Source: a virus. From it: DNA of 64,000 nt. This document shows positions 1 through 64,000 of the stretch, piece by piece. The DNA lies in IMG/VR virus record IMGVR_UViG_3300024346_003797, positions 1 to 64,000 of that record, one strand, 5' to 3'. The notes under the pieces were generated by a model that saw only the letters and a list, made by a program, of their open reading frames with translations, did no database searches and was not told the origin of the DNA. Position 1 is the stretch's first letter; every line of letters starts with the position of its first letter. The position numbers were made by a program, and so were the translations under genes.

Positions 1-1079
1 ATATCGATAACGTTATCACGTTGTTCCATATCAACTTCTTGTTTGGCAGCTTTATCCCCAGTTGCTTCTACTATAACTGATTCTGTTAATTTAGCTTTAT
101 TAGCTGGTTTAACATTACCGTTATTTAGAACTGCTGGAAGATACTTATCGAAAGCGGCTTGTAGACGTGGTGTCTGGACGCTTTCTAGTAAGTTCTGCAT
201 TACTGATGCCTTTTCTTCGTTCAATGTAGCGAGTAATTCGCTCATTGTTTTTTCACGTAGATTAGATTCTTTAATAATACGAACTTCACGTTCTTTTGAT
301 TCAATCAACTTCTTAGCGTTGCCGATTGTATTGATGGATTCGGCTAGTTTCTTGTCTTTTTCTTCTAGCTGAGTCATTAGTTTGCGAGTTTCTGCTTTCT
401 CACTTAAGTGAGTGACACTGAATTCACTTGCAAAACTTTCAAAGATACGACGACCAAAGTTATTTTCTCTAGCAATCTTAATATCTTCTTTCAATTGACC
501 TAATTCACCTTTGAGTTGGCTAGCGACAACCGTAGTCAATCTTTTAGCAGATTCAGCAACAAAACGTGCCTTCAATGCTTCTAATTGTTTACGACCTTCA
601 GCAACTAACTTAACCTTTGCTTCTACTACAGCCTGTTTGTCTTGTGTGAATTCTTTAATTTCACGTGCTAAAGCATGAACAATAAATTGTTCTAACTTTT
701 CTTGACTTTCCATTTGTAGTTTACGCTCACTACGTAGTTCTTTAATTTCTTCGGCTAGTTTAGTAACCATAAAATTATTGAATTTTGTAGCTGATTCACG
801 CAATTTTTGTTGCGCTATCACACGGTCTTCGTTCATTGCTTGACGTTCAGTCTGAAATTCTTCAATCTCAGTCTTTAGTCCTTCACTGACCATTTTATCA
901 AGGGCTTCTACCATCACGTATCTGTCATGTTCATAACGTTGTGCGAATTCTTCTCTTAATTCTGCACGTACTTGCTCACGAGCCTCATTCAATTTAGATT
1001 CCCATGCCTCGTTTATAGCGACACCAGTTTCTTCATTGATTAATCCACTCTCAAGTAATGGTTTGATAGCATCTAACAT
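1..1079 (-). CDS. 22: Prohead scaffold core protein, gp22-like (partial, C-terminus outside window)
   Basis: The minus strand is open from an ATG at 1079 to the left edge with no stop, giving about 359 codons of an incomplete protein. It begins MLDAIKPLLE and is then dominated by long Glu/Lys/Gln-rich heptad-like stretches typical of a coiled-coil scaffold. In T4, gp22 is the main internal scaffold of the prohead and is degraded by gp21 after assembly. The start lies two bases after the stop of the protease gene, matching the T4 order 21-22. It is longer than T4 gp22 (269 residues) even though truncated here. Assignment rests on position plus coiled-coil composition; I did not find a sharper motif. 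Confidence 0.8.
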   Translation of the reverse strand, partial: MLDAIKPLLESGLINEETGVAINEAWESKLNEAREQVRAELREEFAQRYEHDRYVMVEALDKMVSEGLKTEIEEFQTERQAMNEDRVIAQQKLRESATKFNNFMVTKLAEEIKELRSERKLQMESQEKLEQFIVHALAREIKEFTQDKQAVVEAKVKLVAEGRKQLEALKARFVAESAKRLTTVVASQLKGELGQLKEDIKIARENNFGRRIFESFASEFSVTHLSEKAETRKLMTQLEEKDKKLAESINTIGNAKKLIESKEREVRIIKESNLREKTMSELLATLNEEKASVMQNLLESVQTPRLQAAFDKYLPAVLNNGNVKPANKAKLTESVIVEATGDKAAKQEVDMEQRDNVID

Positions 1080-1081
1080 GC

Positions 1082-1726
1082 TTAATCCCCTTTGTTAATT
1101 TTGAGATCCTTGATAAGACGAACCACTTCATCTTTCAGGTATCTCTGTACCTTTTTGTCGCCTTGTGCCTCTTTTGCTATATCCAACATCTTATGACCAT
1201 GACGCATATTCATCATACCTTCATAAATTGCTTTAGGATAAGCATTGGGTGCACTAGGTTGTGCGACAATATCCACAGTGACTATTTCAAAGTCACTCAC
1301 TTTGCCGTCCATGTCATTCACGTTACCGCTACCACGACTTGAAACGCCGAGTTTCACACCACTCTCCAACATAGTTTTAACTAATTCACCCATTGGAGTT
1401 GGTAAAATCTTTAACTTTCCGAAACCATTAGCACCATCCATCCACATACTAGTAATCATATGTGACACACGGTCTAAATTAATCTTTAAGTCATCTGGGT
1501 GATCTACCTCACCCAATACAGAGTAACCACTTGTAATTTGCTCATTTAGAGTTTGAACAGCAGACTCAATTTCAGACACGGGGTAAACACGCTCATTTGC
1601 GTTCTTTACCCCGCCCTGAATGAAGATACCTTTCATATAAAGGTTCTTCTTGTCGCCTTCACTGACAGATTCAACAACCATACCGGCTCGGTCAAATGTC
1701 AGATGCTCCTTGAGATACAAAGCCAT
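1082..1726 (-). CDS. 21: Prohead core serine protease gp21
   Basis: This 214-residue protein matches the T4 prohead protease, which digests the scaffold and trims capsid proteins during head maturation. Visible signatures are NANERVYP (residues 42-49), GEVDHP with the likely catalytic His76, the GVSSRG block with the likely nucleophile at Ser129 or Ser130, and VDIVAQPSAPNAYP (residues 151-164) with an acidic residue at 152. The length is close to the T4 protein (212 residues). It sits between the acidic core protein and the scaffold, the expected order in T4-like head clusters. Confidence 0.95.
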   Translation of the reverse strand: MALYLKEHLTFDRAGMVVESVSEGDKKNLYMKGIFIQGGVKNANERVYPVSEIESAVQTLNEQITSGYSVLGEVDHPDDLKINLDRVSHMITSMWMDGANGFGKLKILPTPMGELVKTMLESGVKLGVSSRGSGNVNDMDGKVSDFEIVTVDIVAQPSAPNAYPKAIYEGMMNMRHGHKMLDIAKEAQGDKKVQRYLKDEVVRLIKDLKINKGD

Positions 1727-1740
1727 TGCTCTCAGATTCC

Positions 1741-2568
1741 TTAAATACGTCTTTTAGCAGGAGTTCTACGTGACTCTGCTACTGGGCTACGAACTTTACC
1801 TGCTTCGTCTTTAGTGACTGGCTTAGGTGCGGCTGTTAAGTCTGCATTGTTTTGAGCTGGAGCATTTTTGAATGATCCTGCACCTTTAACAGATGTTTCA
1901 CCTTTTGCATATGCATTACTTGGGCCTTTTGGTCCTGTTGGAACTGATTCACTAGCACCACTGAACTTAACTGGCTTGCTATCCATTCCAGCTTGACCGC
2001 TATTAGCATCTACTGTGCTTTTATTTTGCACTCCATTGTCACCGTGAGTTACAGAAACTTTCTTTAGTGTGATAGCTTCCATCATAGGATCTTCTTCACC
2101 ACCCATGTCGTCCATATCACCCATGTCGTCTCCGCCCATGTCATCCATGTCATCCATACCTTCTTCATCACCCATATCGTCACCGCCCATGATTTCTTCA
2201 AACTCAGCCATTAGCTGGTCTAATTTATCTTCTAGGTCAACAACACGGTCTTCTAAACCTTCTTCGCCACCTTCTTCACTGTCCATTTCAATGTCGACAG
2301 CTTCTTCACCGTCATCATCCATGTCAGCAATGTCAAATTCTTCATCTTCTGCTTCTGCTTCTGCCATGCCTTGTTCTTCACTACCGATTTCATCTAATAA
2401 ATCTTGTACTTGACCAGAAGGCTGGTTCATCATATCATCTTCATCCATCATTGATTCATAGATTTCGCGGCTTTTTTCAACTACGATATCGTGAAACAAT
2501 GCACGTGCTTGTTCTTCGTTCTCATTGATAATCAAATCAATAAGTTGTTCAAATTTTTTATTATCCAT
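1741..2568 (-). CDS. Acidic prohead core protein, gp67/gp68-like
   Basis: The protein has 275 residues. Its N-terminus (about residues 1-45) contains QARALFHDIVVEKSREIYES, which I recognise from short prohead core proteins of marine T4-like phages. The middle (about residues 50-165) is extremely acidic, with runs built from DDMGD and DDMGG units encoded around 2085-2200. The C-terminal third is Pro/Ser/Ala/Lys-rich and ends in basic residues (RRTPAKRRI). In T4 the small acidic core proteins gp67 and gp68 lie between portal and protease and shape the prohead; position here is the same. An AGGAG ribosome binding site precedes the ATG. T4 gp67 has only 80 residues, so this is an expanded version or a fusion. 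Confidence 0.7.
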   Translation of the reverse strand: MDNKKFEQLIDLIINENEEQARALFHDIVVEKSREIYESMMDEDDMMNQPSGQVQDLLDEIGSEEQGMAEAEAEDEEFDIADMDDDGEEAVDIEMDSEEGGEEGLEDRVVDLEDKLDQLMAEFEEIMGGDDMGDEEGMDDMDDMGGDDMGDMDDMGGEEDPMMEAITLKKVSVTHGDNGVQNKSTVDANSGQAGMDSKPVKFSGASESVPTGPKGPSNAYAKGETSVKGAGSFKNAPAQNNADLTAAPKPVTKDEAGKVRSPVAESRRTPAKRRI

Positions 2569-2601
2569 TGATGTTCTCCTAAGTAAATGGCTTTGTAGAA
2601 T

Positions 2602-2609
2602 TATTTAGT
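2602..2609 (-). promoter_or_regulatory. T4-type late promoter motif (ACTAAATA) before the acidic core gene
   Basis: On the minus strand the octamer ACTAAATA lies about 33 bases before the ATG at 2568, at the usual distance for a T4 late promoter (consensus TATAAATA, read by gp55). It lies just downstream of a hairpin terminator, so it would restart transcription for the core protein, protease and scaffold genes. Seven of eight positions match consensus. In AT-rich DNA such matches also arise by chance. Confidence 0.5.
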
Positions 2610-2620
2610 GTGTATATGGC

Positions 2621-2648
2621 AAAACAGCACATTAAGTGCTGTTTTTTT
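2621..2648. terminator. Bidirectional intrinsic terminator
   Basis: The inverted repeat CAGCAC-ATTAA-GTGCTG (2625-2641) is followed by seven T on the plus strand and flanked by four A on the left, which read as a T run on the minus strand. It sits in the gap between the small unknown gene and the acidic core gene. On the minus strand it could end or attenuate read-through from the portal operon. The six-pair stem is short. Confidence 0.7.
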
Positions 2649-2690
2649 ACGTTTTTACCTAGAATAAGCAATTTTTATAAATTTACTAAC

Positions 2691-2915
2691 TTATAATTGA
2701 GGTTGATCGGGTTTTGGCTGACTATATTGTGCATGAATCTTTTTAAGATAGCTAGCCTTTTCATAATTTCTAACATCATTCATCTTACGTAATTTACGAA
2801 TCTGACGTAATGTTAATTTAGTTTTACGGCTTTCTCTCCACTTTGGTTTGCTGTTATCAGACTCTACATCTTGGTAACCTTCAATAGCGGGTGTAAACAT
2901 TTCAAATAAGTGCAT
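2691..2915 (-). CDS. Small basic protein downstream of portal, unknown function
   Basis: The ATG at 2915 (MHLFEMFTPAIEGYQ) gives 74 residues. A longer reading from 2984 would overlap the portal gene by 56 bases and is less likely. The centre, TKLTLRQIRKLRKMNDVRNYEKASYLKKI, is strongly basic and probably helical; similar RKLRKMR-type small proteins occur near portal genes of other T4-like phages, but I know no assigned function. It is transcribed after portal and before the terminator at 2621-2648. Its location suggests a head or DNA-packaging accessory role, which is inference only. Confidence 0.65.
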   Translation of the reverse strand: MHLFEMFTPAIEGYQDVESDNSKPKWRESRKTKLTLRQIRKLRKMNDVRNYEKASYLKKIHAQYSQPKPDQPQL

Positions 2916-2920
2916 ATGTT

Positions 2921-2928
2921 TATTTATC
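2921..2928 (-). promoter_or_regulatory. Late-promoter-like GATAAATA close to a start codon
   Basis: GATAAATA on the minus strand ends only five bases before the ATG at 2915. Transcription would begin around or after that ATG, so it cannot supply a normal leader for the 74-residue gene. It may be a chance match, give a leaderless message, or drive genes further downstream. Confidence 0.25.
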
Positions 2929-4719
2929 TTAAATCTGTCCAGGAGCACCGCCAGGCGTATTACCTGCCATACCGGCTGCGTCATTACTGACTGGACCTGC
3001 TACTTCCATACCATCCAATCCACCTTCTGGTTCAGGTGCATTCATATCTTCACCGGTCTGTGTATCAGATTCAATATCACCCACTGATACACCAATACTA
3101 CGTAAATCACTACCTTGTGGGTCAATTTCAATTTCTTTATCATTTTCTTCACGCCACATTTTCTCATTCTTACTGATTTCTTCTTCGGTTAATCCCAAGA
3201 ATCGTTCCATAGCAAAACGCTTACTTATGTATGGATACTGTTCAATCGCAGTAAATGAACCGATTCGTGCTGTATCTAACTCACTTTGACGATAAGCCGC
3301 AAAGTTTTGTGGTGGATTAAACTGTAATTGAAATAAACCACTATCAATATTCAGTCCTCTCCAACGTAAGAATAACTTAAATTCTTCATCTAGCTTTTGG
3401 CTAATATACTTCTGTAGTCGTTCACAATATTGATTGAAGCGAAACTCTTGGATCATTGCTGTACCAACACGTCCGTCACTCATTGGAGTAGGATTGTCAT
3501 CTGGTCCAGTTGGAAGATAGCTACTTGGCACACGTAAACCACGTGCTAATCTGTTGTTAAAGTAACGCAAGTCGTCAATCTCACCCAAATTCTGTCCACC
3601 GGGCAACACTTCAACACTTGACCCTCTTCCATCAGCAGTAACTGGGAAGAAGTAATCTTCATTCATACTTAATGGATTGTATGACGCATCAACTACACTA
3701 CCACCGCCATGTGTACTTGGTATACGTCTTTGATGGATCTCATTTTTAATACGCTCAACAAAAGCCATAGCCAAGTGACTTGGCATATTACCAACGTCAA
3801 TCTTAAACATTCTACGTTCTGGAGCACGTTGCACACGATAGATAAGAACCGCATCTTCTAATAATTCTTTTTGCTTATATACCTTAAAGACATTCTCTAA
3901 AATACTCTGTCCAAAGGGCCAGAAGCGGTCTAGACCTTCTGTTAAACTTAGATGGACAACGTGTTTAGCATCAATGGCTGCTTCGCTTTGACCTAATGTA
4001 AAACGACTACCTGATGTATTGTATGGCATACTTGGAACCGTATATCCACCACCTGCTCCACCGCCGCCCGTACCGCCCATACCAGTTGCTGGATTAGCGG
4101 CAAAATCTGTATTAGTTTTAGTAGCTACTGATAAGTTCTGTAAGTTAATGTTAATATCTTTAATAACATATTGTTCAGGCTTTTTACCTTCACTTTCGTT
4201 CACAATAACTTTAATAACTTTAGTCATATCTACCCAATATAACTTAAAGTTTTCCGGGTCACGAACAAATATTTGGTCACCAAACTTAATAGTATTACGG
4301 AAGATTTTGAATGTTCTAGTTTCAAACTCATTGAGTTTACACCATTGTTGTAATTGAGTTTTTAATAGTTCAACTTCATGTTGAGTTGGTTCATCTTTGA
4401 AATCTAAGTCAAAAGGAGTTTTATTATGTTCATTTGTTTGTGTACTGAACTCAGATATAATGTCTAAACACGCATTAATCTCAGCGTCAACATCCATCAT
4501 TTCATATTGATTGTAACGTTCAATACGATTTGGATGACCTGTGTAAACTTCTGGTAAACGGCTACGATAGTTTTTATAACCCATTTCAGCGTTGTTATAC
4601 CCACCAGTGTCACTACCGTTTTGTCCTGGGCTACCATTCCATGCACCGGTATTGTTGTTAAATCCAGAGATGGGACTGGACATTCCAGATTTGTTTGAGA
4701 AGCGTTTTTTGTATGTCAT
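2929..4719 (-). CDS. 20: Portal vertex protein gp20
   Basis: This 596-residue protein is the portal, the dodecameric ring at the head vertex through which DNA is packaged and to which the neck attaches. Diagnostic stretches include RLPEVYTGHPNRIERYNQYE, MMDVDAEINACLDIISEFST, VYRVQRAPERRMFKIDVGNM-type text (here IYRVQRAPERRMFKIDVGNM), and the DDLRYFNNRLARGLRVPSSY block. It is somewhat longer than T4 gp20 (524 residues), with a Gly-rich insertion encoded near 4040-4090 and an acidic Pro/Gly-rich C-terminal tail. It lies between the tape-measure candidate and the head core genes. Confidence 0.97.
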   Translation of the reverse strand: MTYKKRFSNKSGMSSPISGFNNNTGAWNGSPGQNGSDTGGYNNAEMGYKNYRSRLPEVYTGHPNRIERYNQYEMMDVDAEINACLDIISEFSTQTNEHNKTPFDLDFKDEPTQHEVELLKTQLQQWCKLNEFETRTFKIFRNTIKFGDQIFVRDPENFKLYWVDMTKVIKVIVNESEGKKPEQYVIKDININLQNLSVATKTNTDFAANPATGMGGTGGGGAGGGYTVPSMPYNTSGSRFTLGQSEAAIDAKHVVHLSLTEGLDRFWPFGQSILENVFKVYKQKELLEDAVLIYRVQRAPERRMFKIDVGNMPSHLAMAFVERIKNEIHQRRIPSTHGGGSVVDASYNPLSMNEDYFFPVTADGRGSSVEVLPGGQNLGEIDDLRYFNNRLARGLRVPSSYLPTGPDDNPTPMSDGRVGTAMIQEFRFNQYCERLQKYISQKLDEEFKLFLRWRGLNIDSGLFQLQFNPPQNFAAYRQSELDTARIGSFTAIEQYPYISKRFAMERFLGLTEEEISKNEKMWREENDKEIEIDPQGSDLRSIGVSVGDIESDTQTGEDMNAPEPEGGLDGMEVAGPVSNDAAGMAGNTPGGAPGQI

Positions 4720-4737
4720 AGTAGATGCTTTATCTAG

Positions 4738-4745
4738 TATTTAGT
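4738..4745 (-). promoter_or_regulatory. T4-type late promoter motif (ACTAAATA) before portal
   Basis: ACTAAATA on the minus strand lies about 18 bases before the portal ATG at 4719, in the gap after the tape-measure gene (stop at 4747). It matches seven of eight positions of TATAAATA and is identical to the octamer before the acidic core gene. Confidence 0.45.
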
Positions 4746-4746
4746 G

Positions 4747-7700
4747 TTAAACCCTAGAATGCTTTAATAATTCAGCCTGTACATCATTACTACTTGACAG
4801 TATAGATATCATCGTGCTGAATTTATCATCCATAATATTGTATAGGTCAGCTAATAATCTATTATCATTTTCTGGTTGACTAGCAACTGTAGTATTAGTC
4901 GTTGTAGGTAATGCCGAACTTAAGTTTTCTTTGGTAACATTTTCTAATAATGTTTTAACTACCTTCAATTGATTTTCTGGAACCACTGCTTCTTTGCCGT
5001 GTAACATTACTGGATATCCAGATTCTGGACCGTCGAATACTCCTCCCATTCTAGCCATTTCAAAGTGTACCGGATCATTGGGTACTGTTTGAAATAATCC
5101 CTGAGCATTCATCGCCGCCACTGCTTTTGAATCATTATAATTCTGTATATCAACCGCCATACCACGCTCATGTTTACTAGTGCCAGGACGACCTATAGGC
5201 ATATCCTTAGCAGTTCTGCCCGGCCGCCCTGCGGCAACTGATTCATCCCAGAGTCTTTGTTGATCTTCTGGATCACGTTTAGCACTATTAATTGAAATTG
5301 TGCTACCAGTCATTGACTTAAATTCATTTGCCGCATTTATAATTTTAGACTTAATGCTATCATTTAACTGTTCGAAATTAGATTTACTTCCAGATCTACT
5401 TCCAAAGGTGAATAAGCTTTCGATTCCTTTAATAACTTCATTTCCGGTTGTAGTAAATGGATTATCTGAGGTTACAGTTGATGATGCTCCTCTAGTAGGG
5501 CGATTTGATTCTGTTCGTACAGTAGCTGATACCGGCGGTGATGAAGGTGTTAATGATTGTGTTGGTTGCTTTGTTGTCGGTTGTACTGGTTGAGCAGTTG
5601 GTTGCTTTGTTGTCGGTTGTACTGGTTGAGCAGTTGGTTGCTTTGTTGTCGGTTGTACTGGTTGTGCAATTGGTTGCTTTGTTGTCGGTTGTACTGGTTG
5701 TGCAGTTGGTTGTGCAGTTGTCGGTTGTACTGGTTGTGCAGTTGGTTGTGCAGTTGTCGGTTGTACTGGTTGTGCAGTTGGTTGTGCAGTTGGCGCAGGA
5801 GCCATACTTCTAGTGGCTGGGGCAGTAGTTGACTTAGGTGGTGCAGGTTGTGCAGTTGGTTGTGCAGTTGGAGCAGAAGGAACTGTGGGTTGTTTGGGCG
5901 CCGGCAATCCTCTGGCGGCATTACGTGTAGCAGTTTCTTCTAATCTTCTTGCTTTTTCAGCTTCTAATCTTGCTTTATGTTCTGCTAATCTAGCGTCAAT
6001 GGCTTCTTGTGACCCTCTACCTGAAGCTTTTTCAGCTTTCTCTCGGGTAGCAGTTGCAGTTTCAAGATTGGTTTGAGTAGTCTGTCTAGCTTCTCTTGCA
6101 GGTGCCGTAGTTGGTGCCGGAGTAGATGTAGTTGCAGGTGTAGTACCTTTGGTACCTTTGATTTGTATATCTCCTCCTGCTACCGGTTTAGCACCTACTG
6201 TGTTACTAAATTTAGTGACTGCTTTGTTAAACATATCACTAGCATCTTTATTTAATTTTGCGGCGGCATTAAATGTCCAAACAACACTATCCAATTTTTG
6301 TGCGGCCGCCTGTTGCATCCTTGTTGCTTCAACATTGTCTTTAGTACGTTTATCAGCACCTTCACCTGTTTTAGCATCTGCTTCTTTTTTTAGATACTCA
6401 CTAAGACTTATGTTCTGTTTAGTTGCTTCTTCATTGGCTTTTAATATTCTATTGTAAAAATCAATGTTAGTACCAGTTTTATCTGTTTGTAATCCTGATA
6501 GATCCGACCCAACTGCTTTGGCTGCAGCCAATTCACGCATTTGTTCTTTGCTACCTTTGGCAGCTTCAAGCAATACTTCTTCTCTGGATTTACCTGCTTT
6601 AATCGCATCTAATGCTTTTGAGAATTGTATATAAGCGGCTGAACTAGCTTCATCTGTAGGGCCACCACCGGCAGCACCTAATTTAGCTACACCACCGGCG
6701 CCTCTAGTAAGACCCTGTTGTTGTAAATCAACAGATAAATCATAATATTTCTTTAATCTTGCTTGCTCTACTTTGTCGCCTCTATTGGCTGCGTCTTCCA
6801 TTGCCGCACGAATTTCTTCGATAGCGTTAATTGCATTTTGTGCTTCTTCTTGTTCTTTTCTAGTTGCTCCGGTGAGCATTGCCATTTTATCTAGTTCTTC
6901 GATATAAGCAGATGCACCTCTAATTAAGTCTTTTGTATTTTTTTCTTGCATCAAACCCAAACGAGTTTGTTGAGCCATGTACTTTAATGTATGTTCACGC
7001 TGTGCGTCAGCAGTAACACCCATCTGTGCTAACTTTTCTCCAAATTCAGCACTCTTTGTTAGTTCTCCTGCAACTTCTGCAAATTGTTTAGCACCGGCGG
7101 CAGTAGTACCACCAAACATCTTTAAATCTTTTGCACTAGACATTAACATTTCGTTAAATTTCTCTAGCTCTGCAGTAGTCATGCCAAGTGTCTGAACAGT
7201 CTCAAATACTCCGGTCATGCCAGCGGCAGTGGTTAATCCAGCTTCACTTAACTTATTAAAACTATCAAATAGTTTATCATTTTGTTCGGCTGCAACTTTA
7301 TTTGCTTCAGCGAGAGTGGATGCCGCCATACCAAGCAATGCTAAAGCACCACCTGCTATTCTGGCTGCTATACCTAAACCAGGTATAAACATCATTGCGG
7401 CGCCAATGCCCTTCATAGCTGTAGTAACACTATCAGCAAACTCACTAATAGCTTTAGCACCTACTTTAGCACCACGTTCACCTTCATAAAGTGATTTGGT
7501 CATCACCTTAGTAGCATTGAACACACCTTCAAGACCAGCTGATACTAATTTATATGAAGCAGTAAGACCCATACTACCCTTAGTTGCTTCTACTATCTTA
7601 TTAGAAAACTCCCCAGTAATAGCTTTAGTACTGTTAAGCTTATCAGCCATGTCCCCAAAAGCTTTACCTGGTGCACCGGATACTTTAAGTTCAGCTAATT

Positions 7701-8262
7701 GTTTTTGTTGTTCTTTAGATAGTTCGGCAGTAGTGTTTATTATCTTGCCATTATTCTTTAAAAGAGTGCCATTTGATGCAACAATACCGCCCATAGCTTC
7801 AGCTTGTTTCTTAAACATATCTGCACGTTGTACAGTCAAATATGCTTCAGAAGTTTTCCATTCTGCTATTACTCTTTTTTGAGCATTATTTATTTCTAAC
7901 GAACCTTCAATAACATCACTTATTGATTTAAGTTCTTTTTGGAATAGTTCCTCTCTCTTTAGATTTACAACTTCTTCTTTAGCATGTTGTTGTTGAGTTT
8001 TAGTATATTGTCTATCTAACTCATCATTAACCTTCTTTTCAAGGTCTGCTCTATTTTTTTCAGCTTCAGTACGCTTTTTATATTCAGTGTCTATTTTTTT
8101 ATAGTTACCCGATGAGTCCTTGATAAAACCCTTTTGTGCCGCTAGTTGTTCTTCAGTAAGTTCTTTTTCTTCTGCTTTTTGACCAACCATCTGGCCCATG
8201 AACTCTGCAAGGGAACGTAATTGTTCATTAAGGGATTCTAAATCTTCATTATTAATTGCCAT
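4747..8262 (-). CDS. Tape-measure-like tail protein with C-terminal M15 peptidase domain
   Basis: The protein has 1171 residues. The first 250 or so are charged and probably coiled coil. A hydrophobic Gly/Ala-rich segment follows (about residues 280-325, GAAMMFIPGLGIAARIAGG), then long helical text typical of tape measures. Residues about 820-900 form a linker of 12-residue repeats (KQPTAQPVQPTT type). Residues about 950-1075 look like a zinc D-Ala-D-Ala carboxypeptidase (VanY/M15): SAKRDP near 1001, SKHERGMAVD with His1031 and Asp1038, and HFE with His1066. GYPVMLHGKEAVVP follows, a motif common near the end of tape-measure proteins. It likely sets tail length and digests peptidoglycan during DNA entry. 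No T4 gp29 similarity is obvious, so the tape-measure call is by architecture. The gp26 and gp51 genes diverge from it next door. Confidence 0.75.
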   Translation of the reverse strand: MAINNEDLESLNEQLRSLAEFMGQMVGQKAEEKELTEEQLAAQKGFIKDSSGNYKKIDTEYKKRTEAEKNRADLEKKVNDELDRQYTKTQQQHAKEEVVNLKREELFQKELKSISDVIEGSLEINNAQKRVIAEWKTSEAYLTVQRADMFKKQAEAMGGIVASNGTLLKNNGKIINTTAELSKEQQKQLAELKVSGAPGKAFGDMADKLNSTKAITGEFSNKIVEATKGSMGLTASYKLVSAGLEGVFNATKVMTKSLYEGERGAKVGAKAISEFADSVTTAMKGIGAAMMFIPGLGIAARIAGGALALLGMAASTLAEANKVAAEQNDKLFDSFNKLSEAGLTTAAGMTGVFETVQTLGMTTAELEKFNEMLMSSAKDLKMFGGTTAAGAKQFAEVAGELTKSAEFGEKLAQMGVTADAQREHTLKYMAQQTRLGLMQEKNTKDLIRGASAYIEELDKMAMLTGATRKEQEEAQNAINAIEEIRAAMEDAANRGDKVEQARLKKYYDLSVDLQQQGLTRGAGGVAKLGAAGGGPTDEASSAAYIQFSKALDAIKAGKSREEVLLEAAKGSKEQMRELAAAKAVGSDLSGLQTDKTGTNIDFYNRILKANEEATKQNISLSEYLKKEADAKTGEGADKRTKDNVEATRMQQAAAQKLDSVVWTFNAAAKLNKDASDMFNKAVTKFSNTVGAKPVAGGDIQIKGTKGTTPATTSTPAPTTAPAREARQTTQTNLETATATREKAEKASGRGSQEAIDARLAEHKARLEAEKARRLEETATRNAARGLPAPKQPTVPSAPTAQPTAQPAPPKSTTAPATRSMAPAPTAQPTAQPVQPTTAQPTAQPVQPTTAQPTAQPVQPTTKQPIAQPVQPTTKQPTAQPVQPTTKQPTAQPVQPTTKQPTQSLTPSSPPVSATVRTESNRPTRGASSTVTSDNPFTTTGNEVIKGIESLFTFGSRSGSKSNFEQLNDSIKSKIINAANEFKSMTGSTISINSAKRDPEDQQRLWDESVAAGRPGRTAKDMPIGRPGTSKHERGMAVDIQNYNDSKAVAAMNAQGLFQTVPNDPVHFEMARMGGVFDGPESGYPVMLHGKEAVVPENQLKVVKTLLENVTKENLSSALPTTTNTTVASQPENDNRLLADLYNIMDDKFSTMISILSSSNDVQAELLKHSRV
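5560..5860 (-). repeat. 36-bp tandem repeat encoding a 12-residue Pro/Gln linker
   Basis: About six to seven copies of a 36-base unit encode variants of KQPTAQPVQPTT, with the first residue alternating between Ala and Lys and one copy carrying Ile (QPIAQP). The left copies are nearly identical at the DNA level, pointing to recent unequal exchange. In the protein the array is a flexible linker between tape-measure helices and the peptidase domain. The edges degrade into related QPTAQP units up to about 5860. Confidence 0.9.
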
Positions 8263-8289
8263 GTTTTTTACCCACTAAATAGTTAATAG

Positions 8290-8297
8290 TATTTATG
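8290..8297 (-). promoter_or_regulatory. T4-type late promoter motif (CATAAATA) before the tape-measure gene
   Basis: CATAAATA on the minus strand lies about 27 bases before the ATG at 8262, the expected late-promoter distance. It lies in the 61-base divergent gap shared with gp26. No equally good motif was seen on the plus strand for gp26. Confidence 0.5.
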
Positions 8298-8323
8298 TCT
8301 TAAAAATACCCCTAGGAGAACCC

Positions 8324-9148
8324 ATGAACACAAACCCATTAAAACAGTATTTTCGCCGTCCTGAAATATATTTGAAACTTCCGAGTGGAGGTAAGTTCTA
8401 TCCAGCTGGATCCATTGATTTACCTGATAATCACGAATTACCAGTGTATCCAATGACTGCAATAGATGAAATAACTAGCAAAACGCCGGATGCTTTGTTT
8501 AATGGAACTGCGGTAGTAGATATCATTAAAAGCTGTATTCCAAATATCAAAGATCCATGGTCCATCCCTACTATAGACTTAGATCCTATATTAGTAGCTA
8601 TCAGGGCCGCTAGCAATGGTACGATGTTGGATATTGATTCCACATGCCCTAACTGTAGTGAAGAAGCATCATACAGTATAAACTTGATTGGATTATTAAC
8701 AAGTTTGGAAGCAGGTAATTATAATGAATCGGTTACATTAAATGAATTATCGTTTAAGTTTAACCCATTTTCATATAAAAAAATAAACAACATTAACATG
8801 GTTCAGTTTGAGATAGAACAGTCTATTAAGAATCTAGAAAATATAGCTGATGCCGATGCTAGACAAGCTGAATCCAATTCAGTAATGCAACGTTTAAACA
8901 AGTTAAGTATGGAATTAATATGTGAATCTATTGAGCATATTGCAACTCCATCAGCAGTTGTAAGTGAAAAAGAATATATTTTGGATTTTTTAAACAATTG
9001 TGATAAAAGAACATTTGAACAACTTAGAACTAGTGCAGTAAAATTACGTGAATCATCACAATTAAAGCCATTGGATGTGAAATGTATTCATTGCTCACAT
9101 GAATATAAACAAAAACTAACGCTTAACGTATCTGATTTTTTCGATTAA
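8324..9148 (+). CDS. 26: Baseplate hub assembly protein gp26
   Basis: This 274-residue protein matches the T4 gp26 family (T4 baseplate protein family). It opens with NPLKQYFRRPEIYLKLPSGG and contains YPMTAIDEITSKTPDALFNG, both characteristic. Two CxxC pairs (Cys108/Cys111 and Cys254/Cys257) could bind one zinc. T4 gp26 is needed to build the hub but is thought to act as a chaperone rather than a major virion part. A good AGGAG site precedes the ATG. The last codons overlap a slippery T-TTT-TTC, so part of the product may continue into the gp51-like frame. It diverges from the tape-measure candidate. Confidence 0.92.
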   Translation: MNTNPLKQYFRRPEIYLKLPSGGKFYPAGSIDLPDNHELPVYPMTAIDEITSKTPDALFNGTAVVDIIKSCIPNIKDPWSIPTIDLDPILVAIRAASNGTMLDIDSTCPNCSEEASYSINLIGLLTSLEAGNYNESVTLNELSFKFNPFSYKKINNINMVQFEIEQSIKNLENIADADARQAESNSVMQRLNKLSMELICESIEHIATPSAVVSEKEYILDFLNNCDKRTFEQLRTSAVKLRESSQLKPLDVKCIHCSHEYKQKLTLNVSDFFD

Positions 9149-9184
9149 GGCTTCTATATCTCAACTCTGAAGATATACAGAAGC
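9136..9184 (+). other. Candidate programmed -1 ribosomal frameshift signal at the gp26 end
   Basis: The heptamer TTTTTTC (9136-9142) is in the correct phase, T-TTT-TTC, for tandem slippage. The gp26 stop TAA is at 9146-9148. After a 7-base spacer comes a stem-loop: GCTTCTATATC (9150-9160) pairs with GATATA (9172-9177) and GAAGC (9180-9184), leaving a CA bulge and an 11-base loop. The -1 frame opens after a TGA at 9133-9135 and runs to 9372. Slippage would give a fusion of about 349 residues. All elements are seen directly; function is inferred. Confidence 0.75.
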
Positions 9185-9372
9185 TGATAGATGATATGGA
9201 GTCAGAGAGTAAAGCCATAAAAAATGCTGCCCTTAAGTTTGCATGGTACATGCGTGGAGGTGCCAGCTATGAAGATATATTAAATATGTCCTCTGTTGAA
9301 CGAAATAATATTGGTAAACTAATAGAAGATAATCTTGACACTACTAAGAAATCAGGACTACCATTCTTCTAA
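9142..9372 (+). CDS. 51: gp51-like hub assembly protein, probably made as a gp26 frameshift extension
   Basis: The -1 frame from 9142 encodes 76 residues (beginning RLRLLYLNSEDIQ and ending KKSGLPFF). An internal ATG at 9196 would give a free 58-residue protein, but it has no clear ribosome binding site. The text KFAWYMRGGASYEDILNMS is familiar from the small gene after gp26 in marine T4-like phages. In T4 gene 51, a hub assembly catalyst, follows gene 26 directly, so position supports the name; T4 gp51 is much larger (249 residues), so similarity is partial. A fused and an unfused form would parallel the lambda G and GT tape-measure chaperones. Confidence 0.7.
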   Translation, partial: RLRLLYLNSEDIQKLIDDMESESKAIKNAALKFAWYMRGGASYEDILNMSSVERNNIGKLIEDNLDTTKKSGLPFF

Positions 9373-9437
9373 TCAATCCCGTAACTGTTCATTTATCAAC
9401 ATCGGGCTATCTATGTAAAGATGAACTTCGTTCATCT

Positions 9438-9467
9438 AAGAACTCACTTCGTTCGTTCTTTGTTTTT
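9438..9467 (+). terminator. Probable terminator after gp26/gp51
   Basis: AAGAAC (9438-9443) pairs with GTTCTT (9455-9460), and a T-rich tract runs to 9467. A second perfect hairpin sits immediately upstream (9419-9437). The two together probably stop plus-strand late transcripts before the convergent minus-strand operon. The loop of 11 bases is large, which lowers certainty. Confidence 0.5.
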
Positions 9468-9525
9468 ACGGTTATCTATTGTATTTTACTCTATATAATA
9501 TATGGACTATATTGCCGCTTTGAAG

Positions 9526-9556
9526 CCATGGTAGTGCTATTCAGCACTACCAATGG
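9526..9556. repeat. Long hairpin (GGTAGTGCT/AGCACTACC)
   Basis: CCAT-GGTAGTGCT-ATTC-AGCACTACC-A-ATGG forms a 9-pair core stem with a 4-base loop, extended by four more pairs beyond a single-base bulge. There is no T tract on either side. It could be a rho-independent stop of unusual type, an RNA stabilising element, or part of the structured region to its right. Confidence 0.8.
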
Positions 9557-9611
9557 TTAAGGGAATTTGCCATGCCCGTCATCCTTTGTTATCTTTTCCC
9601 CGTCTAATTAG

Positions 9612-9863
9612 CTATTTGATGCTATTAAACGCTACCGGTTGCTCTGTAAAGTTATGGGACTGTAGTGAAGCTATCAATGGTCTTTCAATTGATTCTTCAG
9701 CAACGCACTTCTCACCCCGCAAAGATAAAGTAGGGATGAGCTTGTTGAGGGTTCGCTTTGTCGATTGCCCTCTCGGTATTCCATAGTTATCACTAACTAT
9801 GCTTACTCCAGATCCATCAGCGTTCTTACACGCATCTTCAAGGAGGTCTTGCAGCCAAGACAA
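9612..9863. ncRNA. Candidate structured RNA region (strand unknown)
   Basis: Successive inverted repeats fill this stretch: TGAAG..ATCAAT/ATTGAT..CTTCA (9666-9699), CTCACCC/GGGATGAG (about 9711-9740), GAGGG/CCCTC (9747-9772), CATAGTTA/TAACTATG (9782-9801), GCGT/ACGC (about 9821-9834) and GTCTTG/CAAGAC (9846-9861). GC is about 42-45 percent over 9661-9840, above its surroundings. Both strands contain long open frames here (minus 9612-9863, 83 codons from TTG; plus 9553-9786, 77 codons), but neither has a supported start or recognisable protein, which fits non-coding DNA. I could not match tmRNA, RNase P, tRNA or a group I intron core. A minus-strand protein remains possible. Confidence 0.4.
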
Positions 9864-9878
9864 CGAATTTTTATTTGA

Positions 9879-10433
9879 TTATGTAGTTGGGATATTGATA
9901 ACAGTTTGAGTTGACGTTGTGTCTGGTGTTGCCGAATAGGTTTTTAATAATGTACTGTTGTGTAGAAAAAAGTCATCAAATTCAACGATTAGCCAATCGC
10001 CAAACTTGCTTGACGAATAATAGACAAAATTGTCTGTTATCCATGTTGAGCCGCATTGCACGGCAACATAACGACCTTTTCTATTAAACTTCATAAACAA
10101 TAAATTTACGTCACCTGTTTCGGCAACGTCCATTAATTGTTCAATCCATGTATTTATTACTTTGCAGTCGCCTGAAAGTAGTAAGTGAAAAGGAAAATCA
10201 GCATAAAACTTACATTCAATGTTCATCTTACTGAAACTTTGACCGGGTACAATATCACCTTTGAAAGAACGTACTTGTCCTTCATGTAATACTGCTGTTC
10301 TATGCTGATTTTTACCACCAATGTAAGCTCCGGATCCAGGTGCTCTTATAAAGCTTTCGCCATATAGGTCAGAAAGAAACTTTGCAACTTCTCTCTCAAA
10401 TCCTGATCCTTTAGCCTTCTGTGGTGATGTCAT
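9879..10433 (-). CDS. PD-(D/E)XK nuclease, Holliday-junction-resolvase-like
   Basis: The ATG at 10433 gives 184 residues; the frame extends to a TTG at 10481, inside the gp46 end, which seems less likely. The N-terminus KGSGFEREVAKFLSDLYG carries Glu14, followed by GD (Asp60) and IECK (Glu73, Lys75), the order of catalytic residues in archaeal-type resolvases (Hjc-like) and related nucleases. It is last in the gp55-gp47-gp46 operon, so a role in resolving recombination or replication branches is plausible. T4 uses the unrelated endonuclease VII (gp49). The C-terminal 60 residues are not recognised. Confidence 0.7.
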   Translation of the reverse strand: MTSPQKAKGSGFEREVAKFLSDLYGESFIRAPGSGAYIGGKNQHRTAVLHEGQVRSFKGDIVPGQSFSKMNIECKFYADFPFHLLLSGDCKVINTWIEQLMDVAETGDVNLLFMKFNRKGRYVAVQCGSTWITDNFVYYSSSKFGDWLIVEFDDFFLHNSTLLKTYSATPDTTSTQTVINIPTT

Positions 10434-10467
10434 GTTAATACTTATCTGTCTCTGTGTGTATTTGAAA

Positions 10468-12540
10468 TTATTCTGTATCAACCGCTGTTGAATAACTTGT
10501 AAAGCCGTTCTCTTTAATCACCTTAAGAACACTAGGCACCCGCCCGGCTAGTTCTTCACGGTGACTTACAAGCCAAATAGATTTTTGTCTGCGTCTGCTC
10601 ATGTCTTTAAGAATCGCAATAGCATTCTCAACACCCATCGTGTCAAGACCACTATCAATCAACTCATCAATAAACAATGTATTGATCGGGCGATACAACG
10701 ATTCCCATACATCTCTAAACGCAAAACTTAAGCCAAGAATCAATCTATTCCGCTCTCCTCGACTCAAGTTATCAAAATCAAGTTCACGACCAAGCTCGGT
10801 AATCTCAACCTGCAAATCATTCTGAAAGATAACTTGATGGGGTAAACCAATCTTATCCAAGTAATGTGTCAATCGTGCATTCAAGTAACTTAAATTCTGG
10901 TCAATAATCTTCTTACGAACAAAACTATCTTTGCTAACTAATAAATCTAACAAGAACTTCTGATGTTCCATTGTGCGTGTTAACTTATTGATAGCTTCAA
11001 AGTCAATCGCTTGTAGTGCTTGAGTTTCCATTTCAACTACCTGTTCACTATACGGGTCAGTCTCTTGTGATTTGTTATCAATTTGATTTAGAATGTTAGC
11101 AACTTCACTTGAGTGTTTGATTGCCTCAGCTTCAGTATCATAATGAGTAACAGGTTGAGCACCTATAGCTATAGGAGTCAGTTCACTTAGTTGTTCACTA
11201 AATGGGTTAGCCTCTTGCTTTTTATCTTCCCAAACTTTCTTTAAGTTAGCTACATCACCACTATGACGAATAGCTTCTGCCTCAGTTTTGTATGAGGGAA
11301 TAGGCTTAGTACCTAATACACTAACCAATGATTCATTGATTGATAATTGTGTTTCAAAATGAACCAATTCAGCACGTGCGTTCTCAAGTAGAGTAGTTTT
11401 TTCTAATGTGACCTCTAAATGCTTATCATCATGGAAGTCTTGACCACAAGCATAACACTTATGATCCTCAAGTTCTTTAACTTCCCGAACCAATTTGTCA
11501 ATTAATTTTTTTTCTTTTGTGATACTTTTGGTTAGGGTATCAATTATTGTTCCTATAGATTTTTGTTCTGCCTCATCGTGTAGCCAATCTTTTAAGTCAC
11601 TCCAGACTTTGAGTTCGGCTTCAATGTCATACTCATTTTTAAGAGAGTAAGCCTTATGTGCTATTGAAACATCTGTGTCATGTTTTTGTTGCCAAGCTGT
11701 AGACCGAGCAATCAACGCATTGTATGCATCCTGTGCTTCTTTTTGTTTAGTCCAAACACTCAAATCTTTGTGTGCTTGTAGTTCTACTTCAATATTAATT
11801 TTACTTAGTTCATCATATTGTAATGCTAATGATGTTAAATCATCATCGTGTTTCTTTAGCCACAATGTTTGTCTACGTTTCAATGCATCAATCTGCTCCT
11901 TGACACGTTTGTTAGCTTCTTCAATACCCTTAACACGATATTCTTCTTGCTGAATACTATCTTTACTATCACGGATCATATTCTTAATGACCTCAGCTTT
12001 TTCAGATAGTAATGTAATACCCAATAACTGTTCAATGATATCACGCTGGTCATTAGTTTTTAATGCTAAGAACGGTTCACTATATGTATTCAACACAACA
12101 ATATGTTTAAACATATCGGCACTCATGTGAATCACACTTTCAATTGCCTGTTGTGTTTCTTTGTTCTCGCCCTGTGCATCGTCTGTATTCTTTTGTAAAT
12201 CGTTGTTTACATAAAACTTAAGAATGTTTGGTTTACGACCACGTTCAATCTTATAGTCAACACCATCTACACTAAACTCTAGGGTAACCATCATACCCTT
12301 ACCATTAGTACGATTGACTAGATTATCTTTACGAATGCTATTGATTGGTACACCAAACAAGGCATAGCTAAGACCCTGAATGAGGGTTGTCTTACCCGTA
12401 CCATTACGAGCACCGTCACCACCTAAGTCTAAGTTTTCACCTAGAATAAGTGTTAAGTCTTGTCGGTCAAAACTAACAGCTTGTGTTACTTGACCTATTG
12501 ATAAAAAATTCCGTAATGTAATATTCTTTAATGTAATCAT
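10468..12540 (-). CDS. 46: Recombination endonuclease subunit gp46 (Rad50/SbcC-like ATPase)
   Basis: This 690-residue SMC-type ATPase pairs with gp47 to resect DNA ends in recombination-dependent replication. Walker A is GARNGTGKTT (residues 43-52). Long coiled coil flanks a zinc hook CYAC at about residue 361. The ABC signature LSRGERNRL lies near 593, Walker B LFIDELID near 620 and the switch histidine in VSHREE near 663. The arms contain an internal duplication (text like YKTEAEAIRHSGDVANLKK and YDTEAEAIKHSSEVANI). Start overlaps the stop of the preceding small gene by ATGA, implying translational coupling. It is longer than T4 gp46 (560 residues). Confidence 0.97.
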   Translation of the reverse strand: MITLKNITLRNFLSIGQVTQAVSFDRQDLTLILGENLDLGGDGARNGTGKTTLIQGLSYALFGVPINSIRKDNLVNRTNGKGMMVTLEFSVDGVDYKIERGRKPNILKFYVNNDLQKNTDDAQGENKETQQAIESVIHMSADMFKHIVVLNTYSEPFLALKTNDQRDIIEQLLGITLLSEKAEVIKNMIRDSKDSIQQEEYRVKGIEEANKRVKEQIDALKRRQTLWLKKHDDDLTSLALQYDELSKINIEVELQAHKDLSVWTKQKEAQDAYNALIARSTAWQQKHDTDVSIAHKAYSLKNEYDIEAELKVWSDLKDWLHDEAEQKSIGTIIDTLTKSITKEKKLIDKLVREVKELEDHKCYACGQDFHDDKHLEVTLEKTTLLENARAELVHFETQLSINESLVSVLGTKPIPSYKTEAEAIRHSGDVANLKKVWEDKKQEANPFSEQLSELTPIAIGAQPVTHYDTEAEAIKHSSEVANILNQIDNKSQETDPYSEQVVEMETQALQAIDFEAINKLTRTMEHQKFLLDLLVSKDSFVRKKIIDQNLSYLNARLTHYLDKIGLPHQVIFQNDLQVEITELGRELDFDNLSRGERNRLILGLSFAFRDVWESLYRPINTLFIDELIDSGLDTMGVENAIAILKDMSRRRQKSIWLVSHREELAGRVPSVLKVIKENGFTSYSTAVDTE

Positions 12541-12743
12541 TTTAATTTTCTAAAAAAACTATCTTTGGCTAATTCTTCTGCCTTTAATGTTTTTTCCATA
12601 ATACTTTCTACTTTAAGTTTGGCACTAATCAATCTATGTGTTTCTCTGAAACTACCTATATAGGGTTGTGTCTTTGATAGTTCAGATAAAGCAATACCTA
12701 AGTGTTTGTTTATTTTTATAAGAGAAGCTACTTTGTAGGTCAT
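12537..12743 (-). CDS. Small protein between gp47 and gp46, unknown
   Basis: This 68-residue, Lys-rich, probably helical protein (MTYKVASLIKINKHLG, ending FFRKLK) is linked to both neighbours by ATGA-type overlaps (12740-12743 and 12537-12540), strong evidence that it is translated. T4 also has small unassigned genes between 47 and 46, but I see no clear similarity. Co-translation suggests an accessory to the gp46/gp47 nuclease, which is inference. Confidence 0.75.
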   Translation of the reverse strand: MTYKVASLIKINKHLGIALSELSKTQPYIGSFRETHRLISAKLKVESIMEKTLKAEELAKDSFFRKLK

Positions 12744-13753
12744 AAGTTATTGTAAATGTCCAACAATAGTTTTTTGTCAAAAGTATTTGATTCAATAGAA
12801 TTAATTTGGTCAATGACGATTTGGTCAACTGACTCAAACCGTAATCCATCTGAACCAGCAATCTCTGTTTGTTCTGCTTTAATAGGTATCAATGCCATCT
12901 CACGTAGTTTATGTTCTGGGATTAGTGTTTCTCTAATGAAGTTAGCTTCCTCATAACTAATATCAATGTCAAGATGTACTCTAACATGACTGTCAATTAA
13001 TAGCAAGCCCTCAGGGTTTTCTAATACATCACTTAGTTTATATACACGATATAATGGTTGACGTGGCCAACTAAAGAATTGTGGATCTTGTCCCCATTCA
13101 AGTACCATCATGCCACGTGCATCATCACCTGCGTCAGCATAGTTATGCGGGAAAGCGTTACCTATATACCACACATTCTTTTTACTTTGACGTTTATGGA
13201 AATGACCACTGAATACTAAATCTGTATTTGGAAAAGAGTCCATATTAATATCACCATGGTCAGGCATTAATATTTGTGCATTCATGTAAAAATTGGGAAG
13301 CTCAAAATGTCCAAATATATATTTAGATTTTAATTTTTTAATTTGTTTTGCTTCATCACCTACTAGCCATGGGCAAATAGTCACATCACCTTCAGTAAAA
13401 ATATCATTAATAACATGAACATTAGGAAGATACCCGGCCCATAATACACTATGAACGTCACGTTTTTCTCTATAGTATAGATCATGGTTCCCTGTTAAAA
13501 AGAACACTTGAGTAAAATTAGAATTTAATAATTCTAAACATTGCATAGAATAATGAAGGCTGTGTATATTGATACTCGCTCGGTGATTATGCCAATCTCC
13601 ACATATAATTGCAGTATCACACCCCTCATCTTTTGCTTTGGATATAAACCACGTAACAAAATTCAAACAGTCCTCATTGTGAACTATACTATTTGATTTT
13701 AGACCAATGTGAAGGTCAGTCATTACTGCCGCTTTTTTAAATAGATTACTCAT
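12740..13753 (-). CDS. 47: Recombination endonuclease subunit gp47 (Mre11/SbcD-like)
   Basis: The ATG at 13753 gives 337 residues, close to T4 gp47 (339); a TTG further upstream would run to the gp55 stop. Metallophosphoesterase motifs are all present: DLHIG (13-17), GDWH (52-55), GNHD (88-91) and GHFH (183-186). It is the nuclease partner of gp46. The stop overlaps the start of the 68-residue gene. Confidence 0.96.
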   Translation of the reverse strand: MSNLFKKAAVMTDLHIGLKSNSIVHNEDCLNFVTWFISKAKDEGCDTAIICGDWHNHRASINIHSLHYSMQCLELLNSNFTQVFFLTGNHDLYYREKRDVHSVLWAGYLPNVHVINDIFTEGDVTICPWLVGDEAKQIKKLKSKYIFGHFELPNFYMNAQILMPDHGDINMDSFPNTDLVFSGHFHKRQSKKNVWYIGNAFPHNYADAGDDARGMMVLEWGQDPQFFSWPRQPLYRVYKLSDVLENPEGLLLIDSHVRVHLDIDISYEEANFIRETLIPEHKLREMALIPIKAEQTEIAGSDGLRFESVDQIVIDQINSIESNTFDKKLLLDIYNNL

Positions 13754-13802
13754 ATGTTTATTATATAGGATATGGCACTGCAAAGCAATGCCATTGGACA
13801 AA

Positions 13803-14714
13803 TTATTCTTCGTAAACTGTACTGCTTGACCCAGAACCCTGACGACTCCAACTTGGATTAAGACCGTTGATTTCTAAAATATCATCACGTATGTTTTGGT
13901 TGCGCTTTTCTGTGTTCAATACACGACAGAAGCTGTTAGTTATAGCTGCCGTATAATACGCAAACGGGTTTGCTGATTTGGCTTCATTGAAACGCAAGCC
14001 AACATATGTTAGTTGTAGAATGGCACTGTTACGCATTTCGTCATTATATGTATACCCACGCCAATTATATTTCATTGCATATTTTTCACACATCATAATA
14101 TACATACGGGCAAGTTTGTTTGTGATTTTACCATGTTCTTTATTAAAGAAACCAGTTGCTAGATCACCTTCCCAATGACTTTTACCTACACAATAGAATG
14201 TATTGTTGTCATCAATTTTATAATGTTGGAATGGGGGGAAGTTAACTTTAACATGAACCATATCATCTACTTCAGCTTTGGTTGTATTATCTTCTAGGTC
14301 AGCAAATATCTCATCTGGATTTGGTTCCTCAAACTCAAAGATATCTTTTGCTGTTTTCTTTTTAACTGTTTTGCGAGGCTGTTTTGGTGCAACTGGCACG
14401 TGATCCCAATTCATTACACGGAATACTAAATCTGTTAATGGAATAGAATCAGGGGAAACTGCATCTTTACTACCTTGTTCTAAGCTTAAACGCAATGCAC
14501 GGGTTTCTTTTGCCTGTTGGATTGTTTCGGGTTTGAAAGCGTATGCTAGACTTTCATCTAGTGGTGCTTGGGGCATATCTACTATGAAGTCATACCTATG
14601 ATATTCTGGTTTAGTAAAGCAACAATATGCATTTTTACTCTCATGTATTTCTTTTAAAATATCTTTGTTATTGAGATAGTTTACGGGTTTGCGTGGTGCG
14701 GGGAGTAGAGACAT
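13803..14714 (-). CDS. 55: Late-transcription sigma factor gp55
   Basis: The ATG at 14714 (MSLLPAPRKPVNYLNNKD) is preceded by AAGGA at good spacing and gives 303 residues. The C-terminal half carries the gp55 signature: YNWRGYTYNDEMRNSAILQL, NPFAYYTAAITNSFCRVLN and NQNIRDDILEINGL. gp55 directs host RNA polymerase to TATAAATA late promoters with sliding-clamp help. T4 gp55 has 185 residues; here about 110-120 extra N-terminal residues include a Lys-rich then acidic stretch (KKKTAKDIFEFEEPNPDEIF). It heads the operon with gp47 and gp46. Confidence 0.95.
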   Translation of the reverse strand: MSLLPAPRKPVNYLNNKDILKEIHESKNAYCCFTKPEYHRYDFIVDMPQAPLDESLAYAFKPETIQQAKETRALRLSLEQGSKDAVSPDSIPLTDLVFRVMNWDHVPVAPKQPRKTVKKKTAKDIFEFEEPNPDEIFADLEDNTTKAEVDDMVHVKVNFPPFQHYKIDDNNTFYCVGKSHWEGDLATGFFNKEHGKITNKLARMYIMMCEKYAMKYNWRGYTYNDEMRNSAILQLTYVGLRFNEAKSANPFAYYTAAITNSFCRVLNTEKRNQNIRDDILEINGLNPSWSRQGSGSSSTVYEE

Positions 14715-14737
14715 AGTTTCCTTATTATGTTTGATGT

Positions 14738-14766
14738 ATTGTAACACATTAGTTGCAGAAAAGCAA
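14738..14766 (-). promoter_or_regulatory. Sigma70-like promoter for the gp55-gp47-gp46 operon
   Basis: On the minus strand TTGCTT (14761-14766) and TACAAT (14738-14743) are separated by exactly 17 bases, a good host sigma70 arrangement. It lies about 24 bases before the gp55 ATG. This would allow gp55 to be made before late transcription starts, as logic requires. Confidence 0.65.
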
Positions 14767-14801
14767 CAATTTATTAGAGAAAAGGGTAAAATCAGCACTT
14801 T

Positions 14802-14809
14802 TATTTAGC
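14802..14809 (-). promoter_or_regulatory. Late-promoter-like GCTAAATA, leftward
   Basis: GCTAAATA on the minus strand abuts the rightward GATAAATA at 14810-14817, so the two form an imperfect 16-base palindrome. It could give late expression of gp55 and the recombination genes, upstream of their sigma70-like promoter. The match is six of eight, so it may be fortuitous. Confidence 0.35.
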
Positions 14810-14817
14810 GATAAATA
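14810..14817 (+). promoter_or_regulatory. T4-type late promoter motif (GATAAATA) before the baseplate operon
   Basis: GATAAATA lies 22 bases before the ATG at 14840, followed by the ribosome site AAGGATAA. It heads a long run of closely packed plus-strand baseplate genes. Confidence 0.6.
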
Positions 14818-14839
14818 TGTGTAAGGATAACAACATATT

Positions 14840-16114
14840 ATGGCATCACAAGCTCAACTAGACGCTGATATTGCATCAACCCAAGCTGAAATAGCATCAT
14901 TAGAACTTCAGCTGGATGCGGCTGCAGGATCACCTAATCCAGACCCTGCGGTAATCGCTAATTTAGAAAGAAGTTTATCTTTTGCACAGACTTCTCTGAC
15001 TAGCTTACAATCACAACTATCTAATTTAACAGTAGCCGCTAATGATCCAAATACTAACGTTGGTAACGACACCGAACAACTATCACGTGGACAATTAACT
15101 GTTGATCCAAATACAGATCCAAATACTAATCTAGGTAGTGAAACAATACAGAATCCTGCACCGGCAACTATTAATGTAGACGATGCAATTGAAAAAGCTA
15201 GACTGGAAGCTGAGGCAATAAATGGTGAAATAATTCCTCGTACTGAACAAGATATTATTGGTGCATATGGTGGAATGAAGGGTTTACAAGGATCCGTTGA
15301 TAATGCCAGAGCACGACAGATTACACAAGATGCAGAAAATGCAAAAACACAAGGTGATTGGCGTGTACGATTAAGTTTAGCACCAAGTGCAAGCTACTTA
15401 TATAAAGCCGCTAATCCAGGTATATTAAAATACTTACAAAAAACAGATGGTGTTATATTCCCATATGTCCCGCAAATACAAGTTACTTATGCGGCTCATT
15501 ATGATGCGTCCGAGTTAACACATAGTAACTATAAAATATTTCAGTATAAAAATAGTAGTATAGACCAAATTAGTATTACTTGTGATTTCACTGCACAAGA
15601 CAATGAAGAGGCTAACTATCTTTTAGCAGTAATACATTTCTTTAGGTCAGTTACTAAAATGTTTTATGGACAAGATGATATACCTAAAGCAGGTACACCT
15701 CCACCATTATGTTATCTAAGTGGTTTAGGTGGTTTTCAATTTGATAGACACCCGTTAGTAATATCATCATTTAATTATAGCTTACCCAATGATGTAGACT
15801 ATATACGTGCGGGTAGCCCAACATTACAACCAGGGGTTGACTCAAGTGCATATAATGGTAGTACTGGTGCAGATGCTACAGTTGGTAGTGTTCGTTTAGG
15901 AAGATTGAATCCAGGTGCAACTGAAAATGCACCACAGTTCACAAAAGCAACAAACACGCAACCTACGTATGTACCAACTAAGATATCAATATCACTTGTT
16001 GCATATCCTATCGTTACAAGAAGTGATATTAGTAATAAGTTTAGTTTAGCAGATTATGCTACTGGTGCATTATTACAAGGTAGTAAAAACCCTAGCGGTG
16101 GAGGAATTTGGTAA
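14840..16114 (+). CDS. Baseplate tail-tube cap/junction protein, gp48/gp54-like
   Basis: The protein has 424 residues. An N-terminal coiled coil (about 1-65) and a low-complexity Asn/Asp/Thr stretch precede the conserved part from about residue 175. Recognisable text includes FFRSVTKMFYGQD, then SGLGGFQFDRHPLVISSFNY and SLPNDVDYI, and PTKISISLVAYPIVTRSDISN near the end, the pattern of the T4 gp48/gp54 proteins that cap the baseplate and start the tube. I cannot decide between 48 and 54. T4 order (54 and 48 near 53, 5, 25, 6) supports the role. Its stop overlaps the gp53 start by one base. Confidence 0.7.
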   Translation: MASQAQLDADIASTQAEIASLELQLDAAAGSPNPDPAVIANLERSLSFAQTSLTSLQSQLSNLTVAANDPNTNVGNDTEQLSRGQLTVDPNTDPNTNLGSETIQNPAPATINVDDAIEKARLEAEAINGEIIPRTEQDIIGAYGGMKGLQGSVDNARARQITQDAENAKTQGDWRVRLSLAPSASYLYKAANPGILKYLQKTDGVIFPYVPQIQVTYAAHYDASELTHSNYKIFQYKNSSIDQISITCDFTAQDNEEANYLLAVIHFFRSVTKMFYGQDDIPKAGTPPPLCYLSGLGGFQFDRHPLVISSFNYSLPNDVDYIRAGSPTLQPGVDSSAYNGSTGADATVGSVRLGRLNPGATENAPQFTKATNTQPTYVPTKISISLVAYPIVTRSDISNKFSLADYATGALLQGSKNPSGGGIW

Positions 16115-16425
16115 TGGCAGATAATACAATGTACCCGGCAACAAGTCCATACTATAGTACAGATATAGTTAATGGCAAGTTTTTAGATGTGATGATAGAT
16201 AGACCTATCATTAAACAACCGTCGGATATCTATTGGGAAATTACTATGGTGTATGAATATCGTCCTGATTTGCTAGCATATGACTTATATGCAGACAGTA
16301 GATTGTGGTGGGTGTTTGCTAGTAGAAATCCAAATAGATTAAAAGATCCGTATTTTGATTTTGTAACGGGTGTGGGTATATACTTACCTAAGGCGCCTTT
16401 ATTAAAACAGTTATTGGGACTATAA
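16114..16425 (+). CDS. 53: Baseplate wedge protein gp53
   Basis: The ATG at 16114, after GGAGG and overlapping the preceding stop (TAATG), gives 103 residues. The core YEYRPDLLAYDLYADSRLWW followed by VFASRNPN is diagnostic for gp53, which clamps wedges around the hub. T4 gp53 has 196 residues; marine homologues are shorter, as here. Confidence 0.9.
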   Translation: MADNTMYPATSPYYSTDIVNGKFLDVMIDRPIIKQPSDIYWEITMVYEYRPDLLAYDLYADSRLWWVFASRNPNRLKDPYFDFVTGVGIYLPKAPLLKQLLGL

Positions 16426-18981
16426 ATGGCAAATTCGAATAATCTCACTGGTGATGCGGATAGTGATAACGGGTACAACAAAGAAGAAATAGCTAAACTC
16501 GCCTCAATAAAAAATGATATCTCACCTAACAATGAAATGGAAACGCTTAACGAAGGTTATGCGGGCACTACTACGGCGGGACAAGCAGGCAAAGGATCAG
16601 CAAATAAGGTACAGTCAAATGAGATTGCTGCCGGCCCTAAACCAGGACAAAGACCACAAAACCCATTAGCATCTTTTTCAAGTTACACATATCAAATTAC
16701 ATTGTACATGATAACACCAGATGCATACGATGCCTTTATTCAATCCGGTAGAGCTAATATTAATGCTATTAATAATGCCGCTAACCCACAAGTAGCTACT
16801 GCACTCGCAGAAGGAAATTCAGGTGCATACATCATAGCGCAAAGCGGTGGCATAAACAATAAGACAAGTAAAAGAGCATTTGACCTCGATTTTTATATAG
16901 ATGATTTAAAAATTACCACAGCTATTAATGGCAAGTCAACCACCACTGCATCTAATGATACTAAGATGACATTTAATATTTACGAACCATATGGCTTTTC
17001 GTTTATATCAAAAATTACAAGGGCGGCACAGTTATTAAAATCAACTAGTAAGATTAAAGATTTTAGAGATTTGTCTAATGCTACAAAACAGTTTTTTGTA
17101 TTAGGAATTAGATTTCAAGGCTACGATCAAGCTGGTAAAGAAATATCAGCATCTACCTCTACTAATTTAAACAAGTTTGACATGACTGGTGATTCTGGAG
17201 GTGTCTTTGAACGTTTCTTTGATATAATGATTACTAGTATGAAGTTTAAGATTGATGGGAAGACGACAGTATATAATATTACTGCCGCACCTATTGCCCC
17301 TAAAGTAGGATTTGGTGTTAAGTATGGTAGGGTAGATAATGGTGCACGACTAGAAGGCAGCACTGTACATGATGCATTAACTGGAACTAGGGGTTTGTTG
17401 ACAACACTAAATGAACAGCAGGTTGCAATATCAAAAAAATTAGGTACAGGTAGTATTCCAAATGTATATAAACTTGAATTTTTAGGAAATGCAGAGACAA
17501 CTATCGGTAAAGCTTCAATTGTAAGTATAGCTGATTTAGATAAATCAAAATATCCAATGAGTGCCGCAGCCAATATTGGTCAGGTGAATGAATCCGTATC
17601 AGTTAAAACAGTACCAAATAGTAACAGAAGAACTATTACATTTACCAATGATGTATCTATTATGCAGGCAGTAAGTTCTATTGTATCACAGAGTAGTTAT
17701 TTGGAAGACGCATTGAATGTTATTATTAAATCAGAGACACAACCTGATCCTTCTCCTAACTCGCAGGGTGAAATAAAAGATCCAACTCCTGAAAGTATTA
17801 AATGGTATAATTTAGGGTCAAGAGTTAAAGTATTAGGGTTCGACACAGTAGTAAAAGATTTTGCATATGAAATAACTTACATCATACAGCCTTATGAAAC
17901 TCCAGCAGTTACTAGTCCATATGCAGGTAAAACAACTAAGTATTATGGCGCACATAAAAGATATGAATATTGGTTTACAGGTAAAAACTCTGAGATAATT
18001 CAATACGAACAAAAATTAGACAATGCATATTTTACTGTAGCATTAAATCCTACTGGTACTGACGCTAGTACCGGCGGTGGAACAAATACTCCAACCTTTC
18101 CGAACAAACGACAAAATGAAGATAGAACTGGTAAGTTAGATGTGGGTAAAGAAGCACAAAACTCTTACCTAACAAGTTTATACGATCCAGGAGCATATGC
18201 ATCTGCAAAGGTAACTATATTAGGAGATCCAGATTACTTGATGCAAGAAAGTCCGGGATCTGTTAACAGTGTATATCGTCAATTTTATGGTAGAGGATTT
18301 ACTATAAACCCTAATGGTGGACAAGTGTTTATTGAGATAGATTTTAAAGAAGCTATAGATTATAACAATGATGATGGTTTATTATCTATCAACGAGTCCA
18401 TACTGTTTTGGAAATATCCTAAAGAAATATCTTCTGCTGTTAAAGGCGTTAGTTATATGGTAACAACCGTTGATAGTATTTTTTCTAAAGGTAAGTTTAC
18501 GCAAGAGTTACAATGTATTATAAACACCTTTCCTGATATATCAACTAAAAACACCGCAGCCGCAGCAGGCAGACCAATCGCAACCTCTACTAGATTTGAA
18601 AACACTTCAACTCAAGCCGCCGCCGAAACTAATAGATTAGTTAATGCGGGTAATAGATATGCTTATGCACCGAATCAATCTAATGCTGAAACTGCTAGAT
18701 TGGCAAGATTAAATGTTCGAACAGGTGGGTCACAAACAGGCTCAAGTGGAGCGGCAAATACAGGAGAGAACTCATCTGGTAACACTGGATATCTTAAAGA
18801 TAATCCTCCTAATACGGAAAACCCATCGATGGGTAATGAGGCTGCTAAGTACAATACAAATCAATCATCTAATGCAGCCTCAGAACCTGATGATGAGAAT
18901 GTTGTAAATCCTAAACAACAACCTGCAAATCAAGGTGGTAGAGATGAACCAGTACAAGGAAGACCAAGGGGCGGAGCATAA
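16426..18981 (+). CDS. Large baseplate hub protein, gp27-like candidate
   Basis: The protein has 851 residues and starts directly after the gp53 stop. Residues about 75-300 and 450-720 hold beta-rich domains (for example SFSSYTYQITLYMITPDAYD and GSRVKVLGFDTVVKDFAYEI). The C-terminal 130 residues are low-complexity Asn/Thr/Ala/Gln. Its place immediately before the gp5-like spike matches the hub ring gp27, and the size and two-domain beta layout are compatible, but I do not see a decisive gp27 motif. In T4 genes 5 and 27 are not adjacent. It is a virion structural protein with high confidence; the gp27 identity is an inference. Confidence 0.5.
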   Translation: MANSNNLTGDADSDNGYNKEEIAKLASIKNDISPNNEMETLNEGYAGTTTAGQAGKGSANKVQSNEIAAGPKPGQRPQNPLASFSSYTYQITLYMITPDAYDAFIQSGRANINAINNAANPQVATALAEGNSGAYIIAQSGGINNKTSKRAFDLDFYIDDLKITTAINGKSTTTASNDTKMTFNIYEPYGFSFISKITRAAQLLKSTSKIKDFRDLSNATKQFFVLGIRFQGYDQAGKEISASTSTNLNKFDMTGDSGGVFERFFDIMITSMKFKIDGKTTVYNITAAPIAPKVGFGVKYGRVDNGARLEGSTVHDALTGTRGLLTTLNEQQVAISKKLGTGSIPNVYKLEFLGNAETTIGKASIVSIADLDKSKYPMSAAANIGQVNESVSVKTVPNSNRRTITFTNDVSIMQAVSSIVSQSSYLEDALNVIIKSETQPDPSPNSQGEIKDPTPESIKWYNLGSRVKVLGFDTVVKDFAYEITYIIQPYETPAVTSPYAGKTTKYYGAHKRYEYWFTGKNSEIIQYEQKLDNAYFTVALNPTGTDASTGGGTNTPTFPNKRQNEDRTGKLDVGKEAQNSYLTSLYDPGAYASAKVTILGDPDYLMQESPGSVNSVYRQFYGRGFTINPNGGQVFIEIDFKEAIDYNNDDGLLSINESILFWKYPKEISSAVKGVSYMVTTVDSIFSKGKFTQELQCIINTFPDISTKNTAAAAGRPIATSTRFENTSTQAAAETNRLVNAGNRYAYAPNQSNAETARLARLNVRTGGSQTGSSGAANTGENSSGNTGYLKDNPPNTENPSMGNEAAKYNTNQSSNAASEPDDENVVNPKQQPANQGGRDEPVQGRPRGGA

Positions 18982-18984
18982 CAT

Positions 18985-21900
18985 ATGGCATATGATGAAA
19001 TAAAACCCAGGGGTAGTACTAAAGCAAGTAGACCTGATGCAGGTGGCGCAGTATTACGTAGTGTACCTCTTTTTGGTATTGTTAAAGACAATATCGATCC
19101 AATACGTTCAGGTCGATTACAGGTATATATCAGTGATTTAGGTGGATTAGACCCTGACGATAGCAATAATTGGGTAACAGTTAGTTATATGACTCCATTC
19201 TATGGGGTAACTACACCATCAAGTGCAAATACAGGTTGGGGAGAATATATAAAGAATCCCAACAGTTATGGTATGTGGAATAGTCAACCTGATTTGGGTA
19301 CTACAGTTATATGCATATTCATTAACGGTGATCCTAATTATGGATTTTGGATAGGATGTGTTCCTCAACCTGAAGCATTACACATGGTACCTGCAATTGG
19401 TGGCACTGACAATATTGTTGCAAACGCAGGTGAAGCAAGAGGACTAGGTGGTGCAGTACGTTTACCAGTAGTTAATATTAATACTAACAATGAGGGAATT
19501 GCAAATAGTAATAAATTTTTATCTGATGCCAAACCTGTACATAGTTATGTTGCTAGTATACTAGCACAACAGGGTTTAATTAGAGATCCTATTAGGGGAG
19601 TTATTGGATCAAGCGCACAACGTGAAGCACCAAGTCGTGTTGGTTGGGGAGTAAGCACACCAGGCAGACCTATATATGAAGGTGGTTTTACTGATGAAAC
19701 TATTGCTGATGCCGCTAGCGGGACTGGCAAAACTGCTGGATTAAAAGTTATTGCACGTAGAGCCGGTCACACACTAGTAATGGATGACGGAGACATATTA
19801 GGTCGAGACCAATTAGTAAGAATACGTAGTAGTTTAGGACATCAAATATTAATGAGTGATGATGGACAAACACTATTCATCATTCACGCTAATGGGCAAA
19901 GTTATATTGAGTTAGGAAAAGAAGGTACAATTGACATGTACTCTACTAACTCATTCAATGTAAGAACGCAAGGTGATTTAAACTTACATGCAGATAATAA
20001 CATTAATATCAATGCAGGCAAACAATTAAACATCAGTGCAGAAACAATTGCAATTAGTAGTGAAAAAGAAACTATACAAAAAGTTGGAACAGATTTTAGT
20101 TTGTATGCTTCTGGTAAATATACAACCAAAGTAGATGGTAAGATGAGTTTTGCTAGTAGTTCAGATGCATCTTTTTATAGTGATTCCATTACATACTTCA
20201 ATGGTAGTAAGATTAATTTAAATACAGGATCATCTAGTCTTGTACCACAAGAAGTTAAACCATTGCCTGTAGTAGCACATACTGATACATTGAATGATGC
20301 TACTAAAGGTTGGGCGGCTGCACCTGGTAAGTTATTAAGTATTGTAAGTAGAGCACCTGCTCACGCACCGTGGGCTAGCGCAAATCAAGGTGTAGATGTT
20401 AAAGTTAATAACAATGCTAGTTCTGCATTACCTTCAGCACCTTCACCGGCAGTAGCTGCCGCAAATGCAAGTGCAGGAGAAGGTCCAACCACAGCACCTG
20501 TATCTGTTGCAGTTGCCTCTACTGTACCACCAACAGCGGCAATAAGCACGGCACTTGATAAAAATACAACCAGTACAATGGTTGGTCAAATATCAACCTT
20601 GGCAGCAACTGGTCCCGCAGCCTCCGCAGTTAAACTAGGAGCAGGAGTAGTAGACACTGCAACAGGCAAAGTAGCCTGCATTGGAGCAATGGCACAAAGC
20701 CCAGAACAAATGGAACAAGCAGGAATACTTAAGCCGGGCTCGGCAGCATTGATTGCTAAGTTAGTTGCTGATGGTAAAACAGTAGAAGAAGCAATGACCT
20801 CAAACTTGTTTACAGGTATGCCCGGAGCAGAAAATCTCAAAACATATATTAGTAACATAAGTGCTCAATGTGCGGCGCAAGTTAATACATTCCAAAAAGC
20901 ACAAACTGCATTAACACAAAATGGACTGATTACTGGTAATGAAGCAGGTACTCAAATTGCCGGTCTAGTTATGTCAGCGTCAACTGCTGGTATATCAGAT
21001 ACAGTTAACTTTGTTAAAAATGCCGCTAATTCTGCAATAGGAGCAGTAACAGGAGCAGTGTCAAATATCGCAGGAGCCGCTACAGGAGCATTAAACAATG
21101 TGTTAGGATCGGCTAGTAGTTTAGTGTCAGCAGGTAATTTTGCTGGTAACTTATCTAGTACAGTTACAGGTGGACTAAGTAGTATCGCAGGCTCGTTAGG
21201 TGGCATGGCTAAAGGAGCTGTAGCTGGTATAGCAGGATTATTAGATAGTGCTAAAGGTGTAGCAGGCAGTGCATTCAGTGCAATTACAGGAGCATTCCCA
21301 ACATTACAGGCTGGTGTACCACAAAATATCAAAGACATAACAGAAAAAGCACAAGCGACAGCACAAGCACCGTCATCCAATCCATTGTCAGGTGCATTAA
21401 ATGCAGTAACAGGCGCAATAGCAGGAGTTACAGGTGCAGCTACAGGATTATTAAAAAATACATTAGGCGTAACTGCAAATCTATCTACTGGATTAGGCGC
21501 GTTACCGGGAGGAGCTGGAGTAGTTGCTTCTGTGGTTAATAATGCTGTGGGAGCTGTTAATACTATACCCGGAGTTAGTGCAGTAACAGGATTAATTGGA
21601 CAAGCAACATCAATAACAAATGGTATATCTAGTTTAGCAGTTAATCCATTAGCGTCATCTAATATATTAAACGCAGCCTCAGGAGCAGCCGGAGCATTGA
21701 CAAAAGGTCTAGACGACTTAAAGAGTGGTAAATTATCACTATCATCATTAGCTAGTGCAGGATTACCAGCTGGTGCAGCCGCACAATTAAATGCCGCTAT
21801 TAGCTCAATGAGTTCAGGTGGCGCAGTACAAATCAAATTACCAACAGTAGCTATTAATACTACCGATAGAAGTGAATTAACATCACAAGTTACTAATATA

Positions 21901-22224
21901 TTGGGCAACTCAAAAATACCAGCACCAAACTTTGCAGGTGTTAGTGAAGATGCATATAAGGCTGGATTATCTAAAATAGATGCAAAAAAAGAAAAGTATA
22001 AAGAAATTGATGCAAAATTAGAGGCTTTAAACGAGGAAGCTAAAACAGTTAGAGCACAATATAATGCATCTGCTGAAACATACGAAAATGCAAATAACAA
22101 CTTACCTGCAGGTGACCCGTCAGTCAGGGCAATATACGAAACAACACAACAATATAGAACACAGTTACTAGCACTTCAGAAAAAAGGATATGACCTGCTG
22201 AATGAGCGAGACAACATAGTATAA
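18985..22224 (+). CDS. 5: gp5-like baseplate spike without lysozyme, with Ala/Gly-rich C-terminal region
   Basis: The protein has 1079 residues. Residues about 25-140 form the gp5-type OB domain (IVKDNIDPIRSGRLQVYISD, GTTVICIFINGDPNYGFWIG). Residues about 250-430 have the VgrG/gp5 beta-helix pattern (GHTLVMDDG, GHQILMSDDGQTLFI, then INAGKQLNISAETIAISSEK). No lysozyme domain lies between them, unlike T4 gp5. Residues about 460-980 are very rich in Ala, Gly, Ser and Val with recurring GAVTGAVSNIAGAATGAL-like text, and the last 90 are a charged coiled coil. It probably forms the membrane-piercing needle. The function of the long tail is unknown. Confidence 0.85.
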   Translation: MAYDEIKPRGSTKASRPDAGGAVLRSVPLFGIVKDNIDPIRSGRLQVYISDLGGLDPDDSNNWVTVSYMTPFYGVTTPSSANTGWGEYIKNPNSYGMWNSQPDLGTTVICIFINGDPNYGFWIGCVPQPEALHMVPAIGGTDNIVANAGEARGLGGAVRLPVVNINTNNEGIANSNKFLSDAKPVHSYVASILAQQGLIRDPIRGVIGSSAQREAPSRVGWGVSTPGRPIYEGGFTDETIADAASGTGKTAGLKVIARRAGHTLVMDDGDILGRDQLVRIRSSLGHQILMSDDGQTLFIIHANGQSYIELGKEGTIDMYSTNSFNVRTQGDLNLHADNNININAGKQLNISAETIAISSEKETIQKVGTDFSLYASGKYTTKVDGKMSFASSSDASFYSDSITYFNGSKINLNTGSSSLVPQEVKPLPVVAHTDTLNDATKGWAAAPGKLLSIVSRAPAHAPWASANQGVDVKVNNNASSALPSAPSPAVAAANASAGEGPTTAPVSVAVASTVPPTAAISTALDKNTTSTMVGQISTLAATGPAASAVKLGAGVVDTATGKVACIGAMAQSPEQMEQAGILKPGSAALIAKLVADGKTVEEAMTSNLFTGMPGAENLKTYISNISAQCAAQVNTFQKAQTALTQNGLITGNEAGTQIAGLVMSASTAGISDTVNFVKNAANSAIGAVTGAVSNIAGAATGALNNVLGSASSLVSAGNFAGNLSSTVTGGLSSIAGSLGGMAKGAVAGIAGLLDSAKGVAGSAFSAITGAFPTLQAGVPQNIKDITEKAQATAQAPSSNPLSGALNAVTGAIAGVTGAATGLLKNTLGVTANLSTGLGALPGGAGVVASVVNNAVGAVNTIPGVSAVTGLIGQATSITNGISSLAVNPLASSNILNAASGAAGALTKGLDDLKSGKLSLSSLASAGLPAGAAAQLNAAISSMSSGGAVQIKLPTVAINTTDRSELTSQVTNILGNSKIPAPNFAGVSEDAYKAGLSKIDAKKEKYKEIDAKLEALNEEAKTVRAQYNASAETYENANNNLPAGDPSVRAIYETTQQYRTQLLALQKKGYDLLNERDNIV

Positions 22225-22227
22225 ATA
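22220..22227 (+). promoter_or_regulatory. Perfect T4 late promoter TATAAATA before gp25
   Basis: TATAAATA matches the T4 consensus at all eight positions and lies 17 bases before the gp25 ATG at 22245. It overlaps the stop codon of the spike gene (22222-22224). Confidence 0.75.
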
Positions 22228-22244
22228 CGATATAGGATAACAAC

Positions 22245-22694
22245 ATGCCAGCATACATCGGATTCAGTACAATTAACGCTAACAAGCCGCGTTCTACTAA
22301 TTTACCTGCAGGTATTGCGGGTGGTGTTGGATCAATACCACAACCAGTTACTCCTGGTAAAAAGTTTAAGTTAGTAGACCAACAATTAGTGATACAAGAT
22401 TTTATTAATGCGTTGAATATTCAGCAAGGACAGAAAGTTGGAAATCCCGGATACGGAACCACATTGTGGAGCTTTGTATTTGAACCCAATACATTTGATG
22501 TACAAAATAAACTAGAAACTGAACTTAGACGAGTTGCCAATCAAGACCCAAGACTTATCGTTAATACGGTTAGTGCATATCCCCAAGAAAATGGTATATT
22601 GATTGAAATGGAACTAGCTATAGCACCCTTTAATAATGCACAATTATTAAGCGTTTTCTTTAATAACACAACCGGCACAGCAGTTATTCAGTAA
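22245..22694 (+). CDS. 25: Baseplate wedge protein gp25
   Basis: This 149-residue protein belongs to the GPW/gp25 family that nucleates sheath assembly at the baseplate. The core GNPGYGTTLWSFVFEPNTFD and the following ELRRVANQDPRLIV are characteristic. Ribosome site AGGATAA precedes the ATG. The order gp25-gp6 follows the usual contractile tail layout. Confidence 0.95.
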   Translation: MPAYIGFSTINANKPRSTNLPAGIAGGVGSIPQPVTPGKKFKLVDQQLVIQDFINALNIQQGQKVGNPGYGTTLWSFVFEPNTFDVQNKLETELRRVANQDPRLIVNTVSAYPQENGILIEMELAIAPFNNAQLLSVFFNNTTGTAVIQ

Positions 22695-22723
22695 TATCTT
22701 ACAAAAACGATGGTTCTAAGTAT

Positions 22724-22731
22724 GATAAATA
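22724..22731 (+). promoter_or_regulatory. T4-type late promoter motif (GATAAATA) before gp6
   Basis: GATAAATA lies 19 bases before the gp6 ATG at 22751 in a 56-base gap. Seven of eight positions match consensus. Confidence 0.6.
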
Positions 22732-22750
22732 CTTAAAAGAGAATACCACT

Positions 22751-25700
22751 ATGGCTACAAGTTCACGACAATCAGCACTATTCGGCGTTAACGACTGGAA
22801 GGCAATATACCAAACCTTCCGTGAAGCCGATTTCCGTTCATATGATTATGAAACATTACGTAAAAGTTTTATTGACTATTTGCGAGTTTACTACCCAGAA
22901 ACGTTTAATGATTATATCGAATCAAGTGAATTTATTGCGTTACTAGATGTTATGGCTTTTATGGGCCAAGGCCTAGCTTTCCGTAGTGATTTAAATGCAC
23001 GTGAAAACTTTATTGACACGGCTGAACGTAGAGATAGCGTTGTTAAATTAGCTAATTTGGTTAGTTATACTCCTAAACGTAATATAGCTGGTCAGGGTTA
23101 TATCAAGGTAACAAGTATACAAACAAGTGAAAACATTACTGATTTAAATGGGTTCAATTTAAGCAATCAAACTGTATTATGGAATGATCCTGCAAATGTT
23201 AACTGGTTAGAACAGTTTAATACTATTATCAATGCAACATTAATTAACACACAACGTATCGGTCGTCCAGGAAATACTGCTCAACTGTTAGGAATAAAAA
23301 CTGATGAATACGCTATTAATATTCCTCCTGCTAATCTTCCAATAATACCGTTTACTGCAGTAGTAGACAATCAAACAATGAACTTTGAGTTGGTCAGTGC
23401 TACTAGTTTAAATGAAGATTATGTTTATGAAATTCCACCTGCACCTAGTGGCAGAATGAATATGTTATATCGCAATGATAAATTGGGATATGGCAGTCCA
23501 AACACAGGGTTCTTCTTTTATTTTAAACAAGGTAATTTGCAAAACTTTGATTTTAATTTAGCACAACAAATTGCTAATCAAGTTGTTGACATAGATATTC
23601 AAGGTATCAACAACACAGATACTTGGTTGTATCAGTTGAGTACTGATAACAGTTCTGCTGTTAATAGAACGTTATGGAATCAAGTAGAGAATGTTTATGC
23701 TGACGCATATTTACAAACTGAAAATAGTGTTCGCAGAATATTCTCAGTTGGTTCTAGATTTAACGACCAAGTTAGTTACGTTTTTGGTGATGGAGTATTT
23801 TCCGAGATTCCAGTTGGTTCATTTAGAGCATACGTTCGTGCAGGTAATGCATTAACATATACAATTGATCCAACTGAAATGCAAAATCTATCAGTTACAA
23901 TAAGTTATATTAGTAGAGTAGGACGAACAGAAACACTTACATTAGGATTAGAATTACAGACACCAGTGTCAACCGCACAGGCAAGAGAAACATTAGCAAA
24001 CATTAAACAACGTGCCCCTACTCGCTACTACACACAGAATAGAATGGTTAATGGTGAAGATTACAACAATTTCCCATATACATTATACAGTTCTATTATT
24101 AAAAGCAAAGCTATTAACCGTAGTTCTGTTGGCGTATCAAAAAACTTAGACTTGTTAGATCCAACCGGAAAATACTCCAGCACTAATAGTTTTGCAAATG
24201 ATGGTGGTATGTACCAAGATAGTACCAATGGTAATGTGTTATTAACTATTACTACCACAGGTGATATTATTACATTCTTAACAAATACATTAGCTGTATT
24301 ATTAGGATCTGAACCCGGAAGTCTAGTGGGTGATAACAGAGCAAGACAATATTACATTCAAAATTATACACGCTATCCAGTAAACACTGCATCAGGGGAC
24401 GGCACTGTTTATTGGGAAGACCAAACAGTTGATGCCAATAGCATCACTGGTTATTTCTTTAATATTAATGGTAGTGCAAACACTCCCATACCAGTAGGAA
24501 CATATTCTACATACAATATGAAATATGCAACCAAAGGTGCTATGATTAAATTTATTGCACCGAGTGGTTATTATTTTAATGAATCCAGCAGATTGGTTTC
24601 TGGTATTGCAGGACCATCTGACAGAAGTTATATATGGACTACTGTATTAAATGTTATAGGCGATGGGTACAACAATGGTGAAGGTGCATTTAGTAATGGT
24701 ACCGGACCTATAACGTTAAATGGTTATGTACCACAAGGTGCAATAGTTTCTACTATATTGCCTGCATTCGACAACTCACTACCTAATATAGTGTTACAGG
24801 AATGCAGAGTTAGAATGGAACTTAATCAGAGTTTTAGTTTAATATTTGACAATAGTTTAACCATCGCACAAGATCGATGGAGTATTGGTGCATACAATGC
24901 AAGTAACTATTTTGTTAACTTTGAAAGTGTAGGAAATAACCGTTATAGTGTAGCATATCGCTCGTTAGCATATTACTTTGGCAGTGTTGCTGATACTAGA
25001 TTTACATATGAAACTGGTAAGTTAGTATACGATCCGTTTAGTGGTAAAATATTACAAGATTATGTTAAAGTATTAGCTACCAATACTCAACCTGGAAGTA
25101 ACTATCCATTGGCAATGCCAGTTCCAGTAAGTATCATTGGTCAAACAGTTGAGAGTGATGGATATGTTAATGATTTTGAAGTAGAGGTATCAAGTATCGA
25201 TGTAAATGATAGAACCATTATTACTAATCCGGATTTCTTTACAGAGGTAACAGGATATGTTAATGGTAATACAAACATCGGGGTATATACATTCTTTGAA
25301 CTAGTACAAGATGCAATTAATCTATCACGTTATCAACTTATTGAATCAAGTTCGGTAGTTTATCAGTATGCAACTAAAACACAGGTTGAGGTAGTTAAGT
25401 ATGAATATCCAGAAGGACAGTTATTCTATGCGTATACAGATAATTTATTTTATACAACAATACAAGACCAAACAATAAACACACCATATTATATTGTAAC
25501 TGAACAACCTCAATATAGTATGAAGCCTGGGCGTCAAGGATTGCAGTTCCAATATCGCCATAATAGTAATAACACTACACGTATTGATCCTGCTACAACA
25601 AATATTATCGATTTATATGTAGTAACACAAGCTTATTATACTGCGTATCAAAATTGGTTACAAGATATTACTGATACAGTACCAATGCCAGATAAGCCCA

Positions 25701-26155
25701 CAATCAATGAATTATCACAAGCATATGGATCATTAAATGATTATAAGATGTTGAGTGATAGTGTGATTTTAAACAGTGTAGTTTTCTTACCATTATTTGG
25801 ACCTAAAGCTCCAACACAGTTACGAGCAACTATTAAAGTTATTAAAGCAAGCAATACTAATGCCAGTGATAGTGAAATTCGTAGTGCAGTTCTCTCTGCT
25901 ATGAATACCTATTTTAGTATTAATAATTGGACATTTGGTGATACATTTTACTTCAGTGAACTAAGCGCATATCTACATTCACAAGTAGGTGAGTTAATAA
26001 GTTCTGCTGTGTTAGTTCCAAATGACCCAACAATGAACTTTGGTGATTTGTATGAAATTAAGGCTGCCCCATATGAGATTTTTGCAAATGGTGCAACAGC
26101 AAATGATGTTGTTGTTATTGCCGCATTGACTCCCGCCGAATTACAAATAAGATAA
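22751..26155 (+). CDS. 6: Baseplate wedge protein gp6
   Basis: This 1134-residue protein is the gp6 wedge component (baseplate J family) that forms the inner ring of the baseplate. The N-terminus shows DVMAFMGQGLAFRSDLNARE and FIDTAERRDSVVKLANLVSY, highly characteristic of gp6. It is longer than T4 gp6 (660 residues), with an insertion-rich middle (about 450-900). The C-terminus contains the typical gp6/J-like TQLRATIKVIKASNTNASDSE region. Confidence 0.95.
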   Translation: MATSSRQSALFGVNDWKAIYQTFREADFRSYDYETLRKSFIDYLRVYYPETFNDYIESSEFIALLDVMAFMGQGLAFRSDLNARENFIDTAERRDSVVKLANLVSYTPKRNIAGQGYIKVTSIQTSENITDLNGFNLSNQTVLWNDPANVNWLEQFNTIINATLINTQRIGRPGNTAQLLGIKTDEYAINIPPANLPIIPFTAVVDNQTMNFELVSATSLNEDYVYEIPPAPSGRMNMLYRNDKLGYGSPNTGFFFYFKQGNLQNFDFNLAQQIANQVVDIDIQGINNTDTWLYQLSTDNSSAVNRTLWNQVENVYADAYLQTENSVRRIFSVGSRFNDQVSYVFGDGVFSEIPVGSFRAYVRAGNALTYTIDPTEMQNLSVTISYISRVGRTETLTLGLELQTPVSTAQARETLANIKQRAPTRYYTQNRMVNGEDYNNFPYTLYSSIIKSKAINRSSVGVSKNLDLLDPTGKYSSTNSFANDGGMYQDSTNGNVLLTITTTGDIITFLTNTLAVLLGSEPGSLVGDNRARQYYIQNYTRYPVNTASGDGTVYWEDQTVDANSITGYFFNINGSANTPIPVGTYSTYNMKYATKGAMIKFIAPSGYYFNESSRLVSGIAGPSDRSYIWTTVLNVIGDGYNNGEGAFSNGTGPITLNGYVPQGAIVSTILPAFDNSLPNIVLQECRVRMELNQSFSLIFDNSLTIAQDRWSIGAYNASNYFVNFESVGNNRYSVAYRSLAYYFGSVADTRFTYETGKLVYDPFSGKILQDYVKVLATNTQPGSNYPLAMPVPVSIIGQTVESDGYVNDFEVEVSSIDVNDRTIITNPDFFTEVTGYVNGNTNIGVYTFFELVQDAINLSRYQLIESSSVVYQYATKTQVEVVKYEYPEGQLFYAYTDNLFYTTIQDQTINTPYYIVTEQPQYSMKPGRQGLQFQYRHNSNNTTRIDPATTNIIDLYVVTQAYYTAYQNWLQDITDTVPMPDKPTINELSQAYGSLNDYKMLSDSVILNSVVFLPLFGPKAPTQLRATIKVIKASNTNASDSEIRSAVLSAMNTYFSINNWTFGDTFYFSELSAYLHSQVGELISSAVLVPNDPTMNFGDLYEIKAAPYEIFANGATANDVVVIAALTPAELQIR

Positions 26156-26181
26156 GTACTATATAACCTTAGAGAGAAATA

Positions 26182-29100
26182 ATGGCAACAAGAATTAGAA
26201 CACTGAATTTTCTACCTGAAATATTTAAAACAACTACAAATAGTCAATTTTTAAATGCGACATTAGATCAGATTGTAGATCAACCTAATGTTAAAAGAAT
26301 TGAAGGTTACATAGGTAGCAGGTTTGGTTATGGTGTCAATGCAAAGAACTATTATGTCACTGAACCTACTAAAACTAGAACAGATTATCAACTAGATCCC
26401 GGAGTAGTATTTCTTAAGAAAGATACAAATACCGCACAAGATTTTATTAGTTATCCGGGCATCATCGATGGATTAGAGTTGGAAGGTGCGGTAGTTAATA
26501 ATAATAATAGGCTATTTACTAGTCAGTTCTATTCTTGGGATAGCTTTACTGACTTAGATAAGATTATTAACTTTAATCAATATTATTGGATTCCAGAAGG
26601 ACCAGATGCAGTAACAGTTAGTACAGAAACAGTTTATAACGCTACTGATTACATTGTAACAAGTACATCAAATGGATATTTAATTACAGCAGACGGCGCA
26701 TCTCAAGGTTCTATCAACCCGTCTATCACATTATTACGTGGTGGCACTTACCGCTTTAGCGTAAATCAAAATAGTCAGTTTTGGATTCAAGGTATGCCTG
26801 GAGTTACTGGGTATGATCCAGCACAACCGAACGTACAAACACGTGATGTACTAGGTGTAGATAATAATGGAACAGAAGTTGGTGTAGTAACATTCACCGT
26901 ACCATTCAAAAACGCACAAGATGAATATAACTTTCCTGGCAATAACCGTGTTGATGTAGTATCAACACTTGCGTTTGATGACGTTAATGGGGTACTAGTT
27001 AGTAGTTTAACTAATGGTATTGATGGCATTACCTCGTTAGAAGGCTTAACATTAATGTTCTATAATACAGGTAGCCCATCTGTTATAGAAGCCGGATCAT
27101 TTATAGTTGGTAATACTTATAAAATAAATACCATTGGCACTACTGATTTTACCTTAATTGGAGCAACATCAAATACAGTAGGGGTCTCATTCATTGCAAC
27201 TGGTATAGGTACTGGCAATGGAAGTGCAAACTCACTAACTGGTTATGTATCAAAGTTTTATGATACTACACCGTTTGATGAAGACGGCGGATCTAGTTAT
27301 ACCCCTCCTGGTGACAGTTTGAATTTTGCAAACTTTGAAGGTGGATACTATACAGATATTGCATCAACATTTTATACTGTTACATATGAAGGTGACCCAT
27401 CCGATCCTGTTATTAGACTAGTTGAAGCTGGTACTATACCAGTAGAAGAAAGAATTACTGCAAACTATGGTCAAGAGTTTATTGGAAGAAGTTTTTATCT
27501 AAACACAAGTGACACTATAATATTAATACCTTACCTAAGTGCTATTTTAGATACGTTGTATTATCAAGACGGTACATCTGGTAATAAAGTAGGTCAAATT
27601 AGATTGATTGCTAGTAATACTACTAACCGTATTGACGTAGACACTGATATTATAGGTAAGAAAAACTATACTTCACCCAACGGCGTAGTATTTACTAATG
27701 GATTAAAAGTTATTTTTTCCGGTGAAATCTATCCCACTAGTTATGAAAACATTAGATATTATGTTGAGGGAGTGGGTACTGCAATTCAACTAGTTCCGGT
27801 TACAGATTTGGTAGCTCCGGAACCGTTCACCTCAGGCACATACATTCCGTTTGACACTACACCATATGATATTGGAAACTTTGATAGCAATTTATATGTT
27901 CCTGTAACTCCTGATTATATTACTATTGCTAGAAATAGTATTGATAAAAATCCATGGTCAAGAAGCAATCGATGGTTTCATATTGACGTAATTACAGCTA
28001 CTGCAACGTACAATAGTAATCCAGGATTAGTTACGTTATATGCTACTGCAAATAATAAAGCTAAACGTCCGGTCATTGAATTTTATCCTAATCTAAGATT
28101 ATTTGATGCAGGAGTTGTTGGCAAGGCACCTATTGACTTTATAGACTTTAGAACCACTGATGCATTAAATCAAGTAGCCGCACAAGAAAACTATTATCCT
28201 GATGTGGAAGTTTATACTACATATACTGGAACTATCAATGGAGTTACAGGTACAAGTACAACCGTAACTATACTTGCAAATAACGTCACTGGCGCATTTC
28301 AAGTTGGTCAGTATATTAATGACAGTACAAATATTCTTCCTAGAAATAGTCAAATAACTAATATTTCTGGAACTACAACTCTTACATTAACGGTAGAGTG
28401 GCTAGGTAGTCAAACAATAGGATCAACATCAGTCGCATCATTAATTGCCAATGATAATCAAAATGATGAGTATGCATTGTTTGATGGGGCACGTGTAGTT
28501 TTTGCTGCCGATAATAATCAAGATGTTAAAAATAAAATATATGTTTCTAGATTTTCTACATTAACAGAAGGTGGTACTCCAGTAATCACCTTGACTGAAG
28601 CTGAAGATGGTTTAGTATTACCTGATGAACAAACAGTTGCATTTAGAGGTTTCAATTATCAAGGTATGGATTTTTACTTTGACGGTATTGATTGGATAGA
28701 AGGTCAACAAAAAACTACCGTAAATCAACCACCATTGTTTGACATATTTGATGAGAACAATATAAGTTTTGGTAACAGTGATGTATATGTAGGTACATCA
28801 TTCACTGGTAATAAATTATTTGCGTATGGACTAGGCATAGGTTCTGATGATCCTGTATTAGGTTTCCCATTGCAATACAGTTCTATTGACAATGTGGGAG
28901 ATATTAGTTTTGATGTTTCATTAAACTCTGCAACATTTAACTATGTTAGTGGTACAACTCCTATTACACAAAAAGTTAACACGGGATACGTATATAATTA
29001 TACAGATTTAATCACATCAATACGTCAATTAGGCTGGCAAACTGCAATTGCACCTAGTGTGCAATATCAAATATTTGAGTTTGATTATTTTGCAAGTAAC

Positions 29101-32100
29101 CCAACTAGCACATTCACATGTGATATTGCTAAACTAGCAGATAGTGACAGTGCATGGCCTACAATACAAGTTTTTGTAAATAACCAAATACAAGATACTA
29201 GCAATTATACAGTAACTACAACTTCTTCACAAACTATTGTGACGTTGGCTGTACCTAATCCATTAATAGATACAGTAGTTGAAATCTCAGTATTAAGTGA
29301 CCAAGTAAGCGAAACTGCATATTACGGTATACCTATTAATTTAAATAACAACCCATTAAATGCCGACGTTACAAATGTTAACGTTGGTGATATACGTGGA
29401 CAATATCAAAGTAGTTTCTACAATAATCCTAACACAACCGGCGAAGTATTTGGACCAAACAACTATCGTGATTTAGGAAACATGGTTCCATATGGTAATA
29501 GAATTATCCAAAACAGCGCAAGCTTAGTATTACCGGGCGCATTCTTACGCAAACAGAACCATAACTTATTCAATGCATTACTATATAATAGCAGAGAGTA
29601 TATTACATTTAAGACGTTATTAGTAGACACAGTTAATAACACAGAATACAATGTTTATACTTCACCATCTACAATGTTAGATGATGCACTAGACCAGATA
29701 ACTAAATCAAAATCCGATAGTAATAGTTTCTTTTGGAGTGATATGTTGCCAAGTAAGGCAGCATACATTACCAATACATATAGTTTTGCAAATGCATTAG
29801 ATGTAAGTATATATCCATTAAGTAAGGTGTATAATTTTGATACTGCTAATTATAACGGCGTGTTAGTATATTTGACTACATCCGCTGGTATAACTTCTCA
29901 GTTAATTCGTAATGTTGATTATACAGTAAGCAGTACTAGTCCATCATTGACAGTAACACTAGATTTGGCTCCTGGTGATCAAATTACCATTAAGGAATAT
30001 AATCAAACTTATGGTTCATATGTTCCAAACACTCCTACTAAGTTGGGATTATATCCAGCAACAATACCAGCAGTAGTATTAGATATTAATTATAATCAAC
30101 CTACATATTTTATTGTAGGGCATGATGGTTCATATAATAAATTATATGGGGATTACATTGATGGTAGATTAATTGATTTTAGAGACCAAGTGTTATTAGA
30201 ATATGAAACACGTGTATATAATAACTTAAAACTAAGCAACGTTATACCTATTCAGGCATATGAAGTTATGCCCGGCTTCTTTAGAGATACCGATTATAGT
30301 TATGATGAGATACTAGAAATATATTCTAGTAGCTTTTTAAACTGGGTAGGACAAAATAGAATCAACTACAAAAAACAGTTTTATAATACCAATAATGAAT
30401 ATACCTATAACTATAACGTAAGTGGTAATAAAATAAACAGAGAAGTTATACCTCAAGGATATTGGAGAGGTATATATGAATATTTCTATGACACTAGCAA
30501 TCCGGATACTTATCCATGGGAAATGCTTGGCTTCACCGATCAGCCTACATGGTGGCAAACACGTTACGGACCTGCACCATATACAAGTGATAACTTAGTA
30601 TTATGGAATGATTTAGCACAGGGTATCGATTGGAATAACGGCAACCCTGTTGTTATACCAAAAGCAGTTCGCCCACAATTATTACAAGTATTGCCAGTAG
30701 ATAGCGCAGGTAATTTAGTATCACCATTCGTATCTATTGTAGGTAATTACAGCAACACATCATTTAACCGTGATTGGAAAGTTGGTGATGTGGGTCCAGC
30801 AGAATTCTCATATCGCAGAAGTAGTAGCTGGCCTTTTGACTTAATGCGTATATTAGCATTGACTAAGCCTGCTGAGTTTTTTAATTTAGGGGTTGATGTT
30901 GACAATTACAAATACAATGAAGAATTTAATCAATACTTGGTTAATAATCGCAGTCACCTAGTCATCAGTGATGTAGAAATATACGGCAATGGAATTGCTA
31001 AAACAAGTTATATCAACTGGGTAGTTGACTTTGAGAAACAAGTTGGTATAGATGCAACAACAAATATTACAGAATTATTAGATAATATTGACGTTAGGTT
31101 AGTATATCGTGTAGCAGGATTTAGTGATAAAAACTTATTAAAATTCTATGTTGAAAAATCTACAGCAAATAGCAATAACAGTAGTTTATTAATTCCCGAT
31201 GAAAGCTATCAGGTACTGCTATATGATAACCAACCCTTTGACCGTATTACGTACAGCGGGGTAGTAATTCAATTAACAGATCAGGGCTACTATAAGGTAT
31301 ATGGCAATAGTCAAACTAATGCATACTTTAATGTATTGCTACCTAAAATTAATGGTAGATATGAAAGAGTATCTGTTCAAGGCTTAAGCGTTCAACTAGC
31401 CACAGACTATTACTCTAATCCTACATTGGTTGCGTATGGCACAGAATTTTATAACGTACAAGAAGTAGCACAATTCCTAGAGAGTTATGGTAGATACTTA
31501 GCAAGTCAGGGTGTGTTGTTTGACCAAATAGAATCTGGATTAGAAGTAAGCTGGAGACAAATGGTTGCTGAATATTTATATTGGGCACAAACTGGTTGGG
31601 AATCAGGCAGTATTGTTAATATAAATCCTGCGGCATCATTCCTCTCTATCAATAAAGATAGTTATATTGTACAACCATTGACGTTACAACAACAAAACTT
31701 TGTGTTAAATCAAAACTTATATCCAATACAAAGCACTGATTTAAGTATTGTACGTGATGGTACATTATTCTCTGCACAACCACTAAATCAAGGTGATACT
31801 ATTGCGTATGGTCAATTTAATATTAGTAACTTTGAACATGGCATTGTCTTTGACAACGTTACATTATTTGACGATGTGATTTACAACCTAACAACTGGCT
31901 TACGACAAAATCGTATTAACGTTCGTGGCACAAAAACTGCTGACTGGAATGGTACAGTTGATGCTCAAGGTTTTATTCTTAATCAAGACAACATACTTGA
32001 TTGGAGCAAAGAAGTTAAGTATACTACAGGATCAATCGTCAAATACAAGAACAAATACTGGATTGCTATTACCATCATTCAAGCAAAAGCTGTATTTGAT

Positions 32101-35100
32101 GAACGTGAATGGAAAGAAACAGATTATAACGAAATACAAAAAGGCTTATTACCTAACACCAGTACACGTTCATATGAATCTACATTGTACTATGATGTAA
32201 ATCGTGCTAACTTAGAAAATGATGCTGACTTGTTAAGCTTTAGTTTGATTGGCTATCGCCCACGTAATTATTTGGCTCTTGCTGATTTAACAGATATTAC
32301 ACAGATTAATGTCTATAAAAACTTTATTAAGAATAAAGGAACAATGAATGCAGTTAGTGCATTTAAGGGAGCTAATTTACCACAAGGTGGTATTGATTAT
32401 GATGTGTATGAAAACTGGGCTATTAAATCAGGTGAGTTTGGTGGTGTATTAAATAGCAACTTCATTGACTTCAAGCTTAATGAAACATTATTAACAGGTA
32501 ATCCAAGTATTGTTGGATTAACAAATGGTGTATCAACTGATGGTGTACAACAAGAAGTACCTTTATATAGTATATATAACTATGGTAGACCAATAAATTC
32601 TACTACTGTTCTACCCACATTACCAACTGATACCCCTTCAACACTGTTCCCTTATGCAGGTTATGCTAATTTTAATGATATGCGTATTGCCGCATATTAT
32701 TATTTTAACTTAGCAAATAGTACATCTCCTAGTGGAGAGGTAGTACCTTTAGCAAGACTATACGTGGGTCAATATGTTTGGATAGCCGATTACCAAGGTA
32801 CATGGCAAGTAATGACACCTATAAGTTTAGGTGCAATCATATTTGCTAAAAACAATTTGAACGGTACTGCAACAATTACATTCAGTACACCTCATGGACT
32901 GACAAAATATCAGCCTTTTGCAATAGTTAATTTTAATGATAGTTTAAATGGTTATTACGTTGCTACAACTATAGTTGATCCAAACAATATTATTGTTAAT
33001 GTCACATTAGATCCTGCCATCACTACTATAACTGGTCAAGGCGTAGGATTTAGATTCCAATCGCAACGTGTAGATAACCCTAGTGATATTATTAATTTAC
33101 CATTACTGAATAATGAATTTGTTAAAAATAAGGTATGGGTAGATACTAATACTGACGGAAGTTGGGCAGTATATCGTAAATCTATTAATTATGCATATGA
33201 TTCCGAACTAGTTAAAGACGGATCAGAAACATTTGGTAGTGCAGTCGCATATACTGATAGTTTGGGTTATTTAGTTGGGGATGCAGATGCAGGTGTTGTG
33301 TATCGTTATAGCTTTAATGACTTATTCAACCAATATTTGTTAACTCAAACATTAACACAAACATCTTCATTTGGAACAACAATTGCATATGCAGATGATA
33401 TATTTGTAATATCTCAACCTACAGGTGCAAGCACAGTTTACATTTACCAACTAGTTGTTAACACTACAGTAGATGCTTTACAATCATTTCAAACAGCAAT
33501 AACAGCACCAGGTGGTGTTACTGAATGGGGAAGAGCAATTGCAATTTCAGGTGATAAGAACTGGTTATATATTTCTGCAGTAACATCGTCAGCTAGTTTA
33601 GTTTATGTATATCAACTATCTGCCGTAACAGATGAATATGAGTTATCTACTACAATCGATTTTGGATTACCTAATACTGATAATTTTGGCTATTCGTTAG
33701 CTACTGATTATTATGGCGATACTATAATAATTGGTGCACCTACAAAACAATATGATAGCAGTACCAGTAACTGGGGCTATACATATGTTTATGATAGAAC
33801 AGTACAAAATGATGAAGCACAATATACTAGTTTACCTGACGTTCCTCAAACATTCGCAATGGCTTGGACACCGTCGACTACAACTATTACAGCAACTGCA
33901 AGTGATGCAGGTACAGATCGTTTTACATGTGCAGATAGCTCATCGTTGGTAGTAGGTAGTCCAATCGTATTTACCGGTACTGTATATGGTGGTGTTTCTT
34001 TAAATACTGTATATTACATATTAGCTAAACCAACAGGCACTACATTTACTATATCGACCGAGCGTAGTGGAACTATATTACCATTAAGTACTGATACCGG
34101 GTCTATGTCTGTTGTACAACAAAATGATAGTTTATTAGTAAATGTTAACGGAACACTAATAACAGACAATAATTATAGTATAATAGGTTCTACCTTTAAT
34201 GTGTACAGTTCATTAAATGCAGGTGATATTGTTACTATAAGTGGTAACAACTTTGTATTAGCTCAAACGTTAACTACCGAGACTACTCCTAGAATTGGAG
34301 TACAGTTTGGTACTAGCATTGACACAACTACATATGCAACTGAAATACTAGTTGGTGCACCCTTTGAGATTAACAGTCAAAACCAAGAAGGTGCAGTATA
34401 TCGTTATACCAATGGTGGTAGCAAATATGGTATGGTAATCGGTACCAGTAATTGTGCAATCACTACAAGTAGAACTATATTAATTAATGGCTATATGGTT
34501 GTGTTACCTGCTGGTAATGCAACTACATCTGCTACTGCTATTAATCAATCAAATATAACTAATGTTTATGCTACTGCATTAGATGGTAAATTGATTATCA
34601 GTTTAATAGATAATGCATTGGCATTAGTTAATGATAAACTTAATATTACCTCATTAGCAACTGCTACATGGGCAGAGTTAGGATTTAACCAATATACTCA
34701 AACTCAAGTTATTAACGATCCGCATGTTCAAGGTACTACTCAGTTTGGTAATGTAGTTAAGTTTAATGAGTTTGACTCATTTATTGTTAGTGCACCTACT
34801 GCTACACGTTATGAAGCAACTACGTTTGATGCATCGGATGATGACAACTATGACAATGACACATTATTTGACAATAATGCCACTCAGTGGGTAGACACAT
34901 ATAGAAATGCCGGAGCAGTTTATATGTTTGATTATTTAGGTGTATATAATGAAACATTAGCTAACTGTGGTAACTTTGTATATGCTCAGAGTGTAAACGA
35001 CATTAATGAAACATTTGGTAGTCAACCCATGTATGGTCATGCATTAGAGTTTAATGCATCGCAAGTGGTTATAGGTACACCAGACTTTAAACCGGACACT

Positions 35101-38100
35101 GTTGCAGGACAAATTGTAACTTATACTAATGCTACCGGTGCTACTGATTGGAGTGTATATAGAAGCTCAAGTCCAGTTGTTGACATTGACAGAATACAAA
35201 ATATTCAGTTATACAGTGCGTTGACTAATAACACATTAGATAATTTAGATTATATCGATCCATTACAAGGAAAAATATTAGGGTCAGTAAGACAAAACAT
35301 TGATGTTGTATCTAATGCAGACCCTGCAGGTTATAACTCACCTAACAAACCATTAGGAACAATAGTTTGGGGTGCCGCACAAGTTGGTCAATTGTGGTTC
35401 AATACAAGTACAACTCGTTTTGTAAATTATCATCAAAATGACGTAGTATATGATAGTAAATGGTGGGGGCAAGTATTCCCAGGCAGTGATGTTACAGTGT
35501 ATAGTTGGATAACAAGTAATGTTCCTCCTGCTCTGTATACAGGGCCTGGTACAGCATATGATATTGATTCATATGCTATAGAATATATGTTAAATTCTAC
35601 TGGTGTATTGACGCCGGTATATTTCTATTGGGTACGTAATACCAATATTGTGTTCACTAAAACTGGAAAAACACTATCAGACAGTATTATACAGATGTAC
35701 ATCACTTCGCCTATAAACTCTGGTATAAGTTATTTCGCTCCTTTAGAACAAGGCATTTATGCTTTGTATAACTGTGGAGAAAACATCAACGGAACTGATA
35801 CAGTATTACATATTGGATATAGTACAGGCACAAATGATGATACATCACACAGTGTATATAACTTAATACGCACTAACTATGCTGATGATTTCTTACCTGG
35901 ATTACCAGAAGTATCACATACTCATACTATAAATCATGGCACTAATAACACTACTACAGGAATTCCAGAATCATTGTATGATAGAATGTTAGATAGCTTG
36001 TGCGGAGTAGATGAATCCGGTGGTGTTGTCCCCGATCCATATTTACCTAAACCAGTACAGTCTGGTATATATGCTAGACCAAGACAAAGCTTCTTTGTTA
36101 ATAGATTCCTTGCATTGAAAAACTATTTGACTTATGCTAACGAAGTGTTAGCACAATATCCTATAACTGAAACAAGAAACGCTAGCTTTTTAAATGCAAA
36201 AAATCCAACTATAATAGAAACTATTGTTGCTGGCAATTGTCAAGCTAATACAATATATACTATTGTAACTGTAGGTGATGTTGATTGGACTAGTATAGGT
36301 GCATCAAGTAATACAGTGGGAGTTACATTTACTGCTACTGGACCTGCTACCGGTTCTAGTAGAAATACAGGTACTGCATCGTTCTTAGCATTTACAGAAG
36401 GCGCCAAGTATAATACACCTGACTATTGGAGTTATATAAATTGGTGGGCAACCGGATATGACAATAATACAAAATCAGCGTTACAAGTTCCTATCTATGC
36501 AGACTTGGCTACAGTTGATGCAAGTCCCGGTTTAATAGTTACAGTTACTGCAAACGGTGACGGTAAATCAGAAACCTATGTTTATACTAATTTAGGTATA
36601 TGGGAACGTATTGGCTTACAAGATGGTACAATTGCATTTGACTCAAGCTTATGGGATTATAAAACAGCACGTTTAGGATTTGGTGATAACTTCTTTGACA
36701 CAACTCCTTATGATTTGTACCCTTCGCAAGAAACACGCAACATTACACGTGCATTAAATGAAGAAATCTATACTAACGAATTATTGATTTTTAGAAACAA
36801 GAGCTTGATTTTATTATTTGAGTATATTCAAAGTGAAACAATCGAGTCACAAAATTATTTGCCATGGTTAAATAAAACGTCATTTATTGATGTAGCACAC
36901 ACCATTCGTGACTTACGACCAATTGAAGTATATCAATCAGATAACCAAGATTTCTTGTCAGGATATATTAACGAAGTAAAACCATACCATGTAGTTATCA
37001 AAGAGTTCTTGTTTAAATATACAGGCACAGATGTATATGCAGGTATTATTACTGATTTTGATTTACCAGCACAATATAATACGTCAGTAGAGCAGTTTAT
37101 TACTCCTGAGTTAGTTTATGCTAACCCAAGTTCAGCTAATCAATATTTACCTACAGATCCTATATGGCAAACAGCTCCGTATAGTGAATGGTTTAATAAC
37201 TATGGATTAAGTATTACTGGTGTAAACAACTATCAAATCACAGTATTAGCATCATATATTTCACTAAACGCTGGTTCGTTTGCAGTAGATAATGCATACG
37301 GTTTCCCAATTAACGGCACTATACTTATTGGTGATGAGTTGATAGGATACTCAAGCGTAGATAGGTCAAATAATACATTAACTGGGTTAACAAGAGGGGT
37401 AGACGGAACACCAATCACAGCACATATACCCGGTGAAATTATTTCAATGGATTTACCTGCAGTATTGTTATTAGACGGTGGGCGTGGCTACACTGAACCA
37501 CCTAGAATAACCGCATATATTGACACTACGATATATCCTGAACCAAGACGCCCTGCAGTACTACAAGCAGTAATGAGTTTGGACTCAATATTAAGTGTGA
37601 ATGTAATTGATCCGGGCGATGGTTATGCAGTATTACCGCAAATCATTATAGATCCTTCTATCTTAATTCCTTTTACTGCAAATAATGTTGACACCTTAAC
37701 AAGTACAATAGCGTTACCCGCACCATTATTACAAACAGGCGATTTAGTAAAATATACAGTAGGTGCTAGTACTACCGCAGTTGGTGGATTAGATACTGAC
37801 CAGTATTACTATGTTGGAGTATTGGAATCAACTCCTACGTTTAACATTGCATTATATACAACTTATAGAGATGCTGTTAACGATAGTGACCGTGTTATAT
37901 TGTTTGATGCCGGTACTGGAAACAATAACCTATTAAGTGTTAGTGCAAGAGCAAGCTGTATATCTACATCAATACCAATTCGTGAAAATATAATTACATT
38001 GCGATTTGATAGAACAACATATAATTCTCAAGTAACCGATTGGCAAGGTGGACAATTCTATGGTAGTTTCTATGCTGGATTGTTTAATAATAGTGAAAGA

Positions 38101-41100
38101 ATATCTAGTTCTAGTATTGGGTTACAATCAACACAACCACCAATTGATACAATTTTAGCAAGTGCTCAAGGTGCAGTGTTTGAAGTAGAAGGTGTTACGA
38201 ATGACCAAACACTAGTGTGGAGTTCACGTACACGTAATGTCACACAAACTGTTGCATCTACTGATATCATTACTATTGAACCATCAACAGGTGGTGCACC
38301 AGACGAAGGTTTTGTAGGACCAACAACTGGCTTCTATGTTGATATGCCAGTTAAATTCCAAGGCGCAGTTGGCGCAAGTAATATAGTTAACGGTACAACA
38401 TATTATATAAAATCTATAATTAATGAAACTGATTTTACTATATCTGCAACTGTAGGTGGTGGATTATTTGCATTAGGTAATGCGACTATCAGCACAGCCG
38501 GATTATTGATGTATATAGGTGAAGTTACAAATACTGCGGTAGTTACACTATTCTACCCTGGTATATTAACTGCAACAGCTACTACCGCTACTACTAATAC
38601 AATATCAGTGCCGACAGTTGGTACTAATAATTTAGGTGGCACTAGTGGATTCTATCCTAATTTACCAGTATTCTTTACAGGAAATGTGTTTGGCGGTGTG
38701 ATTGAAAATGAAACTTATTATGTAACAACTGTTATAAATGATGAGACATTTACAATGTCTACTAAAACTGACGCATTAACCATTAGTGTTAACTCAACTT
38801 CTGCAACAGGTAATGTTATCAACTGCACAAGTAGTGTTGGACTTTCTATTAATGACCCTATCATCTTTACTGATATATCAGTGGTATCGGGTACAACAAA
38901 TATTGTTGCAGGAACAACTTATTATGTAAGTGCGATAACTTCTAACTCACAGTTTGTAATATCTAGTGTAGTTAACGGTGGACCATTTAATCCCGGTACT
39001 AGTACTAGTACGATGACAGGTGTGGATCAAAAGGATATTGTACAATTAACAACTACAACCGGATCAATGACATGTAACGTTGGTTTACCAGTAAGTCCAG
39101 GACAAGTTACCGGACAACAGTTTACGTTCTATCCAACATCAACTACAACTGAAACAGTTACTGGAACTAACGGTAATCTAGTTGTAAGAACAATAGATAA
39201 TGCGCTTGCAAATGGAGATTATTTAAGTGTTACTTCACTAAGCGGTGGATTAACTAATATGTATATTAATATGCCAATCACTGTTGCTAGCAACTACGGT
39301 GGTTTAATAGGTGGTACTACATATTACATAAACGAGTTAGGCATTGTACAAAATGATGTAATTGCTACTACTGCTGGTAACTTACTAACATGTACTAGCA
39401 CAGCAGGTTTCTATGATGAAATGCCAATTATATTCAGCGGTACTGCATTAGGCGGATTAGTATTAGATACACTATACTATGTTATTGGATCTTCTATTAC
39501 TAGTACGCAGTTTAAAATATCAGAAACTGCAGGAGGCAGTGAAGTTGATTTGACTAGCGATAGTGGTGCTACTATGACTGCAACTGGTCAACCATATATT
39601 AAGGTATCAGCTACTAAAGGTGGAGGTGTATTCGCATTAACCAATGCAACAACTACGGTAGTAATGACACAAGCACCCACAGCAGTACCTGAATTTGATG
39701 TAAGTTGGGTATTAGGTGGATATACAATAAGCATAAACGATCCAGGTGAAGGATACACACTAGATAATACTATTACTATTTTAGGTACTGATTTAGGTGG
39801 AACAACTCCAGCTAATGATTTGGTTATGACAGTTAATACTATTGACACTATAACTGCAAATCCAAATAATGAGTTCTTACCATTAGAATCTAATGGCTCT
39901 ATTGAGTCAGTTATTGGTTCAGGAACACCTAACGCTACTGTAACACAATATTACTTAAAGGTTATATCTGCGTCAGAGTGTGAAGTATATAGTGATCCTT
40001 TATTACAGATACCCGTAAGTGGAATAAACTTCCCTTATACTACCGGTGATTATACATTACTTCCAGAACCGTTCTACTTCAATCAAAGCATTGTAAAATA
40101 CAATAACAATGTATATCAATGTATTGTAAGTAACAATGATGATGAGTTTATATTTGGTAAATGGGAGTTGTTATTAAGTGATAGTAGAAAACTAAATGCG
40201 TTAGATAGAATTGTTGGTTATTATCAACCAACAGTAAATATGCCGGGATTAGATTTAACACAGTTAGTAGATGGAATTACATATCCAAATAGTACATATA
40301 TGGGTAATGCATTTGCCCCTAATGATGAATATACATTGGACACTATATTACAAGACCAACAGTTTAATCCAACAGCAGTTAATACTACTGCAGTAGTTTG
40401 GAATGGTACAAGATATATTGCTGCCGCAAACACACCTGACTATTCCGATATTATTACAAGTGATACAGGTAGTACATGGGATTTTAATCAAATATCATCA
40501 CAACCGATAGGATTGTCTGACATAACTTATTCTGGTACAAAATATGTAATCAGTTCTACTAATATAGCAACTCCTATATTAATAAGTGATGACGGAGATA
40601 CATGGACTACTACTGGATTGGCAGCTAATACTGTATCAGTTACTAGTACTAGTTTAAATAGCGTTACATATCTAAATGGTTTATATATGGCAGCCGGTGA
40701 TATTATTGTATCAAGTTCGGATGCATATACATGGACAGAAAGATATAGATTTACTAACTCTGTATTATATGGAATACAAGGAATTGATATCAATAACTTT
40801 ACTGGATTTATTGCGGTAGGTTATGGTCCTGACTATAGTGTTATCCCGACAATAACTCAATCGGTTGTATTACGAAGCGTTAATGGTACTGTATGGAATA
40901 ATGTAACTCCATCGGGTTCAGCAGAAACAATGTATGGAGTAACTAGTGGCAATAACATTATTGTTATAGTTGGCGACAATGGTACTATCTTTACTAGTGT
41001 GAATGGTAGTAATTGGGTTGATACAAGTACTGGTAGTGACAATTTAAGAGATGTGGTATATTCTGACAGCCTCGGACTATTTGTTGCAGTTGGACAATCA

Positions 41101-43896
41101 GGATCTGTTTTAACATCATCAGATGATGGTGCTACTTGGACATCACAAACTTCAACTACAACTGAGAATTTAAATGGTATCATTTGGAATAGTGATGCCG
41201 AAGAGTTTATTATAACTGGTGAAAACAACGTTGTACTACAGAGTTCAGATGGAATAACTTGGACAAGTACAAATATATTTGTTACATTACCTACAGTGTA
41301 TGATGTTCAAGGTGATGCATTTACTGCAGGTTATGGTCCAGAAGAACTTGTACCAGGTGTAGTTACTGATAATCTAACTATGGTTGTAACAACACGTCCG
41401 GGAACAAACTGGGATGTAGAAACATATCAACATGTTGGATATAACGTAGTATCTTCTGAGATAACTCCAATTGGATTAACACAAGTATTGTTTAGCTTTG
41501 ATGGATTAGTACAAACTCCTGCACAAATATCTGTATTCCAAATTGATAGTGCGACTGGTTTAGCGACAAGATTGTATGAACCTGATGCATTCACTATTGA
41601 TTGGATAACAAAAACAGTTGAATTAACTACTGCATTACCTGCAGGTGATAAGTTAATGATTGATGTTTATGAAGTGGGCAACGGCGATCAACTAGAAAAA
41701 TCTAACTCACAGACTGATCCTATTAGACTAAACTCTACTACTGGATTTAATGAGATTTATTTAAACTGCAATTATAGTGCTACAATCAGTGCTGGGTCTG
41801 GAGTAGTAAGACCAGGCACACAACCAATACATGTTATAGCAACGGAAACTGATAGTACAGATGATACTATATTATGTGAAAATGTTGTTAACTTCACATT
41901 AAACGACCAAATAATATTTGGAGGTGATGTTTTTGGTGGTATTGTAGCAGACACACATTATTATGTTAAAACTATAAGTGAAGTAACCAATAAAATTACT
42001 ATTTCAGATACAATAGTAACAGGTGTTGCAGGCCCGGCATTTGCACTAACATCTGATGTAGGTTCTATGGATGTAATAATAGAAACCGGCAGTGGTACAT
42101 ATTGGACTGATCCTATTGTATATTATAATGGTAATAAACTTGTATCAGGTAACACAGCCCGTGTAATACAAACTATTAGTAGCACCAACAGTATTGTATG
42201 TAATTCAACTGATGGTATATCAGTAAATGAGACTATCGTGTTTAGTGATACTATGTTTGGTAATGATATCACTCCTCAAACGGTATATTATATTAAATCA
42301 ATAATTGATGGTAATGAATTTACGATTTCTGAGACAAGCGTTGCAGGTGTACCTGGACCAGTACTTACACTAAGTGATGCAGTCGGTGGCGCACTAGGAG
42401 TCACCAATGATTATGCATTGGGCATAGCAGATAATGGCATTTCAGCAAAAATGATTTTTGCGGCACAATATGATGATACAGTGGATTATTTAAATTACAC
42501 AGTATTTGGAGAAACTTTCCCAAGTCAGTATGGATATACTATACCTGAAACACAATTGTTTGAAGGAGACGGGACAACTGATACATTTGTACTAGATAAT
42601 TATGTAGGCGGTGATAATCCGTTGAACGCAATAGTAGAAATTAATGGATTACGAGTGGATCAAGGTGTATCTACCTATACTATATCATTTGGGCCTGACA
42701 CAATTGTATTTGACACAGCACCAAGTAATGGTGATATTATTTCTGTAACTAGTTATAATTTAACTGATCGACAGTATTTTAATACACAATATGGCTTGAC
42801 CGGCGAAACGGTTTCTGCCATAACTTACATTAATAATGCCACTACACCAGTACAGGTCACTACTACAACTGCACATGGTTTAACTACAGGTAATATTGTA
42901 AGAATAGACGGTGTACAAGGTTCAGTACAATTAAACAACAATACATACTATGTTGATGTTATAAGCACTACTGTATTGGATTTGTATTATGATGACACCT
43001 TACTTGATCCTGTTATTTCAGTATCATCATATACAGGTGGTGGATATGTTTGGTTAGATGAAACATTTACCGTAGATAGTGATTGGGAACAAGATAATGT
43101 TGACAGATTATGGGTAACAATTAATGGTTATCGTGTACCATCAAGCTCATTATATTTGAATGCCAATAACAATCTAAGTATTTTAGCTCCAGTAGATAGT
43201 GCAGATAGCATTACTATTACTAGTATGATGCCAAGTGCAACCCCTAATCAACTGGTATATTTACAGAATGTTAATAAGACTAACACGCCGTCGGTATATA
43301 GAGCGAACACTAATACTAGAACATGGTTAGTTGCCCCATTGTATAATACTGACAATACAATCTATGTAGCAGATGTTAGTCGAATTACTGATACAATAAT
43401 ACAAGCTGTAACTGTACCGGCCGCAGTAGATGGTATTACTACTATTGGACTGACAGCAGATAAAAACATTATTTCTCAAGTTATTGTGTATAATACCACA
43501 ACTAGCACTTATGTAAGTTCTACTAATTATAGTATAGTAATTCAAAACTTAGCGCCAGTATTGCAAATAACTGCCGGAGTAACGGTGGGAGATAGCATAG
43601 TGATTACTACGATTGAGGGGAATTTAATATATCTTAATGGAGAACAGATTAGATTTACTACAGTAGACTTAAATGCTAATACATTAAGTGGGTTGCAACG
43701 AGGCACAAATGGTACAGGAATATTGACTTATATACCGGTATATAGCGAGGTATATGGAATATTATCCAATAACATGTTACCTAGTGTAAATTACAATTTG
43801 ACTTGGAATAGCAATATTTACAATGTATCTCAGGGTGATCCGTTGCAGATTAGTGAGACTAATGCCGCAATATTCTTAAATACGGACATATCTTAA
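26182..43896 (+). CDS. Giant baseplate/virion structural protein in the gp7 position (5904 residues)
   Basis: One uninterrupted 17.7-kb frame, over a quarter of the window. The N-terminus (RIRTLNFLPEIFKTTTNSQF, NATLDQIVDQPNVKRIEGYI) is familiar from large baseplate-associated proteins of cyanophages that follow gp6. T4 has gp7 (1032 residues) there, so a wedge role is inferred. Modules include: a GATSNTVGVSFIATG unit near residue 330 and again near 3370; an FG-GAP/kelch-like propeller spanning about 2345-2990; repeated TTYY(V/I) beta modules at about 2575, 4025-4455 and 5225-5410; a BNR-like propeller at about 4733-5033 (ISDDGDTWT, TSVNGSNW, TSSDDGATW); and GLTRGVDGT/GLQRGTNGT units near 3735 and 5830. 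The propellers could bind host glycans. No catalytic residues were recognised. Confidence 0.8.
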   Translation: MATRIRTLNFLPEIFKTTTNSQFLNATLDQIVDQPNVKRIEGYIGSRFGYGVNAKNYYVTEPTKTRTDYQLDPGVVFLKKDTNTAQDFISYPGIIDGLELEGAVVNNNNRLFTSQFYSWDSFTDLDKIINFNQYYWIPEGPDAVTVSTETVYNATDYIVTSTSNGYLITADGASQGSINPSITLLRGGTYRFSVNQNSQFWIQGMPGVTGYDPAQPNVQTRDVLGVDNNGTEVGVVTFTVPFKNAQDEYNFPGNNRVDVVSTLAFDDVNGVLVSSLTNGIDGITSLEGLTLMFYNTGSPSVIEAGSFIVGNTYKINTIGTTDFTLIGATSNTVGVSFIATGIGTGNGSANSLTGYVSKFYDTTPFDEDGGSSYTPPGDSLNFANFEGGYYTDIASTFYTVTYEGDPSDPVIRLVEAGTIPVEERITANYGQEFIGRSFYLNTSDTIILIPYLSAILDTLYYQDGTSGNKVGQIRLIASNTTNRIDVDTDIIGKKNYTSPNGVVFTNGLKVIFSGEIYPTSYENIRYYVEGVGTAIQLVPVTDLVAPEPFTSGTYIPFDTTPYDIGNFDSNLYVPVTPDYITIARNSIDKNPWSRSNRWFHIDVITATATYNSNPGLVTLYATANNKAKRPVIEFYPNLRLFDAGVVGKAPIDFIDFRTTDALNQVAAQENYYPDVEVYTTYTGTINGVTGTSTTVTILANNVTGAFQVGQYINDSTNILPRNSQITNISGTTTLTLTVEWLGSQTIGSTSVASLIANDNQNDEYALFDGARVVFAADNNQDVKNKIYVSRFSTLTEGGTPVITLTEAEDGLVLPDEQTVAFRGFNYQGMDFYFDGIDWIEGQQKTTVNQPPLFDIFDENNISFGNSDVYVGTSFTGNKLFAYGLGIGSDDPVLGFPLQYSSIDNVGDISFDVSLNSATFNYVSGTTPITQKVNTGYVYNYTDLITSIRQLGWQTAIAPSVQYQIFEFDYFASNPTSTFTCDIAKLADSDSAWPTIQVFVNNQIQDTSNYTVTTTSSQTIVTLAVPNPLIDTVVEISVLSDQVSETAYYGIPINLNNNPLNADVTNVNVGDIRGQYQSSFYNNPNTTGEVFGPNNYRDLGNMVPYGNRIIQNSASLVLPGAFLRKQNHNLFNALLYNSREYITFKTLLVDTVNNTEYNVYTSPSTMLDDALDQITKSKSDSNSFFWSDMLPSKAAYITNTYSFANALDVSIYPLSKVYNFDTANYNGVLVYLTTSAGITSQLIRNVDYTVSSTSPSLTVTLDLAPGDQITIKEYNQTYGSYVPNTPTKLGLYPATIPAVVLDINYNQPTYFIVGHDGSYNKLYGDYIDGRLIDFRDQVLLEYETRVYNNLKLSNVIPIQAYEVMPGFFRDTDYSYDEILEIYSSSFLNWVGQNRINYKKQFYNTNNEYTYNYNVSGNKINREVIPQGYWRGIYEYFYDTSNPDTYPWEMLGFTDQPTWWQTRYGPAPYTSDNLVLWNDLAQGIDWNNGNPVVIPKAVRPQLLQVLPVDSAGNLVSPFVSIVGNYSNTSFNRDWKVGDVGPAEFSYRRSSSWPFDLMRILALTKPAEFFNLGVDVDNYKYNEEFNQYLVNNRSHLVISDVEIYGNGIAKTSYINWVVDFEKQVGIDATTNITELLDNIDVRLVYRVAGFSDKNLLKFYVEKSTANSNNSSLLIPDESYQVLLYDNQPFDRITYSGVVIQLTDQGYYKVYGNSQTNAYFNVLLPKINGRYERVSVQGLSVQLATDYYSNPTLVAYGTEFYNVQEVAQFLESYGRYLASQGVLFDQIESGLEVSWRQMVAEYLYWAQTGWESGSIVNINPAASFLSINKDSYIVQPLTLQQQNFVLNQNLYPIQSTDLSIVRDGTLFSAQPLNQGDTIAYGQFNISNFEHGIVFDNVTLFDDVIYNLTTGLRQNRINVRGTKTADWNGTVDAQGFILNQDNILDWSKEVKYTTGSIVKYKNKYWIAITIIQAKAVFDEREWKETDYNEIQKGLLPNTSTRSYESTLYYDVNRANLENDADLLSFSLIGYRPRNYLALADLTDITQINVYKNFIKNKGTMNAVSAFKGANLPQGGIDYDVYENWAIKSGEFGGVLNSNFIDFKLNETLLTGNPSIVGLTNGVSTDGVQQEVPLYSIYNYGRPINSTTVLPTLPTDTPSTLFPYAGYANFNDMRIAAYYYFNLANSTSPSGEVVPLARLYVGQYVWIADYQGTWQVMTPISLGAIIFAKNNLNGTATITFSTPHGLTKYQPFAIVNFNDSLNGYYVATTIVDPNNIIVNVTLDPAITTITGQGVGFRFQSQRVDNPSDIINLPLLNNEFVKNKVWVDTNTDGSWAVYRKSINYAYDSELVKDGSETFGSAVAYTDSLGYLVGDADAGVVYRYSFNDLFNQYLLTQTLTQTSSFGTTIAYADDIFVISQPTGASTVYIYQLVVNTTVDALQSFQTAITAPGGVTEWGRAIAISGDKNWLYISAVTSSASLVYVYQLSAVTDEYELSTTIDFGLPNTDNFGYSLATDYYGDTIIIGAPTKQYDSSTSNWGYTYVYDRTVQNDEAQYTSLPDVPQTFAMAWTPSTTTITATASDAGTDRFTCADSSSLVVGSPIVFTGTVYGGVSLNTVYYILAKPTGTTFTISTERSGTILPLSTDTGSMSVVQQNDSLLVNVNGTLITDNNYSIIGSTFNVYSSLNAGDIVTISGNNFVLAQTLTTETTPRIGVQFGTSIDTTTYATEILVGAPFEINSQNQEGAVYRYTNGGSKYGMVIGTSNCAITTSRTILINGYMVVLPAGNATTSATAINQSNITNVYATALDGKLIISLIDNALALVNDKLNITSLATATWAELGFNQYTQTQVINDPHVQGTTQFGNVVKFNEFDSFIVSAPTATRYEATTFDASDDDNYDNDTLFDNNATQWVDTYRNAGAVYMFDYLGVYNETLANCGNFVYAQSVNDINETFGSQPMYGHALEFNASQVVIGTPDFKPDTVAGQIVTYTNATGATDWSVYRSSSPVVDIDRIQNIQLYSALTNNTLDNLDYIDPLQGKILGSVRQNIDVVSNADPAGYNSPNKPLGTIVWGAAQVGQLWFNTSTTRFVNYHQNDVVYDSKWWGQVFPGSDVTVYSWITSNVPPALYTGPGTAYDIDSYAIEYMLNSTGVLTPVYFYWVRNTNIVFTKTGKTLSDSIIQMYITSPINSGISYFAPLEQGIYALYNCGENINGTDTVLHIGYSTGTNDDTSHSVYNLIRTNYADDFLPGLPEVSHTHTINHGTNNTTTGIPESLYDRMLDSLCGVDESGGVVPDPYLPKPVQSGIYARPRQSFFVNRFLALKNYLTYANEVLAQYPITETRNASFLNAKNPTIIETIVAGNCQANTIYTIVTVGDVDWTSIGASSNTVGVTFTATGPATGSSRNTGTASFLAFTEGAKYNTPDYWSYINWWATGYDNNTKSALQVPIYADLATVDASPGLIVTVTANGDGKSETYVYTNLGIWERIGLQDGTIAFDSSLWDYKTARLGFGDNFFDTTPYDLYPSQETRNITRALNEEIYTNELLIFRNKSLILLFEYIQSETIESQNYLPWLNKTSFIDVAHTIRDLRPIEVYQSDNQDFLSGYINEVKPYHVVIKEFLFKYTGTDVYAGIITDFDLPAQYNTSVEQFITPELVYANPSSANQYLPTDPIWQTAPYSEWFNNYGLSITGVNNYQITVLASYISLNAGSFAVDNAYGFPINGTILIGDELIGYSSVDRSNNTLTGLTRGVDGTPITAHIPGEIISMDLPAVLLLDGGRGYTEPPRITAYIDTTIYPEPRRPAVLQAVMSLDSILSVNVIDPGDGYAVLPQIIIDPSILIPFTANNVDTLTSTIALPAPLLQTGDLVKYTVGASTTAVGGLDTDQYYYVGVLESTPTFNIALYTTYRDAVNDSDRVILFDAGTGNNNLLSVSARASCISTSIPIRENIITLRFDRTTYNSQVTDWQGGQFYGSFYAGLFNNSERISSSSIGLQSTQPPIDTILASAQGAVFEVEGVTNDQTLVWSSRTRNVTQTVASTDIITIEPSTGGAPDEGFVGPTTGFYVDMPVKFQGAVGASNIVNGTTYYIKSIINETDFTISATVGGGLFALGNATISTAGLLMYIGEVTNTAVVTLFYPGILTATATTATTNTISVPTVGTNNLGGTSGFYPNLPVFFTGNVFGGVIENETYYVTTVINDETFTMSTKTDALTISVNSTSATGNVINCTSSVGLSINDPIIFTDISVVSGTTNIVAGTTYYVSAITSNSQFVISSVVNGGPFNPGTSTSTMTGVDQKDIVQLTTTTGSMTCNVGLPVSPGQVTGQQFTFYPTSTTTETVTGTNGNLVVRTIDNALANGDYLSVTSLSGGLTNMYINMPITVASNYGGLIGGTTYYINELGIVQNDVIATTAGNLLTCTSTAGFYDEMPIIFSGTALGGLVLDTLYYVIGSSITSTQFKISETAGGSEVDLTSDSGATMTATGQPYIKVSATKGGGVFALTNATTTVVMTQAPTAVPEFDVSWVLGGYTISINDPGEGYTLDNTITILGTDLGGTTPANDLVMTVNTIDTITANPNNEFLPLESNGSIESVIGSGTPNATVTQYYLKVISASECEVYSDPLLQIPVSGINFPYTTGDYTLLPEPFYFNQSIVKYNNNVYQCIVSNNDDEFIFGKWELLLSDSRKLNALDRIVGYYQPTVNMPGLDLTQLVDGITYPNSTYMGNAFAPNDEYTLDTILQDQQFNPTAVNTTAVVWNGTRYIAAANTPDYSDIITSDTGSTWDFNQISSQPIGLSDITYSGTKYVISSTNIATPILISDDGDTWTTTGLAANTVSVTSTSLNSVTYLNGLYMAAGDIIVSSSDAYTWTERYRFTNSVLYGIQGIDINNFTGFIAVGYGPDYSVIPTITQSVVLRSVNGTVWNNVTPSGSAETMYGVTSGNNIIVIVGDNGTIFTSVNGSNWVDTSTGSDNLRDVVYSDSLGLFVAVGQSGSVLTSSDDGATWTSQTSTTTENLNGIIWNSDAEEFIITGENNVVLQSSDGITWTSTNIFVTLPTVYDVQGDAFTAGYGPEELVPGVVTDNLTMVVTTRPGTNWDVETYQHVGYNVVSSEITPIGLTQVLFSFDGLVQTPAQISVFQIDSATGLATRLYEPDAFTIDWITKTVELTTALPAGDKLMIDVYEVGNGDQLEKSNSQTDPIRLNSTTGFNEIYLNCNYSATISAGSGVVRPGTQPIHVIATETDSTDDTILCENVVNFTLNDQIIFGGDVFGGIVADTHYYVKTISEVTNKITISDTIVTGVAGPAFALTSDVGSMDVIIETGSGTYWTDPIVYYNGNKLVSGNTARVIQTISSTNSIVCNSTDGISVNETIVFSDTMFGNDITPQTVYYIKSIIDGNEFTISETSVAGVPGPVLTLSDAVGGALGVTNDYALGIADNGISAKMIFAAQYDDTVDYLNYTVFGETFPSQYGYTIPETQLFEGDGTTDTFVLDNYVGGDNPLNAIVEINGLRVDQGVSTYTISFGPDTIVFDTAPSNGDIISVTSYNLTDRQYFNTQYGLTGETVSAITYINNATTPVQVTTTTAHGLTTGNIVRIDGVQGSVQLNNNTYYVDVISTTVLDLYYDDTLLDPVISVSSYTGGGYVWLDETFTVDSDWEQDNVDRLWVTINGYRVPSSSLYLNANNNLSILAPVDSADSITITSMMPSATPNQLVYLQNVNKTNTPSVYRANTNTRTWLVAPLYNTDNTIYVADVSRITDTIIQAVTVPAAVDGITTIGLTADKNIISQVIVYNTTTSTYVSSTNYSIVIQNLAPVLQITAGVTVGDSIVITTIEGNLIYLNGEQIRFTTVDLNANTLSGLQRGTNGTGILTYIPVYSEVYGILSNNMLPSVNYNLTWNSNIYNVSQGDPLQISETNAAIFLNTDIS
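38250..39590 (+). repeat. Tandem TTYY-type beta modules inside the giant protein
   Basis: Five successive protein modules share the pattern hydrophobic-P-(V/I)-x-F-x-G...GT-TYY(V/I)...F-x-(I/M)S. Examples are VNGTTYYIKSIINETDFTIS, IENETYYVTTVINDETFTMS, VAGTTYYVSAITSNSQFVIS, LIGGTTYYINEL and LVLDTLYYVIGSSI. Related units occur singly at about 33903-34110, 41850-42070 and 42170-42400. They diverge at DNA level, so this is an old protein repeat. Confidence 0.85.
40378..41290 (+). repeat. BNR/Asp-box-like beta-propeller repeats inside the giant protein
   Basis: About six repeats of roughly 45 residues carry S-x-D/N-G-x-x-W units: SDTGSTWDF, SDDGDTWT, SSDAYTWT, SVNGTVWNN, SVNGSNWVD, SSDDGATWT and SSDGITWT. 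This is the spacing of Asp-box blades in sialidase-like and YCF48-like propellers. No sialidase active-site set was identified, so a binding rather than enzymatic role is more likely. Confidence 0.75.
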
Positions 43897-44064
43897 ATGA
43901 TAAATAAATATATGAGCAATAATATAGAAGAAAATAAGACTACACCTGTACCGGAATATGGTCCTAAACCTGACGAACATGGTGGGTTTTACTTCTCATC
44001 TCATTTAAAAATAACTGATCCAAATACTAAAGAAGTATTGGTTCAACAAAGAGGCGATAACTAA
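43897..44064 (+). CDS. Small protein (50-55 residues) sharing a motif with the next gene
   Basis: ATG at 43897 directly follows the giant's stop and gives 55 residues; a second ATG at 43912 (MSNNIEENKTT) gives 50. The text GGFYFSSHLKITDPNTKEVL is familiar from small proteins beside baseplate genes of marine T4-like phages. Its LKITDPNTKEVLV resembles LKIYDPNNGEVLV at the N-terminus of the next protein, suggesting the same beta hairpin or binding surface. Stop and next start overlap (TAATG). It is a probable structural adaptor; exact function unknown. Confidence 0.7.
   Translation: MINKYMSNNIEENKTTPVPEYGPKPDEHGGFYFSSHLKITDPNTKEVLVQQRGDN
43899..43906 (+). promoter_or_regulatory. Late-promoter-like GATAAATA at the small gene start
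   Basis: GATAAATA sits inside the first codons of the 55-residue reading and 5 bases before the second ATG. It could drive the following gene at 44064 but would start too late for a normal leader of the small gene itself. Confidence 0.4.
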
Positions 44065-44684
44065 TGTCAGTAATAACACTATCATATAAAGTAGAAGGGT
44101 TTTTAAAGATTTATGACCCTAATAACGGAGAAGTACTAGTAGATAAGCACAACGCCATCAACTATGAAAACATGAGTGAGGCCATTGCTGACACATTAAG
44201 TAGTCGTGGTTACGGAGAAATTTATCAGATGGCATTTGGGAACGGTGGTGCAAGCGTAGATGAAACAGGTGTTATCACATATCTACCCCCAAATACAACT
44301 GGTCAAAATGCTGCCTTATATAATCAAACATATGCAAAAATTGTAGATGATACTAGCGTTTTTAACTTAGATGCTACCCGTAATAAAATGACAGTTACGC
44401 ACACAACGGGAAAAGTATATACTGATATATTAGTGCAATGTTTATTAGATTACGGTGAGCCTGCAGGTCAAAATGCGTTTGACAATAGCACACAAACGGA
44501 CTCATCATATATTTTTGATGAGCTTGGTCTATTGGCAAATTATGGTACGGATAATGACGGTAACGTGATTACCAGATTACTAACACACGTAATTTTCCAT
44601 CCAGTACAAAAGAGTTTGAATAGACAAATACAAATAGATTATACAGTCAGGATTCAAAGCTTGACAAACTTAGTGACAATTTAA
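44064..44684 (+). CDS. Virion structural protein in the gp8 position
   Basis: This 206-residue protein starts VITLSYKVEGFLKIYDPNNG and includes YGEIYQMAFGNGGASVDETG and LLTHVIFHPVQKSLNRQIQI. I recognise it as a conserved structural protein of marine T4-like phages located after the giant baseplate gene; some annotations call it baseplate wedge gp8, but I see no similarity to T4 gp8 itself. Its N-terminal LKIYDPNNGEVLV motif is shared with the preceding small protein. It likely contributes to the outer baseplate or fibre attachment. Confidence 0.65.
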   Translation: MSVITLSYKVEGFLKIYDPNNGEVLVDKHNAINYENMSEAIADTLSSRGYGEIYQMAFGNGGASVDETGVITYLPPNTTGQNAALYNQTYAKIVDDTSVFNLDATRNKMTVTHTTGKVYTDILVQCLLDYGEPAGQNAFDNSTQTDSSYIFDELGLLANYGTDNDGNVITRLLTHVIFHPVQKSLNRQIQIDYTVRIQSLTNLVTI

Positions 44685-44692
44685 GATAAATA
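44685..44692 (+). promoter_or_regulatory. T4-type late promoter motif (GATAAATA) before the fibre gene
   Basis: GATAAATA lies 23 bases before the ATG at 44716 and directly follows the stop of the upstream gene. Seven of eight consensus positions match. Confidence 0.6.
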
Positions 44693-44715
44693 ACAGAATA
44701 TCGGGGTAATTTAAT

Positions 44716-45894
44716 ATGGCATATACGATTGTAAAGAGTGATGGAACAGTACTAACAACCATTGCTGACGGTACTATAAACACAACTAGTACATCATTGG
44801 GTTTACCGGGCAGGAACTATGCTGGGTATGGCCAATCACTTGATACCAACTTTGTTCATGCAATGGAAAACTTTGCAGACTCTGTTCCTCCTTCTAATCC
44901 ATTGCGAGGTCAATTATGGTATAATACTAATGATAGCACCTTGTGTGTTTGTCCAGCAGATGGAACTACAACTGCTAGCTCTTGGATTACACTAGCGCAG
45001 TCAGGTGGTTCAGGTACAACAACATTTGGATCGGTAACTGTTACAGGTAATCTTCAAGCAAACAATATCACTGCAGTAAACGCATTAGTCGGGGACACAA
45101 TCACTGTTCGTCTAGCAACAGTTACTGCAAATGCGTCAATCGCAAATGCAAATGTTACAAATGGTAATATCACCACATTAACTACAGCAAATATTACTTC
45201 TGGTTCGTCAACAACTATCGGCAATATTACAGGTACTTGGACAGTAACAGGTGGTTCAGCCGGTAACAGTTTAGTAGTTGCTAATGGTAATGTTTATACA
45301 ACTGGCATTAAAACAGATAACTATTACTATGCAAATGGTACTCCATTCAACCCAACAGGAACATATGGTAATGCTAATGTAGCATTATTTTTACCAACAT
45401 ATACCGGTAACTTGCAACCATCATTGGTAACAACTTCTGCAATCGCAGGTGGTGGTACGATTTCTGGTATATGGACATTGGCTAGTGGTGCTAGATTAAA
45501 TGCAACATACGCTGACTTAGCAGAACGTTTTGAGGCAGATGCAACATATGATGCAGGTACAGTTGTTGAATTGGGCGGAGATGCAGAAATAACTGCAGTA
45601 GTAAATGAACTAAGCGAAGATGTATTTGGCGTGGTATCTAACACAGCGGCGTATTTAATGAACGCCGGAGCAGGGGATGATTTAACTCATCCACCAGTAG
45701 CTGTTGGTGGTCGTGTACAAGTTAAAGTTACAGGCAAAGTTCGTAAAGGTCAACGTTTAGTAAGTGCTGGAAATGGTATTGCACGTGCAGCCAAAATAGG
45801 TGAAGCAACATCATTCAATGTAATTGGACGTGCTCTAGCAAACAAAACTACTGATGACGTTGGCACCGTAGAAGCATTCGTTTCAATTAAATAA
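44716..45894 (+). CDS. Tail fibre-like protein with probable G2-type C-terminal domain
   Basis: The protein has 392 residues. The N-terminus (MAYTIVKSDGTVLTTIADGT, NYAGYGQSLDTNFVHAMENF, then PLRGQLWYNT) is a conserved virion-attachment domain of marine T4-like fibres. The middle is a Thr/Asn/Ala/Gly repeat shaft (NVTNGNITTLTTANI). The C-terminal third (ADLAERFEADATYDAGTVVE, then EDVFGVVSNTAAYLMN) resembles the peptidase-G2-like C-terminal domain of fibres and spikes that can act as an intramolecular, autoproteolytic chaperone. I did not verify catalytic residues, so cleavage is uncertain. Confidence 0.75.
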   Translation: MAYTIVKSDGTVLTTIADGTINTTSTSLGLPGRNYAGYGQSLDTNFVHAMENFADSVPPSNPLRGQLWYNTNDSTLCVCPADGTTTASSWITLAQSGGSGTTTFGSVTVTGNLQANNITAVNALVGDTITVRLATVTANASIANANVTNGNITTLTTANITSGSSTTIGNITGTWTVTGGSAGNSLVVANGNVYTTGIKTDNYYYANGTPFNPTGTYGNANVALFLPTYTGNLQPSLVTTSAIAGGGTISGIWTLASGARLNATYADLAERFEADATYDAGTVVELGGDAEITAVVNELSEDVFGVVSNTAAYLMNAGAGDDLTHPPVAVGGRVQVKVTGKVRKGQRLVSAGNGIARAAKIGEATSFNVIGRALANKTTDDVGTVEAFVSIK

Positions 45895-45903
45895 GGATAA
45901 AAC

Positions 45904-46869
45904 ATGAGTTACGCACAATATGCAACGATTGAAGCTGGTGATTTTAACACATTGGTAACTGGATTTGCCAATGGAGCAGCCAATACTAGTACTGCCGCAC
46001 TGAACACTGTCTGGTCAACCGGAACACAAAATAGAGGTTATGGTCAAACAGCAATCGTAGCAGAAACTGCAGGTAATACTATTACTGCTACTAAGTGGGC
46101 AGCATTGGTATCAAACACTGCTAATTCAGCCTCACATCAAAGTTCTAGTATTACTAGCGTTACAGCCCCTGCAGTTGGAAATACAATTACATATTTGTCT
46201 GCTATTCCTACAAACTTAACAACTATCTATAATAATAGATTGAATGCAGTATCACAAAGTGCAACCAGTTCTAATGCAGCCGTGTATGCAAGTACATGGG
46301 CTAGTGCAATTACATTTACACATACGATAACATTCGCCAATGGTGATGCCGCACGTTATTTCTTTAATTCAGGCGGACAATTAGCTATTACTGCAACACA
46401 CGCTAACTCAACTTCAGGTATTAACTTGTTAGTGAATAACTTAGCAAGTAACGTAGGAACAGTTGTATTAAGTTCACCTACTACAGGTACTGCTACAATT
46501 GCTAGCACAAGTTATAATGGTGTTACTAAAGTAGGTGGCGGAGGATCAACTCCTACTATATCTACTAATAGTGGATACTATTCTTGGACAACAAGTAATG
46601 CAAACATATTCTATCAAACTGCTAGCACAGGACCTTCTGGATACCTATCAACTAATATCAACATCTTTGTAAAAACAAATGGAACTGTTGGTAGTAACGG
46701 AGATGTAGGTAATGTTATTACAATCTATACAGTTTGGGACGAAATACCAAATGGATTAACAGTTGGAACTGGATCTACTACTACAGTAACTATTCGTCCA
46801 CCCGAAACAACTTATATTGCTAATACTTGGGGCACACCTACAGTAGGTGGCACTGTAACAGGTAGTTAA
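45904..46869 (+). CDS. Virion structural protein, fibre/adhesin-like
   Basis: The 321-residue protein begins MSYAQYATIEAGDFNTLVTG and has STGTQNRGYGQTAI, familiar from structural proteins beside fibres in cyanophages. The rest is Ser/Thr/Asn/Gly-rich beta text with an aromatic FTHTITFANGDAARYFFNSG segment. A Gly-rich loop (VGGGG) is present in the middle, as in adhesin tips. AAGGATAA precedes the ATG. No T4 counterpart recognised. Confidence 0.6.
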   Translation: MSYAQYATIEAGDFNTLVTGFANGAANTSTAALNTVWSTGTQNRGYGQTAIVAETAGNTITATKWAALVSNTANSASHQSSSITSVTAPAVGNTITYLSAIPTNLTTIYNNRLNAVSQSATSSNAAVYASTWASAITFTHTITFANGDAARYFFNSGGQLAITATHANSTSGINLLVNNLASNVGTVVLSSPTTGTATIASTSYNGVTKVGGGGSTPTISTNSGYYSWTTSNANIFYQTASTGPSGYLSTNINIFVKTNGTVGSNGDVGNVITIYTVWDEIPNGLTVGTGSTTTVTIRPPETTYIANTWGTPTVGGTVTGS

Positions 46870-46893
46870 TTTTTAACAACAGCACAGTATCTA

Positions 46894-46901
46894 TCTAAAT
46901 A
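46894..46901 (+). promoter_or_regulatory. Late-promoter-like TCTAAATA before the modification cassette
   Basis: TCTAAATA lies 15 bases before the ATG at 46917, with GGAG just before the start. It matches six of eight consensus positions and would sit at the head of the overlapping glycosyltransferase and radical SAM genes. Confidence 0.4.
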
Positions 46902-46916
46902 CTCGTAGGAGTGTTT

Positions 46917-47222
46917 ATGGATACCAAAACCTTAATTACTGAGGCGAAAGCTCGCTTCAATCACAATAGCGCAAAAGCGCAACTCAAAGACAAATACGAT
47001 GGAAAACTCATTGTTGCAGAACAAGGGGGACTTTGGAAAGCAAGCCCTGAACTTATTTCTACACTAAATGCATTTGATGATAACTTCATCGTACTTATTG
47101 ATAACTTTGACAATCCTGTACAGGTTAACAGAGAACAACTATTAACTGTACTAAAAACTACTTACCAAAAAGTCATGCTTGACTGGTATAAAGAATGGAA
47201 AGAACTAGAGACTAAACGATGA
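46917..47222 (+). CDS. Conserved small protein heading the modification cassette, unknown
   Basis: The ATG at 46917 is preceded by GGAG at good spacing and gives 101 residues (MDTKTLITEAKARFNHNSAK). It is charged, ends in a helical WYKEWKELETKR segment and overlaps the next gene by ATGA. Similar short proteins are found after fibre genes in marine T4-like phages. A fibre chaperone or assembly role is possible but unproven. Confidence 0.7.
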   Translation: MDTKTLITEAKARFNHNSAKAQLKDKYDGKLIVAEQGGLWKASPELISTLNAFDDNFIVLIDNFDNPVQVNREQLLTVLKTTYQKVMLDWYKEWKELETKR

Positions 47223-48022
47223 ACAGAGGAGCAATACTATTTGCATTTAACTCAACAAAGTTTGACTACTATTCAATGGCAGTTGCAACAGCGAAAAGAG
47301 TTAATCATTTTTTAAATATGCCTGTTACAATCGTGACGGACACTAACTCCATATCTGATTCACCGTACAAGTTTGATAAAACAATACTAGTAGAACCCGA
47401 CAAAAGTAATACCAGAGACTGGGGGATGTGGATTAATAAGGGTCGTTATCAGGCATATAACTTATCACCATATTATGAAACTCTATTATTAGACACAGAT
47501 TATATGGTTAACTCAACTAAGACATTGGATATATTTAACTACTATGATGATTTTTGTTGTCATAATAAAACTAGTTATCTAATGCAACCAGGATTACCAC
47601 AAGAAGTACTGAGTGTTTATAGTTTCGAAACACTGTGGGCAACAGTTGTTGCTTTTAAAAAGTCAAATAGAGCTAAACAAATATTTGATTGTTTAGAAAT
47701 GGTTCAAAAGAACTTTAATCACTATGCAGATTTACACGGATTTATTGCTGAAACATATAGAAATGATTACGCACTAACACTTGCTCTTAGAATAGCTAAT
47801 GGACATTCTACACTAAAACAAGATTTTATACCATGGAACTTAGTACATTTAGGACAAAAGAATGTACATATCTATCGCAATAATGATACTGAGTTTAATA
47901 CAGAATATACTATCATGCATGATAACTGGCAACGTGGTAAACTACGTAAAGAATATACCACTATCAAGGATATGGATTTTCATGTAATGAATAAACTTAA
48001 CTTTATGGAGCTAATAGCATGA
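47219..48022 (+). CDS. Glycosyltransferase-like protein (GT-A fold), copy 1
   Basis: The protein has 267 residues. It begins with a Rossmann-like strand (GAILFAFNSTKFDYY), then a nucleotide-sugar type region PVTIVTD and a DxD-like LLLDTDYMV near residue 90, the metal-binding signature of GT-A enzymes. Similar phage proteins are annotated as glycosyltransferases. It overlaps its neighbours at both ends (ATGA) and is distantly similar in layout to the next gene. Donor and acceptor are unknown. Confidence 0.6.
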   Translation: MNRGAILFAFNSTKFDYYSMAVATAKRVNHFLNMPVTIVTDTNSISDSPYKFDKTILVEPDKSNTRDWGMWINKGRYQAYNLSPYYETLLLDTDYMVNSTKTLDIFNYYDDFCCHNKTSYLMQPGLPQEVLSVYSFETLWATVVAFKKSNRAKQIFDCLEMVQKNFNHYADLHGFIAETYRNDYALTLALRIANGHSTLKQDFIPWNLVHLGQKNVHIYRNNDTEFNTEYTIMHDNWQRGKLRKEYTTIKDMDFHVMNKLNFMELIA

Positions 48023-48780
48023 GTAAAGGGTTTGTTATTATGGCACAAGATACTGATAAGGTTAGCTACACTAACTGTGCCAAAGCATTAGAACTAAGCA
48101 TCAAACGTGTCATGCCTAATAGTAATGTAACAATAATTACCAGTGATATGCTACCATATGGTGACCTGGGTGGCTATGCAAATGATTGGCAAGTATATGA
48201 ATGTAGTCCATATGATGAAACAATCAAACTAGAAGCTGATATGTTTTTTACCCGCAATATTGACCATTGGTGGGATATATTAAGTATTAACGATGTGGTT
48301 GTGTCAAATACTATACGTAACTTTAAAGGAGATATATCTGACTGTAGAGTATATCGTAGATTTATAGATGATAATCAATTACCCGACTGTTACAATGCAA
48401 TTACATACTTTAAAAAATCTGAAACAGCTAAACAGTTTTATACTGTAGTTAAAGATGTATTTGAGAACTGGGAAGAATACAAACTTGTACTTAAATGTAA
48501 TCCAAATGAAGAGGTAAGCACAGATTGGGCATATGCATTAGCATGTCATATTATTGGTGTAGAAAAAACAATGCTACCTGACTTTACTGAAATGAGTATG
48601 GTACACATGAAACGTTATGTTAATGGTTTGCCCAGTGAAGACTGGACTAATACATTGGTATATGAGTTATTACCCGATACTATCAGAATAAATTCCTACC
48701 CACAATTATACCCGTTACACTATCATGTGAAATCATTTAGTGATATAATATTAGAAAGCTACAAATGGAACACATATTAA
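48019..48780 (+). CDS. Glycosyltransferase-like protein (GT-A fold), copy 2
   Basis: The protein has 253 residues. It has the same layout as the preceding gene: KGFVIMAQDTDKVSYTNCAK, VTIITSD, then IKLEADMFF near residue 73 replacing LLLDTDYMV, so the first Asp of the DxD is Glu here. A C-terminal LYPLHYHVKSF His-containing segment is present. The two genes probably arose by duplication and divergence. The altered DxD may change metal use or activity. Confidence 0.55.
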   Translation: MSKGFVIMAQDTDKVSYTNCAKALELSIKRVMPNSNVTIITSDMLPYGDLGGYANDWQVYECSPYDETIKLEADMFFTRNIDHWWDILSINDVVVSNTIRNFKGDISDCRVYRRFIDDNQLPDCYNAITYFKKSETAKQFYTVVKDVFENWEEYKLVLKCNPNEEVSTDWAYALACHIIGVEKTMLPDFTEMSMVHMKRYVNGLPSEDWTNTLVYELLPDTIRINSYPQLYPLHYHVKSFSDIILESYKWNTY

Positions 48781-49097
48781 TTTGGGAAGCACCACCTATC
48801 ATCAAACCTGAGTTTAGGTTATATTATGATGATAAAGGTAAGGTGTTGTTTTATACATGTGACAAACCTGAAGGTAAATACATAGTTATTGATGCTAATA
48901 CATTTGCACAAGGACGTCCGGATATTAGAGTAGTTGATGGTAAAATCGCATCAGTTGATTCCGGAGCAGTTGTATCCAAACTAATATTAAATATTGAAGG
49001 TATATCTTGCGCTAGCGAAGATATTAGTATTGTAGTAGATGAAACGTATGATGGTGAAACTAATAAATGGAAATTAATAACATATGAACTTGGATGA
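48765..49097 (+). CDS. Conserved small protein between glycosyltransferase-like genes, unknown
   Basis: This 110-residue protein overlaps the previous gene by 16 bases and the next by 14, good evidence of translation in a compact operon. Text such as FRLYYDDKGKVLFYTCDKPE and YIVIDANTFAQGRPDIRVVD looks like a small beta-rich domain that I have seen next to phage glycosyltransferases. No catalytic motif. Function unknown. Confidence 0.7.
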   Translation: MEHILIWEAPPIIKPEFRLYYDDKGKVLFYTCDKPEGKYIVIDANTFAQGRPDIRVVDGKIASVDSGAVVSKLILNIEGISCASEDISIVVDETYDGETNKWKLITYELG

Positions 49098-50037
49098 TAT
49101 TATTGATGTAGCAGATTTAGATTGTATCTATCTTAGCTATGATGAACCACAAAAAGAAGAATTTTGGCTAAAGATTAAAAACATGGTGCCTTGGGCTAAA
49201 CGTGTTGATAGTGTTAAGGGATCTGATGCGGCACACAAAGCCGCAGGTGAAGCGAGTGATACAGAACGCTTTATATTGATTGACGGCGACAATATGCCAG
49301 AAGAAAGCTTCTTCAACATTCAGTTAGATTTTACTGATAAGGATGAAACCTTTCGTAAAGCACAGTTTCGTTGGAAGGCGGTTAATAGTATCAATGGACT
49401 ACGCTATGGCAATGGCGGTATGAGTTCATGGACAAAAACTTATGTGCGTGAAATGAAAACACATGAGCATCAAAATGAAGGTGATGTTTCACGAATAGCT
49501 GACTTTTGTTTAGACAGCAAAGACAACTTATATTGGGCAATGCATGATTGTTACTCTACTACTTATCCTAATTATACTCCGTTTCAAGCGTGGCGTGCTG
49601 GTTTCCGAGAAGGAGTCAAAATGGTGCTCGACCGAGGAGCGAAACCATCAGTCGACCAATTCAAAGAAACTGTAGCAACACGTAATCTCAACAATCTAAC
49701 GATCTGGCATAACATAGGTCGTGATGTAGAGTACGGCGACTGGGCTATTTATGGCGCACGACTAGGTACATACATGACCATGCTCACCGAGTGGGATCCT
49801 ACTAATGTGCAATGGTTTGATAACTATACAGTACTATGGGAAGAGCATTCACATAGAGATCCTGACCGTGAATCGGCATTACTCGGAGCTTCATTGCAAG
49901 ACAAATTGGGACTACCTATGCATCACTTTGATGGAGGACAAAGCAAGTTCTTCAAACGTCATTATAAAGCAGACTTTAGAAATATAGGTCCGTTAGTAAC
50001 TGAAATGGAAGTTATTCGTAAGATTGAAGGCTGGTAA
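49084..50037 (+). CDS. Phage glycosyltransferase-like protein with DGDN motif
   Basis: The protein has 317 residues. The N-terminal pattern IYLSYDEPQKEEFWLKIKNM, then PWAKRVDSVKGSDAAHKAAG, ends in LIDGDN (about residue 64-69), a DxD-type metal site. NSINGLRYGNGG follows. I recognise this family from large marine phage proteins, where it may be fused to the aromatic repeats also seen at the right end of this window. It is probably a nucleotide-sugar transferase or a binding relative; substrate unknown. It overlaps the gene before it. Confidence 0.6.
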   Translation: MNLDDIIDVADLDCIYLSYDEPQKEEFWLKIKNMVPWAKRVDSVKGSDAAHKAAGEASDTERFILIDGDNMPEESFFNIQLDFTDKDETFRKAQFRWKAVNSINGLRYGNGGMSSWTKTYVREMKTHEHQNEGDVSRIADFCLDSKDNLYWAMHDCYSTTYPNYTPFQAWRAGFREGVKMVLDRGAKPSVDQFKETVATRNLNNLTIWHNIGRDVEYGDWAIYGARLGTYMTMLTEWDPTNVQWFDNYTVLWEEHSHRDPDRESALLGASLQDKLGLPMHHFDGGQSKFFKRHYKADFRNIGPLVTEMEVIRKIEGW

Positions 50038-50038
50038 T

Positions 50039-51466
50039 ATGAGTGAAAATATAAAAGGCGATGAAGTTAGCAAAGTTGATGGCAAGTTTCAAAGCTTATA
50101 TCAAAACTCATCTGAACAAGTACTAAAAGAACTTAACAAAGTAAGCCCAAGCTTTTGTTTAGCTAAGTGGTATAATGTAAGTATTCATATTCCTACAGGT
50201 AGAACACATAGTTGCTATCATCCTCCTACTCATCCTATTCCATTGGAAGAAGTAAAGATTGATGTAAGCGCATTACATAATACCAAATATAAAAAAGAAC
50301 AACGCAAACTAATGTTAGAGGGCAACCGCCCTGATGAATGTAACTTCTGTTGGGAAATAGAAGATAGCGGTAATCAATTAAGCGATAGAGCATACAGAAG
50401 TAAAGATGTATTTGCCCCGGGTATGATTGAGGAAGCAGTTAAGATTGGTCATGACGGTAATCCTAAGCCCAGGTATGTAGAAGTTAACTTCAATCAAGCA
50501 TGTAACTTTAAATGTACTTATTGTAGTCCACATCTATCTACTGCTTGGATGCAAGATATTGAAAAGAATGGAGCATTCATATTAGCAGATAGATGGCATA
50601 ATGACATGACTTGGATGAAGCAAGCCAATATGATTCCAAACAATAGGTCAGACAATCAATATGTTGAAGCATTCTGGGAATGGCTACCCGATATATATCC
50701 CACACTACAAACATTTCGTATGACCGGCGGTGAGCCGTTGATGGATAAAAACACTTTTAAGATGTTTGAGTACGTTAAGGATCACCCAAAGAAAGACTTA
50801 CAATTAAGTTTAACTAGTAACTGTTGCCCTCCTGCAGGTCAGTGGGATAGGTTTATGCAGGGTCTAAAGGATATCACTGATGCAGATGCTGTAGATCATT
50901 TTATGTTATTTTGTAGTTTAGACAGTTGGGGTAAGCAGGCTGAATATATCCGTACTGGTATGGATTTTGAATTACTAGAGAAAAATATTATTGACTTTTT
51001 AATCAATAGTCAAAAGCATAGTTTAACATTTATCGTAACATTCAATGCACTAAGTTATACAGGCTGGGTAGAATATGTTAAACAAATACATAATATGCGT
51101 AAAACATATTGTACTGATAGACAACTGATTTGGTTTGATGTTCCTATGTTATCTAGTCCTGAATGGCTTAACCCTAGATTATTCCCAGAACTTATTACAG
51201 AGCTTGAGAAGTCAGTTAAATATATGAGTGAAAACAAAGAGGCAGATCATAACAGATTTAAAGGCTTCAAAGATTTTGAAATTAATAAAGTTGAAAGACT
51301 TATCGATTGGGTAAAAACCGAAAGCGATTTTAATAGAAGTTTAGCAATGAAAAACTTTTATCTGTACTTCACTGAACATGATAAACGTAGAGGAACAAAC
51401 TTCTTAGAAACCTTCCCCGAATTAACTGAACAATGGAATAAATGTAAGGACGAACATGGACGATAG
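50039..51466 (+). CDS. Radical SAM protein with N-terminal twitch-like domain, copy 1
   Basis: The ATG at 50039 overlaps the preceding stop (TAATATG neighbourhood) and gives 475 residues. The radical SAM cluster motif is CNFKCTYC (Cys155, Cys159, Cys162), followed by MTGGEPLMD. Before it lies a cysteine domain (SFCLAKW, HSCYHPP, ECNFCWEIED), like the N-terminal twitch domain that holds an auxiliary iron-sulfur cluster in N_Twi_rSAM proteins. It is closely similar to the next gene (SALHNTKYKKEQRKLMLEG versus SALHNTKWKKEQRKKMLEG). Such enzymes modify peptides, proteins or sugars by radical chemistry. Substrate unknown. Confidence 0.85.
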   Translation: MSENIKGDEVSKVDGKFQSLYQNSSEQVLKELNKVSPSFCLAKWYNVSIHIPTGRTHSCYHPPTHPIPLEEVKIDVSALHNTKYKKEQRKLMLEGNRPDECNFCWEIEDSGNQLSDRAYRSKDVFAPGMIEEAVKIGHDGNPKPRYVEVNFNQACNFKCTYCSPHLSTAWMQDIEKNGAFILADRWHNDMTWMKQANMIPNNRSDNQYVEAFWEWLPDIYPTLQTFRMTGGEPLMDKNTFKMFEYVKDHPKKDLQLSLTSNCCPPAGQWDRFMQGLKDITDADAVDHFMLFCSLDSWGKQAEYIRTGMDFELLEKNIIDFLINSQKHSLTFIVTFNALSYTGWVEYVKQIHNMRKTYCTDRQLIWFDVPMLSSPEWLNPRLFPELITELEKSVKYMSENKEADHNRFKGFKDFEINKVERLIDWVKTESDFNRSLAMKNFYLYFTEHDKRRGTNFLETFPELTEQWNKCKDEHGR

Positions 51467-52814
51467 AGTTGTATTTGTAAAAAACGTAAGAGATAGATTA
51501 AATGCAGTAAGCCCAAGCTTCTGTGCAATGAAATGGCTACATCAAACATTGTATCTACATACAGGTGATAATCATAGTTGTTATCATCCTAGACCACATC
51601 ATATCCCATTAGATGAAATTGCGGTTGATCCAAGCGCATTACATAACACTAAATGGAAAAAAGAGCAACGTAAAAAGATGCTTGAAGGCGAGCGTCCTGG
51701 TGAATGTTACTATTGCTGGAACATCGAAGACCTAGAAGGAGATCATATCAGTGATAGAATGATACATAGTTCAAGTGATTTTAGCGAACCTCTCATTGAA
51801 AAACTAGGACAAATGCCATGGGATGCACCTGTTAACCCACGCTATTTAGAAGTTAGCTTTGGCAATGCATGTAACTATCGTTGCGGATACTGTAGCCCAC
51901 AAGCTAGTACAATGTGGATGGAAGAAATCAAAAAGCATGGCAACTATGACTTAACATATAACCAGTATGGTATTGACTTTTTAACATCAGGTACGTATTA
52001 TGGTCCTAAAGAAGAAAACCCATATATTGAAGCATTCTGGAAGTGGTGGCCTAGTTTAAGAAATGATTTGCACACACTACGCATTACAGGTGGTGAGCCA
52101 CTAATGAATCCGGGTGCTATGCAGTTCTTTGATTTACTAGAAGATGAGCCTGCACCAAACTTAGAAATCACATTGAATAGTAACTTGGGAGTCACGTTTG
52201 ACAGAGTTGACAGATTAATTGAACGTGTAGGATCATTAACATCACAAAATAAAATACGTAAGTTTAGCTTCTTTACTAGTATTGAAGGCTGGGGAGAACA
52301 AGCTGAATATATGCGTACAGGTATGAAGTGTGACCACTGGGAAAGAAACATGAAAGCAATCATGAAGACCGGTGCAACTATCAATTTGATGTGTACATTT
52401 AATGTATTATGTGTAGCAACATTTGAGAATTTGTTACACAAAGTCATTGAATGGCGCAAAGAGTTTGGTAAGCATAGTGTTGGCCTTGATACTCCTTATT
52501 TGAAAGAACCTCCCCACTGGATGATTAACATATTGACTCCTGATTTTATCCCGCACATGGACAAAACATTGAAGTTTATTCAGGATAATCCAGAACACTT
52601 CCATGCAGTAGAATATGAAAAGTTCAAGCGGGTCACTAACTATATGAAAGAACATGTGATTAGTGAAGACAAGATCCGTGCAGGACGCAGAGATTTCTAT
52701 AGCTTCTTCTCAGAAAATGATAAACGATTGGGTACTGATTTGATTAAAACATTCCCGCAATATGAAGAATTTTACAAACTATGTAAGGATGTTTATGACA
52801 ACTATGATAAATGA
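51456..52814 (+). CDS. Radical SAM protein with N-terminal twitch-like domain, copy 2
   Basis: This 452-residue paralogue of the preceding gene overlaps it by 11 bases. Its cluster motif is CNYRCGYC (Cys139, Cys143, Cys146), followed by ITGGEPLMN. The N-terminal part has SFCAMKW, HSCYHPRPH and ECYYCWNIED. The two proteins align along their length, including the C-terminal FYSFFSENDKRLGTD/FYLYFTEHDKRRGTN segment, so they are a tandem duplication with retained catalytic cysteines. Confidence 0.85.
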   Translation: MDDRVVFVKNVRDRLNAVSPSFCAMKWLHQTLYLHTGDNHSCYHPRPHHIPLDEIAVDPSALHNTKWKKEQRKKMLEGERPGECYYCWNIEDLEGDHISDRMIHSSSDFSEPLIEKLGQMPWDAPVNPRYLEVSFGNACNYRCGYCSPQASTMWMEEIKKHGNYDLTYNQYGIDFLTSGTYYGPKEENPYIEAFWKWWPSLRNDLHTLRITGGEPLMNPGAMQFFDLLEDEPAPNLEITLNSNLGVTFDRVDRLIERVGSLTSQNKIRKFSFFTSIEGWGEQAEYMRTGMKCDHWERNMKAIMKTGATINLMCTFNVLCVATFENLLHKVIEWRKEFGKHSVGLDTPYLKEPPHWMINILTPDFIPHMDKTLKFIQDNPEHFHAVEYEKFKRVTNYMKEHVISEDKIRAGRRDFYSFFSENDKRLGTDLIKTFPQYEEFYKLCKDVYDNYDK

Positions 52815-54027
52815 AACTAACAAACATTCTTGGTGTGTGAATGCATATCACGCAATGAGTGCAAACAATGATGGTAGCACCAAAACATGTTGTATGATTG
52901 GAGAAGAATACAATAGATTATCTAAAACTTCTAATGAATATTATATTGGTGTAAAAAGCATTAAAGAAAACTTTGATTGTGATGCCGCACAAACTATTAG
53001 AGATAATCTCTCAAATGGTATAAGAGATAATGCATGTCGTCTATGTTGGCAGGAAGAAGATGGTGGCAGAAAAAGTAAACGTTTACGTGATAATGATAAG
53101 TATATCCACGCCATCACGTATGATAATCAAAAACCATTCACAGGTCTTGCTAAAGTAGAATTAAACTTAGGTAACAATTGCAACATTAAGTGCAGAACAT
53201 GTCACCCCACTATCAGTTCTACTTGGATGAAAGAAGCATTTGACTTGGATCATGCACCACAAAACACTACCTATAAAGAATTTAGTATCGGCATGAAAAA
53301 ATACCATCAACATTACGATGATGAAAGTAGCTTTTGGCCTGACTTAACAGAGAACTTGGAAACAATCAAGCAGTTTGATTTTTACGGTGGTGAACCATTC
53401 TTAAGCAAAAAGATGTGGGAAATACTACGTATATGCGTTGAGCGTGGTTATGCTAAAGATATTGAATTGCATTATAATACGAACGGTACAGTATGGCCCA
53501 AAGATGTTGAACTATGGAAGCACTTTCGTTCAGTAAACATTAGCTTTAGTATAGATGGCGTTGGGGAACGGTTTGAATATATGCGATATCCTGCAAACTG
53601 GGAAGAAGTAAAATTAAATATGCAAAAAGCGATTGATTTTAATAATACTCATAACAACTTATATTTAAGTTGGTGTATGACATTGAGTAGTTTAAACATA
53701 TATTACTTGCCTGAACTACTAGATGAATATTATAATAACTGGACTGGTATGGGATTCTACTTAAATCTTGTACATAATCCAAATCATTTCAATATAAGTA
53801 AAATGTCCCCTGAAGCAAAAGAAGCTGTAATTGCACAGTTAAATAATATTCCCAAAGAATATGAAAACGCATGGCATCAGCTTCCTGGTATTATTGGGTT
53901 CATGACCGGCGGTGAATATGAGCCTGCTGTTTGGGAACACATGCTGAAAACTATTGATAAGCATGATAACTATAGAGAACAAGATTTCTCTAAAACATTT
54001 AGCGAATTTGCAAAGGCGATAAGATGA
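52795..54027 (+). CDS. Radical SAM protein with N-terminal twitch domain, copy 3
   Basis: The ATG at 52795 follows AAGGA by five bases and gives 410 residues; 52804 is an alternative. The twitch-type N-terminus is classic: HSWCVNAYHAMSANNDGS, KTCCMIG and CRLCWQEEDGGRKSKR. The radical SAM motif is CNIKCRTC (Cys129, Cys133, Cys136), then FYGGEPFL. It is more distant from copies 1 and 2. It overlaps the preceding gene by 20 bases and the following by ATGA. Confidence 0.85.
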   Translation: MTTMINETNKHSWCVNAYHAMSANNDGSTKTCCMIGEEYNRLSKTSNEYYIGVKSIKENFDCDAAQTIRDNLSNGIRDNACRLCWQEEDGGRKSKRLRDNDKYIHAITYDNQKPFTGLAKVELNLGNNCNIKCRTCHPTISSTWMKEAFDLDHAPQNTTYKEFSIGMKKYHQHYDDESSFWPDLTENLETIKQFDFYGGEPFLSKKMWEILRICVERGYAKDIELHYNTNGTVWPKDVELWKHFRSVNISFSIDGVGERFEYMRYPANWEEVKLNMQKAIDFNNTHNNLYLSWCMTLSSLNIYYLPELLDEYYNNWTGMGFYLNLVHNPNHFNISKMSPEAKEAVIAQLNNIPKEYENAWHQLPGIIGFMTGGEYEPAVWEHMLKTIDKHDNYREQDFSKTFSEFAKAIR

Positions 54028-55319
54028 GCGAACAATTCTGGAAATCTAATAACTTAATGCAGATGCACATTGAGTTAACTAACTTATGTAATGCAGCCTG
54101 TCCTATGTGTGTTAGATTTTATAATAATAGTACGCTTACTCGTCCGGATCTAGAGTTTGGTCAAATTACTATTGATAAATTTAAAAAATACTTCCCACCT
54201 GAAATCATACGTAAATGTAATCTTATCTTATTCTGCGGAGTACACGGAGATCCGTGTATTGCTAAAGATATGTATGAGATATGTGAATATATTGCTGAGT
54301 GTTCAACAGGCACCGCAGTACGTGTTAATACCAATGGCGGGATGCGTAAGAGTGAATGGTGGAGTAAATTAGGTAAACTATTTGCAAAGCATAAACACGG
54401 ATTAGTAGATGAATACTGGGAAATAACATTCAGTATTGATGGATTAGAAGATACAAATCATTTGTATCGTAGAAATGTAGAATGGTCTGCATTGATGGAA
54501 AACGTAAAGGCTTATATTAATGCCGGTGGCGGAGCAGCTTGGGATTATTTAATATTTAAACATAATGAACATCAAATATTAGAAGCAAAACAATTAAGTG
54601 AAACTATTGGATTTAGAGAGTTTATACCTAAAAAAGCCTTAGGTGTTGATTCGTACAGTGCAAATCAACTAACCATCATGCCTGCATTGAATAAAGAAGG
54701 TGAGTTAGATTATATCATTGAGGCACCAGTCAACCCAAAAAATAGAAATATGTTTAATCCCAATGGTACTATGCCATTGACATATTGGTCCTTTAAAGTA
54801 GATGAATATCGTAAACTTAAAGATGATAAAGAAAACACAACAAGAAAATATAACGAAACTGCATCAAGGATTTACGTAGATGTTATTAATAATGAGAGCT
54901 TTGATGACCAAGACTCTTGTAGTATCTCATGTAAGTCTAAAACACCTAAAGGTGGCACAGAGATATTTGTAGATAACTTTGGACGAGTAATGCCTTGTTG
55001 TTATATAGGTACACATTTGAATGGTAAATATAACGATGTTGCATCTATGCAGTTGTTTAATCATATGAATCAATATGGATGGGATAACTTTAACTTAGAT
55101 TTACATACACTAGAAGAAATTCTTAATGGAGGTCATTTAGATAGAGTGTTTGCAGATTCATGGAATAAAGACTCTGTAAAGAACGGTAAGTTAGCATACT
55201 GTGCTAATACATGTGGAAAAAAATCATCAATAGATAAAATCTTTTCCCATGAGTTAAATGACAAAGCAACAGCTATGGAGCAGTATAGAATAAACAATAG
55301 TGAATGCAAGTTCGATTAA
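54024..55319 (+). CDS. Radical SAM protein with C-terminal SPASM-like domain
   Basis: The protein has 431 residues. The cluster motif CNAACPMC (Cys22, Cys26, Cys29) is close to the N-terminus, as in ordinary SPASM enzymes, and HGDPCIA lies where the GGEP loop would be. The C-terminal half has cysteines in SCSISCKSKTP, VMPCCYIG and YCANTCGKK, the SPASM pattern for auxiliary clusters. It thus differs from its four neighbours in domain order. A role in peptide or protein modification fits the family; substrate unknown. Confidence 0.85.
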   Translation: MSEQFWKSNNLMQMHIELTNLCNAACPMCVRFYNNSTLTRPDLEFGQITIDKFKKYFPPEIIRKCNLILFCGVHGDPCIAKDMYEICEYIAECSTGTAVRVNTNGGMRKSEWWSKLGKLFAKHKHGLVDEYWEITFSIDGLEDTNHLYRRNVEWSALMENVKAYINAGGGAAWDYLIFKHNEHQILEAKQLSETIGFREFIPKKALGVDSYSANQLTIMPALNKEGELDYIIEAPVNPKNRNMFNPNGTMPLTYWSFKVDEYRKLKDDKENTTRKYNETASRIYVDVINNESFDDQDSCSISCKSKTPKGGTEIFVDNFGRVMPCCYIGTHLNGKYNDVASMQLFNHMNQYGWDNFNLDLHTLEEILNGGHLDRVFADSWNKDSVKNGKLAYCANTCGKKSSIDKIFSHELNDKATAMEQYRINNSECKFD

Positions 55320-55333
55320 TATAGGATATTATA

Positions 55334-56554
55334 ATGAATGAAAAAACTTTTTGCAGTTTACCCTTTACTGGGGTATTTTTAGGTAGTGATGGTGGTGTAA
55401 GACCTTGTTGTTCATTACGGGGAGAACTAGGTAATATTAATGAAAATTCGCTTGACGAAATTATTAACGGGGAAATAGCAACATCTATTCGGACATCCAT
55501 TGTTAACAACGAATGGCATACTATGTGTAGTCAATGTCAAGAGTTAGAAAGTAGAGGAGCTAGGACAGAACGAGTAGGTACATTACATTTATATGATGAG
55601 TTGAATACTCTTACAGAAAAAGACTTTAAGCTAACAAAGCTAGATTTACGTTGGAGCAATACTTGTAACTTAACTTGTAATTATTGTTACGAGTATTTTA
55701 GTTCAAAATGGGCTGAAATTAAAGGAATCAAAGTTAATGCAAATAAAGATATAGCAGAGGAAAAGGTCTTTTCTTTCATTGAAGAAAACATGAAAAAAAA
55801 TCCGGATGTTAAGTACAATGTTAACTTGTTGGGAGGAGAGCCATTATTACAGAAGCCTAACTCTAAACTCCTAGATACAATAAGTAGTAGATCCGATATA
55901 TACATATTGACCAATTTAACCGTCCCTTTAGAAACAAATAAAATAGCATCTAAACTATTAGAGGGTGATAATGTCGCATGGGGTATAAGTTTTGAAACAA
56001 TAGGTAAGCGTTTTGAACATGTTAGATATGGTGGAGATTGGGCTCAACTTGTAAAAAACCTACGATATTTGCGTGATAGTAAAGTTAGATCCATTGATTC
56101 CCATCCTTTGTATTGTGTATATAGTGCATTTAATTTAGTAGAATACATGGAGTTCATAGCAGAAGAAGGATATTTTAACAAACAATATTGGCAGGTATTG
56201 CAGAACACTGCTGGATTAGATGTGTATCAACTATCATACCCAATGAAAGTAAAGGCAATGAAAGAGTTAGAGATATGCTTTGATAGATTTGATAAACATT
56301 TTGACCTATCATTATTGAAATCGGTTCATACAGGACTAGAAGCTTCAATGGATATACAATATTATAATAGTGAAGCGGCATTTACTTGGCTATCAGATTT
56401 AGATAAATCTATACCCGGACAAAAACAAGCATTCATCGATTTATGGCCTGAAGTATATAGTGATATGCAACGCACCCGTACTTGGGAACTGAACAGTTCC
56501 GGTAAATATTTAGCGGACTCTAACAACCGCCCCACTTATAAACCAGACAACTGA
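55334..56554 (+). CDS. Radical SAM protein with N-terminal twitch domain, copy 4
   Basis: The protein has 406 residues. The N-terminus reads TFCSLPFTGVFLGSDGGVRP-CCS and ends the twitch domain with MCSQCQELESRGARTERV. The radical SAM motif is CNLTCNYC (Cys111, Cys115, Cys118) followed by NLLGGEPLLQ. A short gap with AGGATA precedes the ATG. It is the last of five radical SAM genes in a row, directly followed by the EKTFKAI-type pair. Confidence 0.85.
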   Translation: MNEKTFCSLPFTGVFLGSDGGVRPCCSLRGELGNINENSLDEIINGEIATSIRTSIVNNEWHTMCSQCQELESRGARTERVGTLHLYDELNTLTEKDFKLTKLDLRWSNTCNLTCNYCYEYFSSKWAEIKGIKVNANKDIAEEKVFSFIEENMKKNPDVKYNVNLLGGEPLLQKPNSKLLDTISSRSDIYILTNLTVPLETNKIASKLLEGDNVAWGISFETIGKRFEHVRYGGDWAQLVKNLRYLRDSKVRSIDSHPLYCVYSAFNLVEYMEFIAEEGYFNKQYWQVLQNTAGLDVYQLSYPMKVKAMKELEICFDRFDKHFDLSLLKSVHTGLEASMDIQYYNSEAAFTWLSDLDKSIPGQKQAFIDLWPEVYSDMQRTRTWELNSSGKYLADSNNRPTYKPDN

Positions 56555-56555
56555 C

Positions 56556-57797
56556 ATGGCAATATTAAACAGAAATAGATTTCCAATGACATTTACATGG
56601 GGAGGATGTACCTCCTTAGATAAAACTTATATTAATTGGATTGAGAATGGAAAAGATCATAGAATCTTTGGATATAAAGATTATAACGATACTGATTACT
56701 GGTATATTGAGATTATGCACGGGGACGTATTTTATTCATTCCCATTAGAAACACTTATCCCCGACGATGTATTGTATAATATACGACAAGGTAAAGTTGT
56801 TCTAATACTAAGCAACTTTTCTGAATCGTATCATAGCATCGTAGAAGATATATACATCCATACTGTTATTAACGGTAAGATTCCTCCGGAACAAATACTA
56901 TTATATACTAACAGTCCGGATATCATACAAGAAATAAACTTTATAAGCAAACAGTTTAGTCAGAATCCCATTAAGGCACATTTGTTATTTGAGTTTGAAA
57001 TGGGTGCGTCCAATACTATAGCATATTCTGATGACAAGTCAGAAGAAAGTAGATGTTACACTAGTAAAACATTAGAACTTGCTGACTATCCTAAAAAATA
57101 TTTAAGTTACAATGGTATGCGAAGACCACAGCGTGTAAGTATAGTTGCTTTGTTAGCATCCATGGATCTATTAAAGCACGGCTATGTAAGTTATAATTCA
57201 TATGTACGATCGGATGCAGACAACATTGATGCAAAAAGAAACTATGATGAAATGTTATTATGGCATATAGAAAATCCTAGATTTATTGATATCTTGCAAA
57301 ATAATAAGGATATATTGTTAAGCTTAAACAGTTTATACTTAGATACTGAACCGGGTATCACTAGTGGGAAGGCAGGATATCACCAAATCACTAAACAGTT
57401 TTATGAAGAAACTTATTTTAGTGTTGTTACTGAAACGCTTTGTATGAAGAAGTTTAGTAATGACGGTAAAACAGGAATGGGTAGAATATTAAGTGAAAAG
57501 ACCTTTAAGGCTATATTAAATCATCATCCTTTCTTGTTAGTGGCAGTTCCCAGAAGCTTACAGTTTTTAAAGAGCATGGGATATAAAACCTTTCACCCAT
57601 ATATAAACGAAGAATATGATAATGAAACTGACGATTCTACCCGTTTACTAATGATAGCTGATGAAACTAAACGTTTATGTGAGCTTTCTTCGGAACAACT
57701 GCAGGAGTTTTTATTGGCTACTAAAGAAATAGTCAACTACAATTTTCAAGTTTTAAAATCTAAAAAAGGACCGTGGTTGATACCATTGATTAACTAA
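56556..57797 (+). CDS. Glycosyltransferase-like protein with EKTFKAI C-terminus, copy 1
   Basis: The protein has 413 residues. The C-terminal part (from about residue 310) reads LSEKTFKAILNHHPFLLVAV and FLKSMGYKTFHPYINEEYD, resembling the donor-binding end of fucosyltransferase-like or other GT-B enzymes (E-K-x-x-x-A...P). Similar proteins are common in marine phages and usually called putative glycosyltransferases. The N-terminal 250 residues are not recognised. It starts one base after the last radical SAM stop and its paralogue follows immediately. Confidence 0.55.
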   Translation: MAILNRNRFPMTFTWGGCTSLDKTYINWIENGKDHRIFGYKDYNDTDYWYIEIMHGDVFYSFPLETLIPDDVLYNIRQGKVVLILSNFSESYHSIVEDIYIHTVINGKIPPEQILLYTNSPDIIQEINFISKQFSQNPIKAHLLFEFEMGASNTIAYSDDKSEESRCYTSKTLELADYPKKYLSYNGMRRPQRVSIVALLASMDLLKHGYVSYNSYVRSDADNIDAKRNYDEMLLWHIENPRFIDILQNNKDILLSLNSLYLDTEPGITSGKAGYHQITKQFYEETYFSVVTETLCMKKFSNDGKTGMGRILSEKTFKAILNHHPFLLVAVPRSLQFLKSMGYKTFHPYINEEYDNETDDSTRLLMIADETKRLCELSSEQLQEFLLATKEIVNYNFQVLKSKKGPWLIPLIN

Positions 57798-57798
57798 G

Positions 57799-58920
57799 AT
57801 GAGTGACACAAAATACACTGTATATTGGAAAAAAGATACTCGAAATTATTTATATATTAATAAGCCAAAATTATATGAAGAGGCTAATAGAGAACCATAC
57901 AGTGCTTATATTATGTACTATATGGGCACCCCGTTTGAAGAATATGATACACAAGTATTAGACCATTTGCGTAAAGATCCAACTAGTATTATGATTATGA
58001 TACATGACTGGTCTCCTTGCGGATCTCCTCCTACTAGCAATTTGTATTTGGAAAAGATTGAAGCTATTGTTAAGTTTACTAATTTATTACCTGAACAATA
58101 TTATCTGATAACAATGGACACTATAGAAGCGGAAAGCATTAAACATGCATTAGTAGAAAGAGGTATACACATTAACTTTATAGGTAGAAACTCGTTACTA
58201 ATAGATGAGACTATTGTATATGATAAACCCTTAAAGGCACCGGAAAAACTATTTAGTATATTCTGCCGAGCATCTAGAGAATGGAGATTTCACTTCTTTT
58301 GTGATATGATTAAGTATGGGTTGTTAGACAAAAGTATTTATAGTTATATGAAAGCGTCCCCTTACCCGGAAGACCCACACCCTACAGAAATATCAGAAAT
58401 AAAAAAGATGATACCTTTAAAATATCGGCTCTTACCTAAAATTAGAAATGAAATAAATACATGGGTTGATAATATGCCATATACTTTAGTAGAAAACATT
58501 TATGATTATTATTCTCCAATTCTCTTTGATGCAATAAGCAATTCACATATACATATTGTTTTAGAGACAATGGTGATAGGACAAATACATCATGTTACTG
58601 AAAAGACCTGGAAAGCTATATCGGTAAAGAAACCATTTATAATATATGGTGTTTTGGGTAGTTTACAGTGGTTGCACACACGAGGCTACAAAACTTTTCA
58701 CCCATATATAAATGAGGACTATGATTTAGAACAAGATCCAATCAGACGCAAAGACATGATTATACGTGAAATGACAAGGATTTCTAACTTGGCAGATGAT
58801 GAGTTAGCACAATTAATAGAAAACTGTACTCCCACAATAGAGCATAATCATAAACTATTTCTTGAATCAAGAAACTTTAAGTGGCCAGAAGAATTTGCCA
58901 AGCTTGGTATCTTTAAATAA
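57799..58920 (+). CDS. Glycosyltransferase-like protein with EKTWKAI C-terminus, copy 2
   Basis: This 373-residue paralogue of the preceding protein shares VTEKTWKAISVKKPFIIYGV and WLHTRGYKTFHPYINEDYDL near residues 265-310. The N-terminal half has diverged more. It ends exactly against the convergent DUF6165-like gene (stop at 58920, opposite stop at 58921), so no room remains for a normal terminator. Confidence 0.55.
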   Translation: MSDTKYTVYWKKDTRNYLYINKPKLYEEANREPYSAYIMYYMGTPFEEYDTQVLDHLRKDPTSIMIMIHDWSPCGSPPTSNLYLEKIEAIVKFTNLLPEQYYLITMDTIEAESIKHALVERGIHINFIGRNSLLIDETIVYDKPLKAPEKLFSIFCRASREWRFHFFCDMIKYGLLDKSIYSYMKASPYPEDPHPTEISEIKKMIPLKYRLLPKIRNEINTWVDNMPYTLVENIYDYYSPILFDAISNSHIHIVLETMVIGQIHHVTEKTWKAISVKKPFIIYGVLGSLQWLHTRGYKTFHPYINEDYDLEQDPIRRKDMIIREMTRISNLADDELAQLIENCTPTIEHNHKLFLESRNFKWPEEFAKLGIFK

Positions 58921-59271
58921 TCAACCGTATTTCTTAACTTCTCTTACCGGGTCGTTAAGAACTTCAGCCATTCTGTTCTTTAAAATATATCTCTCATTCA
59001 ATATATTACGAACATGGATAGCTCTACGCCCAACTTCCTCTAAACTATACTTGTGCTCTACAGTGTACTTTTTAAAATCATCTTCTAATTCCCAGACTCT
59101 GGCATGAACATCATATAGTTTATCTAAGTCTTCCCTAATCAGATTAAGATCCAAATCTTTTAGCTGATTGGAGTAAAAATCTAATTCTTCTTTGTTATCA
59201 TTTAATTTTGCAAACTTAAGCTTGGCGATACAATATCTATCTACTAATTCAATAACTGGGAATTTATACAT
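58921..59271 (-). CDS. DUF6165-like small protein of sugar-modification clusters
   Basis: The protein has 116 residues. The pattern FPVIELVDRYCIAKLKFAKL, then VHARVWELEDDFKK and AIHVRNILNERYILKNRM is that of the DUF6165-like proteins often coded beside sugar-nucleotide and glycosyltransferase genes in bacteria and phages. It is probably all helical. It overlaps the C-methyltransferase gene by 8 bases. Function unknown. Confidence 0.65.
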   Translation of the reverse strand: MYKFPVIELVDRYCIAKLKFAKLNDNKEELDFYSNQLKDLDLNLIREDLDKLYDVHARVWELEDDFKKYTVEHKYSLEEVGRRAIHVRNILNERYILKNRMAEVLNDPVREVKKYG

Positions 59272-60472
59272 TTTTTATTTCTACCTTTGGAAAATACTTT
59301 AAAAACAAGTCTTGCGGCTCGTTTCTTACTACCTTAATACGATTACTAATCTCAGTAAAGAAGTTCCAAGCTAATGGCATAAACAATATTTTATCTTCTT
59401 TACTATATTCTTTTAACACATCTATAGATTTTATAGGTGAATTGTGTCCCGGACTGTATAGATTATGTTTGAGTGGACTATCATCTATAATCAAATCTAA
59501 TGGTTCTTTGATATAGTTTAACAATGTGTTACCTTTAGCGGCTGCACCGTAACCCACTACCTTATAACCCTGATCCTTATATGTATTGATTACAGATTTT
59601 AATTCAAACATATTAGATTGAACTGTTTGCTCCCAATCTTTATATGTTTTTAAATCTAACAATTTGGATTCATTCTTAATAATGTTCTCTACGTTAAATG
59701 TACGTTTTTGTATTTTACTTAATACGAATATATAGCTATTCCCGTGTATCGGAGTTTTAATTACATCTATTAGATTTAAATTTGCTCTTTTAGCTAACTC
59801 ATTCATACTATTAGCATTAAAGAAATTGATATGTTCGTGGTATATAGTATCAAACTCATTGTTTAAAACCATATCTGCTTGACTAGTTTGAATGAATAAC
59901 ATAGTATGGTCACTCATTAATTCTTTAACAGTTTGCAAAAATTCTATTGGATTTGGATTATGAGCAAACACATTCTGTGCAGTAATGGCATCAAAATTAT
60001 AATGAATTTTCTCTATAATGTTTGGACCAAAGTAGTCACAAATAACATCATGTTTTGCTGAACTAGTTGGATGAATATTTTCTGCTGGATCAATGCCAAA
60101 TGTATTTAAACTATAGGGTTTAAAACAATCTAGTTGCGTACCATCATTACATCCAATATCTAATACGTTACCAGTCTGCCGGTCCATGTTTTCTACTACA
60201 TAACCTGCAAACCATTTACTATATTCTTTTAATGTTTTGCTGGTACCAGCAACGTACAAGTAATTGGAATAGATTATTTTAGGATCAACTGTATGAGTTA
60301 ATTGCAAATGACAGCAATCTTTACACAGATTAACTCCTAATGGATATGTATCTTGTTTGTATGGTTTGTCTTTTAAATTATTAGCTAAAGGTTGATTACC
60401 TAAATCTAATGAAGGTATTAAATGTGTGCCACCACAGGCTAAGCACGTTGTATTTTCTATTAGGTTATTCAT
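59264..60472 (-). CDS. NDP-sugar C-methyltransferase
   Basis: This 402-residue protein has the three-part layout of sugar C-methyltransferases (TylC3/NovU type). A zinc domain has Cys10, Cys13, Cys50 and Cys53 (CLACGG, CKDCCHLQ). The SAM-binding motif VLDIGCNDGT is at residues 103-112. The C-terminal Rossmann-like part contains VVGYGAAAKGNTLLNYI and IDDSPLKHNLYSPG. HEHINFF matches the active-site region of the family. It would methylate a carbon of a keto sugar nucleotide. It overlaps both neighbours by 8 bases and is likely co-transcribed with the epimerase. Confidence 0.92.
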   Translation of the reverse strand: MNNLIENTTCLACGGTHLIPSLDLGNQPLANNLKDKPYKQDTYPLGVNLCKDCCHLQLTHTVDPKIIYSNYLYVAGTSKTLKEYSKWFAGYVVENMDRQTGNVLDIGCNDGTQLDCFKPYSLNTFGIDPAENIHPTSSAKHDVICDYFGPNIIEKIHYNFDAITAQNVFAHNPNPIEFLQTVKELMSDHTMLFIQTSQADMVLNNEFDTIYHEHINFFNANSMNELAKRANLNLIDVIKTPIHGNSYIFVLSKIQKRTFNVENIIKNESKLLDLKTYKDWEQTVQSNMFELKSVINTYKDQGYKVVGYGAAAKGNTLLNYIKEPLDLIIDDSPLKHNLYSPGHNSPIKSIDVLKEYSKEDKILFMPLAWNFFTEISNRIKVVRNEPQDLFLKYFPKVEIKNV

Positions 60473-61370
60473 ATGTTTTATATTGATTTCTGTTGCTAAA
60501 GGTCACTGTATCAATTTTGTTTACTAATTCAGTTACAATAGAGGTAGTAGTGTCATTGAACATAAAGTTATAATCTGTTTTAAACTTGTTTACGTCCATT
60601 AAAAAGTTGTAAGCATTTGGAACATCAGTAGTACGTTGTACATTAGAATGTAATACCTGACTGACATTAGATGATATGTTTTCAACGGTATCACAAAAAC
60701 TAGCTAAATTGTAAATACCAAATTTGGGTGTCTCAATAATAGTTTTTATCGCCCTAGTTAAGTCTGTAATTCCCAATATTGGTCGTTGAATATCTACATT
60801 GTTTATAGTTAAACTGTTAGTTTCAACCGATCTTTTAGTCATTGAATTAATCATTAACTCCTCTCTGACATTTGGACTCCACCCGTTAACGGTACCAAAA
60901 CGTAAACCTACAATATTATATCCTTCAGCTATAAACTTCTGTGCGTTTAAATCTAACGAGTACTTGGTTAAGTCGTAGTTATTAATCGGTTTGAATGTAA
61001 TGTGAACATCTTCTGCTAGTGGAACATCAGTTATTCCATATACGCTTCCACTACTAGCATAAATCAATAATTGTGATTTATCTAGTTTGTTTACTAAGGT
61101 GTTGAAGTTATTTACATTGTTGTTCCAACTAGAGTTAACATCACCAATACACATTTTAACCGAGCTATGGCCGGCTAATAATACAATGGTATCAAACTTA
61201 CTGAGATATTCTTTAGTAAGATTATTGTAATCGATAGTATAGCTATATTTAAAATCTTTACCATACCAGCAAAGATCCACACTTTCAATTGAGTAAGCTG
61301 AGTTTAATTCGTATATAAGTCTGGAACCAATATAACCATTCCCACCTATAATTAGAACAGATTTAGTCAT
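60465..61370 (-). CDS. NAD-dependent sugar epimerase/dehydratase (extended SDR)
   Basis: The protein has 301 residues. The nucleotide-binding motif GGNGYIG (9-15), SSGSVYG (106-112, catalytic Ser/Thr region) and YDLTK (Tyr132, Lys136) identify an extended short-chain dehydrogenase such as a UDP- or TDP-sugar epimerase. The substrate is not evident. With the C-methyltransferase it could make or tailor a branched sugar. It is first in the three-gene minus-strand operon. Confidence 0.9.
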   Translation of the reverse strand: MTKSVLIIGGNGYIGSRLIYELNSAYSIESVDLCWYGKDFKYSYTIDYNNLTKEYLSKFDTIVLLAGHSSVKMCIGDVNSSWNNNVNNFNTLVNKLDKSQLLIYASSGSVYGITDVPLAEDVHITFKPINNYDLTKYSLDLNAQKFIAEGYNIVGLRFGTVNGWSPNVREELMINSMTKRSVETNSLTINNVDIQRPILGITDLTRAIKTIIETPKFGIYNLASFCDTVENISSNVSQVLHSNVQRTTDVPNAYNFLMDVNKFKTDYNFMFNDTTTSIVTELVNKIDTVTFSNRNQYKTYE

Positions 61371-61374
61371 CGAT

Positions 61375-61382
61375 TATTTAGT
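61375..61382 (-). promoter_or_regulatory. Late-promoter-like ACTAAATA close to the epimerase start
   Basis: ACTAAATA on the minus strand ends four bases before the ATG at 61370, with no ribosome binding site between. This is the same crowded arrangement as at 2921-2928. It may be chance or point to a leaderless transcript. Confidence 0.25.
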
Positions 61383-61422
61383 AAAAACTTTGGGTATGTG
61401 AAACATTTTCATAAGTATAATA

Positions 61423-64000
61423 ATGATTAGAGATGTATTTTATTACGGTAATAAACCCAACGCACACCCAAGAGAAAAACACGCAATTGATTTAGCCGAT
61501 GCTAGAAGTCAATGCACTACTGAACATTTTTGGATAATCAACGAATATTGCGACTACACAAACTTTGATTGGGATTGGGATTTTGACTTTCTACCCGATG
61601 AAGATGTGTGGGCTGAAGAACACAACAACGTATGGCCCAGTAGCTATCAAAAAGATAGTGGTACTTGGTTATGTTCAGAACAAGACAGTCAAGTAATTAT
61701 CTATCGTGCAGATGTGGATCCTGTATCATTAAAAGATATTATATCAGGTAATTGGAAAATCATTGAAGCAATAGACATGCCATCGTTTGATTTTAAATGG
61801 CACCCTGATCCAACTGAGGATCCCTACATATACGTATTTGGTAATCAATGGTATTCTGGTATGATAATGCCTACAGTAGAATATCATGTTCCCGGGGCAA
61901 CAAATAGAAAATACCTAACAGATAAGATAGCGCAACTGTTGCCTATACCTGAACTGTTTGATACGATACATGAAACATTAGACTTTGATTATAGCTGGAG
62001 ACCAGACCCAACTAGCCCACCATATACCTATGTGTTTGGTAATACTCAGTACCCAAGTAGTGTAATGCCAACTATAGAGTACACTGTTGAGGGCGCAACT
62101 GAACGCAAGTTCATCGAACAGATTACACCTAAGCTAAAACCTCAACAACATAAGTTTAATATATTAGAAATTATAGATAGAAACAAGTTTGACTTTAGTT
62201 GGGTACCAGATCCAACTAGCCCTCCTTATATCTATGTGTTTGGTAATACTCAATACCCGGGTACTATAATGCCAACAATAGAATATACTGTTGAAGGTGC
62301 AACAGAACGTAAGTATGTAGATAATATAGTTGCACATTTATTACCAATGCAATCAGTATTCAATACGATATATGAAACATTAGACTTTGATTATAGCTGG
62401 AGACCAGATCCAACTAGCCCACCATATATCTATGTGTTTGGTAATACTCAGTATCCCGGTAATATTATGCCGACCATTGAATATGTAGTAGAAGGTGCAA
62501 CAGAACGCAAGTATATAGATGATATTGTTCCTAACTTAGCACATCAGCCACACAAGTTTAAACTACTAGAAGATATTGATACTACTAAGTTTGACTTTAG
62601 TTGGGTACCAGATCCAACTAGTCCTCCGTATATCTATGTATGGGGTAATCAATGGAATAAACCTGAGGATAAGATTAGTGTGCAGTATGTTGTTGAGGGT
62701 GCGACTGAATACAAGTATATGGAACAACGTGCTACCCGTAAAGCATGTACTGACAACTGGCAGACACCTGGTTATGTAATACAGAACAGCTTTGATTATA
62801 GTTGGGAACCTAATCCAAATGATAATCCATATATCTATCAATTTGGTACACAATGGCAAAAAACAGGCGGCCCTAAGTATATAGTAGAAGGCGCTACCGA
62901 AATCAAGTATGTAGATGTTATTAAAGCAAGTATTGTACCGTGGCAGTTTAAGAACTGGTTAATACCTAGAAATATAGAACAAACTAGTTTTGATTTTAGT
63001 TGGCATCCCGATGATACAGAACCAAACTATATCTATCAATTTGCTAGTCAATGGAGTAAATCGGGCGGCCCACGGTTCTCTATGCCAAACGCAACAGATG
63101 TTAAGTATATTGATTTTCCTATAGCAGTAGCTAAAACTGATATGACACACTGGTCTATACCTGCAGGATTAGATACTAGTGAGTTTGATTACAGTTGGCA
63201 TCCTGATATTGAAGACGAACCCTACATCTATCAGTTTGGAACACAATGGCAAAAGACAGGCGGCCCTGTATTTACTGCACCATTATGCAATGAAACAACT
63301 CCTGTCAAGTATGTTGATATAACAAAAGCAAAAATGTTACCTAATGATAGTAACTGGGTAACACATGAAAACATAGTTGATTTTGATTATAGTTGGCACC
63401 CAGACTCTACTGAACAACCCTATATCTATCAATTTGGAACACAATGGCAAAAGACAGGTGGTCCGTCATATGTAGTTGGGGGTGCTACTGAAATCAAGTA
63501 CGTAGATGTTATAACAGCAAATGTATCAGTTACAACTAAAAATTGGGTAACACATGAGGAAGTTATTGACTTTGATTACAGCTGGCATCCAGATAGTACT
63601 GAACAACCCTATATATATCAATGGGGCAATAAACATTATGGCAGTGATTTACAGCCCACAATAGAATATATTGTACCCGGTGCAACACAAATCAAACATA
63701 TGTCGCAAGATGTTAACCTATCAGTAAGTGACAAATGGATTGAACATTATGATATTGACAAAACTAAATTTGACATGTCATGGAGACCTGATCCAACTAG
63801 TCCTCCGTATATCTATATATGGGGAAATAAACACATTGCTCCTGAACTTAAATCTACCGTTGAGTACCATGTTGAAGGGGCTACTGAGATTAAATACATG
63901 CCGGAGCGATTGGCAGTGTTGCCAGAGTTTGATAGATGGCATGAAATACAGCTAGTTGATAGAACTAAGTTTGATTTGACATGGAGACCTGACCCACGTG
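61423..64000 (+). CDS. Giant tandem-repeat protein, aromatic-rich (partial, runs off right edge)
   Basis: The ATG at 61423 opens a frame with no stop in 859 codons. A unique N-terminus of about 115 residues (MIRDVFYYGNKPNAHPREKH, then EHFWIINEYCDYTNFDWDWD) precedes at least 12 repeats of about 66 residues. Each repeat has FD(Y/F)SW-x-PDP...PYIY-x-FG-x-QW and then (T/V)EY-x-V-x-GATE-x-KY. I recall such repeats in marine phage giants that also carry a transferase domain like that of the gene at 49084; if so it would lie beyond the window. No catalytic motif is visible here. Likely a virion or cell-surface modification protein; function unknown. Confidence 0.8.
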   Translation, partial: MIRDVFYYGNKPNAHPREKHAIDLADARSQCTTEHFWIINEYCDYTNFDWDWDFDFLPDEDVWAEEHNNVWPSSYQKDSGTWLCSEQDSQVIIYRADVDPVSLKDIISGNWKIIEAIDMPSFDFKWHPDPTEDPYIYVFGNQWYSGMIMPTVEYHVPGATNRKYLTDKIAQLLPIPELFDTIHETLDFDYSWRPDPTSPPYTYVFGNTQYPSSVMPTIEYTVEGATERKFIEQITPKLKPQQHKFNILEIIDRNKFDFSWVPDPTSPPYIYVFGNTQYPGTIMPTIEYTVEGATERKYVDNIVAHLLPMQSVFNTIYETLDFDYSWRPDPTSPPYIYVFGNTQYPGNIMPTIEYVVEGATERKYIDDIVPNLAHQPHKFKLLEDIDTTKFDFSWVPDPTSPPYIYVWGNQWNKPEDKISVQYVVEGATEYKYMEQRATRKACTDNWQTPGYVIQNSFDYSWEPNPNDNPYIYQFGTQWQKTGGPKYIVEGATEIKYVDVIKASIVPWQFKNWLIPRNIEQTSFDFSWHPDDTEPNYIYQFASQWSKSGGPRFSMPNATDVKYIDFPIAVAKTDMTHWSIPAGLDTSEFDYSWHPDIEDEPYIYQFGTQWQKTGGPVFTAPLCNETTPVKYVDITKAKMLPNDSNWVTHENIVDFDYSWHPDSTEQPYIYQFGTQWQKTGGPSYVVGGATEIKYVDVITANVSVTTKNWVTHEEVIDFDYSWHPDSTEQPYIYQWGNKHYGSDLQPTIEYIVPGATQIKHMSQDVNLSVSDKWIEHYDIDKTKFDMSWRPDPTSPPYIYIWGNKHIAPELKSTVEYHVEGATEIKYMPERLAVLPEFDRWHEIQLVDRTKFDLTWRPDPR
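61786..64000 (+). repeat. Tandem array of about 12 repeats of roughly 200 bp with a 402-bp higher-order unit
   Basis: Repeat starts (FD-x-SW codons) lie near 61786, 61983, 62193, 62385, 62595, 62791, 62989, 63184, 63382, 63568, 63769 and 63970. Units at 61981 and 62383 are nearly identical over tens of bases, as are units at 62191 and 62593; both pairs are 402 bases apart, so a two-unit block was duplicated recently. Later units fall into a second subtype (QFGTQWQKTGGP) and the last ones return toward the first. Confidence 0.9.

Follow-up and report, generated by a model that had tools for sequence, protein, structure and literature searches.

Fixed pairs of radical SAM genes in a mobile phage cassette with relatives in Bdellovibrionota

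Why would a phage carry five consecutive radical SAM genes behind its fiber genes, and on what could their products act? We addressed these questions in a window of 64,000 nucleotides (the whole stretch of DNA analyzed), which belongs to an IMG/VR record of 77,090 bp from an uncultivated aquatic phage. Because its baseplate wedge protein is nearest to those of large myoviruses such as Erwinia phage pEa_SNUABM_47 and Pectobacterium phage CBB (~33% identity), the record probably represents only part of a T4-like genome of the jumbo type.

Five radical SAM genes downstream of fiber genes

The five consecutive radical SAM ORFs announced by the original prediction were confirmed as intact genes on the + strand between positions 50024 and 56554. 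As predicted, they overlap or nearly touch, with overlaps of 4-53 nt and one gap of 14 nt. R1 (50024..51466) begins with a TTG at 50024, the alternative ATG at 50039 being the start chosen earlier, and is followed by R2 (51456..52814), R3 (52762..54027), its partner R4 (54024..55319) and R5 (55334..56554). Against a curated cut-off of 170 bits for the NCBIfam model NF033640 ('twitch domain-containing radical SAM protein', N_Twi_rSAM), R1, R2, R3 and R5 score 312, 310, 303 and 212 bits, respectively; they cover the full model and are members of this family by score. R4 falls below the cut-off (52 bits) and matches phrog_21308, yet it has a radical SAM core and SPASM-like cysteines at its C-terminus without an N-terminal twitch; the four N-terminal-twitch proteins of the prediction were borne out, and R4 is the candidate for its one C-terminal SPASM-like protein. 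The Pfam SPASM domain (PF13186) was not detected in R4, in which five C-terminal cysteines (C303, C325, C326, C393 and C397) are invariant among 24 sequences, and was found at residues 7-69 of R5 (E=2e-11). The CxxxCxxC motif, also foreseen, is kept by all relatives of R1 (129/129), R2 (141/141), R4 (135/135) and R5 (49/49) and by 229 of the 231 relatives of R3. C23, C42, C84 and C87 in the twitch domain of R2 are invariant in 56 sequences and are candidate ligands of an auxiliary cluster.

Baseplate and fiber genes lie ahead of the five genes, in agreement with the prediction. Three ORFs of fiber or virion type (44064..46869, +), the second with a weak Peptidase_G2 match, precede two GT8/glycogenin-like glycosyltransferase genes, GT1 (47219..48022, +) and GT2 (48019..48780, +). 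Neither product matched Pfam at 0.01; their joint profile matched glycogenin, a GT8 enzyme of solved structure, with E=5e-7 over ~105 positions. A small protein without family match (48765..49097, +) separates GT2 from GT3, and most loci encode a protein of ~205 aa at this position. GT3 (49084..50037, +), immediately 5' of R1, is a putative glycosyltransferase by its GT-A fold: its model (pLDDT 85) aligns at Z 8-10 with glycosyltransferases and nucleotidyltransferases of this fold, and D67 and D69 are invariant. On the other side, X1 and X2 (56556..58920, +) matched nothing in Pfam, NCBIfam or PHROGs; a sister locus (L097) has them next to R5 as well. The claim that the radical SAM genes lie between glycosyltransferase-like genes is therefore half supported: by fold and profile upstream, but not downstream, where X1 and X2 match no family. 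Further 3' are found a sugar C-methyltransferase-type protein with Methyltransf_13/_23/_14 domains (59264..60472, -; PF08484, E=2e-24), an NAD-dependent epimerase/dehydratase (60465..61370, -; PF01370, E=5e-20) and the start of a repeat protein of 2212 aa (61423..64000, +) that ends at 68061 of the record (L004:3423-10061). All genes from 44064 to 58920 are on the + strand with overlaps or gaps of at most 42 nt, so that the fiber genes, GT1-GT3, R1-R5 and X1-X2 may form a single transcription unit; promoter and terminator scans gave a signal no better than that of shuffled sequences.

Fixed pairs, a mobile cassette and a variable slot

The locus was compared within a set of 34 dereplicated loci. 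In 32 of 33 of them R1 stands immediately 5' of R2, and the two ORFs overlap in 25 of the 28 direct pairs. Of 29 loci, 24 have both R3 and R4, 1 has a single one of the two and 4 have neither; R5 is present in 10 of the dereplicated loci. Recurrence of the same gene order in 34 dereplicated loci argues against chance. Around the R1-R2 and R3-R4 modules gene order varies between loci, and in several loci (L018, L057, L072 and L095) GT1/GT2 are missing and the flanks are unrelated. Since it is found in unrelated gene surroundings, we conclude that the radical SAM cassette moves between phages as a module. R2 is its best conserved gene, with a median identity to the window of 80% across loci, compared to 67% for R1 and 26-44% for GT1, GT2, GT3 and two fiber genes. 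From the varying order, the unrelated flanks and this excess of R1/R2 identity over that of their neighbors, we infer both exchange between phages and strong constraint. The cassette lies 3' of fiber genes and within a run of glycosyltransferase genes in most loci, GT3 or a GT3-like gene being found at most five genes 5' of R2 in 23 of 29. The dedicated pathway proposed originally is supported to the extent that the genes form a conserved, co-directional unit tied to fiber and glycosyltransferase genes.

GT3 and the repeat protein flank a variable slot. Where a locus has no twitch radical SAM genes, the same slot encodes GDP-mannose dehydratase, epimerase, DegT and RmlD domains, as well as UDP-glucose dehydrogenase, NTP-transferase, C-methyltransferase and carbamoyltransferase domains. 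The companions of the radical SAM cassette are SGNH-like, DUF6492, carbamoyltransferase, epimerase, UDP-glucose dehydrogenase and B12 radical SAM proteins. The constant substrate gene that the original prediction would have expected was not found across the phage loci, where the commonest companion besides radical SAM genes, the SGNH-like one, is present in 25 of 36 loci and absent from the window's own record; a candidate peptide partner was found in Bdellovibrionota, as described below, so that this check on the prediction gives a mixed outcome. The 2212 aa repeat protein was rejected as a substrate: it is present in many loci without nearby twitch radical SAM genes and is therefore a slot neighbor.

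Each of ten large uncultivated viral records examined contained twitch-type genes (1-13 per record), and pattern scans of IMG/VR returned 219 stretches coding for R2 relatives and 48 coding for R3 relatives. Among 50,697 records of cultured phages, 2 matched R2 and 22 matched R3, nearly all of them Vibrio phages; none matched GT3 or the repeat protein. Vibrio phage K566 (OZ196521.1) is a cultured phage with a related radical SAM cluster of four twitch-type genes at 161548-168284, none of them a close ortholog of R1 or R2 (21% identity at best). Twitch radical SAM genes are common in large uncultivated phages and rare in cultured ones, and the expectation that phages seldom devote so much sequence to radical chemistry is true for cultured phages and wrong for this uncultivated group.

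T4-like phages with multiple radical SAM genes, and radical SAM cassettes beside tail fibers, are already documented (PMC5332604, PMC7029224). The T4-like marine phage TARA_ERS488813_N000010 carries 12 radical SAM genes, which the consulted part of PMC5332604 reads as iron-sulfur metabolism, with no description there of modules, slot or cellular kin. Pelagimyophages, in the consulted sections of PMC7029224, likewise have optional radical SAM cassettes, located within a hypervariable region, and common GT8 glycosyltransferases, which are argued to modify the host O-chain; they differ in being SAR11 phages, the paper reports an absence of radical SAM genes from its freshwater genomes, and those sections make no mention of an R1-R2 pair. 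To call the locus an undescribed system was thus too strong, its family being NF033640 and similar phages being in print. New here are the fixed R1-R2 and R3-R4 pairs, the modular arrangement and the Bdellovibrionota context, whereas the enzyme family was already known. The literature that we found on phage radical SAM genes names no substrate.

A subfamily shared with Bdellovibrionota

Of 114 Bdellovibrionota genomes sampled, 30 encode proteins of the NF033640 family, with a maximum of 16 matches per genome; among 249 Pseudomonadota genomes, 3 do. Relatives of R2 (25-45% identity), some of them in tandem pairs, occur in 25 of 109 Bdellovibrionota genomes; none was seen in the 249 Pseudomonadota genomes in a search run without a positive control. 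One scan with R3 returned no cellular relative, cellular kin being reached by another route. In a tree, 22 Bdellovibrionota R2 relatives and the phage R1 and R2 proteins formed one clade (100/100), most members of which have an SCxxPxxH signature. An exclusively viral origin of R1 and R2, based on a tree without bacteria, was dropped once the bacterial relatives joined this clade. By sequence, R1 and R2 thus form a distinct 'SCxHP' subfamily common to phages and Bdellovibrionota and separate within NF033640. The NF033640 model itself describes a subfamily, names no reaction and does not include R4.

Part of the Bdellovibrionota R2 relatives adjoin a PqqD-type RiPP-recognition protein, a protein of ~150 aa and an R5-like radical SAM gene, and genes beside part of them can be read as ABC-2 exporters. 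PqqD lies 23-203 bp from an R2-subfamily gene in six genomes. The ~150 aa protein, present in ten genomes, consists of a conserved segment of 30 residues (YxFGGIxEFNLEEIExEVLNxSVYLDVFAG) fused to Peptidase_S74, a tail-fiber chaperone domain. All ten genomes have an R2 relative (p=8e-8 for all falling among the 25 R2-positive genomes of 109), and in one genome PqqD and the peptide-S74 protein are fused into a single ORF (L257:5739-6539). The ten genomes with a full-length peptide protein are also the ten with the closest PqqD near the peptide protein or R2, weaker PqqD matches being found elsewhere; in nine of the ten holding both, PqqD is at most 6 kb from an R2 relative. Among the R2 kin closest to the phage proteins, PqqD is not directly adjacent in L233 and L237 and a weak PqqD-like ORF alone was found ~8 kb away in L232. 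Nor was a clear sugar operon seen beside those cellular R2 relatives that resemble the phage proteins most.

Bdellovibrio uses chimeric fibers on its prey, according to the consulted part of PMC10769870. S74 fibers as a shared substrate were rejected, however: R2 occurs in one of ten S74-rich Bdellovibrionota genomes, and S74 in one of 29 records (Vibrio phage K566). PqqD scored above the cut-off in none of 29 viral records, the window's included, these being fragments in which a fused or divergent RRE would escape. No homolog of the bacterial 30-residue peptide was detected in viral material.

Possible substrates of the cassette

The R2 model (pLDDT 94.6) has a radical SAM core fold, and its best solved matches, SkfB (Z 13.5), BlsE (Z 13.4) and DesII (Z 12.6), are tied or nearly so, as is anSME; SuiB and viperin are also among the matches. 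BlsE and DesII act on sugars. Given this near tie, the fold cannot choose between a peptide and a sugar. BlsE and DesII share the core fold with R2 at 13-19% identity, in alignments that leave out its N-terminal twitch. SkfB and SuiB, which are RiPP radical SAM/SPASM maturases, and anSME also combine a radical SAM core with an auxiliary cluster domain, whereas the phage twitch domain is N-terminal and no precursor or recognition element was found in phage.

Slot content and neighbors make our first choice a radical modification by R1-R5 of a sugar on the virion or the host envelope, held tentatively and with slightly less than even confidence. It is favored by the nucleotide-sugar enzymes of the same slot, the sugar-type companions, the upstream glycosyltransferases, the C-methyltransferase and epimerase of the window, the presence of BlsE and DesII among the three best R2 folds and the lack of PqqD above cut-off in the 29 viral records. 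It is weakened by SkfB, a peptide maturase, being the best though tied fold, by the PqqD and conserved peptide adjoining cellular R2 relatives, by the closest cellular kin having no clear sugar operon, and by a record without the SGNH companion in which X1 and X2 match no family. A close second, because of PqqD in bacteria, and one that we consider a real possibility, is that R1/R2 act on a polypeptide through a RiPP-like or fiber-protein change (thioether, cyclophane, epimer or oxidized residue), the glycosyltransferases working on the same protein. Proximity of PqqD to R2 relatives, confinement of the peptide-S74 protein to R2-positive genomes, its single-ORF fusion to PqqD, and SkfB, SuiB and anSME as near folds all speak for such a substrate; against it, viral material has neither PqqD above cut-off nor the bacterial peptide, S74-rich Bdellovibrionota mostly have no R2, and the bacterial kin closest to the phages have no adjacent PqqD. 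It is doubtful, though conceivable, that the SCxHP subfamily as a whole represents a novel type of maturase for surface peptides or fibers, a joint reading in which the Bdellovibrionota enzyme and PqqD would act on the 30-residue peptide, folded by Peptidase_S74 and perhaps released, while jumbo-type phages would apply the R1-R2 pair to their own fiber or surface proteins.

Two further explanations were weighed. As auxiliary metabolic cargo the cassette would alter host metabolism, with no bearing on virion or envelope; its optional and mobile nature, and the counting of phage radical SAM genes within iron-sulfur metabolism in the consulted part of PMC5332604, are consistent with this, but in most loci the cassette lies behind fibers and among glycosyltransferase genes, which makes this reading unlikely. 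Less probable still is a QueE-like reaction on a nucleotide, on tRNA or on a base of the phage DNA, or the synthesis of a viperin-like antiviral nucleotide analog: viperin appears among the fold matches and the viperin, MoaA and QueE models gave weak matches, but these reach ~18-40 bits against cut-offs of at least 180, reflect the shared radical SAM core, and the cassette holds no replication or RNA gene. Membership was rejected for viperin (NF038283, 20-31 bits versus 180) and for QueE, whose scores were far under the cut-offs.

Should the enzymes act on a sugar, R1-R5 would supply the radical chemistry within an exchangeable cassette for surface decoration. Each module would use a 5'-deoxyadenosyl radical, with an auxiliary [4Fe-4S] cluster in electron transfer, to oxidize, epimerize, decarboxylate or cross-link a nucleotide-sugar or an attached glycan; GT1-GT3 would place the product on the fiber or host envelope, and optional SGNH proteins, carbamoyltransferases and methyltransferases would complete the decoration. 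Mixing of modules among phages would then generate varied surface chemistry. The fixed pairs, the mobile cassette, the replacement of nucleotide-sugar genes in one slot and the subfamily shared with Bdellovibrionota turn an annotation into a testable question, namely whether these phages use radicals to alter sugars of virions or envelopes, or carry a peptide maturase.

A repeat protein downstream of the radical SAM genes

Beyond the five radical SAM genes lies a gene for a 2212 aa protein (window 61423-64000, continuing to record position 68061; L004:3423-10061 in the stretch crossing the window end), which is built from dozens of copies of a unit of about 66 aa (FDFSWRPDPTSPPYIYVFGNQW...). 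The unit resembles a segment of the GT-A domain, and the C-terminal part of the protein is similar to GT3, the GT-A-fold protein encoded directly upstream of the first radical SAM gene. The repeat protein was matched in none of 50,697 phage records; it is common in uncultivated phages, where its size ranges from about 200 to 3000 aa, some copies being cut by contig ends.

Radical SAM genes in other phages and in Bdellovibrionota

The cultured Vibrio phage K566 (OZ196521.1) carries four twitch-type radical SAM genes (L227:7549-14285), two of which exceed the NF033640 cut-off, and part of this cluster is annotated as hypothetical. A PagP annotation is found nearby. Two marine phage contigs (L125:1309-20383 and L126:119-18753) hold about a dozen radical SAM genes in 20 kb, accompanied by an NDP-sugar dehydrogenase. 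In Bdellovibrionota, N-twitch radical SAM genes lie close to a set (L240:15965-16755, L242:8914-9756, L243:8100-8874 and L257:5739-6539) comprising a PqqD protein and a protein of about 150 aa in which a run of 30 conserved residues is combined with a Peptidase_S74 domain; in one case, a single ORF encodes the PqqD protein and this second protein together.

Virion genes and host

A single 5904 aa ORF (window 26182-43896) matches the virion structural protein family phrog_10938 in its N-terminal part. The fibre-type gene at window 44716-45894 shows a weak, below-cut-off match (E=2e-4) to Peptidase_G2, an autoproteolytic chaperone domain. An ORF at record 74058-74939 (L004:16058-16939), without a match in PHROGs, looks like a Gram-negative general porin preceded by a signal peptide, which may hint at a betaproteobacterial host.
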